Assembly (NCBI GenBank): GCA_037349105.1
Contig: JAYJMM010000019.1
Span: 372,001 to 436,000, forward strand
Direction of reading: 5' to 3'
Length of the DNA: 64,000 nt
Origin: Limnomonas spitsbergensis
Lineage: Eukaryota > Chlorophyta > Chlorophyceae > Chlamydomonadales
The position numbers were made by a program, and so were the translations under genes. The notes under the pieces were generated by a model, which was not told the origin of the DNA, did not search any database, and saw only the letters and a program-made list of their open reading frames with translations. This document shows, one piece after another, positions 1-64,000 of the stretch; position 1 is the stretch's first letter; each line of letters begins with the position of its first letter.

Positions 1-3000
1 GAGTCATACAGCTCTTTCTAAGGCTGGCTCAGCTGGTTTCGGGTGTCTCCAAAGGAGCCAAACCCTCAGTATGGGGGGCCAGGGGGTCACGTGGTAATTC
101 AAGCAACATTTTTTGGTGTAAATGGACTCATGTTGGCAATAGGAACACAGGGGTGCCGCTGCCAGCTTCAACAGACCTCCAGGGGGGAAAATACGAACTT
201 CTCCAAATGTTGGAATGTTTGGGAGACCACCCACCCACCCCCCCTTTGCCCCCCCCCCCCCCCATATCCCCCTCCCCCCTAGACCAAAAAACATTTCTAA
301 AACAGCTATGAAATGCTCTCGTCAAGCTATATAAAAAAAGGGGGATGGGGTCGACATTTTTGTGTTTGCCCCCCCCCTCGCCCTCAAAGCAATTAATCGA
401 CAAAAGCTCTTAATTTCTAACTGGAAAGTGGTCGATCATCAATTAGGCGTAAATTCATGGATTCCTCGACCCCAAACGACGTTAATTATGAGGGAAGGCA
501 AATTAAATCTACATTAGAGCCATCTAAATATGGTCGTAAATGTTTTACCCAGGGGAGGGAGCGAGGCAATATAAAGCGACAAAGTGGAGGGGGTTAGTAG
601 ACTGGGGGCCTCCGCACAAATTTAGGGAAAGTCTCAACTTATTTTCTCGGCATTGGATTAAGAAGATCAGTACACCGAAGCTTTCCCCTTTCCAAATGCT
701 CTATCGCTTTGCACCATGAAATATGGCATGCAATAAAACATCATGCATGCATACCCCCGTAACACGCCATATCGACATGGGCGATAGGGGGGGGGGCAGC
801 ACCTCAAAGCAAGGACTAGTACTGTTATTTACCAAACGCATTCACGAGCCAAATAAAACAGTGTATACCGTATGACATTAGCTATAGATGATAAGATGAC
901 GGTCTATGTGATATTTGTGGCAGTCTTAAACTTTACAGGCAGCGCTCTGAGGAACCCTCGACATTCCCTTGCCACTTTGCTATGAACCCCCCCGGCAGTT
1001 GGAGGACGCCCCTCCCCCCCCTCGCAGGTAAAGGACCCCCCCTGGCAGTTGGAGGACCCTCCCCTGGCAGCTGGAGAATCTTCAGCTGGAGATGGGGACC
1101 ACAGTCGGTGGGAACGATGCACTGACATTTTGCAAGATGTAGGGTTGTGGGGAGAAAGTCTGTCAGCAATGCGGTTGCACGTCGGAGTGCATATCTTGTT
1201 GTGCCAATGTGGTGCATCATGCGGCTTGGAGTCCGGTAGTGAGTGCTGAGGCTCGCGGTTTGTGTGGCCTTGTGTGTGCACACATGGCATCAGGCCAGTG
1301 CAAAAATGACTTGGTGAAGGGCTCTAAGTCGACAATGTGAGCTGCTCTCCAAGGTTTTAATTGTCCGCAATCCGCATGGTATCTATAGACCCTGAAGGCA
1401 GTACGTCCCTTTGGCAGCCTGGTATGGCCTCGCTCTACAACTAGACAAAATAAGAAGTACTGTGTATCCGGACTTGTAGCCAAGAAGCTGATTGTAGTGC
1501 ATTTGAGGTTCTAGTGAAGTATGTACAGTCCAGCAGAGCATCACATTTGACGTATGGGTAGTATGGGACATTATGTGCATATCATAAAGCCATGTGGGTG
1601 CCTGGGGGCGCCTCTGATGGTGGTGCAAGGAATGTTGTGTACCGGTACGTGCGGCTCGTATGTACTGCCTCCGAATGTTACAGCCCTTCGGGTGCCAACA
1701 GACACAGAGGACACATCGGATATGCTTCGGACTTCTGCAAGGCAGCTACTTTTCGGACTAGAAAAAGAAACAAAATATACACAGCAGGGAGCAGGCAGGC
1801 CCATGACGATTCCTCAAACACGTCGACCTCCTGATTTCCCCTGAAAACCAGAGAAGCCTCAGCTGCTGAAAACCGGGAACCCTCAGCTGATGCTATAAAT
1901 TAAGGGACCCTCAAATTAGCCTATGAATCCGAGAAACCCCTAGACAATCATTAAAGAAGGTCGAACTGACAGCTACAAAACAAACGTTGCTCAAAGCACT
2001 AGTGAAGTACATCAATATTTTCTACTGAGTTCAGTACAGCAGTACATCAATATGTGCTTCCTGCGCTGCGAGTCGCGTGCCAATCAGGGCACGAGTAACT
2101 GGCATCCGCACACATTCATGCAGTTCTCCATACCCATCCATACTTATATCCGGAAGGCAACCTGACAGAGACAACCGAAAGACAGTCACCACTGGGATGC
2201 CTCCCTCAAAAATGGGGGCGCGTGTGTCAATGTTAAGTAGGGGCGAGCATTCATACCCTAATTGAATAACCTCATGCAGCCGTTCAGGGGGGGGTCACAT
2301 ACTTTTCACATAATCAAGAACCCTGCACATGTACCCATCAATATTGTCACCTTCCCTACATTTATTGAGAACCTAAACCTGCAACAATGGCTTCTTATCA
2401 CCCAACAGGGTTAGGTTCCCAGCAACTCAGTCCCCACGTTCCCGCAACAACTACAAAATAAAGCCCGTGCAACAGCTGCTGGCGCTTGAAGGTCATGCGA
2501 ACTGTGTAAGTGCAACATTTGACGTATGTACATGTATGTGCAAATTATATAGGTTAAGCATAGATCTGGCAGATCCTTTGGAATGATCTGATCCTGTAGA
2601 TCTAGCAGATCCTGTTAACTACTGTGTCAAAACTACTGGACAAGATAATGATACTATTACCAATGCAACCCTGGACATGCTAATCATATGGACAGCGGTG
2701 CCGATACTACAAACCCAGACAAGAGGAAGGCACAGTCCACTGAAAGCTGTTGCTGGGCGGGGGCGGCTAATCCTCACCGAAGCAAATATTTTAATTCTTA
2801 AAGAAGCACATCAAAGGAATGAACTAACACCAGTGCTCTTACAAAAGTAAGTCAGTGCAAACGATCAACGAGGGAGCCAACAAGCTCAAAGGAGCTGAAA
2901 GCGAAGAGAGGCAACGACAACTGTTATGTATATAAAAATACGCTGCAGTGGCAGATAAGCAAAACCTTCATTAAGTCTGAGAAAATAATAAACGACAGAT

Positions 3001-4405
3001 TAGTCAACGATATCAAACCATCGTCGACAGCGATAGTCAACATAGGGATGCATGGACCATGCTTGGGTTGGCCTTGGGAGTTGCCATGATCAGCCAACTT
3101 AGCACAATGGCACATGCTTAGCCCGATTGTACCACCAAGTAAGCGGCACGATACGGCACATGTTAAGCCGGATTGCACTAATAATAGTAGCACAAAAAGG
3201 CAAAGGTGCTCCGGCTGCTCCAGCTGGCTCGTGAATGGGAGCTGGCACAGGCCTTGACTGCTCCCCTCAATTCTCCAGCACTTAACCCTGAACCCCCCCT
3301 GTGGGAAATAAACTAGCTGTGCACGCAAATAAATTGGACCAGCCAGATACCTGATAACCTGACAGCAGTTTGGCATTCCTCCACTGGACCGACCTGGACC
3401 GAGCGCCTCTTTGAGCGAAATCGTGTCTGAACAGCCTAGGAGATGTGTGGCGAGGTGTGGCGATGCGCCTCGGCTTGATCTGATAACAGGGCCTACCGGC
3501 GACCGATGCCTTGGCAAGGCATGTTGACGTTCCCCACACTTACGTGGCCGCAGCTGTCGATGTACTTCACAGGCGACAGACAACCTGGGATGGGCAGCAG
3601 GCAGGTGGGCAGAGAATGAGTGAGAGATGTAGGGTGCATGAGCGTGTACCGATAGTTGTTGCAGTAGCTGCAGGATCCAAAGTCAGCACAGCAGACTCTC
3701 TGCCTGAGATGGGCAGCAGGCAGGTGAACAGAGAAACAGGTGTTCAGCCCATTCAGTTGTTGCTGGCGGCAGCGGACTGAGAGGTCCTACACCAGACCCA
3801 CAGCAGCCTGTTGAGATGGGCAGTCAGGTAGACAAAGAAGGGGTGGGAGCTTCAGGGTTCAGGAGCATTCATTTGACGCATCACTTGCAGGAGTGCTGAT
3901 AGAAAAATAGCTTCCTGCATTGAGAAATATTTATGGCGCAGCTTTGTCCGTCTCCCCCCCTGTCCCTCCCTCCTCACACCCTTTTTCATCCCTGGCGGCG
4001 GCGGGGCAGCCCGCTGAAGGTGGACATGAAAAACAAGCACCCCTCAATCCGCCATGTTTCCGATGCAAAAAGTATTTAATGCACCTCCTCCCTCCTCCAG
4101 CCCCCTTGCATCCCGACTCTCCTGTCTCCAACCCCGCCCTCTCCCACAAACCTGCCTACATATGCTCACCTGTCCCTTCCTCCTCCCTCTCCCTGCCCCT
4201 TTTTCCTCCTCCCCCCACGTCCCCTCCTCCCTCACCCCCTGCTTTCTATCTCCGTGCCCTAAGGCCGACCTACCAAACGAAAAAATGTGCTCAGAAGATG
4301 CAGGTGCAAGCTAATAAATACTTACAAAGCAATGTGAAGACAAGGCAAAAGAATTGACTACTGCCCCACCGGATCAACTAAAAGTAGTGAGAAACAGAAT
4401 CTCAC
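1..4405. other. Left flank, no gene recognised
   Basis: I see no coding frame here that I can defend. The stretch holds C/G homopolymer tracts (around 240-285, 365-380, 785-800), a short duplicated motif with GGCAGTTGGAGGACC (about 985-1060), a GATACGGCAC dispersed-repeat copy (about 3105-3180), and two copies of a GGGCAGCAGGCAGGTG unit (about 3592 and 3711). The last exon or exons of the rod-glycoprotein gene on the minus strand should lie here, since its exon 3 ends at a donor at 4405, but I could not find the expected short C-terminal exon. Confidence 0.4.
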
Positions 4406-7400
4406 CGTAGCCCAAGGCCGCCCGAGCGGTGTCCATTGTGAACGTGTCGTAGATTGCCTGACAAGCAAACCTGTTGCTCGGCAGTGTTCCTTGGGAGTCG
4501 GGGAGCTCGATGAACTCATTGGACGTTTCAATATAGGGGCAGGCCCCGGCATTAGCGTAGAACTGGTGCAGGTCCTCCTCCGTGGCAAACGATGCTGCAA
4601 CAGGAGATAGGGGGGGGGGGGTCAGCACCCACACGATGCTGCTGCACCCTCACGATGCTGCATACACAAAAAGCGGAAAGATACAGTGCGGGGTTGGCAG
4701 GTCCACTAGCTGAGAGGGAGATGATGTGGTGTAGGTGCAGGCCACGGGATAAGTATAGAACTGATATAGGTGCACCTTGCAGGCAAACAAAGGACTCTGC
4801 ACCAAAAGATAGGATGGGTGAGCTAAGCATGGGTAAAGGGTTACTACACCGTAAAACGCCCAGCTTGTCCGTATATCATGGGTGAAGGGCTCAAGGTTTC
4901 TACACCTTCCGGGCTTAAATTTTAATCATGGGTTCAGGGTTACTGAACTTCAGAACCCTGCATCTCTCAGCCTCAATCTACGGTAAATCGTTCATCTTGT
5001 GTCAGCTAACCCTAACCTGGCACATCATCCACGTGTGCTGCGCCTGCATCCTTCTTGTGCCTACTTCCTTTCCGAAGTCCCCACCTTGGATTTCAATCCC
5101 GCACGTTGCATCCGCCTGCTGCCCGAAAAGACATTCTGTGCACCCCACGACGTTTGGCGGCACAGTGAGCCCATTGATGTAGTCCGGGCTTGCCGTCATT
5201 GCGGCCATGAGCTGGTTGCAGAGGAGGAGGGAGGAGGTGGGAGCAGAGAGGCGCAAAGTGCAGGCGGGGACAAAGGGGGGAGAAGGAGGGCTTACGGGAT
5301 CAATAGACACGGGAATGGGGGGCTTAGATGGAGGAGGGAGAGAAGGGGGAGGGAGAGGTAATGGGGGAGGGGGTGGGGGAGGAGGAGGTGATGAGGGAGG
5401 AGGTGGGGGTGGTGATGGGGGAGGGGGAGGTGATGAGGCAGGGGGAAGAGGTGGTGATGGGGGAGGAGGAGAGGGAGGAGGAGGAGAGGGAGAAGGGGGA
5501 GAAGGGGGAGGGGGAAATGGGGGAGGAGGAGAGGGGGGAGGGGGAGAAGGAGGAGGAGGTGATGGGAGGGGCGGAGGAGGAGATGGAGGAGGAGGAGAGG
5601 AAGAGGGAGGAGGGGGGAAAGGAGGAGGAGGAGATGGGGGGGGAGGGCGAGGAGGAGATGGGGGAGGAGGAGGAGGAGGTGATGGGGGAGGGGTGGGAGG
5701 AGGTGATGGTGGGGGAGGAGACGGGGGAGGGGGAGATGGGGGAGGTGGAAGAGACAGGGGAGGGGGAGGAGGAGAGGGAGAAGGAGGAGAAGGGGGAGGA
5801 GGAGAGGAGGAAAGAGGAGAGGGGGGAGGGGGAGGTAGGGGTGATAAAGGAGATGGAGAAGGAGATGAGGAAAGAGGAGGTGAGGGGGGAGGGGAAGGAG
5901 AAGGTGTGGGGGGAGGGGGAGGAGATGGAGGTGGAGGAGATGGAGGAGGGGGAGAAGGAGGTGGGGGATGAGGTGATGGGGAGGGTGGAGAGTCAGCAGG
6001 GGTGGGAGGAAAGGGTGGTGGCAAAGGTACGGAAGGGGAAGGCGATGATGGTAACGGGGGTGGGGGTGAAGGTGGGGGCGGTGATGGAGGAGGGGGGGGG
6101 GGTGCAAGCGAGGAATCGGGCAATGGCCCTGGAGGGGGTGGGGGTGATGATGGGGGAGGCAGTGTTGGAGGGGTAGGCGGCGGGGGAGGCGATGACGGTG
6201 GAGGTGGGGGCGGGGGTGAAGGTGGGGGCGGTGACGGAGGAGGGGGTGGGGGTGCCAGTGAGGAATCGGGCAATGGCCCTGGAGGGGGTGGGGGTGGGGG
6301 TGGTGATGGGGGAGGCAGTGTTGGAGGGGGAGGCGGCGGGGGGGGGGACGACGGTGGGTGTGGGGGCGGGGGCGTTGACGGGGAAGGAGGCGGGGTAGAA
6401 GGGGAAGGGGAAGGAGGGGGCGGGGGAGTCCCTGTGGGTGCGGGAAAGGGTGGAAGGACAACGGGCGGTTCGACAGCAATGGGCTGGGGGGGCAGCCTTG
6501 GAGGTGGGGGAGGGGGAGGAGGAGGGGGGGGAGGGGGAGGAGGGGGAGGTCCTGGGCTAGGCTGGGTTGTTGGGGACGGGGATGGGGGCAGCGGCTGTGG
6601 AAGGGATAGGGACAAGGGCTGTGGAGGGGATGGGGATGGGGGCAGGAGCAGTGGTGGGGGTGGGGATGGGGGTGGAAGGCTCTGTGGCGGGGCGGGGGGC
6701 AGTGTAGTGGGAGGTAGGGGCCGGGGAGGGGGAGGGGGGGGAGGAGGAGGAGGTCGAGGAGGTGGAGGAGGAGGGAGGGGAGGGGAGAGCAGGGGAGATG
6801 GGGGTTGGGGACCGGGAGATGGAGTTGGAGGAGATGGGGGTTGGGGACCGGGAGGTGGAGATGGGGGAGATGGAGGAGGAGGAGGACGAGGAGAAGGGGG
6901 AGTGGGGAGAGGGGGGGGAGGAGGTGATGGAGGAGGAGGAGATGGGGGTGGGGGAGGAGGAGGAGATGGGGGTGGGGGTGGAGAAGGTGATGGGGGTGGG
7001 GGAGGAAGAGGAGATGGGGGGGGGGGAGGAGGAGTTAATGGGGGTGGGGGGGGAGGTGGTGATGGGGGCGGGGGAGGAGGAGGAGGAGGAGGAGGAGATG
7101 GGGGAGGGGGAGGAGATGAAATAGGTGGAGACGGGGGTGGGGGAGGAGGAGGTGATGGTGATGGGGGTGGGGGAGGAGGAGAAGATGGGGGCCGGGGAGG
7201 GAGAGGAGATGGAGGTGGGGGGGACGGTGGAGGGAGAGGAGGAAGAGATGGGGGTGGGGGAAGAAGAGGTGGTGGGGGATGGGAAGTGAGAGGAGATGGG
7301 GGAGGAAAACCTTCCTCGTACAACTTTGTCCAGGCAAGGTCCTGAGGATTGCTGCAAAAGGTATAGCTGTAGAGAACTGGCTGTGCAGCGGTACCTCCGT

Positions 7401-8567
7401 AAAAGCTGTTGAAGCGGGTGAGGAAGGCTGTATTGGCAACAATGGCTGAGATATCCCCTGGGCTGACAGAGGTACTTGTGCAGGCGATTGCGAGTGGGAC
7501 AGGAGATGCGGGGACCACAGGGGCTCCCGCGGGCGGGTAGGCTGGGCAGGTGACCACGTTGAAGGGTGAGGAGGCCAGGCCGAGCGCGTGCCTCAGGCTG
7601 AAGCAGGCTTGGGCGGCGTTGGGTTGGCCGTCCTTGACCACAGCTGGGAGAATGAAGCAGACGGAACCACAGCTTTGCTGCCCGTGGGTGCTGCCTGCAG
7701 TGAAATAGAACCCACCATACAAGTCAGCTCAAGTGAAGGAGTTCATCAGAAGCTCAGCAGGAGGGGGGAGGGTGAAAGCTTAGGTGGGACTGCCATCCTT
7801 GATTACTGAGAGGGAGAGGCAGACAAAGTCGAAAGTAAAGGCTCGATTCCTAGGTTGTATCTACTCTCCCTTAGTGATTGGTGCTGAAAGGGCTTGACAC
7901 TAGGACGGACGTGCTGTTCAGCAATCGGTGGTTTACATTTTTGGATCCAGACTGGGCTGACTGACTGGGAACATGTCTGTCTCCAGGCAAGGTCTGGATC
8001 TGGAATGGGCTGATTAGTGTGAAAGAATTAGAAAATGAGATGAATCAATTGGGCGGTGCGGAGGCCAGAAGCTGGCATCCAGATAGTCTGGGGTAGACTG
8101 ATGATAAATGTGTACTGCATGCATGTACTGAAAAGGCCTCAGGGACATCATGCATGCAGCGAATGGAGGTGCTTGAAAATCAACTTGGCCTCAACAGACA
8201 GGTTCTTTGTTACTTCATAACCCGGATCCCATGTGCATCTTTCGTGAAAGCAGCGTCATCGCATATGCCGAAGGCCTTTCTCAAAAGATCAACAACGCTA
8301 GCAATCGAATCATCCTGAGGCCCTGGGGGAGCCTGCTGGACATGCTCCAAGGAAGGAAGGAAGGAATTGTTCACTCCCAGATGCCACTGTAGGTAATGTC
8401 CACTCGGCATGCACCATCCGAAAGTTGAAAACCGGTATTACAGCAAGGAACTCGCCACCATCATACCAGATAAAATTGCCTTGAGCTTCTTAATTTGATA
8501 ACTCACCCACGAAGATTGCCAGCAGCAGGACGAAGATGCGCAGCATCGGCATCAGGAGTCCAGACAT
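4406..8567 (-). CDS. Pherophorin-like Ser-Pro-rod cell-wall glycoprotein, gene 1 (3' end not found)
   Basis: Secreted hydroxyproline-rich structural protein of the algal wall or extracellular matrix (inferred from architecture). Exon 1, 8567-8507, encodes a signal peptide with core LRIFVLLLAIFV and ends in a GTGAGT donor. Exon 2, 7694-5085, follows a CTGCAG acceptor. It encodes a Cys-containing domain (SCGSVCFILPAVVKDG...), then about 600 residues of PPPPSPP rod, then a second Cys domain (FVPACTLRLSAPTSSLL...). Exon 3, 4594-4406, encodes SFATEEDLHQFYANAGACPY and onward. Introns 1 and 2 are phase 1 and all three exons join in frame. The exon-2 donor is a weak GTGGGG. The exons correspond one to one with the gene at 30088-34950, so the pair are paralogues. 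The terminal exon seen there (CGSAVRYFDTC) was not located here. The pherophorin name rests on architecture; I could not confirm the pherophorin domain itself. Confidence 0.8.
4715..4801 (-). repeat. Echo copy of exon 3 start (gene 1)
   Basis: Inside intron 2 of the minus-strand rod gene is a decayed copy of the exon-3 5' end with its own GTGCAG acceptor. It aligns to the exon text for SFAT...LHQFYANAGACPY (for example CACCTATATCAGTTCTAT against CTGCACCAGTTCTACGCT). It looks like a boundary-spanning tandem duplication rather than an exon. Confidence 0.6.
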
Positions 8568-8975
8568 CGACAGACAGGCGGATCGGCTGTTGCTACGGGT
8601 GCAGCGTTGTCCAGTCGGATGCGCCAGGCGGTCTCCCAGCAGAGGAGCCATGGCATTTTCAAAGTGCATGGTGAAGAGGGCGTCACAGCGACCGTAGGGC
8701 AGCCTGTCCGAGTTGATGAATAGGGAATCTGTTACTGCTGACCCGATGGTGTTTGAATTGCAGAGATGCTTTGCGGGAGACAGGTGACGAGAGAAGGGAG
8801 CGAGCGTGTCCAGCGTTGGCAGCGTTTACGATGCAAGACGTTGTGAGGCAAAGCTATAATTTGACTCTGTTATTTGGAAGCCAGCGATGTGTAAGTATGC
8901 AGCAGGTCTGCAGTACGGCTATGTGTTTAAAATTCTGCCCGGCAAACCAGGATAGCAGTTGGGATCAGGGGCAGG
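8568..8975. promoter_or_regulatory. Upstream region of rod gene 1
   Basis: This stretch lies immediately 5' of the signal-peptide exon of the minus-strand glycoprotein gene and should include its promoter and 5' UTR. I see no clear TATA box and no coding frame. The assignment is by position only. Confidence 0.3.
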
Positions 8976-9185
8976 GATTCTTTTAGTGGGTACTGGGTAC
9001 TGGGTACGACTCGTACCGAAACACGGTATCGAACAATTATTGGTCTTGGAGTCCAACGCAGTCGCTTGGTACCGCGAAAAATCGGAAAAAGAGCGGGAAA
9101 CACTGAGAACCGGGAATTTTCCGTTTCCATTTCGTTTCGAATTTTCAGTACCCAACAATGAATGGCCAAAATCACTAAAAGAATC
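8976..9185. mobile_element. 210-bp foldback element, candidate MITE
   Basis: A 13-bp perfect terminal inverted repeat, GATTCTTTTAGTG, occurs at 8976-8988 and as its complement at 9173-9185. Subterminal GGGTACTG motifs occur inside both arms. There is no coding capacity. I found no convincing target-site duplication, so the MITE call is tentative. Confidence 0.45.
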
Positions 9186-9584
9186 ACTGATCAGGGGGGT
9201 CACAGAGATCTCTGGTTGGGGTCAACGGCGGTGGCGGTGGCCCAACGCTGGGTTTTTTTGTGCACGTGTCCACGTGTCTACGTGAATACAGCCAGTCATT
9301 ACTCATGAAGGGTTCGTTCGTTACTCCGAAGTATAGAGAGGGCCCCATGTTGCCACATGCATGTGCCCAAGTTGCCTCATCCGCCACTGGTTTCGAAGTA
9401 CAACCCCAACCGCAGCAACCCAACGTGCCTCATCAGTCGCTGATTTTGAGGCATAGTCAGCCCCAGATACATTAATACATAGCCGCATCATCTGGCAGTC
9501 TGTCACTGGCAATTTGCATACCCCCGGCCGTATTGCCATTTTCGTGGTTATGGCAAGGAAACAGCTACCCAACAGATATCATGC
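9186..9584. other. Intergenic, nothing recognised
   Basis: No coding frame, RNA gene or strong repeat is recognised between the foldback element and the CATGCA-rich minisatellite. Confidence 0.4.
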
Positions 9585-10091
9585 ATTGCCTGCATGCAGC
9601 AGCCGCGCCGCACACTGGCACGCACTGCTTGTATGCTACAGCATTGCAGCCGACATGCATGCACTCCCTGCAGATTTCAGCCCCAACTGTCGTGGCAACA
9701 ACATCCATTGGTATGCATTACCTGCTTGCTACGGCCATGCAGCCCACATGCATGCACTGCCTGTATGCTGCTTCTCAGCCACCCACTCGCATACGCTACC
9801 TGCACGTTGCAGCCTGGTGGCTAGATGGCATGCACTGCTTGCATGTGGCAGACATTGCATGCAGCCCACTACCGATTGACCTACAATACCGACATGATAC
9901 AGGCAGTCATGTCATCCACTGAATTATGCTGCCAATATGCCGCCTCCATGTATTCATATATTCCTTTCCTTGCTCTTGTTATTCATACATCACGGTCATA
10001 CATCACGGTCATACATTGCTTGCATCATGTAGCCCCGACACCTACAGACATACATGCACGCACGGAAATACTTGCTTACATGTATGCTGCC
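9585..10091. repeat. CATGCA-rich degenerate minisatellite, left half
   Basis: Degenerate units of roughly 45-50 bp carry CATGCACTGCCTGYATGCTGC and CAGCCACCCACTGGCATGC-like text. The same repeat resumes at 28782, after the retrotransposon, so the element inserted into an existing minisatellite. Confidence 0.65.
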
Positions 10092-10095
10092 GCCT
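10092..10095. repeat. Target-site duplication GCCT, left
   Basis: GCCT abuts the TGTCACAG left end of the retrotransposon, and GCCT abuts the right end GCGACA at 28778-28781. Adjacent TTG microhomology means the duplication could be read as up to 6 bp. Requiring TG...CA ends gives 4 bp. Confidence 0.7.
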
Positions 10096-10727
10096 TGTCA
10101 CAGTATATTACAGTATACGTGACAGAACCGTTTAGACCGCAGTTAGCGTCATCGGTGACTCCGCAGCTTCTCTGCGGAGTCTCCGGATTTGAGCTGAGAC
10201 CTAGAAACCCGCTTACGCAGGATTAGTTTGACAGGTTCTACCGTACTCTGAACTGGGCCTGCCGGGTCCCTGTATCCCGGCAATTGCCTTGGCTACTTAC
10301 TTCGTCCCTTTCTAAAGGACAGACCTCTATTTTGTAACAAGCACCGGCAGTCTTTGAGACCAGCAGCTTCCATATAAGTCAGTACCTTAACTCGAGTCAA
10401 GCCTAGCTCAGCCACCGCTGATCTAGCTGGAGACAAGTACCCCAGTAAGAGAACTGAGACTCTGCAGAAGAAGAAGTACGCAGCCTCGTCCCGTCCGTCT
10501 CTCCGCGTGTTACGCGGTAAGTGTCCTTAACATAGCCCTGCTGGATCGCGACCAGACGGCCAGAAGGCCTATGCCCCCAAAGTCTGTTGCTATATATACA
10601 CAATATCCACCTAGCTGCTTAACTCGAAGAGCACTCGCAGCCAGTGAGTAGTCACTGAGCCTGCCCGTAGGCGTCCGTCACTGCAGTGAGGAAAGAAGTC
10701 CGCCACGGACCTGAAGCGCACCTCGCG
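10096..10727 (+). repeat. Terminal repeat block B, left copy
   Basis: These 632 bp match 27916-28547 with one difference (T at 10455, C at 28275). Features inside are a perfect 10-bp hairpin stem with 5-nt loop at 10157-10181, a 7-bp GC stem near 10260-10282, a TGTAA at 10333-10337 (algal-type poly(A) signal), and TATATATACA at 10591-10600. The left copy is not followed by block A, unlike the right copy. Confidence 0.9.
10591..10600 (+). promoter_or_regulatory. Candidate TATA box in block B
   Basis: TATATATACA is the only strong TATA-like sequence in the left terminal repeat. It would start transcription near 10620. If so, the primer-complement at 10299-10321 would enter the RNA only through its 3' copy (28119-28141). 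This bears on how priming works. Confidence 0.4.
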
Positions 10728-10750
10728 TGTCCTTTAGAAAGGGACGAAGT
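10728..10750 (+). other. Self-complementary primer-binding-site candidate
   Basis: These 23 nt (TGTCCTTTAG...GACGAAGT) begin at the first base after the shared repeat B. They are a perfect reverse complement of 10299-10321 inside the same repeat. Pairing stops exactly at both ends. Tf1-type elements of fission yeast prime reverse transcription from a complementary piece of their own RNA, and the position here, directly downstream of the 5' repeat, fits such a site. The downstream TGGATCTAGCC does not resemble a complement of a tRNA 3' end. Confidence 0.7.
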
Positions 10751-11425
10751 GGATCTAGCCTGATCAGCCTGATTTGCCAATTCCTGCTAAAGGTGCTTGT
10801 GCAGCGAGATTGGAATTTTGTTTGTATGCAAACAACCTTGGACAGCATATGAATTGCACTTTGCTGTGGTAATCTCCATAGAGAGTGCCAAGTTAAGCCC
10901 TGAGAATCACTAAGAGTGGCAACTTAGTGTTGAGTCCAGGAGAGGCTTGAGGATCTGGCTGTGGATTTATACACCCAGCAGATAATTCCTGTATGACTGC
11001 AGATTGAGATCAGGTGGATCCAATCATTCATCATTGACAGAAGTAAACTTGTTGACAGATCATCCAAGGTTAAAATTTTGTGGTGTACCAAAGGATCCCC
11101 GCAGGTGTCAGAGAGGAACTGACACAGCGCAAGATCCGCCAGGAGGCAGACATCCGCAGGGGACGTGCGCCAGCTAGAGGCAGCCCAGCCAGCAAAGGTG
11201 GGAAGGGGCTAAAAAAGGGCGAAGGAGGATTCCGCCAGATACAAATATTAGTGAGCATAAAAGCAGAGGGCAAGGCCTATCGCGCAAAATTGCTGTACCT
11301 GCCGTCCAGCCTTGACTAGCAGATCCTCACCAGGTTGCAGTAAGGATAAGGAGCAGAAGCCTAAACGTTAGCAGGTTTTGTAGGGGGTGTCGCCAGCACG
11401 CCTGCAGAACAGTGCGGTTCGTAAA
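10751..11425 (+). other. Retrotransposon leader
   Basis: Untranslated leader between the primer-site candidate and the first in-frame ATG of the polyprotein at 11426. The frame is open from an upstream GTG at 11387, but ATG is the expected eukaryotic start. No other feature is recognised. Confidence 0.6.
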
Positions 11426-14400
11426 ATGCCTGTAGAGATGACAGGCATAGATCTAAACCCCGATAGGCACCAGCACCCTGACGTCCAACGGAGGAGTGGG
11501 CGTCTGAGGGGGCTGGAGCCGGGAATAGACCTAAAAAATGCTAGTGCTGAGATTGTGGCAGAAGCCCTGTTGATAGCGGAAAAGCTGTCAGAGCCAGTAG
11601 AACCGCCCGCAGAGGATTGCAGGGTACGTGAGCCAGACCGTGTACCACCCAGAGGGGCAGGGGCGCAGGCAGATGGTGCAGTACTAGTAACACGAAAAGG
11701 CATTGGTCGAGGGGGTCCGTTGCCCGCTGGTTCCGACAGCTGTCTGAATTTCGAGCAGGGGCAGACTCAAGCGGGAACCCCAGAGTTGATCTTGGATCAA
11801 GCAACGGAAGCATCCCAGAGCTGTGACACGCGACAGAGCAGTGCACCTGAGGCCGAGCCGCAGCAGAGCCTGCCCAGGGTGGCAAGTGTTACACAGCAGG
11901 TTGAAAAAGATCCCAGCCAATCGGGTCTAAGGGCAGAAGTAGCCGCAGCTTCAGACAAGTTTGCAGGCTGGCATAAGACCTGCGAAGTCAAACCTCGAAT
12001 AAAGACGGAGGGAGATGGGGCCAGGATTGTGCCTGCAGAGGTCAAACACGAGGAAGATGAGCCACAGCCAGCAGCAGGCAGACAGAGCTCGCAGGCAGGC
12101 AAGGACAGGGAGAAACCAGCTGAGCCGGTAGGGAAGCCTTGGGCTGATCTATCCGAGGAAGAACAGCCAGACCCAGTTCAGGAAAAGCAGGGGCAGCAGA
12201 CTACAGCAGAACTGCGTCCCGTGCAGCAGCTGCAGCCGCGCAAGGCACTGGTTAGAAGAGGAGCTGGATCCACAGTCTTCGGCACACCGCTGTCCAGTTT
12301 TCCACCCAGCGTGAACAGACCTGCGCAGACGTCCAAGGAGGGATCTGGCAGCCAGAGGCAGAGAGAGCCAGAGCGCTCGGAGACCGGGGGAGTCGCGTGC
12401 GGAAATGAGGAGGTAGAAGGGCCGATCGGTTGGGCAGGAATTGTGCAGTGGGCAACAGACCTGTGGAAGCAAGTGTGCTCCAGGACGTTCTTGCATTTCC
12501 AGGACCAGGTCACAGCCATTGAGGAGTTCAAGGCCCATCATCTGCGGGGATGGGCAACAAAGGCCATGTTGGGTATCCCCCACACAGGTCTGGACAGGGC
12601 GCTACTGTTAGCCGCCCTTGGACAGGTATCCAAGGGAAGGACGGGACACGAAGCAGCCAGGGCTGTTAAAGCCTTCGCAGACGAATGGTGCAAAGAGGTC
12701 ACAGGAGACCAGGAGGAACCTGGGTCAGAACCAGAGGATGAGGAGGACCAGGTGTGGGAAGGATTTGAAACAGGGGTGCAGCGGCCTGAGGGGATCAGGG
12801 AGGTGCAAAGGTGGCAGCAGCAGGCAGGAGCCGCGCCAACACCAACACTCAGATCTGCAGCCTTCGAGGTCAGCAGCGAGCCCAGCCTCAGAGGACGGCC
12901 AAGGGGCAGGGAAACACCCAGAGCCAGCAGTCCAGCCGCCAGCGAAAGGGCGGAATTGACTAGCCAATCACTTGCCAGAATGGCAGAGCAAAGCACAGCG
13001 ACACGCAGAGCAAGCAAGCAAGAGTCTTATGAGTTGCTGCGCATAGTCGAGGACAAAGAGAACGCATACCAGGAAACCCAGGTGGATTACATCAAGGAAT
13101 TCCTGAGGAACAGGCAGCCAGGCGCGGCAAGAGGAGCTAGGAGGAATGAGCCTGCAGGCAGCGCACAGAGCAGTGGCCCAAAAATACAGGAGACCAAAGA
13201 GGAAACACAATCTGATTCCTACGCCAGGAATTACACAGGCGGGACGCAGCCAGGTCGGCAGAGCCGGGAGCCGCCCAGGGGGCAGGCATACTCCAGGGAA
13301 CAACCTCACCAGCATAGCCAAGAGCCGCCCAGAGGACAGGCAGAGGGCAGGGAACAGCCAAGCCAGCAGAGCCAGGAGCAATTAAGGGGACCAGCGGAAC
13401 GCAGCAGAGGTGTGCGGCAGGAATGGCAAGACCAGGAGCTGCCCAGGGGACAGGCAGAGCCCGGCAGAGCACAGCCGTGGAGACCTGGATCTGACAGCAG
13501 ACCAAGCAGAAGCGAACCAGAACGACCGCCACCCGAAGGAAGTAGAGGCTCGGCAGGCAGAGCGGGCAGACAGCCATCACGAGACGCTCACGATCATGAT
13601 GAGGATTATAACAGACATGACAGGTATCAGTCAGGCCGCAGCCCATCGAGGGGCGGCAGTGGAGGACCTAGGTCGCGGTCAGGGTCAGTAGATTCGGGAC
13701 CAGGGGGAGCGGACAGACGCAGGCCAGGAGCCAGACAGGAGTCCAGCGACCAGGAAATGAAAAGGCTCGATCGGGAGCAGGCGAGGGTGAACCTGCAGCT
13801 GCAGCAACAGATGGTATTGCAGCTGGCAGGGGTAGCCAAGGTAGCCAAGATCCCAGCCATCCAAGGCAACGTACCAGTCCTGGATATGTCACACCCAGGA
13901 GCGGTTGCAGCCAGAAAGTATTGCCAGGCGTGTGGGTACTGGGGATCGCACAACAGGTTGGCAATGTCAGATGACCAACCAGCATTGGCCGTGGTGGCAG
14001 GTGAAATAGCTGGATCATGCCAGTCGCCGTCAGCTATGACGTTGCTGATCAAGTCGCTGGTCAAGCTGTGGGACAGCAAGCCTGCCAGCATGAGGCCGCT
14101 GATGGCAGCCATCAGGGCAGCGCCCCACGCAGGAAACAGAATTGCCAGAGAGGTGGAGCGGATCGGACAGCAGTGGATAGCCCCAGCGGAGCAGCAGGGT
14201 TGCGAAGCTTCGCTGCTCACGTTGTGGATCAGGGTGGTCCAGGAGGAGGTGGGAAAGCCAACTTCAGAGGAGAGGACGGCCATCACCAACCTCAGGCTAG
14301 GAGTAAAAACTACTCTAGACCCGGACGTCAAGCCAGAGGAGACGGTGGAAGCATTTGCTCACAGAGTACTGACAACGGCAGAGTTGCTGCAGATCTCAAG

Positions 14401-17400
14401 GGATGCAGTAGATCACTTCGGCAGAAGCCACTCGGTCTCGCGCATGTTCCATGACGGACTCCCAGCGGTTGCTAGAGCCAAGCTGAGCAAGTTCGTTATG
14501 ACGGTGCCAGGGTATCTCAGCATGAGCGATGAAGACCAAATCGCAGTACTCACGCAGCAGGTGGTGCTGTGGGAGAGGTTTGCCCTGGAAATGGGTGACC
14601 TGGGAGGTACCGGCTTCAGGCAGATAACCAACAGCGGGCCTGGCCAGGGAGAGGCACAGCCCAACAGGGGCAGGAGAGAGAGAGCAGGACAGTGGGAGAT
14701 GCGAACACGCCTTGATGGAATTGTGCACCCCACAGGCTCAGCAGCAGTACCACAGGCGCGGATGGATGGTAAACCCAGAGGAGTTACCTGGGCGGACCAA
14801 GCAGGGGCGGCAAATTACAACGCTGAGGGTGGCTCAAGCGCAGCCAAGGCATGCTACCAGTGCGGTAGTACGTCGCACCTAGCCAGGGATTGCAGGGCGC
14901 CCAGGGCCAGGGATGAGCGCAGACCTATGCCCCTGGTTACAGACATCACACCTGGACCGGCCAGACAGCCGCAACAGCAGTATCCGCAGCAACAGCAGTA
15001 TCCCCTGCCGCCAAGGCCGCAGCAGGGACAGGCGGCAGGCAGGTCGTATGACAGGAATCAGAACAATAGACAGTATCCTAGGCCTGGGCCTGGCCAGGGA
15101 GGTCAGGCGCAGCAGGCAGCCCACGTGTCGCATCTCAGCAATGCAACGGGGCAGGCTGAGCCAGAGGGATGGCACCAGACCATGGCAGAGATGCTCAGCG
15201 AGTCCGTAGCACTCATGACGCAGGTTGGGCTGGTACCCAAGCCTGCAGGTTTCAAGCAGGCAGTTCATAACGCCCGTCCTAAGTCGTTTTTGCCAGAACC
15301 TTTGCAGGAGGAGGAACCAGTACCAGGATTCACGGTACAACCCTCCAGGAAGGGAGCAAAGAGGCTGGTATTGAGTAAACTAGCTGACGATATGTCTGAC
15401 ATCCGCCTACAGGTGTTCAAGTTGAACGAGCGGCTCTCAGCGCTGTCGTTCACCACGATGCCCATGGGAGGAGACAACACCGGCCACAGGGGTGAGACTA
15501 GTAACACCAGGCCAGAGGGTAGAACGGTGACGGCTGCACCCAAGCTGCAGTATTTCAAAAATGACAGAAGCAACCTGGAGCAGTGTGTGGGACTTATGGT
15601 CAATGGGAAGGTCCTGGTGGCTCAGAAAGCACTCATGGACTCCGCATGCACGTGCCATGTCATCACTGTCAATATTGCAGAGCAATTAGTTGCCATGGGG
15701 GCGGAGCTGGTGCGTACAGACGAGAAGATTCGTACCACAGACAATGCAGGGGCAGATCTGTATGGAGTACTGTTCATTTATGTGGTGTATGGATACGGAG
15801 GGCCCAATGCCATTATGGAGCCCACGGTGGTCAGGGTCGTTAAGACACCACCGGATGCATATGAGCACTTGGTAGGGAACCCAGAGTTCCTCAAGTGTAA
15901 CGGGGTCTTAGAGGCAGCAGGAAGGCTGACCTTACGGCCCAGAGAGGGCCCACAGAGAGTGCAAGGGGTCAAGGACCTTACGCTGCCACTACTGCGGGCA
16001 TCTCCGGCAGGGGGGTACCAGGCAGCAGCAGTGGCATGGGCAGGAATTCAGTGTGGATTCGCAGAAAGAGAGGGGTGGCCAGCTGCAACAGTTGAAACAG
16101 AGCACGAACCGCTCTTACAGCATTCCATGGCCACACGCGCAGGTACCGCTATGAGGGCCGAACAGGGCGCAGGACCCAGCAGCGAGCCAAACCCCAGGCT
16201 ACAAAGGCGCAGGCCGGTGCCAGTCGAAGCAGCAGTGGAAGAGACCGCCACACCAACCGCAGAGGAGATGGCAAGAGCGCGCAGAGCCGCGGAACTCTCT
16301 GACGTTGAGAAGAGGGCGGTCAGGGACTTCATGCCAGCATGCCCCGCCTACCCGTGCGCCTTGTGCGGAAAACCAGACAAGCACGCGGTGGAGGAGTGTG
16401 AGAGGAGGATTCAGGAATTTTCGCGGACACCCGAAACAGCGCCTGCGGTGCAGGCAGGGCCGCCTGCAGCGCAGAGGAGGGGATACGGCACAGCTGCAGC
16501 CGATAGACCTGCACAGGCAACTTCAACGCGCAGCAGGGGAGAGCAGCAGCAGCAACAGCAGCAGCTGCAAAAGCAACCGCAGGTGGCAGGGCCTAGAGTG
16601 CAGCAGGCCAGCAGCGGCAAGGGTAGGCAGGCGCAACAGCAGCAGGGGCAAGGAAAGCCAGGGGCGGCAAGGGCCCCCGCGCAATCAGCCAGCAACAGCG
16701 AAGATGAGGCGCAGGAAGCAGAGGAGGAGGAAGATTGCAGCGTAGAGAAGGTTCCAGAGCCAGGGACCAGCCCACAAGACAGGCAAATCAACAGGCTGGC
16801 AGGGCAAGTCAACGGGCTGAAAAAGGCTCTAAGATGGAGAGAGCGGCAAATGTGGAAGCAGTCAGCAGAATTTGTGGATTACCTGAAAGGCCAGCTGGCT
16901 GGGTGGAAGGTCATCACGGATGGTCAGCAGGTCATGACAACGGTCCAGCGAGAGTACATCCTGCGGGCAGAGGAGCTGACCGGGCTGCAGGAGGCCCTGG
17001 GACTACAACACTTGGGGGGGCCGCCAAACCACGGGCAGCCGCTCCCATACGAAACAGACCCAGAGTTGGCGGGGTGCGTCAGGGCAATGTTGGCGACTCC
17101 GTCCCCGCTACGAGACGTGGACAGCGAGCATTCCGGCATGGAGGAGCCGAAGAAGCGCAGTCCTTCTAGCAGCGACGAGAGCGGCTCAGGGGACAGAAGG
17201 CTACGACGGCGCAGCAGAAGCGCGCAAAGGGCCATCAGTGAGGAGCGCCAAGGGGCGGTGCCAACGCCGGCAGCCAGGACCCAGCGGCAGGGCGCAGGGA
17301 GGCGCAGCAACAGCGAGGAAAGGAGCAGGGACCGCAGACAGCGGTCACCATGCAGGGACCAGCCCAGGGGCAGATCCAGGGAACGGCACCATGCTGAGGT

Positions 17401-20400
17401 TGCCAGGCCTTACAGGCAGGGGCAGGAGCACCAGAGAGGCCCAGGCCCCGGGCCGACAAACAGAACCCTGGCAGAGGGCAGCGGGGCGGCAGAGCCTAGG
17501 CGTCACCTGGGACCGCGCCATGGTGGATTGTGCTTCAAGTGCAATCAGCCGGGGCACTTTGCCAACGAGTGCACCAACCCGGAGCAGGCCGGGCTGACAG
17601 GCGACAGGCCAGGGGCGCCTGCAGGCCCAGCACGGGGCTATGGAACCTGGGGCCCAGGCAGGGGCCAGGGGATGCCCATGGAGAGCAGGCGCAGGACCTT
17701 CGATACTGCCATGGGAACTCCCAGTGCAAGGGACTTCCAGCAGGGGGCAGCAGGCCCCAGCGCGTGGCCAGAACCGCCAGCGCGACAGGAACCACCGGAG
17801 GGCGAGCAACCAAGGTGGGAGGGGACAGGAGGCCACACGTGCTTCATGACAGGCCACATGGGAATTAGCCAGGACAGAGATGCCTACCAGGCTGAGGTCA
17901 GTCAGGCAGGACCAGTTCAGGTGGCCCCTCAGAGGGTGCCAGAAGGGCAGGTAGCCAGTCAGGTAAGCCACTGGGCGATGGCTGTAGAGGCGTTAGCCAT
18001 GAACCATTATGGGACTATGCCTGCAGGGTCGGCCAGATCCGTAGCACATGCGTTGGAGTTCTTGAAGGATCTCCAGAGGAGGGGGTGCCCAGCTCCGTGT
18101 GTAGGATGGCCAAATCTGATGCAGAGGTTCCTAGACAGGGAATGGGACAAGTATGATGAGCAGTGGGATGAGTTTGAGAGACGCGAGCGGGAGGCAGTAC
18201 CCCAGCACGACGTAGACGGGTGGGATACCGATTCAGGATCCAACCTTTCAGCAGGCAGATATGAGCCTCAGGAACCCTCGCCCTTGCATGAAAGAGAGTT
18301 TGGCGTGTTATGTCCAGGTACCCCGGAGGGCAATCAAGACACAGGCAGAGGGGTAGCGGGAGCAGCCGCCGAGACAGAGGAGCCACACAGAGCGGGGTTG
18401 CGACTCCCAGCGGCCAGAGGGACCGCAGCAGGGAGCCAGCTGGACGCTCGGGCGGGGCCCGTTAGGACCCATAAAGGCACCAGCTCTCGGTGCAATGCTT
18501 GGGGAGGAATCGACGAGGACGGAGAGACACAGCACGGCAGCGAGAGGGAAGGGAGGTCTGACGCAAGGGGCGAGGACAGGCAGCTTGACCAGTCCTTCAG
18601 CAGAGACAGGTCCTACAGCAGAGAACGCATCTACATACAGCCGTTCCCGCAGTCGCTGCCAGCAGGCGAACCCTTTGTGCAGTACTTCCGCCTGGGGGAA
18701 GAGATGCCAGAGGCGTCCACCTCCGGGGCCATGCTGACTATGCCAGGGGAGTGCAGGGACGGGCCATGTCGGTTGCAGAACCATAGGCTCCTGGACGGCG
18801 GAGAGCAGACATGTGTTGACAGGGCAGCAGCCATGCAGGCAGTTGCCAGGATGATTTTCCCGTGGGACGCAGTGACAGCTGTCATGCTGGGCGCTGCGCT
18901 CAAAGGATACATCCTGCCCAGCACAAATATAGCAGATTACATGCAGAGGGGATGGTCGCGGCACCCCATCTATGCATACTGCGTTAGCGAGATGGTGAGT
19001 CTCGCCATTGCAGCAGGCATCACAGCGGTGGATGCAGCATGCTGGGCGCACCCGGACATGCCAGACATTGCGCCAGCCGAGGGGATGTGGCAGGGCGCGC
19101 AGCCAGGATTCATGCGCACACCGTGGGCGATGGATTGTGTCCGTGAGCTGATGGGGCACCCAGCCCTCAGAGACCGCGCATTTTATGTGCCAGTCCAAGC
19201 CATGGGCGAATTCGAGAGATTTGTGGAAACAACAGAGCAGGCCCCAGTGAGGGCAGGGCTGTGTCACCCAGGCAGGCCAGGGCGGTGTGAGGCGACCATA
19301 GAGGCGTCCATCGTCATCCCCAGGACGGTCGCAGGACAAGCAGTGCCGTGGGGGCCAGCGCCAGGGGACGCCAGGGCAGCCATTCCAGTCCAGCAGCTAG
19401 TAACTTACTACTATGAGGAGATGGCTGATGAGGAGTTGCCCGTTTCATCGGCATGGATCCACATGCACGCGACTCACGATGATATGCCCGTCTACCTGTT
19501 TGCAAGGCACCAGCAGGACGTGGCAGTCACTAAGTGCGCGTCAGTAGACGAGGCGGAGTTCCATGCCTATACCTACGCTAGGGGAGCAGACCCGGCAGTG
19601 TGGACGCTCATGCTAATGGCGCTGCAGAGGGTCCTGCTCCCAGGACAGCGATCAGCGGCCATGCGGCATGTGTGGGGCGTAGAGAATCAGTGGGCGCCTA
19701 CAGAGGTAACAGCCTGTCCAACATGGCCTTACGGACCCCAGCAGTCGCCAGCATCAGGAGCCATGTGGGAAGGAGAGGAAGAGCTGGCGAGCTCGCCGTT
19801 CGCAGTAGAACGCCTGGCAGCATATGTGCACCAGTGGGTGCGTCAGGAGCGGAGGGCGTGGCACGACAACAGGGCCAGCAGCGTGCTGCCCTATTGGCAG
19901 GCTGACGTCATAACGACGCAGTTGTGGAGACAAGCGCACCCAGCAGGGGTGCGCACGCTGCACCCTCTGTTCAGAGGAGCAGGGGAAGTAGGCATCGAGG
20001 AGGAGTTGGAGGACTTGAGGAACCAGCCGAGTAGGGGACATGGGCCGGTGGGCAGGCGAGGCGCCGATGCAGAGGAGCCAGCGGCAGCCACCGACGGCCC
20101 TGTCCAGGATGAGGAGCCGGAATGGACCCAGGCGGCATTTGTAACATTTGGGGCGGCAGCAGCCTCATGGGAGCTGCTGGAGTATGTGGACGACTTGGGG
20201 GTATCAGCACTGGAGGCTGAGCCTAGGGGACGGGCAGAGCCCCAGGCGCCCCTGGACAGTGTCGGCACATCGCCCACGGAGGACTCAGACAGCAGGATCC
20301 CAGAGCTCAGCGACAACGTTTCAGAGGGCCCACCACCACTGGTTGAGATCACCGAGTCAGATGAGGAGTGGCACGAGGCAGGAGCCAGGCCCTCGGACCA

Positions 20401-23400
20401 GGATAGCGTCACCAGAGCAGAGGCTCGGGATGCAGAGGGCAACTACATGCCAGCAGACAGCGGCCCAGGACCAGGAAGTCCAAGGTACGGCATGGTGGGA
20501 GAGCTGCCACAGCTGAGGCGCGCGTGGATGCGCGGCATCTTTCAGGAGCAGGCAGCAATGAAAGAGCGCAGAAGCAGGAGGGCCGCTATAGAGCTCGGTA
20601 ACGGGATCACGCTGGAGGAGGAGGCAAACCAGGTCACAGCGGGGATCAGCCATCAGCAGGCAGCAGACCAGCGCGCTTGCAGGACCGAGGGGGCAGCAGC
20701 AGGCAAGGAGAGCAACGGGCGCCCAGGAGACCCCCAGATCAGCCCGCCAGCACAGACAGCGGCACAGGGGCCTTGGGGTGACCCAGCAGCGTACAGCACG
20801 GGACGCTGGGTTGCAGTGCTCAGGAACTTTGTAGATCAGCTGGACGTGCTACGAAGGCAGGACATGGGGCAGCAAGAGGCGGGCCAGGAGGCTAGCCTGC
20901 TGTTCCGACTTAAAATGCTACCACAGCCCGATCCGGACCCCAGGATGGGAGGTTACAGCAGGGCAGTCAGGGAGCTACAGGAGGAGCTGACGGAGAGAGT
21001 ATCAGCCCTCTACACGAGGAGAGCAGAAGGAGCGGACACCCAACAGCCGTCGGACAGCCGCAGCAGACAAGCCCAAACCGGCAGGGGCGAGGACCTCGCC
21101 AGAAGGGTTGCCGGCGCGCGGGAAACCATACGACGGGGCTGTGGGCAAGATGAGCCCGCGGGTGCAGGCAACAGCGAGGCTGTGCAGCGCGCCAACCACA
21201 GGCAGGAGAGGATGGCACAGTGCAGCACAGGACAGATCCCAGGAGCAGGGCCAGAAAGGGCCAGTGCGATTTGGGCTGACACTGCCAAGTTGCAAGGAAA
21301 AAATTCAAAGAAGGCCAGGCGACGTGCAGGAAAGGCGCAGAGGGCGGCCACGGACAGGAACCGTGGCAGCAGGCCAGGAATGGACTGCCCAACCCTGCCA
21401 CTCAGGATCAGCCAGGTAGACCTGGAGATCACGTGGGCCAGAGGACAGCAGCCGCCAGCGCAGATTGCAGAGCCAGGCGTTCAGCCCGCAGAACAGTTAC
21501 CGCAGCAACCCATGAGGAAGACGACAGCGTGCAGAGGACTCCTCACCTGTACAGCAATTAAAGGGATCCTTACGGGGGCGCTCCAGCTGATACTGGTGTG
21601 GCTTCTGCTGTCGGTGTGTGTGCCGGGGGCGCGAGCTACCGGGCAGGGAGTGCGAGGAGGAGGATTTACAGCAGGCCAAGGTGCTTTTGTTTCTGGCAGG
21701 GAGGCAGCAGCAAAGCTGTCGTCTGGATGGTTGCGCCCACCGGCTGTCAGCTCCATGAGGGACACCGGCGGGAGGGGCGCATGCAGCCAGCAGGAGAGAT
21801 GGCACAACGGCAACACCACTGGCGAGGAAGAGCTGCCCGCGGTGGACGACCCGCAGGCGGCTGTGGTGATCGACATGTTCCAGCCGGGGGGAGTAGTGGA
21901 GCCACCTGCAGAGTACGTCAAGACCAAGGAGGGATGGCTGCTGGGCAAGCACCCCGACTTCACTGCGGAGCAGCAGGAGAACCTGGAGCAGAGCCTCAGG
22001 GATCGCCAAGGAGCATTCGCTTACTCCATGGAGGATCTACCAGGCTACTGCGGCACGCAGGGTGAGTTTACACTGGCTTTAGAAGACGAGGTCAGTTCGT
22101 GCTTTCAGAAGTCCAGGGATATGCCACCGCCTAAAGCAGCAATTTTTAAGGAAAAGTGTCAGCCGATGATTGAGGCAGGCATCATAGTCAAGGTGCCCCA
22201 GGGGGGGCCTATCAAGTTTGCGGCCAACTCAGTAGTAGCAGCCAAAAAGAGTGCTGAAACTGGGGAGTGGACAGACCATCGAATAGCGCACGATATGCGC
22301 AGGTTAAACCTGCGTACAGCCAAGCAGGAATTTGCCATCCCCAGGATGGAGACTATTTTTCAGAACCTGGGCACTGCCAAGATATTCAGCAAGGTTGATC
22401 TCCGGTCGGGGTTCATGCAGATCCCTATAAAGGTCGAGGACCAGCCTAAGACAGCTTTCTGGATGGGACCTGAGCTGTGGATGTACACAAAGCTCAATTT
22501 CGGTCTGCGCAACGGGCCTCCTTTCTTTCAGCGTATGATGGAAGAGGAGATTGCCAGGGCAGGCCTGAGTGCGTTCTGCGTAGCATTCATTGACGATTTG
22601 CTAGTGTACAGTGACACACCGGCAGAACACATCAGGCATGTGGAGCTGATGTTGGACATGCTCCACAGTGTAGGATTAAGGGCGCACCCCGACAAGTCCC
22701 TGTTTGGGTGTGCAACAGTAGAGTACCTGGGTCACAATGTGTCGGCCCAGGGGCTCACGCCGCACGCTGCTAAGATAGCAGCAGTTATGGCGCTGCCAGA
22801 GCCCGCATCGGTGAAAAACATTCAGGAGGTCATGGGATTCTTGAATTTCTACCGGTGCTACGTCCCGGACTTCTCGAAAAAGGCAGCATGCATTAACGCA
22901 TTGCTGGTCCAGGGGGTCCCGTTTGTGTGGGGGCCAGAGCAGTCGCAGGCGTTCCAGTTGATTAAGACAGAGATGTGCGAGGGCGGGAGAGTCCTGCGCA
23001 GACCAGATTACAGTGGGACAGGACCAGACGGCAAGGGGCCGCCAAGGCCGTTCTTGTTGTACACAGATTTCTCTAAGCAAGGCATAGGCGCAGTGCTAGG
23101 GCAGTGTGATGACAGCGGGCGGGAGTATATGGTGGCATGCACATCCAGATCCCTGAACAAGAGCGAGAGGAACTATTCCTCGTTCCAGGGGGAGATGCTG
23201 GCCGCAGTGTATGCAGCACGCACATACCGCCACATGCTGTTTGGGTGCAAGGTGCATCTCATCACTGACCATGAGCCGCTCACTTACCTCATGGACAACC
23301 AGACGTTGGTAGGCCAGCACGCTAGGTGGGCTCTCATGCTTCAAGAGCTAGACATTACCATTGTCCACCGCTCAGGAGCATGCCACCAGAATGCAGACAT

Positions 23401-24922
23401 CCCGTCCAGATCCCCCCTCCCATCCTCAGCTGACCGCACAGGGGCCAGGCTTGATACAGTCGCGCCCGAGCCAGCAGCCAGGGAGGAGGCAAGTGGGAAG
23501 CAAGTAGCTTTGCTCACAGGGTTGGGCAGAGTGAACCAGTGGCATGCAGACCAGATAGTGCGCATGGCGCAGGAGGGCAGAAGGAGAGTACAGATGTTGC
23601 GAGCTGCAGAGGCAGCTTGCGTGACAGCACCGGTGGGGCAGGAAATATCCTCTGCCGCCACTGACGATGATGAACAGGCGCAGCCTGTCAGTACAGCAGA
23701 GCAGGCGTTCAGCAACAGGGAGCGATCCAGGACGATGATCAGTGATGTTCTTGCTGACCTGCCTCGGGTGACGCCCCCTCATTCCCTTGCAGGCCTGGAT
23801 ACAGCTTGCCTGTCAAGTGGGGCTGTGCGGGCCATGGAGACCGAAGGAGTCGTCCTCTTCGAGCCTTTTGGAGGTATGTGCTCAGGGCTGGAAATGGTAC
23901 TCAGGGCAGGTATCCCAGTAGTGCAGTACTTGTATGCAGATATCAGTGAGGAAGTCAGAGAGATCGCAGGGGGTCGCCTGTTGCAGTTGCACAAGAGATT
24001 CCCCCAGTTGCTTCCGGTCAGAGCGTTTGATAAGGCTTTCAGAGCGTTGCCGCAAGATGTGTATGCCATTACGGCAGAACACCTCAAGGAGGCGGGTGCC
24101 CAGGAGGGGCGCCAGTGGTTCATGGTAGCAGGCTGGGAGTGCCAGGACCTTTCGTCAGCTGGCAAGGGGCGGGGGCTCGCGGGAGAGAGAAGCAAGTCTT
24201 TCTTCCCGTTAGTCAAGCTGTTGGGTACTCTGCAGTTCCTGCAGGGACCTAGGCCGCCAGCGTACCTGATTGAGAATGTAGCAATGCAATTGAATCAGAA
24301 GAGTGAGAAGGCCAGTGTTGAGGCTTTTCAGGAAGTGTGCAGGATTCTAGGGACACCGGCGTTGTTTGACGCAGCGCAGGTGGGGTCTTACGCCCACCGC
24401 ACCCGCAACTATTGGGGGAATATTGCCCCTGCAGCAGATATTGAATTTGTGATTCGTGCGTCGACCAGACCCCACGAGGGGATTGTAGACGACATTCTGG
24501 ACAAGGGCAGCAAGGCCCAGGTAGTATCATGTCCGGACAATGGGGGGTACCGCATCAATGTCACAGGGCAACCCAGGAAGGTGCTGCCGTGTTTGATGGC
24601 CACGCCCTCATCATATGCTTTCCGGAACGGGCAAAATGGGATGGTGTACAGGCCCATGGGGGACTTGCAGGAGCCCAACGCAAACGAGCGTGAACGCGCC
24701 ATGGGGTACGCTGTGGGGTCCACATTGCCGCGCCCAGACTTCCCAGAGGCAGCCAGACGGGCAGCCTTGGGCAGGTGCATGGATTCATGGGCACTCAGTG
24801 CATGGCTCAATGTGGCACTCGAGTGTGCTAAGATCATGCCAGCAGAATTGACACGCAGGGCAAAGCTGCCAAGCCAGGACAGGGACCCAGTGCTGGGGGC
24901 GACTTTAATGTCCAGCCACTAA
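11426..24922 (+). CDS. Retrotransposon polyprotein: gag, retropepsin, RT, RNase H, DNMT3-like C5-methyltransferase
   Basis: 4,498 residues from ATG 11426. A disordered Gln/Arg/Glu-rich N-terminus leads to a gag-like helical region (about 870-1060) and a CCHC knuckle at 1143-1156 (CYQCGSTSHLARDC). A protease motif LMDSACTCHVIT has its Asp at 1405 (DSA where DSG/DTG is usual). A variant knuckle starts near 1644 and a third knuckle is at 2036-2049 (CFKCNQPGHFANEC). An unrecognised globular stretch spans about 2450-2870. A hydrophobic segment, about 3377-3400, precedes RT (about 3575-3830, catalytic FIDD at 3721-3724). RNase H follows (about 3878-3995: YTDFS, QGEM, ITDHE, NADIPSR). From about 4140 to 4475 lies a C5-methyltransferase: motif I FEPFGGMCSG, motif IV GWECQDLS with Cys 4239, motif VI ENV at 4283-4285, motif VIII HRTRNYWGN, motif X-like LGRCMDSWALSAWL. 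The HRTRNYWGN and ENVAM text favours DNMT3-type enzymes. The Pro before the catalytic Cys is Glu. The frame ends at TAA 24920-24922. Confidence 0.92.
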   Translation: MPVEMTGIDLNPDRHQHPDVQRRSGRLRGLEPGIDLKNASAEIVAEALLIAEKLSEPVEPPAEDCRVREPDRVPPRGAGAQADGAVLVTRKGIGRGGPLPAGSDSCLNFEQGQTQAGTPELILDQATEASQSCDTRQSSAPEAEPQQSLPRVASVTQQVEKDPSQSGLRAEVAAASDKFAGWHKTCEVKPRIKTEGDGARIVPAEVKHEEDEPQPAAGRQSSQAGKDREKPAEPVGKPWADLSEEEQPDPVQEKQGQQTTAELRPVQQLQPRKALVRRGAGSTVFGTPLSSFPPSVNRPAQTSKEGSGSQRQREPERSETGGVACGNEEVEGPIGWAGIVQWATDLWKQVCSRTFLHFQDQVTAIEEFKAHHLRGWATKAMLGIPHTGLDRALLLAALGQVSKGRTGHEAARAVKAFADEWCKEVTGDQEEPGSEPEDEEDQVWEGFETGVQRPEGIREVQRWQQQAGAAPTPTLRSAAFEVSSEPSLRGRPRGRETPRASSPAASERAELTSQSLARMAEQSTATRRASKQESYELLRIVEDKENAYQETQVDYIKEFLRNRQPGAARGARRNEPAGSAQSSGPKIQETKEETQSDSYARNYTGGTQPGRQSREPPRGQAYSREQPHQHSQEPPRGQAEGREQPSQQSQEQLRGPAERSRGVRQEWQDQELPRGQAEPGRAQPWRPGSDSRPSRSEPERPPPEGSRGSAGRAGRQPSRDAHDHDEDYNRHDRYQSGRSPSRGGSGGPRSRSGSVDSGPGGADRRRPGARQESSDQEMKRLDREQARVNLQLQQQMVLQLAGVAKVAKIPAIQGNVPVLDMSHPGAVAARKYCQACGYWGSHNRLAMSDDQPALAVVAGEIAGSCQSPSAMTLLIKSLVKLWDSKPASMRPLMAAIRAAPHAGNRIAREVERIGQQWIAPAEQQGCEASLLTLWIRVVQEEVGKPTSEERTAITNLRLGVKTTLDPDVKPEETVEAFAHRVLTTAELLQISRDAVDHFGRSHSVSRMFHDGLPAVARAKLSKFVMTVPGYLSMSDEDQIAVLTQQVVLWERFALEMGDLGGTGFRQITNSGPGQGEAQPNRGRRERAGQWEMRTRLDGIVHPTGSAAVPQARMDGKPRGVTWADQAGAANYNAEGGSSAAKACYQCGSTSHLARDCRAPRARDERRPMPLVTDITPGPARQPQQQYPQQQQYPLPPRPQQGQAAGRSYDRNQNNRQYPRPGPGQGGQAQQAAHVSHLSNATGQAEPEGWHQTMAEMLSESVALMTQVGLVPKPAGFKQAVHNARPKSFLPEPLQEEEPVPGFTVQPSRKGAKRLVLSKLADDMSDIRLQVFKLNERLSALSFTTMPMGGDNTGHRGETSNTRPEGRTVTAAPKLQYFKNDRSNLEQCVGLMVNGKVLVAQKALMDSACTCHVITVNIAEQLVAMGAELVRTDEKIRTTDNAGADLYGVLFIYVVYGYGGPNAIMEPTVVRVVKTPPDAYEHLVGNPEFLKCNGVLEAAGRLTLRPREGPQRVQGVKDLTLPLLRASPAGGYQAAAVAWAGIQCGFAEREGWPAATVETEHEPLLQHSMATRAGTAMRAEQGAGPSSEPNPRLQRRRPVPVEAAVEETATPTAEEMARARRAAELSDVEKRAVRDFMPACPAYPCALCGKPDKHAVEECERRIQEFSRTPETAPAVQAGPPAAQRRGYGTAAADRPAQATSTRSRGEQQQQQQQLQKQPQVAGPRVQQASSGKGRQAQQQQGQGKPGAARAPAQSASNSEDEAQEAEEEEDCSVEKVPEPGTSPQDRQINRLAGQVNGLKKALRWRERQMWKQSAEFVDYLKGQLAGWKVITDGQQVMTTVQREYILRAEELTGLQEALGLQHLGGPPNHGQPLPYETDPELAGCVRAMLATPSPLRDVDSEHSGMEEPKKRSPSSSDESGSGDRRLRRRSRSAQRAISEERQGAVPTPAARTQRQGAGRRSNSEERSRDRRQRSPCRDQPRGRSRERHHAEVARPYRQGQEHQRGPGPGPTNRTLAEGSGAAEPRRHLGPRHGGLCFKCNQPGHFANECTNPEQAGLTGDRPGAPAGPARGYGTWGPGRGQGMPMESRRRTFDTAMGTPSARDFQQGAAGPSAWPEPPARQEPPEGEQPRWEGTGGHTCFMTGHMGISQDRDAYQAEVSQAGPVQVAPQRVPEGQVASQVSHWAMAVEALAMNHYGTMPAGSARSVAHALEFLKDLQRRGCPAPCVGWPNLMQRFLDREWDKYDEQWDEFERREREAVPQHDVDGWDTDSGSNLSAGRYEPQEPSPLHEREFGVLCPGTPEGNQDTGRGVAGAAAETEEPHRAGLRLPAARGTAAGSQLDARAGPVRTHKGTSSRCNAWGGIDEDGETQHGSEREGRSDARGEDRQLDQSFSRDRSYSRERIYIQPFPQSLPAGEPFVQYFRLGEEMPEASTSGAMLTMPGECRDGPCRLQNHRLLDGGEQTCVDRAAAMQAVARMIFPWDAVTAVMLGAALKGYILPSTNIADYMQRGWSRHPIYAYCVSEMVSLAIAAGITAVDAACWAHPDMPDIAPAEGMWQGAQPGFMRTPWAMDCVRELMGHPALRDRAFYVPVQAMGEFERFVETTEQAPVRAGLCHPGRPGRCEATIEASIVIPRTVAGQAVPWGPAPGDARAAIPVQQLVTYYYEEMADEELPVSSAWIHMHATHDDMPVYLFARHQQDVAVTKCASVDEAEFHAYTYARGADPAVWTLMLMALQRVLLPGQRSAAMRHVWGVENQWAPTEVTACPTWPYGPQQSPASGAMWEGEEELASSPFAVERLAAYVHQWVRQERRAWHDNRASSVLPYWQADVITTQLWRQAHPAGVRTLHPLFRGAGEVGIEEELEDLRNQPSRGHGPVGRRGADAEEPAAATDGPVQDEEPEWTQAAFVTFGAAAASWELLEYVDDLGVSALEAEPRGRAEPQAPLDSVGTSPTEDSDSRIPELSDNVSEGPPPLVEITESDEEWHEAGARPSDQDSVTRAEARDAEGNYMPADSGPGPGSPRYGMVGELPQLRRAWMRGIFQEQAAMKERRSRRAAIELGNGITLEEEANQVTAGISHQQAADQRACRTEGAAAGKESNGRPGDPQISPPAQTAAQGPWGDPAAYSTGRWVAVLRNFVDQLDVLRRQDMGQQEAGQEASLLFRLKMLPQPDPDPRMGGYSRAVRELQEELTERVSALYTRRAEGADTQQPSDSRSRQAQTGRGEDLARRVAGARETIRRGCGQDEPAGAGNSEAVQRANHRQERMAQCSTGQIPGAGPERASAIWADTAKLQGKNSKKARRRAGKAQRAATDRNRGSRPGMDCPTLPLRISQVDLEITWARGQQPPAQIAEPGVQPAEQLPQQPMRKTTACRGLLTCTAIKGILTGALQLILVWLLLSVCVPGARATGQGVRGGGFTAGQGAFVSGREAAAKLSSGWLRPPAVSSMRDTGGRGACSQQERWHNGNTTGEEELPAVDDPQAAVVIDMFQPGGVVEPPAEYVKTKEGWLLGKHPDFTAEQQENLEQSLRDRQGAFAYSMEDLPGYCGTQGEFTLALEDEVSSCFQKSRDMPPPKAAIFKEKCQPMIEAGIIVKVPQGGPIKFAANSVVAAKKSAETGEWTDHRIAHDMRRLNLRTAKQEFAIPRMETIFQNLGTAKIFSKVDLRSGFMQIPIKVEDQPKTAFWMGPELWMYTKLNFGLRNGPPFFQRMMEEEIARAGLSAFCVAFIDDLLVYSDTPAEHIRHVELMLDMLHSVGLRAHPDKSLFGCATVEYLGHNVSAQGLTPHAAKIAAVMALPEPASVKNIQEVMGFLNFYRCYVPDFSKKAACINALLVQGVPFVWGPEQSQAFQLIKTEMCEGGRVLRRPDYSGTGPDGKGPPRPFLLYTDFSKQGIGAVLGQCDDSGREYMVACTSRSLNKSERNYSSFQGEMLAAVYAARTYRHMLFGCKVHLITDHEPLTYLMDNQTLVGQHARWALMLQELDITIVHRSGACHQNADIPSRSPLPSSADRTGARLDTVAPEPAAREEASGKQVALLTGLGRVNQWHADQIVRMAQEGRRRVQMLRAAEAACVTAPVGQEISSAATDDDEQAQPVSTAEQAFSNRERSRTMISDVLADLPRVTPPHSLAGLDTACLSSGAVRAMETEGVVLFEPFGGMCSGLEMVLRAGIPVVQYLYADISEEVREIAGGRLLQLHKRFPQLLPVRAFDKAFRALPQDVYAITAEHLKEAGAQEGRQWFMVAGWECQDLSSAGKGRGLAGERSKSFFPLVKLLGTLQFLQGPRPPAYLIENVAMQLNQKSEKASVEAFQEVCRILGTPALFDAAQVGSYAHRTRNYWGNIAPAADIEFVIRASTRPHEGIVDDILDKGSKAQVVSCPDNGGYRINVTGQPRKVLPCLMATPSSYAFRNGQNGMVYRPMGDLQEPNANERERAMGYAVGSTLPRPDFPEAARRAALGRCMDSWALSAWLNVALECAKIMPAELTRRAKLPSQDRDPVLGATLMSSH

Positions 24923-26950
24923 GCCCTTGCTACTGCAGGAAACGCGTGCTCTGGCAGCGGGGAAGCGGCCGCGTCATACAGACAGTGCCTGGGAGAATCG
25001 GCCGCGGCAGACTGGGCCGACGCGGCACAGGAACCAGGTGGGAACGCGTCTGAGGCACGAGTTGATGTTGAAATCAGAGTAACCAGGGAAATAGAGAGTG
25101 AGAAGGACCAGCCAGGTTGTCCTGCAGGACCGTCGGCTAGGGTTGATGTGTGGGCGTATGAGCCCGTCTTGAGGTTTCTCCGTGAAAAGACTTATGTCCA
25201 GGGAACAGAGCTAGGAGAACAGACTAGAATACAGCGCAGAGCAGCGCCATTCCAGTGGGAATCAGAGAGGGGAGGAGTCCTGATGAGACTCATGCCTGAT
25301 GGTAGACGTTGTGTGGTGCCCAGGCCAGAAGACAGGCTAGCAGTGATCCAGACAGCGCATGCAGGTACGGGCCATTTCGGCAGCCACCGCACGGCTTTCA
25401 TGGTCATGCAGCAGCATTGGTGGCGGGGGCTTCGAGCAGCAGTCAAGAAGGCGGTGCAGGAATGCGGTGTGTGTGACAGGGCCAGGGCATCCACGTTCAA
25501 TCACATACAGCCCAACCTGCACCCGCTACCCATTGAGGGGTTGTTTTTCCGGTGGGGAGTGGACCTGTGTGGTCCATTCACGACCACTTCCAGGGGAAAT
25601 CGGTTTGTGATGGTGTGTGTGGAGCATTACTCCAAATGGGTGGAGTTGATCCCCATTCCAAGCAAGGCGTCTGATGTGACGGCCTTGGCATTCTTTCAAA
25701 ATGTTGTTGCACGATTCGGGGGATGCGCAGAGGTGGTGACAGACCAGGGAACAGAGTTCCAGGGTGAATTTCAGGACATGTTGTTGGACTGCTTCATTGA
25801 CCATCGCACCACTTCTGCCAACCACCCCCAGGCAGACGGGCTTTCCGAGAGGGCTGTCCAGACCCTCAAGGCAGGCCTGCGCAAGTGCTGCGAGGAGGGC
25901 AGCAGCGACGAGCCCTGGGACAAGATGGTGCCCTGGGTAGCCCTTGGCTTCCGATGCTCGCCGCAGCAGGCCACGCGCATGGCGCCGTACGAGGTGCTGT
26001 TCGGACAGAGACCTACCTTCCCCTCCAGAGTGGGAGCGGACCTCTGGAGCACAGCCAAGGTGGCAACGGCAGAGGAGGCAGCAGACCTGCTTTTGGCCAG
26101 AGTGGCCAGGATCAAAGAGGCACTGCCAGTCGCGGGTGAGCATCTAAAAATTGCGCAGCACCGCGACAAGCTGCGATATGCACGCATTCGTGGGGGAGGG
26201 TATGTCCCCCAGGTCAGGCGTTTTGCAGAGGGAGATTACGTGTATGTGAAGTATTCGTCAGAGCGACGCAGCCTCGATCCCAAGGCCAGGCCTGAGATCC
26301 TCAGGGTAAAAACACTGGGGGCGACGGGAACTTTGGTGCTGGAAGGGGCAGATGGCCTCACAGTTACAGAGAATGCAGTCAATTGTTCCCCATGCCACTT
26401 GCCCAACCTCAGGGGAGTGGTTGATTTCAGTGGAACCAGACCCAATAACAGCCTGTCATGCGAGGTGTGCCAGCTGCCCGATCGCGGAGAGGTGATGCTT
26501 TTGTGTGATGCCTGCAATACAGGTTGGCACATGGACTGCTTGGTACCAGTACTCGAGGAGGTGCCTGAGGGCGAGTGGTTGTGCCCACACTGCACGCCGG
26601 AAGACAAGGGAGCTGGGCCCGCTGCAGTAGCAGGGCCCCCCACAGAGGAGCGCAGTTTACAGGTCCAGGGGCGACCGAGCCCAGCGGCCAGAGCGGCTGC
26701 CAGGACAGCCCAGGAGGCCGACGTCATGGACAGGCCTGAGGTGGAAGTCATGGCCACCAACCCAGCAACAAGGCAAATGGAGCGGGGCATCGCAAGACCA
26801 ATGGCGAACGGGTTGTATGACATCTCGTACACCACTGGCCGGGGAGAGGCCAATGTCACCCCGAGAGCAGTTACAAGAAGGGCCAAGGTGGCCAAAGAAG
26901 CAGCAAGGGAGGAAGAGGAGTCAGCCCTTGAGGATTTTACCGGGACCTGA
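24923..26950 (+). CDS. Integrase-PHD part of the polyprotein, same frame after TAA
   Basis: This is in the same frame as the upstream polyprotein, with no other stop from 24923 to TGA 26948-26950, so one TAA separates the two parts. There is no ATG before 25282, so independent initiation is not obvious. Integrase: zinc-binding HAGTGH...CGVC; catalytic Asp at 25562 (WGVDLCG), Asp at 25742 (VTDQGTEF) and Glu at 25847 (DGLSERAV), a DD(34)E spacing. An SH3-like, gypsy GPY/F-type tail region follows (VYVKYSSERRSLDPK...). A PHD finger at 26459-26593 has all eight C4HC3 ligands (CEVC...CDAC...HMDC...CPHC). PHD fingers commonly bind histone H3 tails, so a role in choosing insertion sites is plausible but inferred. 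Expression could be by readthrough or from a spliced RNA, or the TAA may be a mutation of this copy. Confidence 0.9.
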   Translation, partial: ALATAGNACSGSGEAAASYRQCLGESAAADWADAAQEPGGNASEARVDVEIRVTREIESEKDQPGCPAGPSARVDVWAYEPVLRFLREKTYVQGTELGEQTRIQRRAAPFQWESERGGVLMRLMPDGRRCVVPRPEDRLAVIQTAHAGTGHFGSHRTAFMVMQQHWWRGLRAAVKKAVQECGVCDRARASTFNHIQPNLHPLPIEGLFFRWGVDLCGPFTTTSRGNRFVMVCVEHYSKWVELIPIPSKASDVTALAFFQNVVARFGGCAEVVTDQGTEFQGEFQDMLLDCFIDHRTTSANHPQADGLSERAVQTLKAGLRKCCEEGSSDEPWDKMVPWVALGFRCSPQQATRMAPYEVLFGQRPTFPSRVGADLWSTAKVATAEEAADLLLARVARIKEALPVAGEHLKIAQHRDKLRYARIRGGGYVPQVRRFAEGDYVYVKYSSERRSLDPKARPEILRVKTLGATGTLVLEGADGLTVTENAVNCSPCHLPNLRGVVDFSGTRPNNSLSCEVCQLPDRGEVMLLCDACNTGWHMDCLVPVLEEVPEGEWLCPHCTPEDKGAGPAAVAGPPTEERSLQVQGRPSPAARAAARTAQEADVMDRPEVEVMATNPATRQMERGIARPMANGLYDISYTTGRGEANVTPRAVTRRAKVAKEAAREEEESALEDFTGT

Positions 26951-27464
26951 AGCCCGGAGCGGCAGGGCCGCTGAGCACGTGACGTCACCCACGCCGTAGC
27001 TGGCAAGGAGCGGGCAGGCACCTACAGAGCAGAAATGCAGACGCAGTGCGGCTTGTCCTAGTACCCAGTAGGCAGCGGGCCGGCAGCCAGCGGACCGAAA
27101 ACGGAAGATGCAGGAGTAGAAGTTACGGCAGCTTAATGAAAATTTGTTTCTCAAATACCGTGGCAGCAAGGCTACAGTAGTACATAAGTTATGAAAATGA
27201 TGAGCGAGGAGAATTAGTCAACTCGAGCAATTATAGCACAGCAGGGGGCAGATCACGCTGCTACGGCGCACATTTTCTGTGGCCTTTAAAGACCAGGCGG
27301 CTATGGCGCAGTGGGGCGAGAGCAGCGGTTGTTCTTAGCTTGACCTGATAACTTTGAAATTTCACTGTTTGCTAGCCAGTAGTGGGCTGAACAGCTTGAG
27401 TTTGTAGGGTTCTGCGCATTGCGCTTCAGCTGAAACTCGGTTGATTTTTTTATTTCTGATTTGA
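26951..27464 (+). other. Retrotransposon 3' untranslated region
   Basis: Non-coding stretch between the integrase-PHD stop and the 26-bp repeat array. No frame or known motif is recognised. Confidence 0.5.
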
Positions 27465-27568
27465 AGAAGGCCTGAACCAGGCAGATTTTCGAAGGCCCGA
27501 ACCAGGCAGATTTGTAGAAGGCCTGAACCAGGCAGAATTATAGAAGGCCTGAACCAGGCATATTTGCA
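27465..27568 (+). repeat. 26-bp tandem repeat, four units
   Basis: Four near-identical units with core GAAGGCCTGAACCAGGCAGA begin near 27465, 27491, 27517 and 27543. They lie about 100 bp before the polypurine tract, in the element's 3' untranslated part. GGCCTGAACCAGGC can form a small stem. Function is unknown; RNA packaging or poly(A) control are possibilities only. Confidence 0.8.
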
Positions 27569-27668
27569 GATGATGATTTGAGCTTCTACATACATATTTT
27601 TCCAGAAGTTTATTTCAGTACCACCCCTTTTTTCCGGCTCCCCGCGCATGCCTGGAGGGCTTAACGCT

Positions 27669-27685
27669 GGGGAGCGGGGGGCGAG
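27669..27685 (+). other. Polypurine tract
   Basis: GGGGAGCGGGGGGCGAG lies directly at the start of block A. Polypurine tracts prime plus-strand synthesis and define the left edge of the 3' LTR. This makes block A the start of U3 by reverse-transcription logic, even though the element's integrated left end is block B. Confidence 0.7.
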
Positions 27686-27915
27686 TAAAGTAGTAGGGGC
27701 GGTACCCACGAGACGGAGACTTCCAGGCAGAGATATCCAGTTAGGGACTTCCAGATACAGTTATCTTGTTGACACACTCTTGTCTGAAGTACAAGGAGCA
27801 TGAGTGTACGGTGATGTACCGTGTTTGTGAGTAGAGGACACCTCTCTAAGGTGTCCTGACCGGAGTTTACGGTATTTACCATAGTATTGCAGTTACTGCT
27901 TTATGGTGCGACAGC
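27681..27915 (+). repeat. Terminal repeat block A, internal copy
   Basis: 235 bp repeated at 28545-28779 with no difference seen. It contains a 9-bp hairpin stem with 5-nt loop (27835-27857, AGGACACCT arms). It ends GCGACAGC and runs directly into block B, creating the 10-bp palindrome GACAGCTGTC at 27910-27919. Confidence 0.9.
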
Positions 27916-28547
27916 TGTCACAGTATATTACAGTATACGTGACAGAACCGTTTAGACCGCAGTTAGCGTCATCGGTGACTCCGCAGCTTCTCTGCGGAGT
28001 CTCCGGATTTGAGCTGAGACCTAGAAACCCGCTTACGCAGGATTAGTTTGACAGGTTCTACCGTACTCTGAACTGGGCCTGCCGGGTCCCTGTATCCCGG
28101 CAATTGCCTTGGCTACTTACTTCGTCCCTTTCTAAAGGACAGACCTCTATTTTGTAACAAGCACCGGCAGTCTTTGAGACCAGCAGCTTCCATATAAGTC
28201 AGTACCTTAACTCGAGTCAAGCCTAGCTCAGCCACCGCTGATCTAGCTGGAGACAAGTACCCCAGTAAGAGAACCGAGACTCTGCAGAAGAAGAAGTACG
28301 CAGCCTCGTCCCGTCCGTCTCTCCGCGTGTTACGCGGTAAGTGTCCTTAACATAGCCCTGCTGGATCGCGACCAGACGGCCAGAAGGCCTATGCCCCCAA
28401 AGTCTGTTGCTATATATACACAATATCCACCTAGCTGCTTAACTCGAAGAGCACTCGCAGCCAGTGAGTAGTCACTGAGCCTGCCCGTAGGCGTCCGTCA
28501 CTGCAGTGAGGAAAGAAGTCCGCCACGGACCTGAAGCGCACCTCGCG
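27916..28547 (+). repeat. Terminal repeat block B, right copy
   Basis: This matches 10096-10727 with one base change. It holds the second copy of the primer complement (28119-28141) and of TGTAA (28153-28157). It is followed directly by the second block A with 3-bp GCG overlap (28545-28547), unlike the left copy, which is followed by the primer-site candidate. Confidence 0.9.
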
Positions 28548-28777
28548 AGTAAAGTAGTAGGGGCGGTACCCACGAGACGGAGACTTCCAGGCAGAGATAT
28601 CCAGTTAGGGACTTCCAGATACAGTTATCTTGTTGACACACTCTTGTCTGAAGTACAAGGAGCATGAGTGTACGGTGATGTACCGTGTTTGTGAGTAGAG
28701 GACACCTCTCTAAGGTGTCCTGACCGGAGTTTACGGTATTTACCATAGTATTGCAGTTACTGCTTTATGGTGCGACA
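28545..28777 (+). repeat. Terminal repeat block A, right-end copy
   Basis: Second copy of block A, forming the right end of the element (…GCGACA) before the GCCT duplication. The B-to-A join CTCGCG|AGTAAAG has the form expected of a U5-U3 (two-LTR circle) junction. Confidence 0.85.
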
Positions 28778-28781
28778 GCCT
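28778..28781. repeat. Target-site duplication GCCT, right
   Basis: Right member of the 4-bp duplication flanking the retrotransposon; it matches 10092-10095. Confidence 0.7.
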
Positions 28782-29290
28782 TGCCACCCATTGGCTTACG
28801 CTGCCCAGCCATGCCGCTGCATGCCCGTGCTATGCAGCCTACACGTATGTGATGCACGCACATTGTAGCCATTCAGCCCACAAGCTTGCTTCGCTTGCAT
28901 GCTGCCGCCCCGCCGCCCACGGACATGTGCTCTGCATGTATGCTGCCGCCTTGCCACCCACTGGCTTATGCTGCCCAGCCATGCAGCTATATGCGGTAGC
29001 CATGCAGTCCACAGGTCTATGCTGCATGCTGTAGCCATGCAGCCCACATGCATGCGTTGCGTACATGCAGCATGAGCCCCGCCACTCAGTTGTGTACATG
29101 CATGCATCAGCCCCATCACATCACTCACACGCACGTGATGCTTGCATGTTGCAGCCCTGCCTTCACCTGGCATGTGCTGCCTGCATGCCACAGCCATGCA
29201 GTTCACAGGCATGCGCTGCCTGCTGCCGCCCCCCATTACCATGCAACATGCTGCTGCTCTACCACCCTGCCGCCCACTGGCAGAATGCAT
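28782..29290. repeat. CATGCA-rich degenerate minisatellite, right half
   Basis: This continues the repeat found at 9585-10091, with units such as GCATGCTGCCGCCTTGCCACC. TTGCCACCCATTGGCTTACG at the right junction closely matches TTGCCACCCACTGGCTTATG at 28953-28972, an undisturbed internal unit that shows the pre-insertion sequence. Confidence 0.65.
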
Positions 29291-30087
29291 GCTGCAACAG
29301 TTAGGAACTTCGGCTCCCTGTATGGCGCCAGGGGCTGAATGTCTTCGCCTTTGTTACTTCTTACCCGCTCAACTGCTATCCTGGTCTTCTGTGTACCGGT
29401 ACTTTCAAATTCGTTTAAGCGCTCCAGGGGATAATATTCCGTGGGTCATTCCGTGCACATCACCAGTGCCCCTGAACATCACTAGCTGGGGAAGGTATTT
29501 AAGAAATGATCGAGCTTAGTCACTGTGCCAGACCTTGCACGGCGCTCCTGCTGATTAGCTTGGTCCCCGATCCTGACATCAGGATTCATCAGAAGCCTAG
29601 ACAATTGCCTATACAAGGCTCTCCGACTCATAGTTTTTTCTTACGGTTTGCTCGGGCTAACACTTCATTCTTAACAAGGATATTGAGCGGTTGCGTTATT
29701 ATGCTGTAACGAAAAACAAGGTTTGCACTGCTCGGTCGGCAAATTGCTACAAATTGGTATTTAAACCCCAACTGGGTAGCCAGCAGTGCCCCGCGGCCCC
29801 CAGCCAGAAGAGCTACCCCATTGCCGAGGTTTTCTCTTAGCCTGTAGCCAGCGTACAAGAAAACAAGCAGCAACCAAGTTGTAAAGCTGCCATGGCACGA
29901 GGTCGCCTGCTTACGCACCAGGCTGGGCAACATCACAGCAGCAGCTGTCGACCATCCAGTGCATCGACTTCTCGACCCCTGCTGCAGCTGCTGCAGCTGC
30001 TGCGCACCTTCATGTTACTGGCACCCTTAGCGAGTGAGTTAACAAATGAAAAAGTAATGCGCATCCAGGCAGTCCCGAGCACTGAGC
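29291..30087. other. Upstream region of rod gene 2
   Basis: No coding frame is recognised. The promoter and 5' UTR of the plus-strand rod-glycoprotein gene should lie in its right part. CTGCAGCTGCTGCAGCTGCTG (a short CAG/CTG-type run near 29981-30002) precedes the start codon. Confidence 0.35.
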
Positions 30088-33000
30088 ATGCAGCGCTCAC
30101 GAACCCTGCAGCAGCTAATGCGCGCTCTTGTGTTGCTGCTGGCAACCCTCGCGGGTGAGTTTGAAATAAAAAGGGCGACCGAGGGGCGCCCTGCCAGTAG
30201 AATGATGGCGTGTTCGTAGTTAAATTTGGTGGTATGTGTATTCAATTAGCAGCGTAGGTCCCCTGGTCGGACGTTAGGTGTGCACGTACTTGGCCTAGAC
30301 CCGCGCACTCCTAGTAACAGCATTCACGTTGTGAACGATGCATGCTCTGGCTCCTCAGACCAAGGCTTTTGGGTGGTGTATTGTCGCTGCTGTGTCAACA
30401 GCGGCACCTGAGAGTGGATCTCCGGCAGCGGCTTCCCTCGCATGGGAGGCGGGGCCAAGGGACCCGTACAGGCTGCAGCAGGGGGCTGCAGTGATAAATT
30501 CAAATCTTTGGATACAGCACCATATGGCTGTACCAATACCTTACACAACAGCTTGCTGCTATGATCAAATCAAATCATTGGATGCAGGACCATGGGGCCG
30601 TAAATGCCCTACACAACAGCTTGCTGTTGTGATCAAAAAATAATATTGGACGCATGGCCCCTCAATTAAGCTTTCTGTGGCGTGCGGTCTCTTCTGCTGC
30701 AGGCCGGAGCTGCAGCACAGTCTGCTTCTCCCTCACCGCCTGTTTCAAATTTGAAACCCATATTTTGAATTGTTTATCCTTGATTTTACCTCTGGCTTTA
30801 TTGCTGCAGGCGGCACCCACCACCAGAGCTGTGGCTCGGTCTGCACATCCCTCACCACCTGTTTTTTGTTTGGAATCCATTTTCCTAATTTCGTTTCGGC
30901 TTGATTTGACTGCTTCAGGCAGCGCCCACTGCCAGGAGAGCCGTGTCTCAGTCTGCAACTCTCTCACTGCCTGTTTTGCTTTTGAATCCCCTGTAATACT
31001 TTGTCTGCCTTGTTTTATTTTACTGCTGTAGGCAGTGCACATGGCCAACAGATCTGTGGCTAAGTCTGCTTCTCCCACCCTGCCTGTATTGTTTTTGAAT
31101 CCCGTACATTGAAATTGTTCATGCTTTGCATTGCTGCAGCAGGACTCGCCCACAGCCAATCTGTGGCCATGTCTGCTTCTCCCCCCCATCCATGATCAAG
31201 GACAACAGTCCCAAACAGCACTTTACCCTCGCCACCTTTTTGTTGACCTCCTTCAAACCATTCCCGACTGTGGGGTCTGCTCAGCCGGGCGCGCCCGCAG
31301 CCAGAGCTGTGGTTCAATCTCTTTCTCCCTCACCGCCTGTTCTGATTTATATTCTGCTGCGGGTTGCAGCCAGAGCTCCAACACTGCCAGCCGCCCACCT
31401 GGCCACCTCCCCAAATTGTCCGTCTTTGCTTACAAATCCCCTTTTCGAATTGCACTTTTACTGTGATGTACATTCTGCCCAGATTTTTTACCACAGCCAG
31501 CGCCCACAGCCAAAGCTGCAGCTCAATCTTCATCACACTCCCCGCTATGATCAAGGACAGCAGACCCAACCTCGCCTTCAACCTTCAGCCTTTTAGGTTG
31601 AATTCCCTCAACCGTCCTGTAATATGGTCTCAATTCTGCTACATGCGGCGCCCATGGCCAGAGCTGCCGCTCTATCTGTTTCTCCCTCTCTGCCTGTTTT
31701 GCTTTTGACCCCATTTTTATCACTGTTTCTGCTCTGTTCTGCCCACGACCAACAGAGTTGCAGCTCAGTCCGCATCTCCATCCACGCTTTAGTCAAGACT
31801 GGGGGTCAGAACCAATCCTCACCCCCTCCATCTTCTTGCTGAACTCATTCAAACGTTTATAACACGACGTTCCATTATGTTGCAGGCGGCGCCCACGGCC
31901 AGAGCTGTGGCTCATTCTGCTTCTCCCTGCCCGCCTTGATCAAGGACGGCAGTCCCAACCAGCCCCTCACCTGCTCCAGCCTGAGGCATGCATTCGGACT
32001 GGCCTTGGCACCATTCAGCGTCGTCACCTGCCCAGCCACGCTGCCCACGGGCACGCCGCCCGCTCCTTCGTCTCCGTTCCCGCTCGCATTCGCATGCACA
32101 ACCGCCCCCGCCGCCGGCAGCATCGTCAGACTCTCCGACATCGTCACCAGCCCAGCATTCCTGCCTTACTTCAGCAATTTTTACGCAGGAGCCATCGCAT
32201 GGCCAGTCCTATATAGCTACTCCTTTTGCAGCAGTCCTCAGGAGCTAGTCTGGACCAAGTTGTACGAGCAGGACTCTTCAACATTCAGCTCACCTTCTCC
32301 TCCCCGACCCCGCTCACTCCCTCCTCCTCCCACACCTCCATTCCCCACACCTCCTCGTCCAACCCAATCCCCTCCTCGGCCCCCGTATCCCCCTATCCCA
32401 TCACCCCCTCCACAGCCTCCACCCTACCCCTCTCCCCCATCTCCTCCACCCTATCCCCCTCCCCCATCTCCTCCTCCACCACCCCGTCCTCCCCCATCTC
32501 CTCCTCCACCCCCTCCCCCCCCCATCTCCTCCTTCACCACCCCCTCCTCCCCCATCTCCTCCTCCCCGACCCCCCTCCTCCCCCATCACCTCCTTCACCA
32601 CCCCCTCCTCCCCCATCTCCTCCTCCCCGACCCCCTCCTCCCCCATCACCTCCTCACCCACCCCCTCCTCCCCCATCTCCTCCTCCCCAACCCCCTCCTC
32701 CCCAACCCCTTCCTCCTCCATCCCCTCCTCCCCAACCCCCTCGTCCCCCACCCCCTCCTCCTCCATCCCCTCCTCCTCCATCCCCTCCTCCTCCATCCCC
32801 TCCTCCCCCATTCCCTCCTTCTCCTTTCCCTCCTCCCCCACCCCCTCCTCCCCCTTCCCCTCGTCCCCCATCCCCTCGTCCCCCACCCCCTCCTCCCCCT
32901 TCCCCTCCTCCCCCATCCCCTCGTCCCTTACCCCCTCCTCCCCCTTCCCCTCCTCCCCCATCCCCACCCCCACCCTCACCCACAGCTATTCATCCCATAC

Positions 33001-34950
33001 CACCCCCCCCATCTTTCCCTTTTGTCCCCGCCTGTACCTTGAGCTTCACTGCCCCCACCTCCTCCCTCGCCCTCTGCAAGCAACTTCTGACCTCTATGAC
33101 GGCAAGCCCCGACTTCATCAATGGGCTCACGCATCCCCCGCGCACCTTAGGGTGCACAGGATGCATCTCTGGTCGAGAGGCAGATGCAACATGTTCGATA
33201 AATATCCTAGGTAAGCCTCCACTCCATCAACCGGCTCTATTAGCCACCACACCTCAGTTTGCTCGGGATGCATCTCTGGTCGAGAGGCAGATGCAATATG
33301 TTCGAATAACATCCACGGTAAGCCTCCACTCCATCAAACGGCTCTATCAGCCACCGTGCACCTCAGGGTGGTATGGATCAATGGATGCATGATTGGTCAA
33401 TTGGCAGATGCTGCATGCACCATTAACATCCATGGTAAGCCTCAACTACATCAACCAGCTCTATCAGCCACCGTGCACTTGGGGTGCTCAGGATGCATCT
33501 CTGGCCAAGAGGCAGATGCAACATGCGCAATTAATATCCAAGATAAGCCCCGACTCTATCAACGGGCTTTCTCGGCCACCATGCACCTACAGCACTTATA
33601 CACTTCTACCGGGGCCTGCCCCAACACCGACATATCTCAGTCGCAGCTAAAAGAGCTATCTGCTCACTTTTCCATTTTCGTGCGTGCAGCATCCTTTGCC
33701 ACTGAGGCATATCTGCGCCAGTTCCACGCCAACGCCGGCGCCTGTCCCTACACTGATTCATCTCTCTTTCAGCTGAGGGTGCTCATTCCTCTCCCCCCCT
33801 ATCTCCTGTTGCAGCGTCCTTTGCCACGAAGGCGGATCTGTATCAGTTCTACGCCAATGCCGGGGCCTGCCCCTACCGATCCTCTGATCCTTCTGGGTGG
33901 ATGGATCTCCCAGAGTCTCTCGGACAGCTGCCAAACAACCAGCTGGCATGTCAGTTCCTATACGACACGTTTGCAATGGAAACCGCGGTGACGCTTCTCG
34001 GGAACGGTGAGGCTAGAATCAGGGGATGGAAGGATGAAAGAGGCTGAAAGAGGGATGGGATGGAAGGGTGGGGGAAGCCTGGAAAGGGGGATGGGATGGA
34101 CCGGTAGTGAGAGCTGCCTCTACACCGCTACGGTAAATAGATACACGTATTTATCAAGGTAGCTCGATACGGCAAGATACGGAATGATACGGCACAGGTC
34201 TGGCCGGATTGCACTGCCAAGGTATTTATCAGGGCTGGATCTCGCATTGCGGCGTCTTTTCCTGGATGGGGTCGCTTCGCATGGGTGAGGAAGCAACCCG
34301 AATCCCAAGGACAGCTACTGTCAAACAACAGGCTGGCGTTTCAGTTCCTGTATGACACATTTTGACATTTTCAATGGAAACCACTGTGTCGCTTTTAGGG
34401 CATGGTGAGAATTACGGCGAGGCTAAAATTCTCCTTTATCAGGGGATGGAAGGGGTGGGGACTGGGGAGGCGTGAGAAGGGGGGATGGGATGGAAAGGTA
34501 GGGGAGAGGTGCCCCAACACCGCTGAATCGATTGTCTCTGCCCATCATGTGGCGGGTCTGCTGTGTGGTACTTTCAGGGACTGAGACTGCACCTGCAGCC
34601 ACTTATTAATATTCATTCTTTCTTCTCTGTCCGCCTCAGACGGTGCTTCTGCAGAGCGGTGCAATGACTCCATTCGCCTGCAGTTGTCGCAACAATTAAA
34701 CGGTTCTTAGCCCTAGACCTGCCCGTCAAGTATCTGAACTTTGACAGGCTGCGGCCCGGAATTACAGTAATATGACTCCTCCCGCCGGCGGTTGTCGCGG
34801 CAGCTGATTGTTGCTTCTAACTGGAACTAACCGTCATGTGTCTGACCTTACACAGGCTGTGGCTCTGCCGTGCGTTACTTTGACACCTGCGGCTCCGAAA
34901 GCGTAGGGAATGTCAACCTCCCCTGCCAGGGCATGGGCCCGGGCTTTTGA
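30088..34950 (+). CDS. Pherophorin-like Ser-Pro-rod cell-wall glycoprotein, gene 2
   Basis: Exon 1, 30088-30154, encodes a signal peptide (core LMRALVLLLATLAG) and has a GTGAGT donor. Exon 2, 31886-33210, encodes a Cys domain (AHGQSCGSFCFSLPALIKDG...), a Pro-rich rod and a second Cys domain (FVPACTLSFTAPTSS... to TCSINILG), then a GTAAGC donor. Exon 3, 33815-34006, encodes SFATKADLYQFYANAGACPY and onward, with a GTGAGG donor. Exon 4, 34856-34950, encodes CGSAVRYFDTCGSESVGN... and ends in TGA. All introns are phase 1 and join in frame. The rod changes frame twice by one base in C runs (32515-32523 and 32570-32575), so this copy is either broken or has sequencing errors in homopolymers. It is the paralogue of the minus-strand gene at 4406-8567, with matching exon borders. 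Confidence 0.82.
30695..31860 (+). repeat. Array of about nine echo copies of exon 2 start
   Basis: Intron 1 of the rod gene holds repeated, decayed copies of the exon-2 acceptor and first 60-70 bases (CAG|GCGGCGCCCACGGCCAGAGC in the real exon). Copies lie near 30701, 30808, 30917, 31030, 31141, 31283, 31499, 31645 and 31741, spaced roughly 90-215 bp; a weaker one lies near 31365. Many keep a CAG or TAG acceptor and the text for SCGSxCFSL. Some are followed by a TGATCAAGGACAGCAG-type stretch that matches further into the exon. Confidence 0.8.
33211..33550 (+). repeat. Three echo copies of exon 2 end with donors
   Basis: Downstream of the real donor at 33211 come about three copies of roughly 105-115 bp of the exon's 3' end plus donor. 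Their donor-like junctions fall near 33322 (GTAAGCC), 33435 (GTAAGCC) and 33543 (decayed to ATAAGCC). Each repeats the text for LGCTGCISGREADATCSINI in degenerate form. Confidence 0.8.
33590..33780 (+). repeat. Two echo copies of exon 3 start
   Basis: Before the true acceptor at 33814 are a short copy (about 33597-33630, TACACTTCTACCGGGGCCTG) and a longer one (about 33688-33760, GCAGCATCCTTTGCCACTG...). Both are related to SFATKADLYQFYANAGACPY. Confidence 0.7.
34290..34410 (+). repeat. Echo copy of exon 3 end with donor
   Basis: CCCAAGGACAGCTACTGTCA through GGCATG|GTGAGA repeats the last part of exon 3 (LGQLPNNQLACQFLYDTF...) and its donor, with an internal frame break. It lies in intron 3. 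Confidence 0.7.
34636..34800 (+). repeat. Echo copies of exon 4 start
   Basis: Two decayed copies of the terminal-exon acceptor region, near 34640 and 34750 (ACAG|GCTGCGGCCCGG), precede the true acceptor at 34855. Confidence 0.5.
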
Positions 34951-35036
34951 TGACGGCTCCAGGTGGAGGCCCGGGCCCTGTTGGAACGTGTGCCCCGCCC
35001 AAGCCCAGGTGGAGGCCCACGCCCCTGCCAGAGGGC

Positions 35037-35170
35037 CAGGTGGAGGCCTGGGGGATGCCAGAGAGCCCAGGTGGAGGCCTGGGGGATGCCAGAGGGCCAG
35101 GTGGAGGCCTGGGGGATGCCAGAGGGCCAGGTGGAGGCCTGGGGGATGCCAGAGGGCCAGGTGGAGGGCC
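35037..35170 (+). repeat. About 30-bp minisatellite 3' of rod gene 2
   Basis: Four to five units with core AGGTGGAGGCCTGGGGGATG lie within 250 bp after the stop codon. Each contains CCAG|GTGGAGG, similar to a splice donor, and a related CCAG|GTGAGGG follows at 35277. They may be in the 3' UTR. Confidence 0.75.
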
Positions 35171-36764
35171 AGAATCTGTTGGAACGTGGGCCCCGACCCT
35201 GCCAGAGGGCCAGGTGGAGGCCCAGACCCCTGCCATAACTAGAAGGTAAGCCCGGGCCCTGTCCTGTGATGGCTCCAGGTGAGGGCCCGGGCCCAGGCCC
35301 TGTTGGATGGTCGCTGGAGCGAGACAGCGGCCTGAGCCCTGTTGAATGGTCAATGGGTTCCAACGCTGGCTCAGCTGCTGCTGGTGGGAAACTTCTGCGA
35401 CATGAACAGGAGCGTGGCTATCGGGAAGGGGGGAAAGGGGGCACCCATCGTCAAGCCAAGTGGCCAGGGAAAGAACTAAGACTGGGGGGGAAAAGACCAT
35501 TAGCGTAGCTAAAAACAAAATCTACTAGATAAGTTATAAACTATTAGTTTTGGGCACAAGAGGCCTGAGGACCCGTCTGCGACTTGCCCAGTCAGTACAA
35601 AAATGTAGATGTCAAATGTTTAACGAGCACAGGTCACCTGTTGCTGCGACAACTCCAATTGATGTAGTTCAGAAATGTTGCAAGGACACTGTTTGGTAAT
35701 TGATGCGAGAGCATTGGTTGCTTTATGCACCTCGAGGGCCTTGCCCAACGCTCGGTCAGGGCCAAGGCCCCCTCGACCGGTATATCAGCGGTTTATTCTT
35801 GTTATACGCTAGGTTTCCGCATGCACAACGGGATCTTCTTGATATGCAAGCACCTGCTGCTTTGGTTGCTGATTATTCCAAGAGCACCGGCTGCTATTGG
35901 CTGCACGAGCATGAGTTGCTCCCTGTTAGGAACCCTTCTCTGGGGAGCAAACAAAGCACGTGTTAGATGTGTCACTTTGATAAATATCGTGTACTGTTGC
36001 CCTGCTCTCAGGAGCAGGCTTTTCCTCCAGTGTGCTGTGTTCAGTCAGAGGCGAAAATTATCAATTTTGATGAAACTGATCGCCGGAGATTCACCGGTGC
36101 GCTGTTTTTAGATTTATTTTAGATTTTACAGCTTTTTGTTACCGGTATTACCCTTGTGATCAACCCTGATTGATTGATATTTAATTGATGTGATTCCTGT
36201 AGCCCAGGTAATGTCCAGGTCCGTGTTCAGGAGGAAACTAAGAGGTACAAGAGTTAAGGGCGTGCATGGTGATAGGCCTGTCTCCCTGTTTGCATTTTGT
36301 CTCTTGCCGGTACCTCTGAACGGCATGCGGTACAAGCCCCCCGCATCCCATGCATCCTTGATCATAGGTCTGTCTTGCCGCTGTTTGTATTTAAATTTTA
36401 CAGCCCTTACTTACTCACGGCACCGTCATGAAATAATTAATTATCATGCCTGGGCCCAGAGCTGAGCCAGTTCCAGATCAAGGATCAGTCCCTTGTCTAA
36501 ACACCGGTTCAAGCAACGCATCAAGATCAGGTCTTTCTTCTAGGCTTGTTCAAACACCGGTTCAAGCAATACGTCTTGCACAGGGCCTGCTAGTTCGACA
36601 CATGACCACCTCTTCTAGCACAGGGCCTTCTAGTTCAACACATGACAAATTCTTCTCTGGGCCCCCAAAATACGGTTGTCTGGTCGGGAGGAAAGAAATG
36701 AATGGCTCCCACCATTGAAGAATGAGCCCCTCCTTGGCCTCATCAAGCCTGAGCACCCAAGCCT
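35171..36764. other. Intergenic, no gene recognised
   Basis: No coding frame can be supported. A short direct duplication around CAAACACCGGTTCAAGCAA and CACAGGGCCTKCTAGTTC lies at about 36499-36645. Confidence 0.4.
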
Positions 36765-37435
36765 GATGGTAGGGCTGCAGCGCACGCACGATGTCCTTTA
36801 TGAGTGCGCAGCGGATAAACAGCTTCAGGTCAATATCAGCAAGACAGACATCTTGGAGTTCGGCACCTGAGCTGCGCAGACAGCCACCTCAGATCTGCGT
36901 GTAAGGCCCAGATAGGACAGTGCTGAAGCGCGTCCAAGAAGTCAAGTTACTGGGCATCATTCAGCACGAAAGCGGCAGCATGAGGAAGGGCATGCAGGCT
37001 AGAGAGGCGTCTTTGGCTGCCGTGCTGCACGATGTCCACAGCATGGCCGCCAAGGTGCATCTGAGGCATCATTTGCATGCATCCATTCAGTCGGCGTCTG
37101 TCTATGCTGCGCCCACGGATAATGGCGGTGATGTGGTGTGGCCAGCGGTCGCCTCAGCACACAGCACTGCCTCAAGAGCAGGATGCAGTTAAGCCTGCTT
37201 CAGCACCTGCGCCAGGCAGCGGGACAACCTACGACCACCACTAGCTTGAGGGTCATGAGGGAGCTGCAGATCTACCCGTTACGGCAAGGTTGGTGGCAGC
37301 ACGTGCTCCGCTTCTACAACGTAGCGGTTGCACCAGCAGCACAGCAAGACAGCCCACTTTCGGCGGCGTCCATGATGGCTGACATACAGCTCGCAGTCAG
37401 TCAGGGCAGCGGAGGGCGCACCTGGTGAAGGGAAT
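36765..37435 (+). mobile_element. Decayed LINE-like reverse-transcriptase fragment
   Basis: Broken frames resemble the end of a non-LTR retrotransposon RT: LQVNISKTDILEFGT (motif D-like), then VKLLGIIQHESGSMRKGM and further text in other frames. Related minus-strand text occurs at 55580-55780 and 56007-56243 (LGIIQHKNGSMRKAM), so this is a dispersed family. No intact frame survives. Confidence 0.55.
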
Positions 37436-37527
37436 TGCTTGGTGCCTCGGAGGACCTGGGGCAGGGAGCAGCCGCCCTCAAACTATGCCAGGCAGCGACT
37501 GCTCTACTGCCTCTACCTGTCACAGAG

Positions 37528-37605
37528 GTCAATGACGTTACACCTCTGGGCCCTGCTCAAATAAGGCTCGGCCGCGCGGGCGCCTAACTACAGAGTTGGG
37601 AGGAA
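37528..37605 (+). repeat. MITE-like end repeat (TGTCAATGACG family)
   Basis: One copy of a dispersed sequence starting GTCAATGACGTTACACCTCT and continuing through CTCAAAAAGGCTCGGCCGCG and GTTGGGAGG-like text. Related copies are at 47199, 55170, 55436, 55905, 56482, 59028, 59640, 61003-61275, 61420 and 61940. Confidence 0.65.
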
Positions 37606-37865
37606 AATTGGGAAGAAACACAGAAGGGGGCAGGACAAAAGAAAGGGGGAGAAAAGGGGGGGAAAGTGAAGGGACAAAACAAAAGGCTGGAAAACACAAA
37701 ATACAAAGGAAGTTCCAACCTTTTGAAGAAGTCTACGCCTCAACAATATCTATCACGTCGTCCACAAAGGCCAGGGCATCCCACCCAAGCCTGCCCCGGT
37801 ATAACTCCAAAAAGTCTCTATCACCATTCGGAGTACCTGCCCATCCCCGCTCTCTTAGTTGATCC

Positions 37866-38220
37866 TGCACAGAGGTGCTGGCGCTAGTGGACGCAGCCTA
37901 CGAGCGGGCGCAGCTGGAGGCGACCGGCCAAGGAGATTTCAGGGACCCAGCCATAGAACATAGGTCTGCGGCCGCCTAATGCGCCTGGTTGTAGCCTTCG
38001 GCGGGCGCCGTGGCACAGGCCAGGAGCCGCACCAGCAAGAGGGAGTGTGCTTGCGTGCGCACGAACTCAAGGCTACGGCTCAGCACAATCAGCACGGCCG
38101 ACGCTGGAGGACGACACAGCAGTCTGCAGCGTGACAAACGCAGCTGCCATGTTAGGGCTAGGGGGGCGGCGAGCATGTCCGTGACGCGCTACATGCTTTC
38201 TACTTATGCCCCGGCGTGCA
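37866..38220 (+). mobile_element. Decayed repeat, LINE-associated
   Basis: The text for LVDAAYERAQLEATGQGDF recurs on the minus strand at 54906-55175 (LVDAAYKQAQLEATGRGDS), and neighbouring text also matches. I read this as another piece of the same decayed LINE-like family. The protein function is not recognised. Confidence 0.45.
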
Positions 38221-39077
38221 GGATCAACTTGGGGGGCGGGGATGGGTAGATCCCCCAGACGGTGCTACAGACTTTCACGCTTTGTACCAAGTAGGCTAGG
38301 GTGGGATGCCCTGGCTTTTGTGGAGGATATGGTTGAGGTGTAGACGTTTTAGAGGCCGGGGCCCCTTTCTCCTCTTTCCTAGCCTTTTGTGTGCCCCTTG
38401 ACTTTTCCCACCGTCTTTGACTGGTAGACTTCGTTGAGGGCTAGGATCTTCAGGGGCTGGAGATTCGGATTCTCTCTATGGGCGTCTATTGTTCACCTCT
38501 TGCTCTCTATCCTCTCTTTGCTTTTGCTCAGTTCAGGGCTAGGACCTCGACGGGCTGGAAAATCTCCAGACTTTCTTTCCTTTTTGGGGTGGTCTCCTCC
38601 TTCCCCTTTCACCAACTGTTTCTTCCCTTTCCAAATGGTGCCCCCCCCTCCCCCCCAGTTGCACCACCTCTACCACTGCCTCTATTAGTAAGCTACCATT
38701 ACTGCCACCACCTTACAGAAAGCTGCACAGCGACAGGAAACTGAACTCTGCTCCCACGTCTCCAACAGAAAGTAAACAATTGCTAGCACATTGCCTCCAA
38801 CAGAAGGCTGCACACTTTTGCCGCTCCTGAGTCAGAACACAGGAATGACACACCATGGTAGCTTGATACAGGATGATACGGCACATGTTAAGCCAGATTG
38901 TGCTACCAAGGTAAGATAATACGGTGTGACACAGCGCCATACAACAGGTCTAGCAGATTGGGTGAACATGCTTCACACTGCACGCTGCTCTTACGCCAGA
39001 AAACTGAAAGCTGCTACCAAGATGTGCCTCCAAAATAAATTGCTCCCGGCCCTGCTGAGTCGGAAAGGTGACAGGAG
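38221..39077. other. 3' region of uS14m gene
   Basis: This holds a GATACGGCAC dispersed-repeat copy (about 38866-38925) and, on the minus strand, TGTAA at 38717-38713, about 360 nt past the uS14m stop, a possible poly(A) signal. No coding frame is recognised. Confidence 0.4.
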
Positions 39078-40794
39078 CTACCATGTTGATTTGGTGACGC
39101 CTGGCAGCAAGCCATAGTGCGCGAGCTGCCGCACCATCAGACGAGACAGCCTTGCAAATCGGTGCACTGAGCGGCTCCGCCCTGTCAGCACGCACCCTGG
39201 GTGAGAGGGAGGTTGGAAATAAGGGAGTGAGGGCGGGAGTGGAAGAGACGGAAGGAGGGGATGAATAGGAGTAAGGATGCGCTGAGTGGCTCCGTCCAGT
39301 CAACTCGAATAGCCTGTGTGCACACGCAAGAGTGGGGGAGTGGGTTGGGGAGGAAGAGGGGAGGAGAAATGGAGAATGGGAGTGAGACAGGGAGGGATGG
39401 AACGGGATGGGGGGGGAGCAAGGGATGGCAGGATGAAGATAGGGAGCAAGAGCTGGCAGGATGAAGATAGGGAGCGGGGGAAAGGGAGGAGGGGAGGGAG
39501 GGAGGAGGGGAGTTTGGGAACGGGCGAAAAGGAGGGAAGGAAAGAGAGGGGTTATTGCAACCAAATCTAGACCGTCCTTACCACGCAGGATGAAAACTGT
39601 CATTCTCTAAAATCCCCGACATGCCAATTACCGGAATATTTCCGGTGCAGCCAAATCGTATTCCCCCTAATGAGTGGTTTTTGTGTGGGGGATATTTAAG
39701 TTTCCACCTGTCCAGGAGGAGAGTCCCCCTGTCACGAAAGAGAAAAACTGGCACATCACTGAAGAAGGAAAGAGATCGGGACGAGACAGAGCCTCCATGA
39801 TGCACACAATATTTCCAGACGGGACAAAATACCACTGGTCGCAGGTTTGAATTATTTGAAGTAGTAGCAGGGGTTAAGTGTATTGGAGGAGAGCCGACAT
39901 GTTATATTAATTCACTTATTTATATCCAATGAGTGATGATAAGCCCGCCTCGGAGACAAAGCCTCCATGATGCACATGATGACATTTCCAGCTGCAGCCA
40001 CATCCTATTAGACCCCTCTCCCTGCCATGAAACTGCCAAGGCCACTCACGGTTCTTCACCCTGTTGTTCGCTGCATCCCGCGGCATCTCTGTCTCGAAAA
40101 GCCGCTGCACCTGCATTGAAAACCAGTAATATTTTCAGACGGGACTAAATACCACTGGAGGTCGTAGCTTTTACTTCTTTTAAGTAGTAGCAGGGGTAAT
40201 AGCGTATTGGAAGAGAAACAGTGTGTCTCATTTATTCACCTATTCATGTCCAATGAGTGATGATAAGCCTGCCTCGGAAATACGCCTTCCTGGCGTTGAA
40301 AGGTCTCGCAGTTTTGCTGTGTCCCTAATCTCCCTCACCAGCACTCCCCCGTTGGCCCGATACCCCCCCAAGTGTTCTTCACCCAGCTTCAGGCTGCTTT
40401 CAGTAGGGCATGCGGGTGGCTGAGCAGCTGTGACAACTGCAGACCACCTGTACCTTTCGAAAAAGGCTTTGAGTGGATGACGTGCACCGTAAAAAATACG
40501 ACATCGAATTGTACTAGCTGCATGGCGCCTTGGCAAGACTTCATCAGTTTACCACCCTGGCATAAGGCATCTGCTGCTGTTCCTTCTGCTTGCGCATACT
40601 TCTCTCCCCTGTTCCTCCCTGTCCCTCCCCCTGACCTGAAGTCTGATGTCTAGCGGGAGCGTTTGGTCATGCGTCATCGCCTTGTACAGCGTGCGCTCCG
40701 CCTCATGCTCTTGGACCAGTAGGCGTCGGAAATGGTCCCGCTGGATCCGCCTACTTCCCAGAACATGCGCTAGATTAGGCAGCCGAAAATACAT
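39078..40794 (-). CDS. Mitochondrial small-subunit ribosomal protein uS14m
   Basis: Component of the mitoribosome small-subunit head, encoded here in the nucleus. Exon 1, 40794-40636 (53 codons), reads [20 protein letters not shown] and TLPLDIRLQ with a CAG|GTCAGG donor. Exon 2, 40110-40050, reads [20 protein letters not shown] with a C|GTGAGT donor. Exon 3, 39196-39078, follows CCCAG and reads [20 protein letters not shown] then [11 protein letters not shown] and TAG. Phases are 0 and 1, the split codon gives Arg (NR|C), and the total is 112 residues, a normal length for uS14m. The conserved RNRC-xxTGRxR and SRxxxR...G(L)xPGxxKSxW patterns of the family are present. There is no long presequence; import may use the basic N-terminus. 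The gene is divergent from ATP12 at 41225. Confidence 0.88.
39262..39312 (-). repeat. Echo copy of uS14m exon 3 start
   Basis: Intron 2 holds CACACAG followed by a degenerate copy of the exon-3 start, including GGACGGAGCCACTCAGCGCA against GGGCGGAGCCGCTCAGTGCA in the exon. The acceptor is preserved. Confidence 0.65.
39818..40288. repeat. About 320-bp tandem duplication around uS14m exon 2
   Basis: Text from GACGGGACAAAATACCACTGG (39818) through CCAATGAGTGATGATAAGCC is repeated in diverged form from 40139 to 40275. The two copies flank exon 2 of uS14m. This is another boundary-region duplication within an intron. Confidence 0.7.
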
Positions 40795-41224
40795 CTCGTC
40801 TGTCTGACTCCAACGATTGGCTGAAGGGGGGGGTATGTCTCCAGGCTAATCAGGCAGGCGATCCCGCTGGGGATGTGAGAATTTGGTTGTTACAGCGCCT
40901 GCACATCCACCTAATAGATTTTTTCCGTGAAAGTTGAGGAAAAGTTGAAGAATGGGGTGACGCCACTAGGGGTCACGCGCTTTCCTCAGCGAGATCCAGA
41001 GCCGCTCTGTTCGACGTATCTACTGTTTCACAAACGAAGCGATTGCAGCGTTTGCAGTAATCAGCGTTGTTTCACAACCGCGTGAAGGTATGTCCTGTGT
41101 GTTGCTGCTGCAATCAGCGTAAACCTGCCCGAATGGCAGGCCTGGCCCGGCAAGCCCCCGGCTAAAAAAAACCTCCCCCAACAAAACCCGCTCTTGCACC
41201 GCCGCGCCGATCACACCCCTTCGA
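40795..41224. promoter_or_regulatory. Shared upstream region of uS14m and ATP12
   Basis: 430 bp separate the divergent start codons of two nucleus-encoded mitochondrial proteins. I see no obvious TATA box. A bidirectional promoter is inferred from spacing alone. Confidence 0.45.
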
Positions 41225-44200
41225 ATGTCGAGCGCGATGATCCGCTTTGCGTTGAGCAGTAGCAGGCCGGCGGGACAGAGCCGCTCCATGCTGCTACACG
41301 TCCTGAGCGGCCAGCCGCTGCCGCACGCCGCATCCATCGCAGACACCTCGCCGTGCACCACCATACATTCCTCCACAGCTCCAACTGCATGCTTCGGATC
41401 TTTACCTGAGGCCCAGCCCAATGCGAGCGCGCTGCCAATGGCCAGCCATGTCACAGCCTGTGGCCGCCCACTGCATGGCGGCCATCGTGCGCCCACCCAT
41501 GCCGATGAGGCTTCACCCAGCTGCAGCACAAGCAGAACCAACGCTCTGCCGGGCAGCAGATGCAGCGGTAGCAAAGGCAGGGGCAGCCCATCGCGTGCAG
41601 TACCAAGGTCCCCATGGGGCGGTGCCAGTTTTGCCATTCGAAGCTTCAGCGCCGACGTGCATGGCGTGCGCCCGAGTGCTGATGAGGCACGCTGGGGCAT
41701 GGAACCTTCATGTTACAGTGAAACGTTACTCGTGTACTGATAAGAATGGGTTGGGATTACCTTGCTTTTGCCATTGGTTAGGCCTCACTCGCACATCCAC
41801 CACGCAGTTGTTCAATTCACAACGCCACCCCTGCCATGGGCTACATGGTACATGCCCTTTTCACCTCCACCCCTGTTATTTTATAGGTGCATACATAATA
41901 TTGATAAACTCAACCCTGCTGTATTAGCTAGGTGCGTACATACTCTAGATAACTCCAGCCCCTGCTATTAGCTACGTTGTACGGGCATCACTCACATTTA
42001 CTCATACGTATTGTCCACCCCTAGCTGCCATGACCTCACCCCCACGCACCTTGCTCCTGTCTACTGGACAGGTGTCTATGGCGCGGGATCGGGTGAAGGC
42101 GAGGATGGGCGGCATTAACAGGTTCTATAAAACAGTAGACGTCCGCAGGGCACCGGAAGGCCAGGTGCGTTGCCAACCAAAGGTCAAGCCTTCACAGGCT
42201 TGGACTGATGAAGCCCGTCTATTGCTATTGCCATGTCTGTATTTATCATGATATGATCTACTGTTCTGATTTGATGTTCTGTTTTGTTTTGTTGTGATTT
42301 TTATGTTCTGATTCCTTGAGTGTCTGATGCCTCTGATGCCCCTGTGGCGTCTGTTTTTGTGAGGGTGTGTGCTGATGTGTGGTATGGCTCTTCCCGGCCC
42401 AGGTTGGATACATTTTGCATCTGGGCAGATACCCCATCAAGACACCAGGCAAAAATCTGTTGGTGCTGCCGACGTTGCCTCTGGCGCTGGCTGTGGCTGC
42501 AGAGTGGGAGTGGCAGGTGAGAGGAGGGCGGGCAAGAAAGGGGTGTGTGTGTGTGTGGCAGGTAAGAGGGGCATGCTGTTGACACTGCCTCTGGCTTTGG
42601 CTGTGGCTTCCGAGTGGGAGTGGCAGGTGAGAGGAGGTCTGGCAATAAAGGGGTGTGGCAGGTGAGAGGAGGGCAGGCAAGACAGGGGGGGGGGTGGCAG
42701 GTGGGAGGAGGGCATGCAAGAAAGGAGGGAGGGGGCAGGTGAGAGGAGGGCAGGCAAGAAAGGGGGGGGGTGAGAGGAGGGCAGGCAAGAAAGGGGGGGG
42801 GGCAGGTGAGAGGAGGACACGCAAGAAAGGGGGGGGGGCAGGTGAGAGGAGGGCAGGCAAGAAAGGAGGGTGGGGGGGGGCAGGTGAGAGGGCAGGCAAG
42901 AAAGGAGGGGGGTGGGGGCAGGTGAGAGGAGGGCAGGCAAGAAAGGGGGGGGGGGTGAGAGGAGGGCAGGCAAGAAGGGGGGGGGGCAGGTGAGAGGAGG
43001 GCAGGCAAGAAAGGAGGGGGGTCAGGTGAGAGGAGGGCGGACAAGAAAGGGGGGGGGGGGGGGTGAGAGAAGGACACGCAAGAAAGGGGGGGGGGGGGGC
43101 AGGTGAGAGGAGGACAGGCAAGAAAGGGGGGGGGGCAGGTGAGAGGAGGGCAGGCAAGACAGGGGGGGGCAGGTGAGAGGAGGGCAAGCAAGAAAGAGGG
43201 GAGGGCTGGTGAGAGGAGGACAGGCAAGAAAGGGGGGGGGGCAGGTGAGAGGAGGGCAGGCAAGAAAGAGGGGGGGGGGGTGAGAGGAGGGCAGGCAAGA
43301 AAGGGGGGGGGGCAGGTGAGAGGAGGGCAGGCAAGAAAGGAGGGGGGTCAGGTGAGAGGAGGACACGCAAGACAGGGGGGGGGGCAGGTGAGAGGAGGAC
43401 AGGCAAGAAAGGGGGGGGGGGGGGGGGCAGGTGTGAGGAAGGCAGGCAAGGAAGGGGGGAGGGCTGGTGAGAGGAGGGCAGGCACGATAGGGGGGGGGGG
43501 GGGCAGGTGAGAGGAGGGCATGCAAGAAAGGGGGGGGGCAGGTGAGAGGAGGACAGACAAGAAGGGGGGAGGCAGGTGAGAGGAGGGCAGGCAAGAAAGG
43601 GGGGGGGGCAGGTGAGAGGAGGGCAGGCAAGAAAGGGGGGGGGGCAGGTGAGAGGAGGGCAGGCAAGAAAGGGGGGGGGGCAGGTGAGAGGAGGGCAGGC
43701 AAGAAAGGGGGGGGGCAGGTTAGAGGAGGGCAGGCAAGAAAGGAGGGGGGCAGGTGAGAGGAGGGCAGGCAAGAGAGGGGAAGCAGGCGAGAGGCGCTGC
43801 GAATGAACTGTGTGGTTGCTGGAAATGTGGCTACAAACACGACATTCCTGCTTTGTGGAGTTCTGGCTGCGGATGATTCATCATAACACCTAGCCTCAGA
43901 GCATGGAGTCCTATCTACAAAGAATGTAATGATTCGTACAAACATCTGGGTTACCCCGCCCTCTTTTCATTAGTCTAACCTGTCTGTTCTTTATTTGCCT
44001 CCCCCCTTTTTCTTTATTTGTCTGATCCGTTTCTTCTCTATTTGTCTCACCTGTTCACTCATCTCATACTCAGCCCTGATCTCCCTATCTATCCCCTCAC
44101 CTGACCCATCTACTCGCACACTCGGCACTCTAGCTCAGGCAAGCAGCAAGGCAGCAGTGCACTCCGTGCCTCAATTTATGACCTGATTTCTCATCACACA

Positions 44201-47200
44201 TTCGGCCCTGAAATCAAAAAATCACAGTTGCTAATGGGTAAGCTGTTGAAGAACTGTCATTTTATTGATTTATACACTCCAGCAAACCTGCAAATTTTGA
44301 AGTCATAAACAAGCCAAAGTGCAACAAGCAAAAAGTATTGTTGACATTCTTTTTGTGTAGCTTTTCGAACCCTGAACCGTTGCCCATAAAGAAACATCAA
44401 GCCGGCAGTGCACTGCATGCCCTATTTTTCTTTCTTCATCACCGCACCCACTCCATCCCGAACCCATCACCCCTTCCGCTTGCCCGTCAGGCCACCAGCA
44501 AGCCGGCGGTTCACTCCATGCCTCTGATGAGCCTCGCAGCTACTGCCTTAGACGAGGTGAGGCTAAGCTGGGTGTGTGAAGACGCTGGTGGTGGTTTGGG
44601 GTGATTTAGGGTGGTGGTGGTGTTGACGCTGGGGGTGACGCTGTGTGTGTGAAGACGCTGGGGGTGGTTTGGGGTGGTGGTGGTGTTGACGCTGGGGGTG
44701 GTTTGGGGTGGTGGTGGTGGTGACGCTGGGGGTGGTTTGGGGTGGTGGTGGTGGTGACGCTGGGGGTGGTTTGGGGTGGTTTGGAGTGGTGGTGTTGACG
44801 CTGGGGGTGTGAAGACGCGGCAGCGAATGCACTTGACGTCACGAGGCTCTGTGGCGTGCTCTCCATGCCTCTCATGCACTTTGCAGCTACGGCCTTACAC
44901 TAGGTGAGACGCGGTGACCTGCGCTGTTTGTGTTAAGCTGCTACAGCGACTGACGCGCAGGGGCGTGAGGTCAAAGGAAACGGTGCGGCATGGGCCTTTA
45001 CCGAGCACCATGTTCAGAAACGCTGGTTGAAAGAGTACCGTATACAGACCTCCCTCCCACCCCAAAACGATTTTTTCTCCCTACCGTGCTTTTTGATTTT
45101 GCAGCCCCAGCAGCAGCAGCACGAAGTTGGTTTGAAAAAATAAATACAGACTCTGCGGTCTGTATTTCTTTTTTCGTGACTCGGCTACGCGTCAGCTACA
45201 CTGCAGCCTCTGGCGGGAGACCTTTTTGTGGCCAGCCATGCTGCTTTGGCCACCAGTCGTAGGCTGGCCCAAGTTTGGTCCCAACCGGGGCCTTCGAAGC
45301 CGTGGGGCGGCCTACCCAAGGTGGTCCTGTGTAAAAATAAACACTGTTTGCGGCCAGCGCATTGCTAGAAGTTTATCGAAAGCCTTATATATTTAGATGT
45401 CTCACAATTCCCTTCATTTCTCGTTGTCTTCTTCTGCAGTTGAAGCCTCACTTCTGCAATTGAAGCCACACAAGAAGGCCATCGAAAGCATGATCACCAT
45501 CCCTAAAGTGTAAAACACATGAATTGAACGCGCTTGCAGACTTTGACCCCCCCCCCCCCCCCCCTGATGCCCCCTCCTTCTCACACCTGCCTTTCCCTTC
45601 CATCCCTATGATCTTCACTTTTGCAGCCCAAACAGCGCAAGAAGGTCATTGAAAGCATAATGTTGCTGTCCCGTGATGCCTTCCTCTCTCCCTTGTTCCT
45701 CTCTGCAAATGATCAAGTGAAGCAGTGCAACAAGGTTGTCCAAAGCCTGGTGTCGCGCACCATAACAAAAATGTAAACACGCATAAATTGAAAGCGCTTG
45801 CAGACTTTTGCCCCCCCCACTCCCTCATTACCCCCGACTCTTCCCTCCTCTCCTATTGTCACTTGTACAGCCCAAGCAGCGCCGCGAGGTCATCCAATGC
45901 CTGATCGTCCCCGACTGATCATCCCCGACTGGTCATCCCCGACTGATAGTCCCTGACTATCCTTCACTGCTCCCCATTTCCTGTTTTGCAGCCGAAACAG
46001 CGCCTGAAGGTCATCGAGAGTCTGCTCAAGTACATCCACACGGACAGCGCTCTGTGCCGCTATGAGCCTGGCAAGATTGCTGACAGGCAGGCCCAGGTGC
46101 GGGGAGGAGACAGGCCCAGCTGCAGGGAAGAGGCAGGCCCAGGCGTGGGAAAGAGGCAGGCCCATTTGCGTGAAAGATCACAGACAGGAGGCCCAGGTAT
46201 GAGAAAGACCGCACTGGCAGGCCCAAGTGTGGGAAAGAGGCAGGCCCACGTGTGGAACAGGTCACAAGACAGGCAAGCCCAGGGTGAGGGAGATGTCACA
46301 GACAAGCAAGCCCAAATGCGAGAAATGTTTCGGACAAGCAAGCCCAGGCCCGGAAAAGGTCGCAGACAGGCAGAGGGCCATACTGTAGATCTGCTTTGCC
46401 TCCCCTCATAATCAACGCTGTTCAGAGTTTTGAGGGATCCATGAACTTGCTACTCATTGATTGCCCACACCAGTTGTCAGTCAGAAATCAAGACTTTTGG
46501 TCAATAATTTGCCCTGAGGGCAGCATTGAAAGAAACCATTCGTTCATACCCGAGGGAAGTCAAATCAATTACCCTACACCAAAAGCTCTGTCCACTCCCC
46601 CAGCCACAGGGGCCTGTCGGAAGCAGTGCTGTGGGTTCCCCCGGCTCCGACCTGCTGCTGATACTTTAACTGCATGATGAAAGAAAACGCATCTAGACCT
46701 GACAGGAGGGAAACAGCAACAGGTACAGCAGCTGCGCCTTAGGTTCAACAGATACGCGTGAACTTCTTTTGCTTTGACTTTACAGGGGGTGAAGCCGTGC
46801 CGGCCAGCCCTAGAAAACCTGCAACGCGAACACAAAATCAGCCTGTGTGCGCATGTGGCCCTCGTCATCAACTGAGAAAAAAAGGCTGAGCTACGTGTAC
46901 CTGTTTGCACAGCTGGGGTCAACCACGCGTAAGTAATGATGCATAGGGACTGAGCTGATAGCTTTGTGATCACGCTGGTCACTGTTGCGAGGCAGCGGCC
47001 TCCAGGACCCGTGCCAAAGTCAGGCTGGAACCAGCAAGACCCTAACATCAGCTGGCGTACTAGATGTTTTACGTTTTGAATAATGGTACCCACTCTTGCT
47101 GGTTCAATGCAGCTTGAATTTCCATGCTGGTTCAATCCAAGGAACTTCAGCATGGAAATATCTTGTGGCTTTGTTGGCTCTCCTTCTTTTCGAAATCAGA

Positions 47201-48934
47201 GACGTTTCACCTCTGGGCCCTCCTCAAAAAGGCTCGGCCACGTGGGCGCCCAACAGTGAAGCTGGCCCTCCTTTTTCAAGATTTAGAAACAGTGCTGACC
47301 TGCTTAGCCCTGCTGAGCGCTTTGCTGCAGGTACGGCTGCGTGGGAACGTACGGCTGCTGGTAGGGGATGGGCACCTCAACTCCAGATATCATGCTAAGT
47401 CAGAACCATGGTGCAGCCATGCCACCCTCCTATATGAGAAGGGCAGGAACATGGAACCCGGTGATCTAGACAGGGGGAGAGGATCGTTTGGCGGGTTTGA
47501 TCCATCCACCTTCTTCCAGTGTTTGAACTTGTCGTCCAATAAGATCAGTGTCACCGGCCCTTTGCAATGCATTGAAACTTCCTGTCAAAATCGAGGTGGT
47601 GTTTCAACTTGCATTGAAATTCCCGTTGTTTTGGTGGCTATTCTAGTGCTGTTGGAGGTTTTGACCTGAGCATGGACTGGTTTCGTCAATCAAGTTTTAT
47701 GTCATTGAAATGATTGACTCATGTTGTCAATCAAGTGAAACTCATTGACTTGATTGATGCGGTACACATGCTGGGCTCTGTCGTTCCAGTGGATTTCAAG
47801 CTTGAATTGAAAGCCCCACTACTGTACCGCTATTTTATCTGCAAACTGAAACTGGAACTTCCTTGGCGCCGGCTCCCCTCCCGCAGGTGTTTGACCCGAT
47901 TGTGGAATGGGCTCAGTCACACCTGGGCTGGGCGTCGCTGCACCACAGCGAGTCTGTTGCTGGGACGCACCAAGGAGAGGACGTCGTGACAGGGGCCAGG
48001 ACAGTTTTGACAGGTGTGAATCTGGACTGTTGTGTGGATATTTAACATGTTTGTGTTATATCATGCACCTCAAACCAACAGCCTTGCTTTAGAAATTGCC
48101 AATCAGTGTGTCTGTGTGCGTGAATGCGTGAATGTGTCCTTCCAACATGGTTTGTGGGCCCTGGTCGATGTCCTGATGTGCACTGGTCCTGGTGTGCACT
48201 AGCAGCTGCCTTCATTTGGGCGCCCAGACTGCCTGCGTCTGGCGCCACAGAGACCGCACAGGCATTGATTAAAGTCGGGAGCAAATGTGTTAAATTGAGG
48301 CGGCAGCGGCATCCGCATGGACCATGGTGCAAGCTGTGTGATAAAGACCCATGCACTGCAATCATGCACTGCCGCCCTGCCTGGCCAGGTCGGAAAAAGC
48401 TTTTGAGGAGGATACCCGCTGTTACAGCAACACACACAAAAAACGCATGCATGGTGGGGAGCAAGCTCCCATGGTTCACTCAGTGCTGCCGATGTGGCTA
48501 CAGTTGTCTTTGTCCCTTTTGACTGATATTCGGATATTATTAACTATTCTGAGCTTAAATCCTGTTGGCGTTCAGGTTAACGAAACGTCCACATTTGTGA
48601 GCTTGTGTTTCCATTGTTTTGGGGTCACATTTCTGACCTCATTCTAATTCAGTGGGATTATTATTTGATTACGCGCGCAGGCCTGGACCCTTGGCGCCTG
48701 GCTGCTGTTGAGCAGCTCACGTACTGTGGCAAGTCTTTGCTGCTGGCGCTTGCCCTGGCACATGGAAGGGTAGGACTGGAGGAGGGTCTGGCTGCTGCGC
48801 GCCTGGAAGAGCTTTTTCAGGCTGAGGAGTGGGGCGAGGTCGAGGCCGGTCACGACTTGGACAGCGCCGATGTGGGCAGTCGTGTTGCAGCGCCTGTCGT
48901 GCTTCTAGGGCTCCTGAAAAGCGATTTGGTTTGA
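41225..48934 (+). CDS. ATP12: Mitochondrial F1-ATPase assembly factor ATP12
   Basis: Matrix chaperone that in known eukaryotes holds F1 alpha subunits before assembly. Exon 2, 42072-42164: RVKARMGGINRFYKTVDVRR. Exon 3, 42403-42516: KNLLVLPTLPLALAVAAEWE. Exon 4, 44491-44556: AVHSMPLMSLAATALDE. Exon 5, 45992-46096: PKQRLKVIESLLKYIHTDSA. Exon 6, 47887-48013: VFDPIVEWAQSHLGWASL. Exon 7, 48681-48934: GLDPWRLAAVEQL to RVAAPVVLLGLLKSDLV and TGA. Every join among exons 2-7 keeps phase (0,0,0,0,1) and follows the ATP12 family order. Exon 1 is less sure: 41225-41656 starts MSSAMIRFALSSSRP and ends IRSFSAD, a plausible presequence cleavage region, but its donor GTGCAT is weak. Introns are swollen by boundary-derived tandem repeats. 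TGTAA follows at 49064. Confidence 0.87.
42517..43790 (+). repeat. Minisatellite of about 35 splice-donor units in ATP12 intron 3
   Basis: The true donor CAG|GTGAGAGGAGGG (42514 on) is followed by an echo of the exon-3 end (about 42570-42630, LALAVASEWEWQ-like, again with CAG|GTGAGAGG). After that comes an array of 33-36 bp units, GGCAGGTGAGAGGAGGGCAG plus GCAAGAAA and a run of 6-18 G. Nearly every unit keeps CAG|GTGAGAGG. The array ends near 43790. Confidence 0.9.
44125..44430 (+). repeat. Echo copies of ATP12 exon 4 start
   Basis: CTCAG|GCAAGCAGCAAGGCAGCAG (about 44135) and a shorter AAGCCGGCAGTGCACTGCATG (about 44399) repeat the start of exon 4 (CAG|GCCACCAGCAAGCCGGCGG) with or without its acceptor. 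Confidence 0.65.
44577..44910 (+). repeat. GACGCTGGGGGTGG repeat and echo of ATP12 exon 4 end
   Basis: A degenerate 25-45 bp array with core GACGCTGGGGGTGGTTTGGG (44577-44817) is followed at about 44857-44910 by a copy of the exon-4 end (CCATGCCTCTCATGCACTTT...) and a preserved donor AG|GTGAGA. The pattern matches the arrays at other exon ends. Confidence 0.75.
45434..45905 (+). repeat. Four echo copies of ATP12 exon 5 start
   Basis: Copies related to GCAG|CCGAAACAGCGCCTGAAG occur near 45455, 45625 (GCAG|CCCAAACAGCGCAAG), 45717 and 45870 (ACAG|CCCAAGCAGCGCCGC). Several keep AGGTCATCGAAAGC-like continuation. They are spaced 90-170 bp within intron 4. Confidence 0.78.
46097..46380 (+). repeat. 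Donor-derived array after ATP12 exon 5
   Basis: About nine degenerate 25-35 bp units repeat GACAGGCAGGCCCAG|GTG of the exon-5/intron-5 boundary, with GGGAAAGAGG-type spacers. Several units retain CAG|GT (for example CCAGGTATGAG near 46195). Confidence 0.8.
47199..47260 (+). repeat. MITE-like end repeat in ATP12 intron 5
   Basis: GACGTTTCACCTCTGGGCCC, CTCAAAAAGGCTCGGCCACG and TGGGCGCCCAAC text mark another copy of the TGTCAATGACG family. Confidence 0.6.
47340..47515 (+). repeat. SINE-like repeat, copy 1
   Basis: This shares CTGGTAGGGGATGRGCA, CTCAA, GGCAGGAMCATGGAACCC and GGCGGGTTYGATCC with 59465-59580 (copy 2), with about 60 extra bases. The tRNA-like B-box text (GGTTTGATCC here) hints at a SINE, but no convincing A box is seen. 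Confidence 0.35.
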
Positions 48935-49969
48935 TTCAGTGATAGTTTGTCAGTTGGTCGACACGGGTCACCGAGCCGCCTTTAGGCCAGAGAGTCGGCC
49001 TAGTGATCCGTATGTCTCTGCCCTAAACGTGCATTCTTCTTACTTTGCCCACTCACAAGTCTCTGTAAAATCAAAAGAAAGGCATCCGGGCATTGCCGTC
49101 TGAGCAGACCACGCAGTACTGTCTTCCGGCCTTCGATCACGCTTCCGATTTCCTCAAGATATGCATTTAGAATTCATGGTAAAGTTCACAATCGTTCTTG
49201 GATGAGTCAGGCCCAGGGCATAACCACCATACCCTAGACAATACGGGAATGGATTGCGTGGCAGCCATCACGCTGCCACAGGTCCACATCGGTGACATTT
49301 TTGTTCACGACATTCACCAGCATTGGTTTCACTGGCTACCTCTGCGATTTATCGAAAGCGTAAACGTGAGTTTGACTTCCTGTGCCGGTTGATAGAATGT
49401 TGTTGATTCCGTGCCTACCACCTTGATGATGTGTATCATTTCGCTCCGTTATTTTGTGAATGCGCATTGAGCTATGCACATTGTCTGGCATCCCTTGCCT
49501 GAAGATCATGACATTTCCGACATTTTTGTTATCCGCCTTCGGGGAACTCATGCACATTCAGACATAAAGAGCACTGCACGGCGATTTCAAATGCTTGTCT
49601 GCCCTGTCGTCATGCAGCCCCACGTTTCACCTTGAGTATAAGATGTGAAGCTTGGAACCAAGCCTGAGCTTTGACCCTCAATCCCCTTTCTGCATAGCGT
49701 TTGTCCTGGAATTATAATATCGTTTCCCCTTTTCCATACAGGCCTCGTCTAACTTGTCATGCTCAACATCTTTTGACAAGACCCTCCATTTACCCAGAGG
49801 CATTCTAACATCTTCATTTGGTAAGCAAAATAAGCCTCTGGTGTCTTGGTTATTTTGTCTTCCCTTATCGCCTGCACGTTGTCACCAGGGACCCTTCCGA
49901 TAACTCTTTGCCCAGCCAGGGCTCCTGATTGATTGATTATTTTATGACGTCGATGTTCGCTCTTCGCAG
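48935..49969. other. ATP12 3' UTR and upstream part of Gln-rich gene
   Basis: TGTAA at 49064-49068, 130 nt past the ATP12 stop, is a good algal poly(A) signal. The rest should contain the promoter and possible first exons of the Gln-rich gene, because its frame at 49970 follows an acceptor (CTTCGCAG). I could not identify those exons. Confidence 0.5.
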
Positions 49970-52229
49970 ATCTATCACCTCCAGTGGATGTACCCTGTCC
50001 CTAAACAAATGACAGCCATCGACGAATCCTTCCTCCAAAATCGCCAATTGCTGGCCCAGCTGCAAGCCAATCAAGGCCTCGCATTTCCAGGCACCAAGGC
50101 CCAACCTGCCCCTACCATGATGCGGCCTTTGAACTACGGTCAGCCCCAGGGAGCCTTCATGGCTCAACCCGGACTGCAGCAGCAAAATCCCACCCAGCAG
50201 CAGCGTCTCGGCCAGCCTAATCCCAACCAAATGGCCTTGATGCAAGCCCTGGCACAGCACCAGTTCAACAACGGAGGTAACTCGTTCCAAAACAACACGG
50301 CCGGCAACGCGGCTTCCGCTGCTGCCGTCGCTGCTGCCCAGCAGGCGAGTCGAGTTGCCGCCAAGCGTAATTGAATGCTGACTAAAACGCGGAACATTTT
50401 GATTCGGCACTTTTGTAGCGACTGGGCGTATTTTAGGACAACTTAATGAGGCCAATCTACAAACGTGCCTGTACTGATCGAAATATGTAGATCAGTGTTG
50501 CAGCTTAATTCTCAGTCTAGACGGCTCCCCCCCTCTCTCCTCAGTTTAAGTAGAGGGTCTCCCTCCCTTTGCAATGCAGGCACAGGCACAGGCTGCCCAA
50601 GTCCGCGTTGCACAGGCACAGGCCCGGGCCACTGTCGCCAACATGCTGCAGCAGCAGCAGCGCGCCAACAACCAGCAGCAGCAGGGCCTGGGCCCCAACG
50701 CTGCTTTCAACAATGCTGTCAGCGCTGCCATTCAACGTGCAGCTGCCAACGGCCAGACCTTCAACCTGCATAACGGAGGTGGCGGCAACAACAGCTCCCA
50801 GCAGCAGATGACCATGGCTGCTGCTACGCAGATTGTGCAGCAGTACCAGCTTCAGCAGGCTGAGCAGGCCAGGCGTGCACAGATCCTCAAGCAGGCTCAT
50901 GCTCTTGCCCAAGCCCAGCAGCAGCAGTTAGTCAACCCCAGCCAGGCTGCTGCAATGCAGGCGCTGCTCAAGCAAGCACAGCTGCAGGACGCACTCGCCG
51001 CTGCTAATGGACAGCAGCGTGGAATGCAGCAGGGTGGAAGTCAGCAGTACAACGGCCAGCACACGCAGCAGCAGGCCCAGGCGCATTTGCTGGCTCAGCA
51101 GCAGGCTCACGCCCACGCACAGCATGCCCAGAGGCAGGCCCAGGTCCAGCAAGTGCACCTGCAAGCCCAGGCACAGGCCCGCCACAACCTGGCTGCCCTT
51201 GCCAACCTGACCCCTGCGCAGATCCAGGCACTCAGCACCAACCCTGCCCTGGCCCAGGCCCTGCTGCAGGCCCGCTCGGCTGGACAGCAGCAGCAGCAAC
51301 AGCAGCAGCAGCCAACCCAGGTCAACATAGCGACGCCAGTGGCCGTGCCCGCCCCCAACGACACCAGGCGCGCTTCTGACCCACGCTTCAGGATGGGTGC
51401 TGGCGGTGGCATCATCGGCCCACCTGCCTTCGCCTCGCCTGCGTCCAGCAACTGCGGCAGCCCGCCCTTGAACAGCATCACTGGCCCTAACATGAGTAAG
51501 GAGCAGCGCCGAACTGCCCTGGCCTGCGTCGCGCTGCAGCTGGCACGCAGCGGGCTCTCTGTTGACCAGGCGATCCACTCAGGCATCATGGGCGGTATGA
51601 GCGTGACGGACGTCCGCTTCATTGTCGAGGTATACAACAATGAGCTTGGTCGAGCCAAGATTGGAGCACCTGCTAACGAGGGTGGAGGCCACCCCACCGC
51701 TCCCAACAACCATGTGATTGGAAGCGAGGGCGACGCCTCTTTTGTGGCCCAGCAGTACAAGCAAGCTCAGAACAGCCGCATGCCCTCGAGCGACTCACAC
51801 TCCAGTTACGCCGGCTCTGACGTGGGATACAGCATACCAGGTGGCCGCCACTCACGCGCGGGCAGCGTTGTCGGCAGCGCTGTGGACGTCCAGCAGGACC
51901 TGCCTTTTGATGCCTTAACCTATGGCTTCTTCGGCGAAGGTGCTGGTGGCGGTGGCGGCAATGGTGGTGGTAGCTGCGGTGGCGGCCTCTGTGGTGAGCT
52001 CCTTACTGACGGCCTGCTGGAGGAGCTGGAGTCTGGACTGGACGTTGTGGACATCCACGCTGATGACCAGGCCTGGCTCCAGGAGCAGCGCGAAGCTTCT
52101 GCGGGCCAGACCTTGCCTGTTGACGCCTGGAACACTGGCCCCGAGTTGAAGGTGCCCGAGGCTGGACCCAGAGGAGATGACGTTGCGGAGCGCCTGGCCA
52201 ACCTGGACCTGGGATATGGCTTCTTCTAA
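49970..52229 (+). CDS. Gln-rich protein of unknown function
   Basis: The frame opens after a CTTCGCAG acceptor at 49969 with IYHLQWMYPVPKQMTAIDES. The first ATG in it is 49988, so an upstream exon is possible. A first part (49970-50344) joins in phase to 50580-52229 if a GC-AG intron is used (CAG|GCGAGT ... GCAATGCAG). The alternative GT donor at 50277 breaks the frame. The centre is Gln/Ala-rich low complexity (QQQQ and AQAQA runs). A folded-looking segment follows: MSKEQRRTALACVALQLARS, then SVTDVRFIVEVYNNE. A Gly-rich linker and an acidic end (LANLDLGYGFF) close it. Such composition is common in transcription or RNA-binding regulators, but I recognise no family. TGTAA lies at 52294-52298. 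Confidence 0.72.
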
Positions 52230-53989
52230 ACCGGAAGCCTCTTTCCCTCCTGTGACATTCCCAGGCGTTTGGCAGGTGATGACGCGCCACGGCTGTAATC
52301 ATACGAATTAGAGATACCCATTTCTTACCCCGATATATATATGCTGCTCGTCTAATTTTTCCAATTGCTGAACAAAGATGGTGCAATCATACTGTACCCG
52401 GCTTAAATATTACTACTTTTGCTTGTAGATATTTTCTTTGACGTGACGTGTCCTTTGAGCGTGTGCATCAATATGCCCTTACGCGTCTATTGTTGCCGTC
52501 GCTTGTAGTGCGCACTGACAAGGTACCGGGTTCTGGCCAGGATGAATGCGTGTGTCACGCCATCCGACCACCACCGCTGTCATTTTGCTGATTTTAGGCC
52601 CAATTGTCACCCCTCTAGAACATGCTATGCACTGGGTGGTTGTTAAAACGGATTAGGCAGCTGAGATGAATCATTTCGGTCATTAGATCAGATATTTATA
52701 TGTACACGAGGTGTCGGGCATTCTCAGAGAATGCTTTGATTTTGGGCTTCTGACAGGTAACAAGTGTTATGCTATTGTGTTGCACAAAGAGCAGTGCTAG
52801 TGGGGTGGGGTGGTGTTCTGCGGGTTTCAGGTTGCAGGACTGAAAGTCGCCCCCTGCTAGGAATGAGGGGTTGAATTGTTTTTCTTATATCAGGACCGGT
52901 GGGGGACCTTACCTTGTTTGCAGATGTTTTTGGAACATGCCTAGATGCAAATTTGTTCGACGACGAGGTGTTGGCTAGAGAGTGCCACATTAGCCTCATT
53001 TTTCCGCACAGTCAGATTCCATATTTCCACTACAGCCAATATTTACCAGCCTTGTCCTTTATTGAGAGATTTCATTATGGGTGCTTCGCCTTTCTGGTGT
53101 CGGAGTCCATGGCATTGAGGTGGTATGTGGTGCTTGTTGTTTGATTTGCGTGTCAATGTTGCAGGTGGCTATCCTTGCGAAGAGGTGCATGGGGTTTGTC
53201 AGCAGGTTGACCCTGATCTGGGGTCCCTATCTCGCCCCTGCAAAGAATTTATGATGTCCACACCTCTCCCCCTTCAGTAGTTTTGTGTACCAACATGCAT
53301 AACTCGAGATTTGCTTGAATCTATGCCTTTTTGTTGGCCATTGAGGGTCTGTCGACACCCTGTCCCTACCGGCATGCTGTTTCTTCTGGACCTTCTCCAA
53401 TAAGATATCAGAATGAGTGATGAGTAGTAATGGATTTTTGTTTCATCTTGATTAAACTTTGAACTCTGTTATTATTAAATGGTTTGAGGACACTCTTGTT
53501 TCCCAGAAAATAGCGTTTAAGCCTGTTGACGCCCCATCACTGTGTGCCCATCCTTCAATCACGTTACCGATGCGTCTCTATCTCAACCAACTGCTGGCTA
53601 GATCAGAGTTTCCAGTATTACATGGATCCAAGTAGAATCTGGTATTGGGAATTACCGTGGCCTGCATCAGCCCAACTCCTACCAGAAGCACAGGAACTCC
53701 ACCTGCTCAAACCCACAATGTCGGTAAGCGGAAGAGGGAAGGACTGCGAGGGGGAATTAGAAAACACCCTCATAAAATGAAGAAGGCTGACTGAAGAATC
53801 CTTGTTGTCCGTCGCCCTCAGGTTAGATGTCCAACACCCACCTGTCCTGTCAAAAACAGGGCACCTCCAGCTTTGGACACGTGGACTCGTTGAGGTGCAC
53901 ACGTTTTTCAGAGACTGGAGCCAAGCGGGGGCCTTAAAAGTCACACACACCATCCTAAATAAGAGGTGAAACGACCCCTGGCTCCCCAC
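52230..53989. other. 3' UTR and intergenic, no gene recognised
   Basis: This includes TGTAA at 52294-52298. An 81-codon frame at 52899-53144 shows no recognisable motif and is not called. No strong repeat is seen. Confidence 0.4.
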
Positions 53990-55175
53990 CCCACCCACAT
54001 CCGGAACCAAGTAAAACCTTGATTTCTCAGTCACAAATCAGAATTTAAAGAAGGATGCGGGGTCAATTGCAATCAGCTCATCAGTGCGCTTCTAAAGGTG
54101 TTGATAAATGAAGCTCGTTCAAAAATATCCAGTGGTGAAACAAAAGAATATACCATTGCTCTAGCAACCTCCTGCCAATCCTAAACCGTATCACGTGCCT
54201 GTGAAGAGACTAGCCTTCAACAAGGTGGACTACATCTTCCACTCAAGTCAGCGGACGCCTACAACGCCTGGTTTCAGCCTACAGCCGCACTAGCCACAGG
54301 ACGAGCACACGTTGTGTGCACTAACGTAACGCTGGGACTCAGAGCGGTCAGCACAGCTGACATTATAGGACGGCGCAGCTGTCAGCAGTGTGACACGCGC
54401 TACTGCCAACGGTGCTGGGCTGAGGGACACGGCCAGCATGTGGGGGATGTGTTGCACGTGTGCTTTCAGTGCCCTAGCGTGAAGGAGAGGCTGAGGGCGA
54501 GAGGTTGGGCAGGGCCCCCCACCCCCGCTCCCGAAGTGCCCCGCCTTGATGCTAGGGCATTGGGAGCAAGCATGGAGCTCGTCTTCCACATGCTCGCCAT
54601 GTCCCCTATCCCAGTAGCTCTGGCAGCAGCACGTGTCACGCCGCTGATCATTGCGCTGTCCTCTAATGTCGGCTGGGCTGACCGCGCTGAGAGCCTGAGA
54701 CGCAAACTCAACTTTGTGCACACCCTTTTCCGGGTTCCCCTTTATCGCTCCTGCCGTAGGCTGAAATCAAGCATGGTGAGCGGTCGCAGATCTGTGTGCG
54801 GTGGTGGGGTTCCTGGGGGCTGGTGTTGCTCCCCTTGCCCAACACTGCTGGCAGCAACGTGTATCACGCAGTTGACCGCTGCGCCGTCCTCTGGTTCAGG
54901 AGTGCTTACCGCACCCAGCTGCAACCGTAAATTTGTGCACACACAAGCACACGCCCTGTTGCTGGTGCGGCTCCCAGCATGCGCCAGCTGGCGCCCACAG
55001 GAGTCTGGAACCAGGCGCGGTCGACGGCAGCAGACCTGTGTTCGGTGACGGGGTCCTTGGAGTCTCCTCTGCCAGTCGCCTCCAGCTGCGCCTGCTTGTA
55101 GGCTGCGTCCACTAGCTGCAGCCCCTTTGGGACGGGGAACGGCTTCGGGTCAGAAAGTGCCTGACACAGTGTCAA
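53990..55175 (-). mobile_element. Decayed LINE-like fragments
   Basis: Broken minus-strand frames share text with 37866-38220 (LVDAAYKQAQLEATGRGDS). Around 54380-54480 the plus strand has a Cys/His cluster (CQQCDTRYCQRCW, HVCFQCPS). It recalls the C-terminal zinc-knuckle region of some LINEs, but orientation and frame are inconsistent, so the class is uncertain. Confidence 0.4.
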
Positions 55176-56545
55176 TGACGTTACACCTCTGGGCCCTGCT
55201 CAAAAATGGCTAGGCCGCGTGGGCACCTAACTAAAGAGTTGGGAGGAAAGATGGAAAGGAAGACAGTGTGAGGAGCTGCTCCTTGCTCCAGCTCATGCAG
55301 TCTCCCCCATCAGCTCACTGCACCTTGCGCTAATGACGTCACACCTCTGGGCCCTGCACAACAATAAAGCTCAGCCACATCGGCAAACAAAAAGTCTGCT
55401 AGGAAACTCAAAAGAGAAGGAACCACAGCGCCATGTGTCAATGACATAACACCGCTGGGCCAGGCTGAAAAGGCTCGGCCACGGGGGCGCCCAACTGTCT
55501 GGTCGGGAGGAAAGTAAACTTGAGGCTAAAGGAGAAGGAATAGGCACAGATGGAAAGCGGAGAAGGAAAAGACCCGCCTTCAAAGGAAAGGAAGTCTGAA
55601 GAATCCCCAGCCCGTGTGCCCTCGGGTGTTCTGCCGAACTGCGAGCTGGAGGTCAGCGGCCAAGACGGCCGCCAAGAGTGGGCTGTCTTGCTCCGCTGCC
55701 GATGCCATGGCTGCATTGTAGAAGTGGAACACGTGCAGCCACCATGCTCGTTGTAAAGGCTGGATCTGCTGCTCCCTCATGAGTCATGAGTCATGACCCC
55801 CCGCGGGTAGCGAATGCAGGAAGCCACGCAGCCTGGCACAAGTGCTGAAGTATGCTGGACTATATCCTGCCCCTTAGACAGTGCCACGTCCCGATGTGAC
55901 CCTAATGTCAAAAAGGCTCGGCCGCATGAGCGCCTAACTAAAAAGAGTGGGGAGGAAAGACCCTAATGTAGGTAGGTTAATGACGTTACACCTGTGGGCC
56001 CTGACCCTAATGTAGGTAGGTGTGACTGGTGGCCCACTCCACGTCTTCGTAGCTCACCGTTGGCACTACATAGATAGCCGCCAGCCAAATGCGTGTAGGC
56101 AGATGGTGCCGCAGACGCACCGTGGCGGCCATACGGCGCACACGCTGCAGCATGGCAGCCAAAGGCGCCTCTCTACCTTGCATGGCCTTCCTCATGCTGC
56201 CGTTTTTGTGCTGAATGATGCCCAAGCTTGAATTCTTAGACACGCTTCAGCACTGTCGTATCTGGGCCAAACGCGCACACCTGGGCTGGCTGCTGGCGTT
56301 GCGCTGCTCTGTGGCTGCAAAACTCAAAGATCTCAGTCTTGCTGACGTTCACCCGAAGCTGCTTATCTGCTACATAGTCACGATTGGCATCTCTCATGCG
56401 CTGCAGCTTCCAGGCTGCCGGCTAGTAGAGCTGTCAGTATGACACAAGGTATGGGTGCACTTTCGCGGCACCGGTACCGATTGTCAATGACATATCACCT
56501 CTGGGCCAAGCTGTAAAGGCTCTGCCGCATGGGTGTCACGACGTA
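55170..56545. repeat. Cluster of MITE-like repeats with LINE-like fragments
   Basis: Copies of the TGTCAATGACGTTACACCTC family lie at about 55170-55250, 55331-55395, 55436-55515, 55905-55965, 55977-56005 and 56482-56540. Between them, minus-strand LINE-like pieces lie at 55580-55780 (text similar to 37260-37430) and 56007-56243 (LGIIQHKNGSMRKAM). This is a nest of repeated insertions without intact genes. Confidence 0.65.
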
Positions 56546-57215
56546 TGACTGCACCGTGCGTTTGACTGCGCCAACTGCTTTTTCGGTTGGAAGTTATGTG
56601 TGAACCTGAACAAGTGTGTTTGCCGTCTTAGAGGATCCCGAACTGGGTCCTTTACTTTTTCTTTCTTACTTGATTTCACGGCCTTCAATAGACTCTTAAC
56701 GTTTCTAGCTATTGTTCCTGATTATCGATCTGCAAGTTAATCGTCAACCAAAGTCTTACTAAGGGGAAACTGGCAGAGCAACTAGGCCAACAGCGACTCT
56801 ATAAGCATCAACAAGTCTCCTGATACGAAGCTGGCAGAGCATCTAGGCCAACAGTCGACTATCTGCAGCAATTAGAGTTATTCCTGCCTCTTAACAAGGC
56901 ATATCTCCAGCCTTACAGCTGGATATTACCACCAACCCACCATCACATCTCCAACCTACAGCCTTTCCTTTGGCTCCAAGTCGACCATCTGATTCATCAG
57001 AGATATCTTCAGTCACCAGAAGTCGAGGTTTTACGAGATCTTGTCAACAGTATCGAAGAAGTCCAGGTGAAGTAGCAAGAGCTATCACCTGTTATCGAGC
57101 TGAGTTCACTGAGTTACAGCAGTGGATCGAGAAGCTCCTACTATAACCTCTGTAAGAGTTTATTAGTACTTGTTTAAGAAAGAAAAAGTCCGATTAGGAT
57201 CACCTCTAATCGTCT
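56546..57215 (+). other. Leader before gag-like frame
   Basis: No coding frame. CTGGCAGAGCAACTAGGCCAACAG-like text is duplicated near 56769 and 56829. It may be the leader or a terminal repeat of a retroelement, but I could not find a matching repeat downstream of the frame. Confidence 0.35.
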
Positions 57216-58692
57216 GTGGCTGAAATCGTTCGTTCCAAGATCAATAAAACGGTGAAGATGAGCGGGATAGGGGCTGTAGAAGTGCCCAAAGTCGCTCCAG
57301 AGATTGAAAAGGATAGTGTTGCTAAGAACACAAGGGGTGCTCTAGCAGCAAAGGTTGCGCCAGTTGGAGCCTCAGTTGCTGGAACCTCGTCTGATCCTCC
57401 AGTTCCGTCCGTGCAACTCAAGCCCTTGTGGCAGGAGATGTATGAAAGGGCTGGACCAGCAAGTAAAGCTTGCATGGAGAAGCTAAGGCTCAAGCAAGGT
57501 ATTGTTGATCAGGCGATGTCAGCTCTGGAACGCAGACAAGCATGCAGTTATGAGGAATATGACGAGACGCTGAAGACCATTGCTCCTATGGAAGATGAGA
57601 GGAACGAAGCTATTAAAGAAGCCCTGATTGCGTCACCTGTCCAGGTTCCAAAGAAATTCATAGACGTGGAAACAGGGAAAGAAGTGGAACTGCAATATGA
57701 CAACCCTGTGTATATGTACCTCAAAAAGGAGAGTCGCAAGTATGCTTCCACTGGGACACCGTCTAAGATGACGCAAGTTACTCGGCTTGCAGAACAGAGT
57801 GTTGTAACTGATGTCGGGGGTGGGTCTCAGTTTGGGTCTGCTACATCAGTAGCAGCGCCCCAGAGAGCACCTGAACTGTCCCCTGCTGTGCACGTGTCAA
57901 TGCCTTTTGCGGTGCATGAGCCCATGGCGCAGAATGCACCAGTGCATGTGCCTGTTGCGGACATCCCAGCATTCGTGCCTGTTGCTGCTGCCGCCTCTGT
58001 CCCTCCTTCCAATGTTGCGCCTGTTCAGGGTGCATCTTTGAGGAGAGAAGGTCATGGTGTGGAATCTGGATCATCATATCCGCCGCCGCCACCGCCGCCG
58101 CCGCAAGTCCCTGCAAGGTCGGCTGGACAGATCGATGCACAACGTACCAGTCTACCCACAGTCTGGACGATATGAAGATTCTGTGCCACGGATGCAAGGT
58201 TTGGCGTCCGTGTCGGAAGAGCCTGAAGGTGAAGGATCTGGGGGAAGCACCGGGGATGATGTCACCGCTGGAGAACCCCAAGCACAAGGTAACCGCTTCA
58301 CGGGACCTGCCGTATCACAGTCTTTTCACACGGCTGTCGGCACTGAGCATTCCAATTGGAATACTCCTATCACTCAGGGCTTAGTTGGTTCTGGTCTAGA
58401 TAGCACCCGGGTTAGAGCACCTCGGGAGAGGGCGGCTCTTGCCCAGAGACTGTTGCAGGAATATGATCGCCGGCAGCAAGGTGAGGAAGGAGCTAGAAAT
58501 GCTTCGATGGTCACTGAGCCCCTGAGGGCAGCCACCAGAGGTACGGTAGCTGCAACATCCCATGAACGCAGTCATCAAGAGCCGTTCCATGAGGATCAGA
58601 GTAGGTTCAGGCATGCTCAACAGGCACCTAGAGAGCCTACATGGAATGGGTTTCCATCTATGAGATCTAGGATCTCTCCACTAGAACACTAG
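57216..58692 (+). pseudogene. Broken gag-like or unknown protein frame
   Basis: The first frame, 57216-58175, has a charged helical N-terminal half (LKPLWQEMYERAGPASKACM; EEYDETLKTIAPMEDERNEA) and then Val/Ala/Pro-rich text up to a PPPPPPPP run. The coding sense then continues in the +1 frame to a stop at 58692 (VPVYPQSGRYEDSVPRMQGL; RERAALAQRLLQEYDRRQQG). The shift lies between about 58080 and 58165, at or just after the CCG repeat. The charged, Pro-rich, motif-poor make-up suggests a retroelement gag, but there is no zinc knuckle or polymerase. It could instead be a host gene with a sequencing error. Confidence 0.45.
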
Positions 58693-58784
58693 ACCATAAT
58701 GTCTTGTGTTCTTTTCGCTTGGTGCTCCCATTCCTTAGGGTGCACCTCTGTGCCGCGACATGGGCACCCGACTGTCTGGTACAG

Positions 58785-58992
58785 ATTATATGGTACTGGT
58801 CTGGTACTCTGGTACTGGTTGCATGGTACTGGTCTGGTACTCTGCTACTGGTTGTATGGTACTGGTCAAGTACTCTGGTACTGGTTGTATGGTACTGGTC
58901 CAGTACTCTGGTACTGGTTGCATGGTACTGGTCTGGTACTCTGGTACCGGTTGTATGGTACTGGTCAAGTACTCTGGTACTGGTTGTATGGT
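58785..58992 (+). repeat. 42-bp GGTACTGG minisatellite
   Basis: About five units of TGGTACTGGTCWRGTACTCT plus GGTACTGGTTGYATGG. It is nested: each unit contains several GGTACTGG cores. Confidence 0.85.
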
Positions 58993-59027
58993 GGTAAGAG
59001 GCACTGCCGGTGCCCCGGTCACCCGCA

Positions 59028-59090
59028 TAGAACAGTTGGGCGCCCACGCGGCCGAGCTTTGAGCGGGCCCAGAGGTGTAACGTTATTGAC
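59028..59090 (-). repeat. MITE-like end repeat
   Basis: Reverse-orientation copy of the TGTCAATGACG family (ends GGTGTAACGTTATTGAC). Confidence 0.65.
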
Positions 59091-59464
59091 CCGCATAAGC
59101 ACCGGTGGCCCTACCCCTGCACAGCTTTGGGCTAAAGGTGATCCTTGGCCTGAGGCATCGGTGCCAATGTCATCGGCATGGATTGCTTTGGTGCAAACGG
59201 CTTCAATATCACCTCCCTCACAGGCTTAACTTTGTAAAGCCACTACACCAAGTGGTATCGCTATGCCGAATGGAGACTACGCTTCAACTACGTGCCGCGC
59301 ATCCTTGCAAACCTCATGGGCCAGGGCTGCGGCGCATTAGTAATGCCGGCGTGGCAACACCAAGGCTTTGTCTACAGTCTACACACACACTTACCAGCAG
59401 GTGCTTGCTCTACGAGGGGTAATGCATTTCATGTTGTGAACGGTGCACCCGCACGGCCGCGTGA

Positions 59465-59580
59465 GGCTGGTAGGGGATGAGCAAGCTCAATTCCATGCGA
59501 GGGGGCAGGACCATGGAACCCTGCGATCTAGATAGGGTGAGAGAAGATCACTTGGCGGGTTCGATCCCTCAACCTTTGAG
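59465..59580 (+). repeat. SINE-like repeat, copy 2
   Basis: Second copy of the sequence at 47340-47515. It contains GGTTCGATCCC at 59558-59568, one base from the pol III B-box consensus. There is no clear A box and no poly(A) tail, so the SINE assignment is weak. Confidence 0.35.
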
Positions 59581-59639
59581 TAGAGATGCATTACATGTGT
59601 CACCCCTGGTTACAGCCTCTTCCTCTTCTTTTCTCCCAA

Positions 59640-59706
59640 CGGGACAGTTGGGTGCCCACGCAGCCAAGCCTTTTTTGAGCGGGACCCAGGGTTGTAATGT
59701 CATTGA
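59640..59706 (-). repeat. MITE-like end repeat
   Basis: Reverse-orientation copy of the TGTCAATGACG family, more diverged (GTTGTAATGTCATTGA end). Confidence 0.55.
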
Positions 59707-59929
59707 TTCTGGTAACATCTGTCGCACAACACGAACAGTCTGTCAATGTCAGGCAACATGCACACTTGGCATGGGGTGTCCACATGGGTCGCTGGTGCTC
59801 CAAGGAAGGACCCCTCAACTCGTCCACTGGAAGCTGTTAGGATGCACAGTGGATGATGTTTTCAGAAATGGTGCGGCCATCACGGCATGCCAAAAACTTA
59901 TCCGTTCATTTATAAGAATGTTTTAAAGC

Positions 59930-61000
59930 TAGAACCCCACTAGGTCGCACGGGGTGTATGCACAATACCATGGGCCTCGCAGTGACCTGGATGCCTGCTT
60001 CATAGGCTTGAGCTGTTATGGTCATGTGAATTGGCTTATTTCCAGCAGAGTTTCAAATTTGATGCATGGGACATGTGCCTGCAAACCGGTACGAGCATAG
60101 ACCTAGGATGTTTGCCCGGCACGGTGCATGCGTAGAGAGGATAAGACAACCACCACAGCGTGTAATGGTGGTTATGAGCCCCGGTTCTATCTACGATTAT
60201 GGGGGGGGGACTTCATATCGGTGGGTCTGATTTTGTATGAACAATGCAAGTCGAAAGCCTGAACTGCTACATATGTGGACGTCTCTGATAGAACCAGAAA
60301 GTCACGGTACCTGGAGCAACACTACTACAGGGAAGCTGTGCCAGCAATGACACTTTTCTAGCAGCAACGACTGCATGTGACGAGTAACATTTTTAAATCG
60401 CAGCTGTCATTGTCGCTGTCACTTGCCGAACGCTTGCCGCATTGCTTTAGCGATATATAGCTATTAGCAGCGAATAGACATGCGACTGACATCGAGCCAA
60501 CTCAGCATTGTTCGACGAGCCAGACCAGGCATTCCTGGCTGTGCCAAGTGTGACGAGTGTGAGCACAGTTTGAATCCTAACTGTCAGCTGTAGCAGGCAC
60601 GCTCCCTGCCATTCATCGCTGTTCACACTCTGATTCGCGGTTTTCTCTCGCTGTTCCACTCGATAAGGTAAGATAGCTTTCAGTACCTGAAAACGCCAGC
60701 TATGTAGATGTTAACATTACTACAACGAGATCGCGGTGACGAGCGAGGGCCAGCGAGGACTGGTTGACGACGGTCGGTTGCTGGTCAGTTTGTACATCTT
60801 TTTTTATGTCTTTAATCTACTGTGTAGCCGTACACTGACGACTTGTACATCTTTTTTTATGTCTTGAATAATAGGCCGGGGCAATAAAAGGTCCATGCCA
60901 ACGTCAGACGGTGGGACAAGCTTCAGCCCCCCCACCCCCCCATGCAAACAACATCGGGGCAGTCCCTTCTCTCCTCTAACCTCCGTCACGTGACATGGAA
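59930..61000. other. Intergenic, nothing coding recognised
   Basis: A direct repeat of TTGTACATCTTTTTTTATGTCT text occurs near 60792 and 60843. Otherwise I see no gene, RNA or structured repeat. Confidence 0.4.
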
Positions 61001-61001
61001 A

Positions 61002-61275
61002 TGTCAATGACATAACACCTCTGGTGCCTTCTCTGTTGACTTTCCTACCTGACTTCTTGTTTGCCGACGTGGCCAAGCTTCATTTCAGCATGGCCCAGAG
61101 GTTTAACCCCCTGGGTGTGCCGTGGTTAACCTCTGGGCCATGCTCAAAAAGGCTCGGCCGCGTTTGGTTGGGAAGAATCTGGCTGGCCCAGTTAAGACGT
61201 CATTGGCATCAGGCACCGTAACCACCTGCATGGTGGTGGTCTTTGAGCAGGGCCCAGAGGTGTAACGTCATCGAC
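61002..61275. mobile_element. Candidate MITE with inverted ends
   Basis: The left end GTCAATGACATAACACCTCT (about 61003) and the right end CAGAGGTGTAACGTCATCGA (about 61252) are near-perfect inverted repeats of about 24 bp. Further internal copies of the same text in both orientations (61085-61165) suggest nested insertion. Confidence 0.6.
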
Positions 61276-61419
61276 CTGCATGGTGGTGGTCTGGCCCTGG
61301 GTCCGCATTCCTAGTCTCCTGTTACAGTGCACCCAGTCCAGCACTCGTGAAGTTTTTACAGTCCAACAGAGCTTTTGTTCCTTTCCCCCTCTCTTCCTTG
61401 TAGTTCTTTGGTCCCTTCT

Positions 61420-61483
61420 GAACAGTTGGGCGCCGACGCGGCCGAGCTTTGAGCGGGCCCAGAGGTGTTACGTTATTGACAGT
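61420..61483 (-). repeat. MITE-like end repeat
   Basis: AACAGTTGGGCGCCGACGCG then GAGCGGGCCCAGAGGTGTTA and CGTTATTGAC is a reverse-orientation family copy. Confidence 0.65.
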
Positions 61484-62100
61484 CCAACAGAGCATCACAT
61501 TTGATGCATGCTGAAGTCCCATGTAGCGCCTTTAGGTGCCAAACACCTGAAATCCATGTGTTGCAGTTGGCTGCCACATCCATGACCACAGAAACCGTTT
61601 AATTTACATGGAGGCCTCTCGTCCATTCGAGTACGACCCCTTAATGACACCCTATACAGTCATCCCTCATTGTCACATATCCTGCAAAGGCCTAAACAAA
61701 CGCCGTTCGTACATACAGTCAGCCTTGGCAGGCACCCAAGCCCAGGGGGCACCTTCGCATCAGGAAATGGCTTAAGCATCAGCCAAATGTGCCCAAATCC
61801 ACTGATAACCCGGTGCAGAATTCCAGCTCGTTAACAGCTTTCAGCACCAGCGAATGGCTTTCAGCGGCTCGCAGGCTTGCCTGAGCCCACGAGCATCAGG
61901 GCCAGGCACCTTGCCAGCAACCACTCTCACTCAAGTTAGGCGCCCCACCGCTGAGCCTCTTTTGAGCAGGGCCCAAGGGTGATAAGTCATACTTTCGAGA
62001 GGAGGACCTGCGAGAGTCTACTGGCTTATACGTTTAAGAAAATGCATAACCCCTGCCTGGGCCCTGCTAATCAAGCGCTCGGCCGCGTGGCACATAGTCA
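61484..62100. other. Intergenic with diverged repeat ends
   Basis: No gene recognised. Diverged TGTCAATGACG-family pieces lie at about 61940-61990 (minus) and 62056-62095 (plus). Confidence 0.4.
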
Positions 62101-62189
62101 GCAGCCAATTACTCTCAGCCGCACACAGGTGTGCGAAACTCCACTAGCAACCCAGGGAGGCACGAAGGCAGCAACCACCCTCCGTTTCA

Positions 62190-62560
62190 TCGGCAGGCGG
62201 ACTTGCCAGAGTCCGCCCTAACACTCTCACAGCAGCTGGAATTGACACAGTTCACGTATCCACCTCAGCAGCAGCCGAACTTGACAGCTTCCACTGGCTT
62301 CCCTGCTCCAGGCTATACCAATCGGCCGCCACTCAGCTGCAGCGTGATTGCCGGACTCTACGTCTCATGATTAGCCGCAGCTTGGCTTGCCAGTGACCAC
62401 CGGCTCCCCTGCTCCAGGGCGTACCAGGCCGTCACCATTGAGCAGCATGAGGCCGTCACCACACAGCAGCATGAGGCTGCCACCCCTCAGCAGCATCCAG
62501 ATTTGCCAGAGTCCACCGGCTTCCCTGCCCCAGGCTGCACGACGCCGCCGCCACCAGCGG
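62190..62560. repeat. Degenerate tandem repeat, about 115-bp units
   Basis: Units share GGCTTCCCTGCTCCAGGC, GCCGCCACCA/GTCACCA and CAGCAGCATGAGGC text (near 62300, 62402, 62518). AGCAGCATGAGGC is itself repeated three times at 62440-62490. It looks like a composite minisatellite. Confidence 0.6.
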
Positions 62561-62896
62561 GACGAGCGATGGGCTGGTTTGCCATCCTGCAACAAATGTT
62601 GTTTTCAAACGAAATAAGAATGCAAGCATTTCGATCGAACATTGCACGTGCGCAGGTTTCAGAGAAAACAGAAGGTGCTCATTAGACAGCACTAGATACG
62701 ACTAGTTCGATCATCTGCACCTTCTCGTTTTCAAATCAGGCAGAGCGGCCTAGTTCTCTTGCGTCTGCCAAACAAGTCTCCATAGCCTTGGCTTCATTGC
62801 CTCCCTTCTGCGTCTCTTCAAGAGGCTCCCTGACCTGTACGCATGTGTTCCTCCACAGTATAAGAGAATCCCTCCATCCCTCCAACTCCTACTTAC

Positions 62897-63046
62897 CAGT
62901 GCTGTGCAATTGCGCCGTAATTCAGAAATTGTGATGGTAATTACGGTCCTTTTCTGTTAAAGGAGCTGAACCTGCCTTGAAATTACGGTGACTGAAACTC
63001 AGCTACGCAATTCAGCCACCGTAAGCCCGTAATTGGCCCAGCACTG
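62897..63046. mobile_element. 150-bp hAT-like MITE
   Basis: The ends are CAGTGCTG and CAGCACTG, with inverted similarity continuing inward (GCAATTGCG against CCAATTACG). The flanks CTACTTAC (62889-62896) and GTACTTAC (63047-63054) match at 7 of 8 bases, an 8-bp target duplication as expected for hAT elements, whose ends usually start CAG. No coding capacity. Confidence 0.7.
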
Positions 63047-63137
63047 GTACTTACACAGCCGTAGCTAAACATACAAGACGCTACAAGATGAGAACGTCTC
63101 TCCTCCTTTCATGTCTGTCTTAACAAAATAGGACGTG

Positions 63138-63200
63138 GTGATGGTGTGCTGGCTGTTAAAAGTTGCCTGCTGTGACTTAGAGCAAACTGCACACCATCAC
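63138..63200. other. 12-bp inverted repeat
   Basis: GTGATGGTGTGC at 63138-63149 pairs with GCACACCATCAC at 63189-63200 around a 39-nt loop. It could be a hairpin or the remnant of a small foldback element. Confidence 0.5.
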
Positions 63201-63340
63201 ATGGGATCGCCTTAGAAAGGGCAGAGCCCTAAGGACGTTGGCCCCTCCTGCCCCTCACTTGATACCCTACATATCCAGATCTATAGATCCACGCTCCTCT
63301 GGTGCTTTCCCATACAAACCCTGAACCCATGATGCTGTCC

Positions 63341-63785
63341 CCTTGCACCTTTTGTTTATGTCAGCAGCCATGATCATGAGAGCTAGCTCAATGACAGTCT
63401 CATTCACCCACCCTGCTGGTGTTTCTGAATTCAAAATTCCCAGTTTCTTTTCTAGGAGCCAACGGTGTGAAAAAGTGTGAACATGGGGGGCACTTGCCTT
63501 TCGCGAGCCAAGTCCCATTGACGAGTGGCTTGGCTGAAATCAACAATCGCTAATCCATTGCCTAAACCCAGATCTCATTCACCCCCCCCCCTTGCATCCA
63601 TGATTGATCTCAGCGGCCATTGTCATGAGAGCTCACTCATCGTTGGTCACATCATCCTTCTGCTCCCGCTCAACTCCCCCTTACACATGATCTCCATCTC
63701 AGCAGTCATGGTCGTAAAAGCTTGCCCAACACCTCCCCCTTGAATCCATGATTGATCTCAGGGCAATTGTCACTCATCGTTGGTC
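63341..63785 (-). repeat. Four echo copies of Ypt1 exon end
   Basis: Degenerate copies of the exon end (text for [11 protein letters not shown] and the following donor) lie at about 63736-63785, 63674-63730, 63587-63645 and 63341-63395, each with CTCAGCAGCCATGGTCATGA-like plus-strand text and a C/G-rich donor side. They extend downstream, in the gene's direction, from the real donor at 63813. Confidence 0.75.
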
Positions 63786-63813
63786 CCCTCATCCCTCTGC
63801 TCCCCCCTCACAC

Positions 63814-63917
63814 CTGTTCTTAATCTCAGCAGCCATGGTCATGAAAGCTTGTTCAACATTGGTCGCGTTCTTGGCCGAGGTCTCCAAGAAGGGAATGCCA
63901 ATCTCGTCGGCGAAAGC
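63814..63917 (-). CDS. YPT1: Rab1/Ypt1 small GTPase, one exon (partial)
   Basis: The exon follows a GCCCGCAG acceptor and ends at AG|GTGTGAGG. It encodes [20 protein letters not shown] then [19 protein letters not shown] is the G5 guanine-binding motif of Rab GTPases, and the helix after it matches the Rab1/Ypt1 group, which acts in ER-to-Golgi vesicle traffic. Upstream exons (P-loop, switch regions) lie beyond the window's right edge. The C-terminal exon with the prenylated Cys pair should lie to the left but was not found. Confidence 0.85.
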
Positions 63918-64000
63918 CTGCGGGCAAAAGTGCGCATGGGAGGAAATCACGCAGTGTGCGTCAATAAGTTGGTCAGCTTCAGAGTAGAGGCAAAGATGAC

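Follow-up and report, generated by a model that had tools for sequence, protein, structure and literature searches.

Structure of the element

The window, by which we mean the whole 64-kb stretch of Limnomonas spitsbergensis DNA that was analysed, contains a retrotransposon whose reading frame ORF1 (11387..24922, + strand, 4511 aa, read from GTG) encodes a long gag region with a zinc knuckle (aa 2048-2064), a reverse transcriptase (RT), an RNase H and a methyltransferase (MT). The RT core (RVT_1) was located at 22277..22741 (+ strand, aa 3631-3785, Pfam E=1.1e-21) and RNase H at 22928..23347 (+ strand, aa 3848-3987; PF17917 E=1.5e-29, PF17919 E=1.3e-20). ORF1 is closed by an in-frame TAA (24920..24922, + strand), beyond which the same frame resumes at 25148..26950 (+ strand) with an H2C2 zinc finger (Integrase_H2C2, E=2.5e-11), an integrase core (rve, E=3.7e-10) and a PHD finger (E=1.2e-10). 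In the Pfam scan the DDE integrase core (rve) occupies 25553..25828 and the PHD finger, downstream of the core in the same frame, 26459..26593, both on the + strand. Ten further ORFs in the window gave no Pfam family above the cut-off, and Rfam and tRNA scans of the 64 kb were empty.

Many near-identical copies of the element exist in the L. spitsbergensis genome, and 117 of them, spread over many contigs, were scored. The polyprotein of the family runs in a single frame in the order gag-RT-RNase H-MT-integrase-PHD. A position for the MT between RNase H and integrase, as the sequence-only reading had it, is thus borne out by the domain order, while in the window the TAA intervenes before the integrase. 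This stop is private to the window copy, since a sense codon stands at the same position in 27/27 other copies compared. Taken as one statement, it is probable that the window element is a young insertion whose polyprotein frame has been broken, belonging to a recently active Ty3/gypsy family.

Split repeats and insertion

The element is flanked by two identical target-site duplications GCCT (10092..10095 and 28778..28781, unstranded), and its repeats, all on the + strand, are arranged as A1-body-B1-gc-A2-B2. The terminal repeat A1 (10096..10727), which starts with TGTCAC, shares 99.8% identity with its pair A2 (27916..28547) and was seen in each of the 16 further copies with ends that were read. 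B1 (27681..27913), ending in GCGACA, is 100% identical to B2 (28545..28777), which forms the right end of the element (...GCGACA) and overlaps A2 by the letters GCG. B1 and A2 are joined by a GC spacer (27914..27915, CA-GC-TG junction), and the identical GC was found in 14/14 other A2-bearing copies. At the TG...CA ends, 4-bp target duplications are perfect in 15 of 17 copies, the remaining two having 3/4 bases in one case and a broken right end in the other.

Split direct repeats of the type A1-B1-A2-B2 define PAT/Ngaro elements (DIRS order). Considering that the layout A1-body-B1-A2-B2 is found in the window and in 14/16 other copies, the element could be classified by its repeats as a tyrosine-recombinase (PAT/Ngaro/DIRS) retrotransposon. 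However, Integrase_H2C2 and rve domains are encoded in place of a tyrosine recombinase, no phage-type recombinase is among the Pfam matches to ORF1 and ORF2 at E up to 0.1, and we consider this classification very improbable; a DIRS element was rejected on the rve integrase and the 4-bp target duplications. The order RT-RNase H-integrase with a DDE (rve) core is that of Ty3/gypsy elements, which also begin with TG, end with CA and duplicate 4-6 bp of their target, but two identical full terminal LTRs were not found, as the left end consists of A only and the right end of B-gc-A-B. The split-repeat layout is given for DIRS in the 2018 report PMC5890265, and Gypsy is regarded there as distantly related to DIRS.

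Both repeat pairs, A and B, are renewed at each transposition, and this pattern limits the ways in which split-repeat elements with a DDE integrase can copy their ends. Inspection by eye of the stretches after A1 and before A2 settled on neither a polypurine tract nor a primer site for the first strand, so the replication scheme stays an inference. The transcript would run from A1 to B2 and lose its outermost ends, which the RT might restore by copying the internal B1-gc-A2 junction, with one switch in A and one in B; the integrase would then trim the GC spacer and insert the linear DNA.

The methyltransferase domain

The DNMT3-like C5-methyltransferase domain (23792..24826, + strand, aa 4136-4480) was recognized by Pfam, by profiles and by its predicted fold. 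Motifs I, IV, VI and VIII and a C-terminal motif X-like stretch are all present in unpermuted order; the last of these aligns to DNMT3A, weakly when taken alone (9.8 bits). The Pfam match in ORF1 (PF00145, aa 4245-4314, E=6e-5), in the same frame as RVT_1 and RNase H, is thin by itself, being just one bit above the cut-off. Against known enzymes, a profile built from eight relatives gave E=7e-23 for DNMT3A, 5e-8 for HaeIII, 2e-7 for HhaI, 6e-7 for DRM2 and 2e-8 for 4onj, which we take to be a DRM. By these E-values DNMT3 is a closer match for the domain than either DRM or the bacterial enzymes.

Folding from the single sequence reached a pLDDT of only 36, whereas 23 aligned sequences yielded a usable model, which matches DNMT3A/3B over residues 22-362 of 368 with about 23-24% identity to the animal enzymes in the structure alignment. 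Profile search and structure prediction, both proposed as checks by the sequence-only reading, therefore agree with its claim of a DNMT3-like enzyme lying after RNase H in the frame of a gypsy polyprotein. We regard both the fusion and the DNMT3-like identity as practically certain. The MT domain, with its predicted fold and catalytic residues, is conserved over the copies and over green algae. Very likely it is under selection for a function in transposition; the N/S result for the domain is based on 22 variants.

The Glu-Cys of motif IV

The usual Pro-Cys of motif IV is absent from the window MT, which has Glu-Cys instead (GWECQDLS; 24137..24142, + strand). The catalytic Cys, given as residue 4239 in the sequence-only reading, is confirmed, but in the numbering of ORF1 used here it is residue 4252 (codon 24140-24142), an offset of 13. 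The change of Pro to Glu had also been called odd, but GWECQDLS is found in 29/29 copy rows (counting the window and its duplicate entry), and among 67 full-length rows of the family Pro-Cys accounts for only 17, Glu-Cys being common to most. On the sequences compared, the change is old within the MT clade and is no lesion of the window copy.

A Glu ahead of the catalytic Cys could weaken catalysis. Because of this residue it may be supposed that the domain methylates DNA weakly or not at all and that its fold is kept for another job such as nucleic-acid binding, a scaffold, or RNA or primer methylation. The presence of Glu-Cys in as many as 49/67 full-length rows speaks for such a view, as does the report that KnitGypsy-Dnmt3 produced no methylation in yeast, a result that its authors call inconclusive (PMC5890265). 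However, the catalytic Cys, the ENV Glu-Asn and the motif VIII Arg-x-Arg show no variation in either of two alignments (23 and 8 sequences), whereas in a dead enzyme one would expect some losses among them. Moreover, in the MT tree, for which human DNMT3A alone served as outgroup, a subclade of 12 Pro-Cys rows is nested among Glu-Cys rows, suggesting that either residue can work in the same architecture. We therefore consider a change of job rather unlikely, and the conserved Glu-Cys motif offers a test of what the Pro in motif IV does.

Relatives and age of the fusion

The same MT is fused to RT or integrase in four named chlorophytes, and related domains were also found in Closterium and in many metagenome proteins. 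In Closterium sp. NIES-68 CLOM_g18840 (P0056) and in the metagenome proteins P0055, P0059, P0061 and P0089, the related MT belongs to gag-protease or RT proteins. Its place varies: it lies behind the protease in P0056, P0059 and P0089 and before the RT in P0055 and P0061, unlike the window, where it lies between RNase H and integrase. P0056, P0055, P0059 and P0061 have Glu-Cys as in the window. No protein named as Klebsormidium nitens was among the relatives matched, most of which are nameless, and a pattern search of IMG/VR found no close relatives.

It might be argued, since Pfam alone gives just E=6e-5, that the fusion is private to one copy, a passenger gene or an assembly artefact. The 117 copies on many contigs refute this, as do the homologous fusions from metagenomes and from other species, and we give it next to no credence; the private insertion that had been named as a refuting outcome was thus looked for and is not what we see. 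Telomeres of the type TTTAGGG, a Rubisco fragment and the kin that bear an organism name, four of five of them chlorophytes, point to a green-algal host that is probably a chlorophyte, in line with the chlorophyte gypsy case that had been suggested. However, a further capture, in the sense of an isolated event, does not describe the data, because the fusion recurs in the four chlorophytes and MT distances among the relatives parallel those of RT and integrase. The partnership, being found in other green algae, looks old and kept rather than accidental.

Comparison with known elements

REM1 of Chlamydomonas reinhardtii, likewise a gypsy element from a chlorophyte, has a PHD finger too and is not known to carry an MT. 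Animal DNMT3A/3B catalytic domains, the best fold and profile match for the window MT, have Pro-Cys and no retrotransposon context, in contrast to the Glu-Cys of the window. By published description, the closest known element is KnitGypsy-Dnmt3 of K. nitens (PMC5890265), with which the window element shares the two features defining that type, a Dnmt3-related MT in the gypsy Pol and DIRS-like repeats; the host of KnitGypsy-Dnmt3, however, is a charophyte. The legend of Figure 4c describes its repeats as DIRS-structured and its domains as typical of Gypsy, and according to the authors its MT is under purifying selection, its copies are fewer than those of the Symbiodinium element, and acquisition is considered independent in the K. 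nitens lineage (PMC5890265). That second element, SymbioDIRS-Dnmt3, likewise has Dnmt3 in Pol and A-coding-B-A-B repeats, and its MT is active on CG in yeast, but it possesses a tyrosine recombinase and a dinoflagellate host, whereas the window element has a DDE integrase (PMC5890265).

According to two other papers, DNMT3 occurs in retrotransposons of streptophytes and dinoflagellates (PMC12344493), and green algae are mentioned in passing among hosts of DAM-/DCM-encoding retrotransposons (PMC6338049). In a literature search that covered mainly open-access papers and no bioRxiv preprints, we saw no DNMT-bearing gypsy element described from a named chlorophyte. A gypsy-Dnmt3 with such a repeat layout was already known from a charophyte (PMC5890265), and what is new here is the extension of this kind to chlorophytes.

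Possible role of the methyltransferase

Cytosine methylation is normally a weapon of the host against transposable elements; in this case the weapon is in the hands of an element that is abundant and was recently active. As its likeliest role we propose self-methylation of the cDNA, a choice that falls somewhat short of being probable. The MT would travel in the particle alongside RT and integrase and would methylate CG (or other) cytosines of the fresh double-stranded cDNA ahead of integration, so that the new copy might look on arrival like any methylated DNA of the host; the PHD finger may steer the integrase onto chromatin.

Alternatively, the MT could act on the host once the element has inserted, methylating the target region or the genome at large and silencing neighbours or older copies. 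We judge this, too, rather unlikely: release from the RT/integrase polyprotein would put the MT first with the cDNA. It is nevertheless in keeping with the PHD finger following the integrase in the same frame, with the low CpG observed/expected of the DNA flanking the element (0.54-0.71) and with the spill-over of methylation in Symbiodinium discussed by the 2018 authors (PMC5890265).

C-to-T variants are enriched about threefold at CG, which fits methylation by the host or by the element, and host methyltransferases alone could account for all of this excess. The CpG observed/expected of the element, 0.586, falls within the range of the flanks, so that the element bears no CpG mark of its own. 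There was no overall C-to-T excess among the variants (70 C>T or G>A versus 72 T>C or A>G), indicating that deamination is not the main source of change.

Returning to self-methylation, a broader picture may be sketched tentatively: an old and widespread green-algal gypsy clade with an integrase, whose split-repeat replication, neither classic LTR nor tyrosine-recombinase, would renew two repeat pairs per cycle from an internal end-to-end junction, and which would carry a DNMT3 lineage with a working Glu-Cys, in place of the nearly universal Pro-Cys, that methylates the element's own cDNA before insertion. The 2018 report was based on one charophyte and Symbiodinium (PMC5890265). The green-algal family added here has dozens of relatives and numerous young copies, so that the question of why a transposon keeps an MT becomes testable in a group of which some species can be cultured.

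Organization of the polyprotein

In the window copy, ORF1 (gag region, reverse transcriptase, RNase H and the methyltransferase domain at 23792-24826) is followed by a TAA at 24920-24922 (+), beyond which the integrase frame (H2C2, rve and PHD; 25148-26950, +) continues in the same frame as ORF1. In a 29-row alignment of the window, its duplicate entry (L002) and 27 further copies, a sense codon was present at the TAA site in 27/27 of the further copies. In the genome-wide search we counted a single open frame of 5043-5256 aa spanning the methyltransferase (MT) in 27 of the 117 scored copies. Both results indicate that the family encodes one polyprotein with MT positioned between RNase H and integrase (IN), and that the window copy is a broken member. 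The sequence-only reading, which placed MT there in one polyprotein, thus holds for the family and fails for the TAA-interrupted window copy. A hydrophobic, signal-anchor-like segment lies directly ahead of reverse transcriptase (RT) at window 21542-21616 (ORF1 aa 3386-3410); by eye, a similar stretch precedes RT in the related proteins P0101 and P0006.

Repeats and insertion marks

The element carries A1 at 10096-10727, B1 at 27681-27913 followed by GC, A2 at 27916-28547 and B2 at 28545-28777. Among the 17 copies whose ends were compared (the window and 16 others fetched), A1 was found in 17 and B1-gc-A2-B2 in 15, with B2 of L074 broken. Perfect 4-bp duplications surround 15 of the 17; one pair is alike at 3/4 bases and one is unreadable. 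The copies in L017/L018 and L077/L078 have the form A1-body-B1, without A2-B2, and a perfect target duplication directly after B1; they could stem either from B1/B2 recombination or from an A-body-B form that inserted directly. Ignoring gaps, which occur in L027/L028 and L073/L074, mismatches between A1 and A2 averaged 1.1 within copies (15 copies) and 9.3 between copies (136 pairs), and those between B1 and B2 averaged 1.7 within (15 copies) and 5.0 between, with 18 of the 26 within-copy mismatches coming from the broken L074. Since differences are smaller within copies than between them, both repeat pairs of each insertion derive from one template, as in an LTR pair, and most insertions are young.

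This repeat layout is that of PAT/Ngaro elements. It corresponds also to that of KnitGypsy-Dnmt3, as given in the legend of Figure 4c of PMC5890265. Unlike the layout, the insertion marks of the element are of the DDE integrase type. Its ends, we infer, would be restored from the internal B1-gc-A2 junction.

For Klebsormidium nitens, de Mendoza et al. 2018 (PMC5890265) described an independent capture of Dnmt3 by the Pol of a gypsy element whose repeats are DIRS-like; Symbiodinium DIRS elements also carry Dnmt3, and in yeast the SymbioDIRS domains gave CG methylation and the K. nitens domain none, a result from which the authors draw no conclusion. The L. spitsbergensis family belongs to the same kind. 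Relative to that description, the present data add chlorophyte carriers, beyond one charophyte species, and, with the K. nitens element compared by description alone, the Glu-Cys motif, two MT positions, the 4-bp duplications and the renewal of both repeat pairs.

Copies and selection

Searching the element's own genome with the MT protein gave 1059 first-look candidates, of which the best 117, window included, were scored; best candidates are scored first, and more divergent families would stay hidden. MT identity was 97-100% across all 117, and 114 were free of internal stops in MT. The N/S-like ratio, with transition and CpG weights that we assumed, was calculated over 23 rows (the 29 minus the window duplicate and five poorly aligning ones). 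For MT it was 0.40, from 11 N (one of them a stop) and 11 S (P=0.03); RT gave 0.36, the RNase H and linker part 0.22 and the integrase part 0.42. On these small counts, MT is under as much constraint as the other polyprotein parts.

The copies in L029, L037, L038, L042 and L043 gave just 86-88% alignment across the 4 kb compared, yet their MT is near identical. Four of them appear to lose the frame in that alignment; because the genome-wide search found open frames 2968-4617 aa in length, real damage is less likely than an upstream indel that shifts the fetched edge.

Relatives and domain order

Three protein searches (62, 35 and 7 proteins) yielded 103 different relatives, with the organism shown for five: Haematococcus lacustris (RT-MT-IN), Chlamydomonas eustigma (MT-IN), Monoraphidium neglectum (RT-MT), a Chrzof1 gene model that we read as Chromochloris zofingiensis (MT-IN, the integrase part just begun) and the streptophyte Closterium sp. 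NIES-68 (protease-MT). The orders among the 103 were RT-MT-IN (28), MT-IN (24), RT-MT (12), MT alone (36), MT-RT (2) and MT-RT-IN (1). Precomputed Pfam annotation also places a G-patch domain (PF01585) in P0014, P0022 and P0025.

In the tree, the full-length proteins among P0055, P0056, P0059, P0061 and P0089, which are MT-before-RT or protease-MT, fall outside the 62-row main group, as do P0074 and P0076. P0011, with a protease far upstream of MT and no RT found, lies inside it. MT thus occupies two locations among related polyproteins. Distances were correlated between MT and RT (r 0.74, 24 proteins), MT and integrase (0.58, 37) and RT and integrase (0.74, 17), values reached by 0/999 shuffles, which fits long co-inheritance.

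The Pro-to-Glu change before the catalytic Cys had been considered odd, a view that the relatives do not bear out. A motif search, uncurated by eye, of the 62 proteins from the first search found Glu-Cys in 44, Pro-Cys in 15 and Ser-Cys in 2, with the site missing from one; in 67 full-length rows (the window and 66 of the 103 proteins, 37 incomplete ones left out) the numbers were 49, 17 and 1. The main Pro-Cys clade (12 rows) is nested within Glu-Cys rows in the tree rooted on human DNMT3A, whose long branch joins the long branch of P0056, as the program warned. Glu-Cys is thus old, shared by most of the family and no lesion, the direction of change at the root being unsure. Pro-Cys also occurs in P0076 of the outer group and, scattered through the main group, in P0027, P0041, P0079 and P0104, a pattern that argues against a simple history of the motif.

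Methylation traces

Over the 23 rows and both strands, C-to-T variants were present at 27/378 CG, 10/624 CHG and 33/1311 CHH sites (CG versus remaining contexts, odds ratio 3.4 with p=8e-6, or 2.5 with p=0.009 when singletons alone are counted). No overall C>T excess was found in these rows, where 70 variants of the C>T or G>A type compare with 72 of the T>C or A>G type. The CpG observed/expected ratio was 0.586 for the element; four flank stretches gave 0.54-0.71. The CG bias fits copies that are methylated at CG, and nothing in it is element-specific; since no trace is peculiar to the element, authorship of this methylation by its own enzyme is not established.

Genome surroundings

TTTAGGG repeats were present at 7 of 20 contig ends read. 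GGCATC- or GGGGCATC-type repeats, instead of telomeres, end contigs C4, C36, C38, C41, C120 (L057, L068, L060, L055, L051) and C19 (L050); these could possibly be a large satellite or an assembly breakpoint. Contig C39 holds a Rubisco large-subunit fragment for which green algal entries, such as 1gk8 of Chlamydomonas, score best and land-plant ones slightly lower. Taken with the TTTAGGG ends and the relatives of named organism, this fragment indicates a chlorophyte host. Long G-rich tandem arrays (~36 bp spacing) and a low-complexity region (9-21-bp spacing) occur at window 42612-43802 and 5218-7700. Outside the element, dispersed short repeats, 87-97% alike, lie at window 37516-37623 and 55160-55266, and at 59030-59090 and 61420-61480, and are perhaps ends of other mobile elements.
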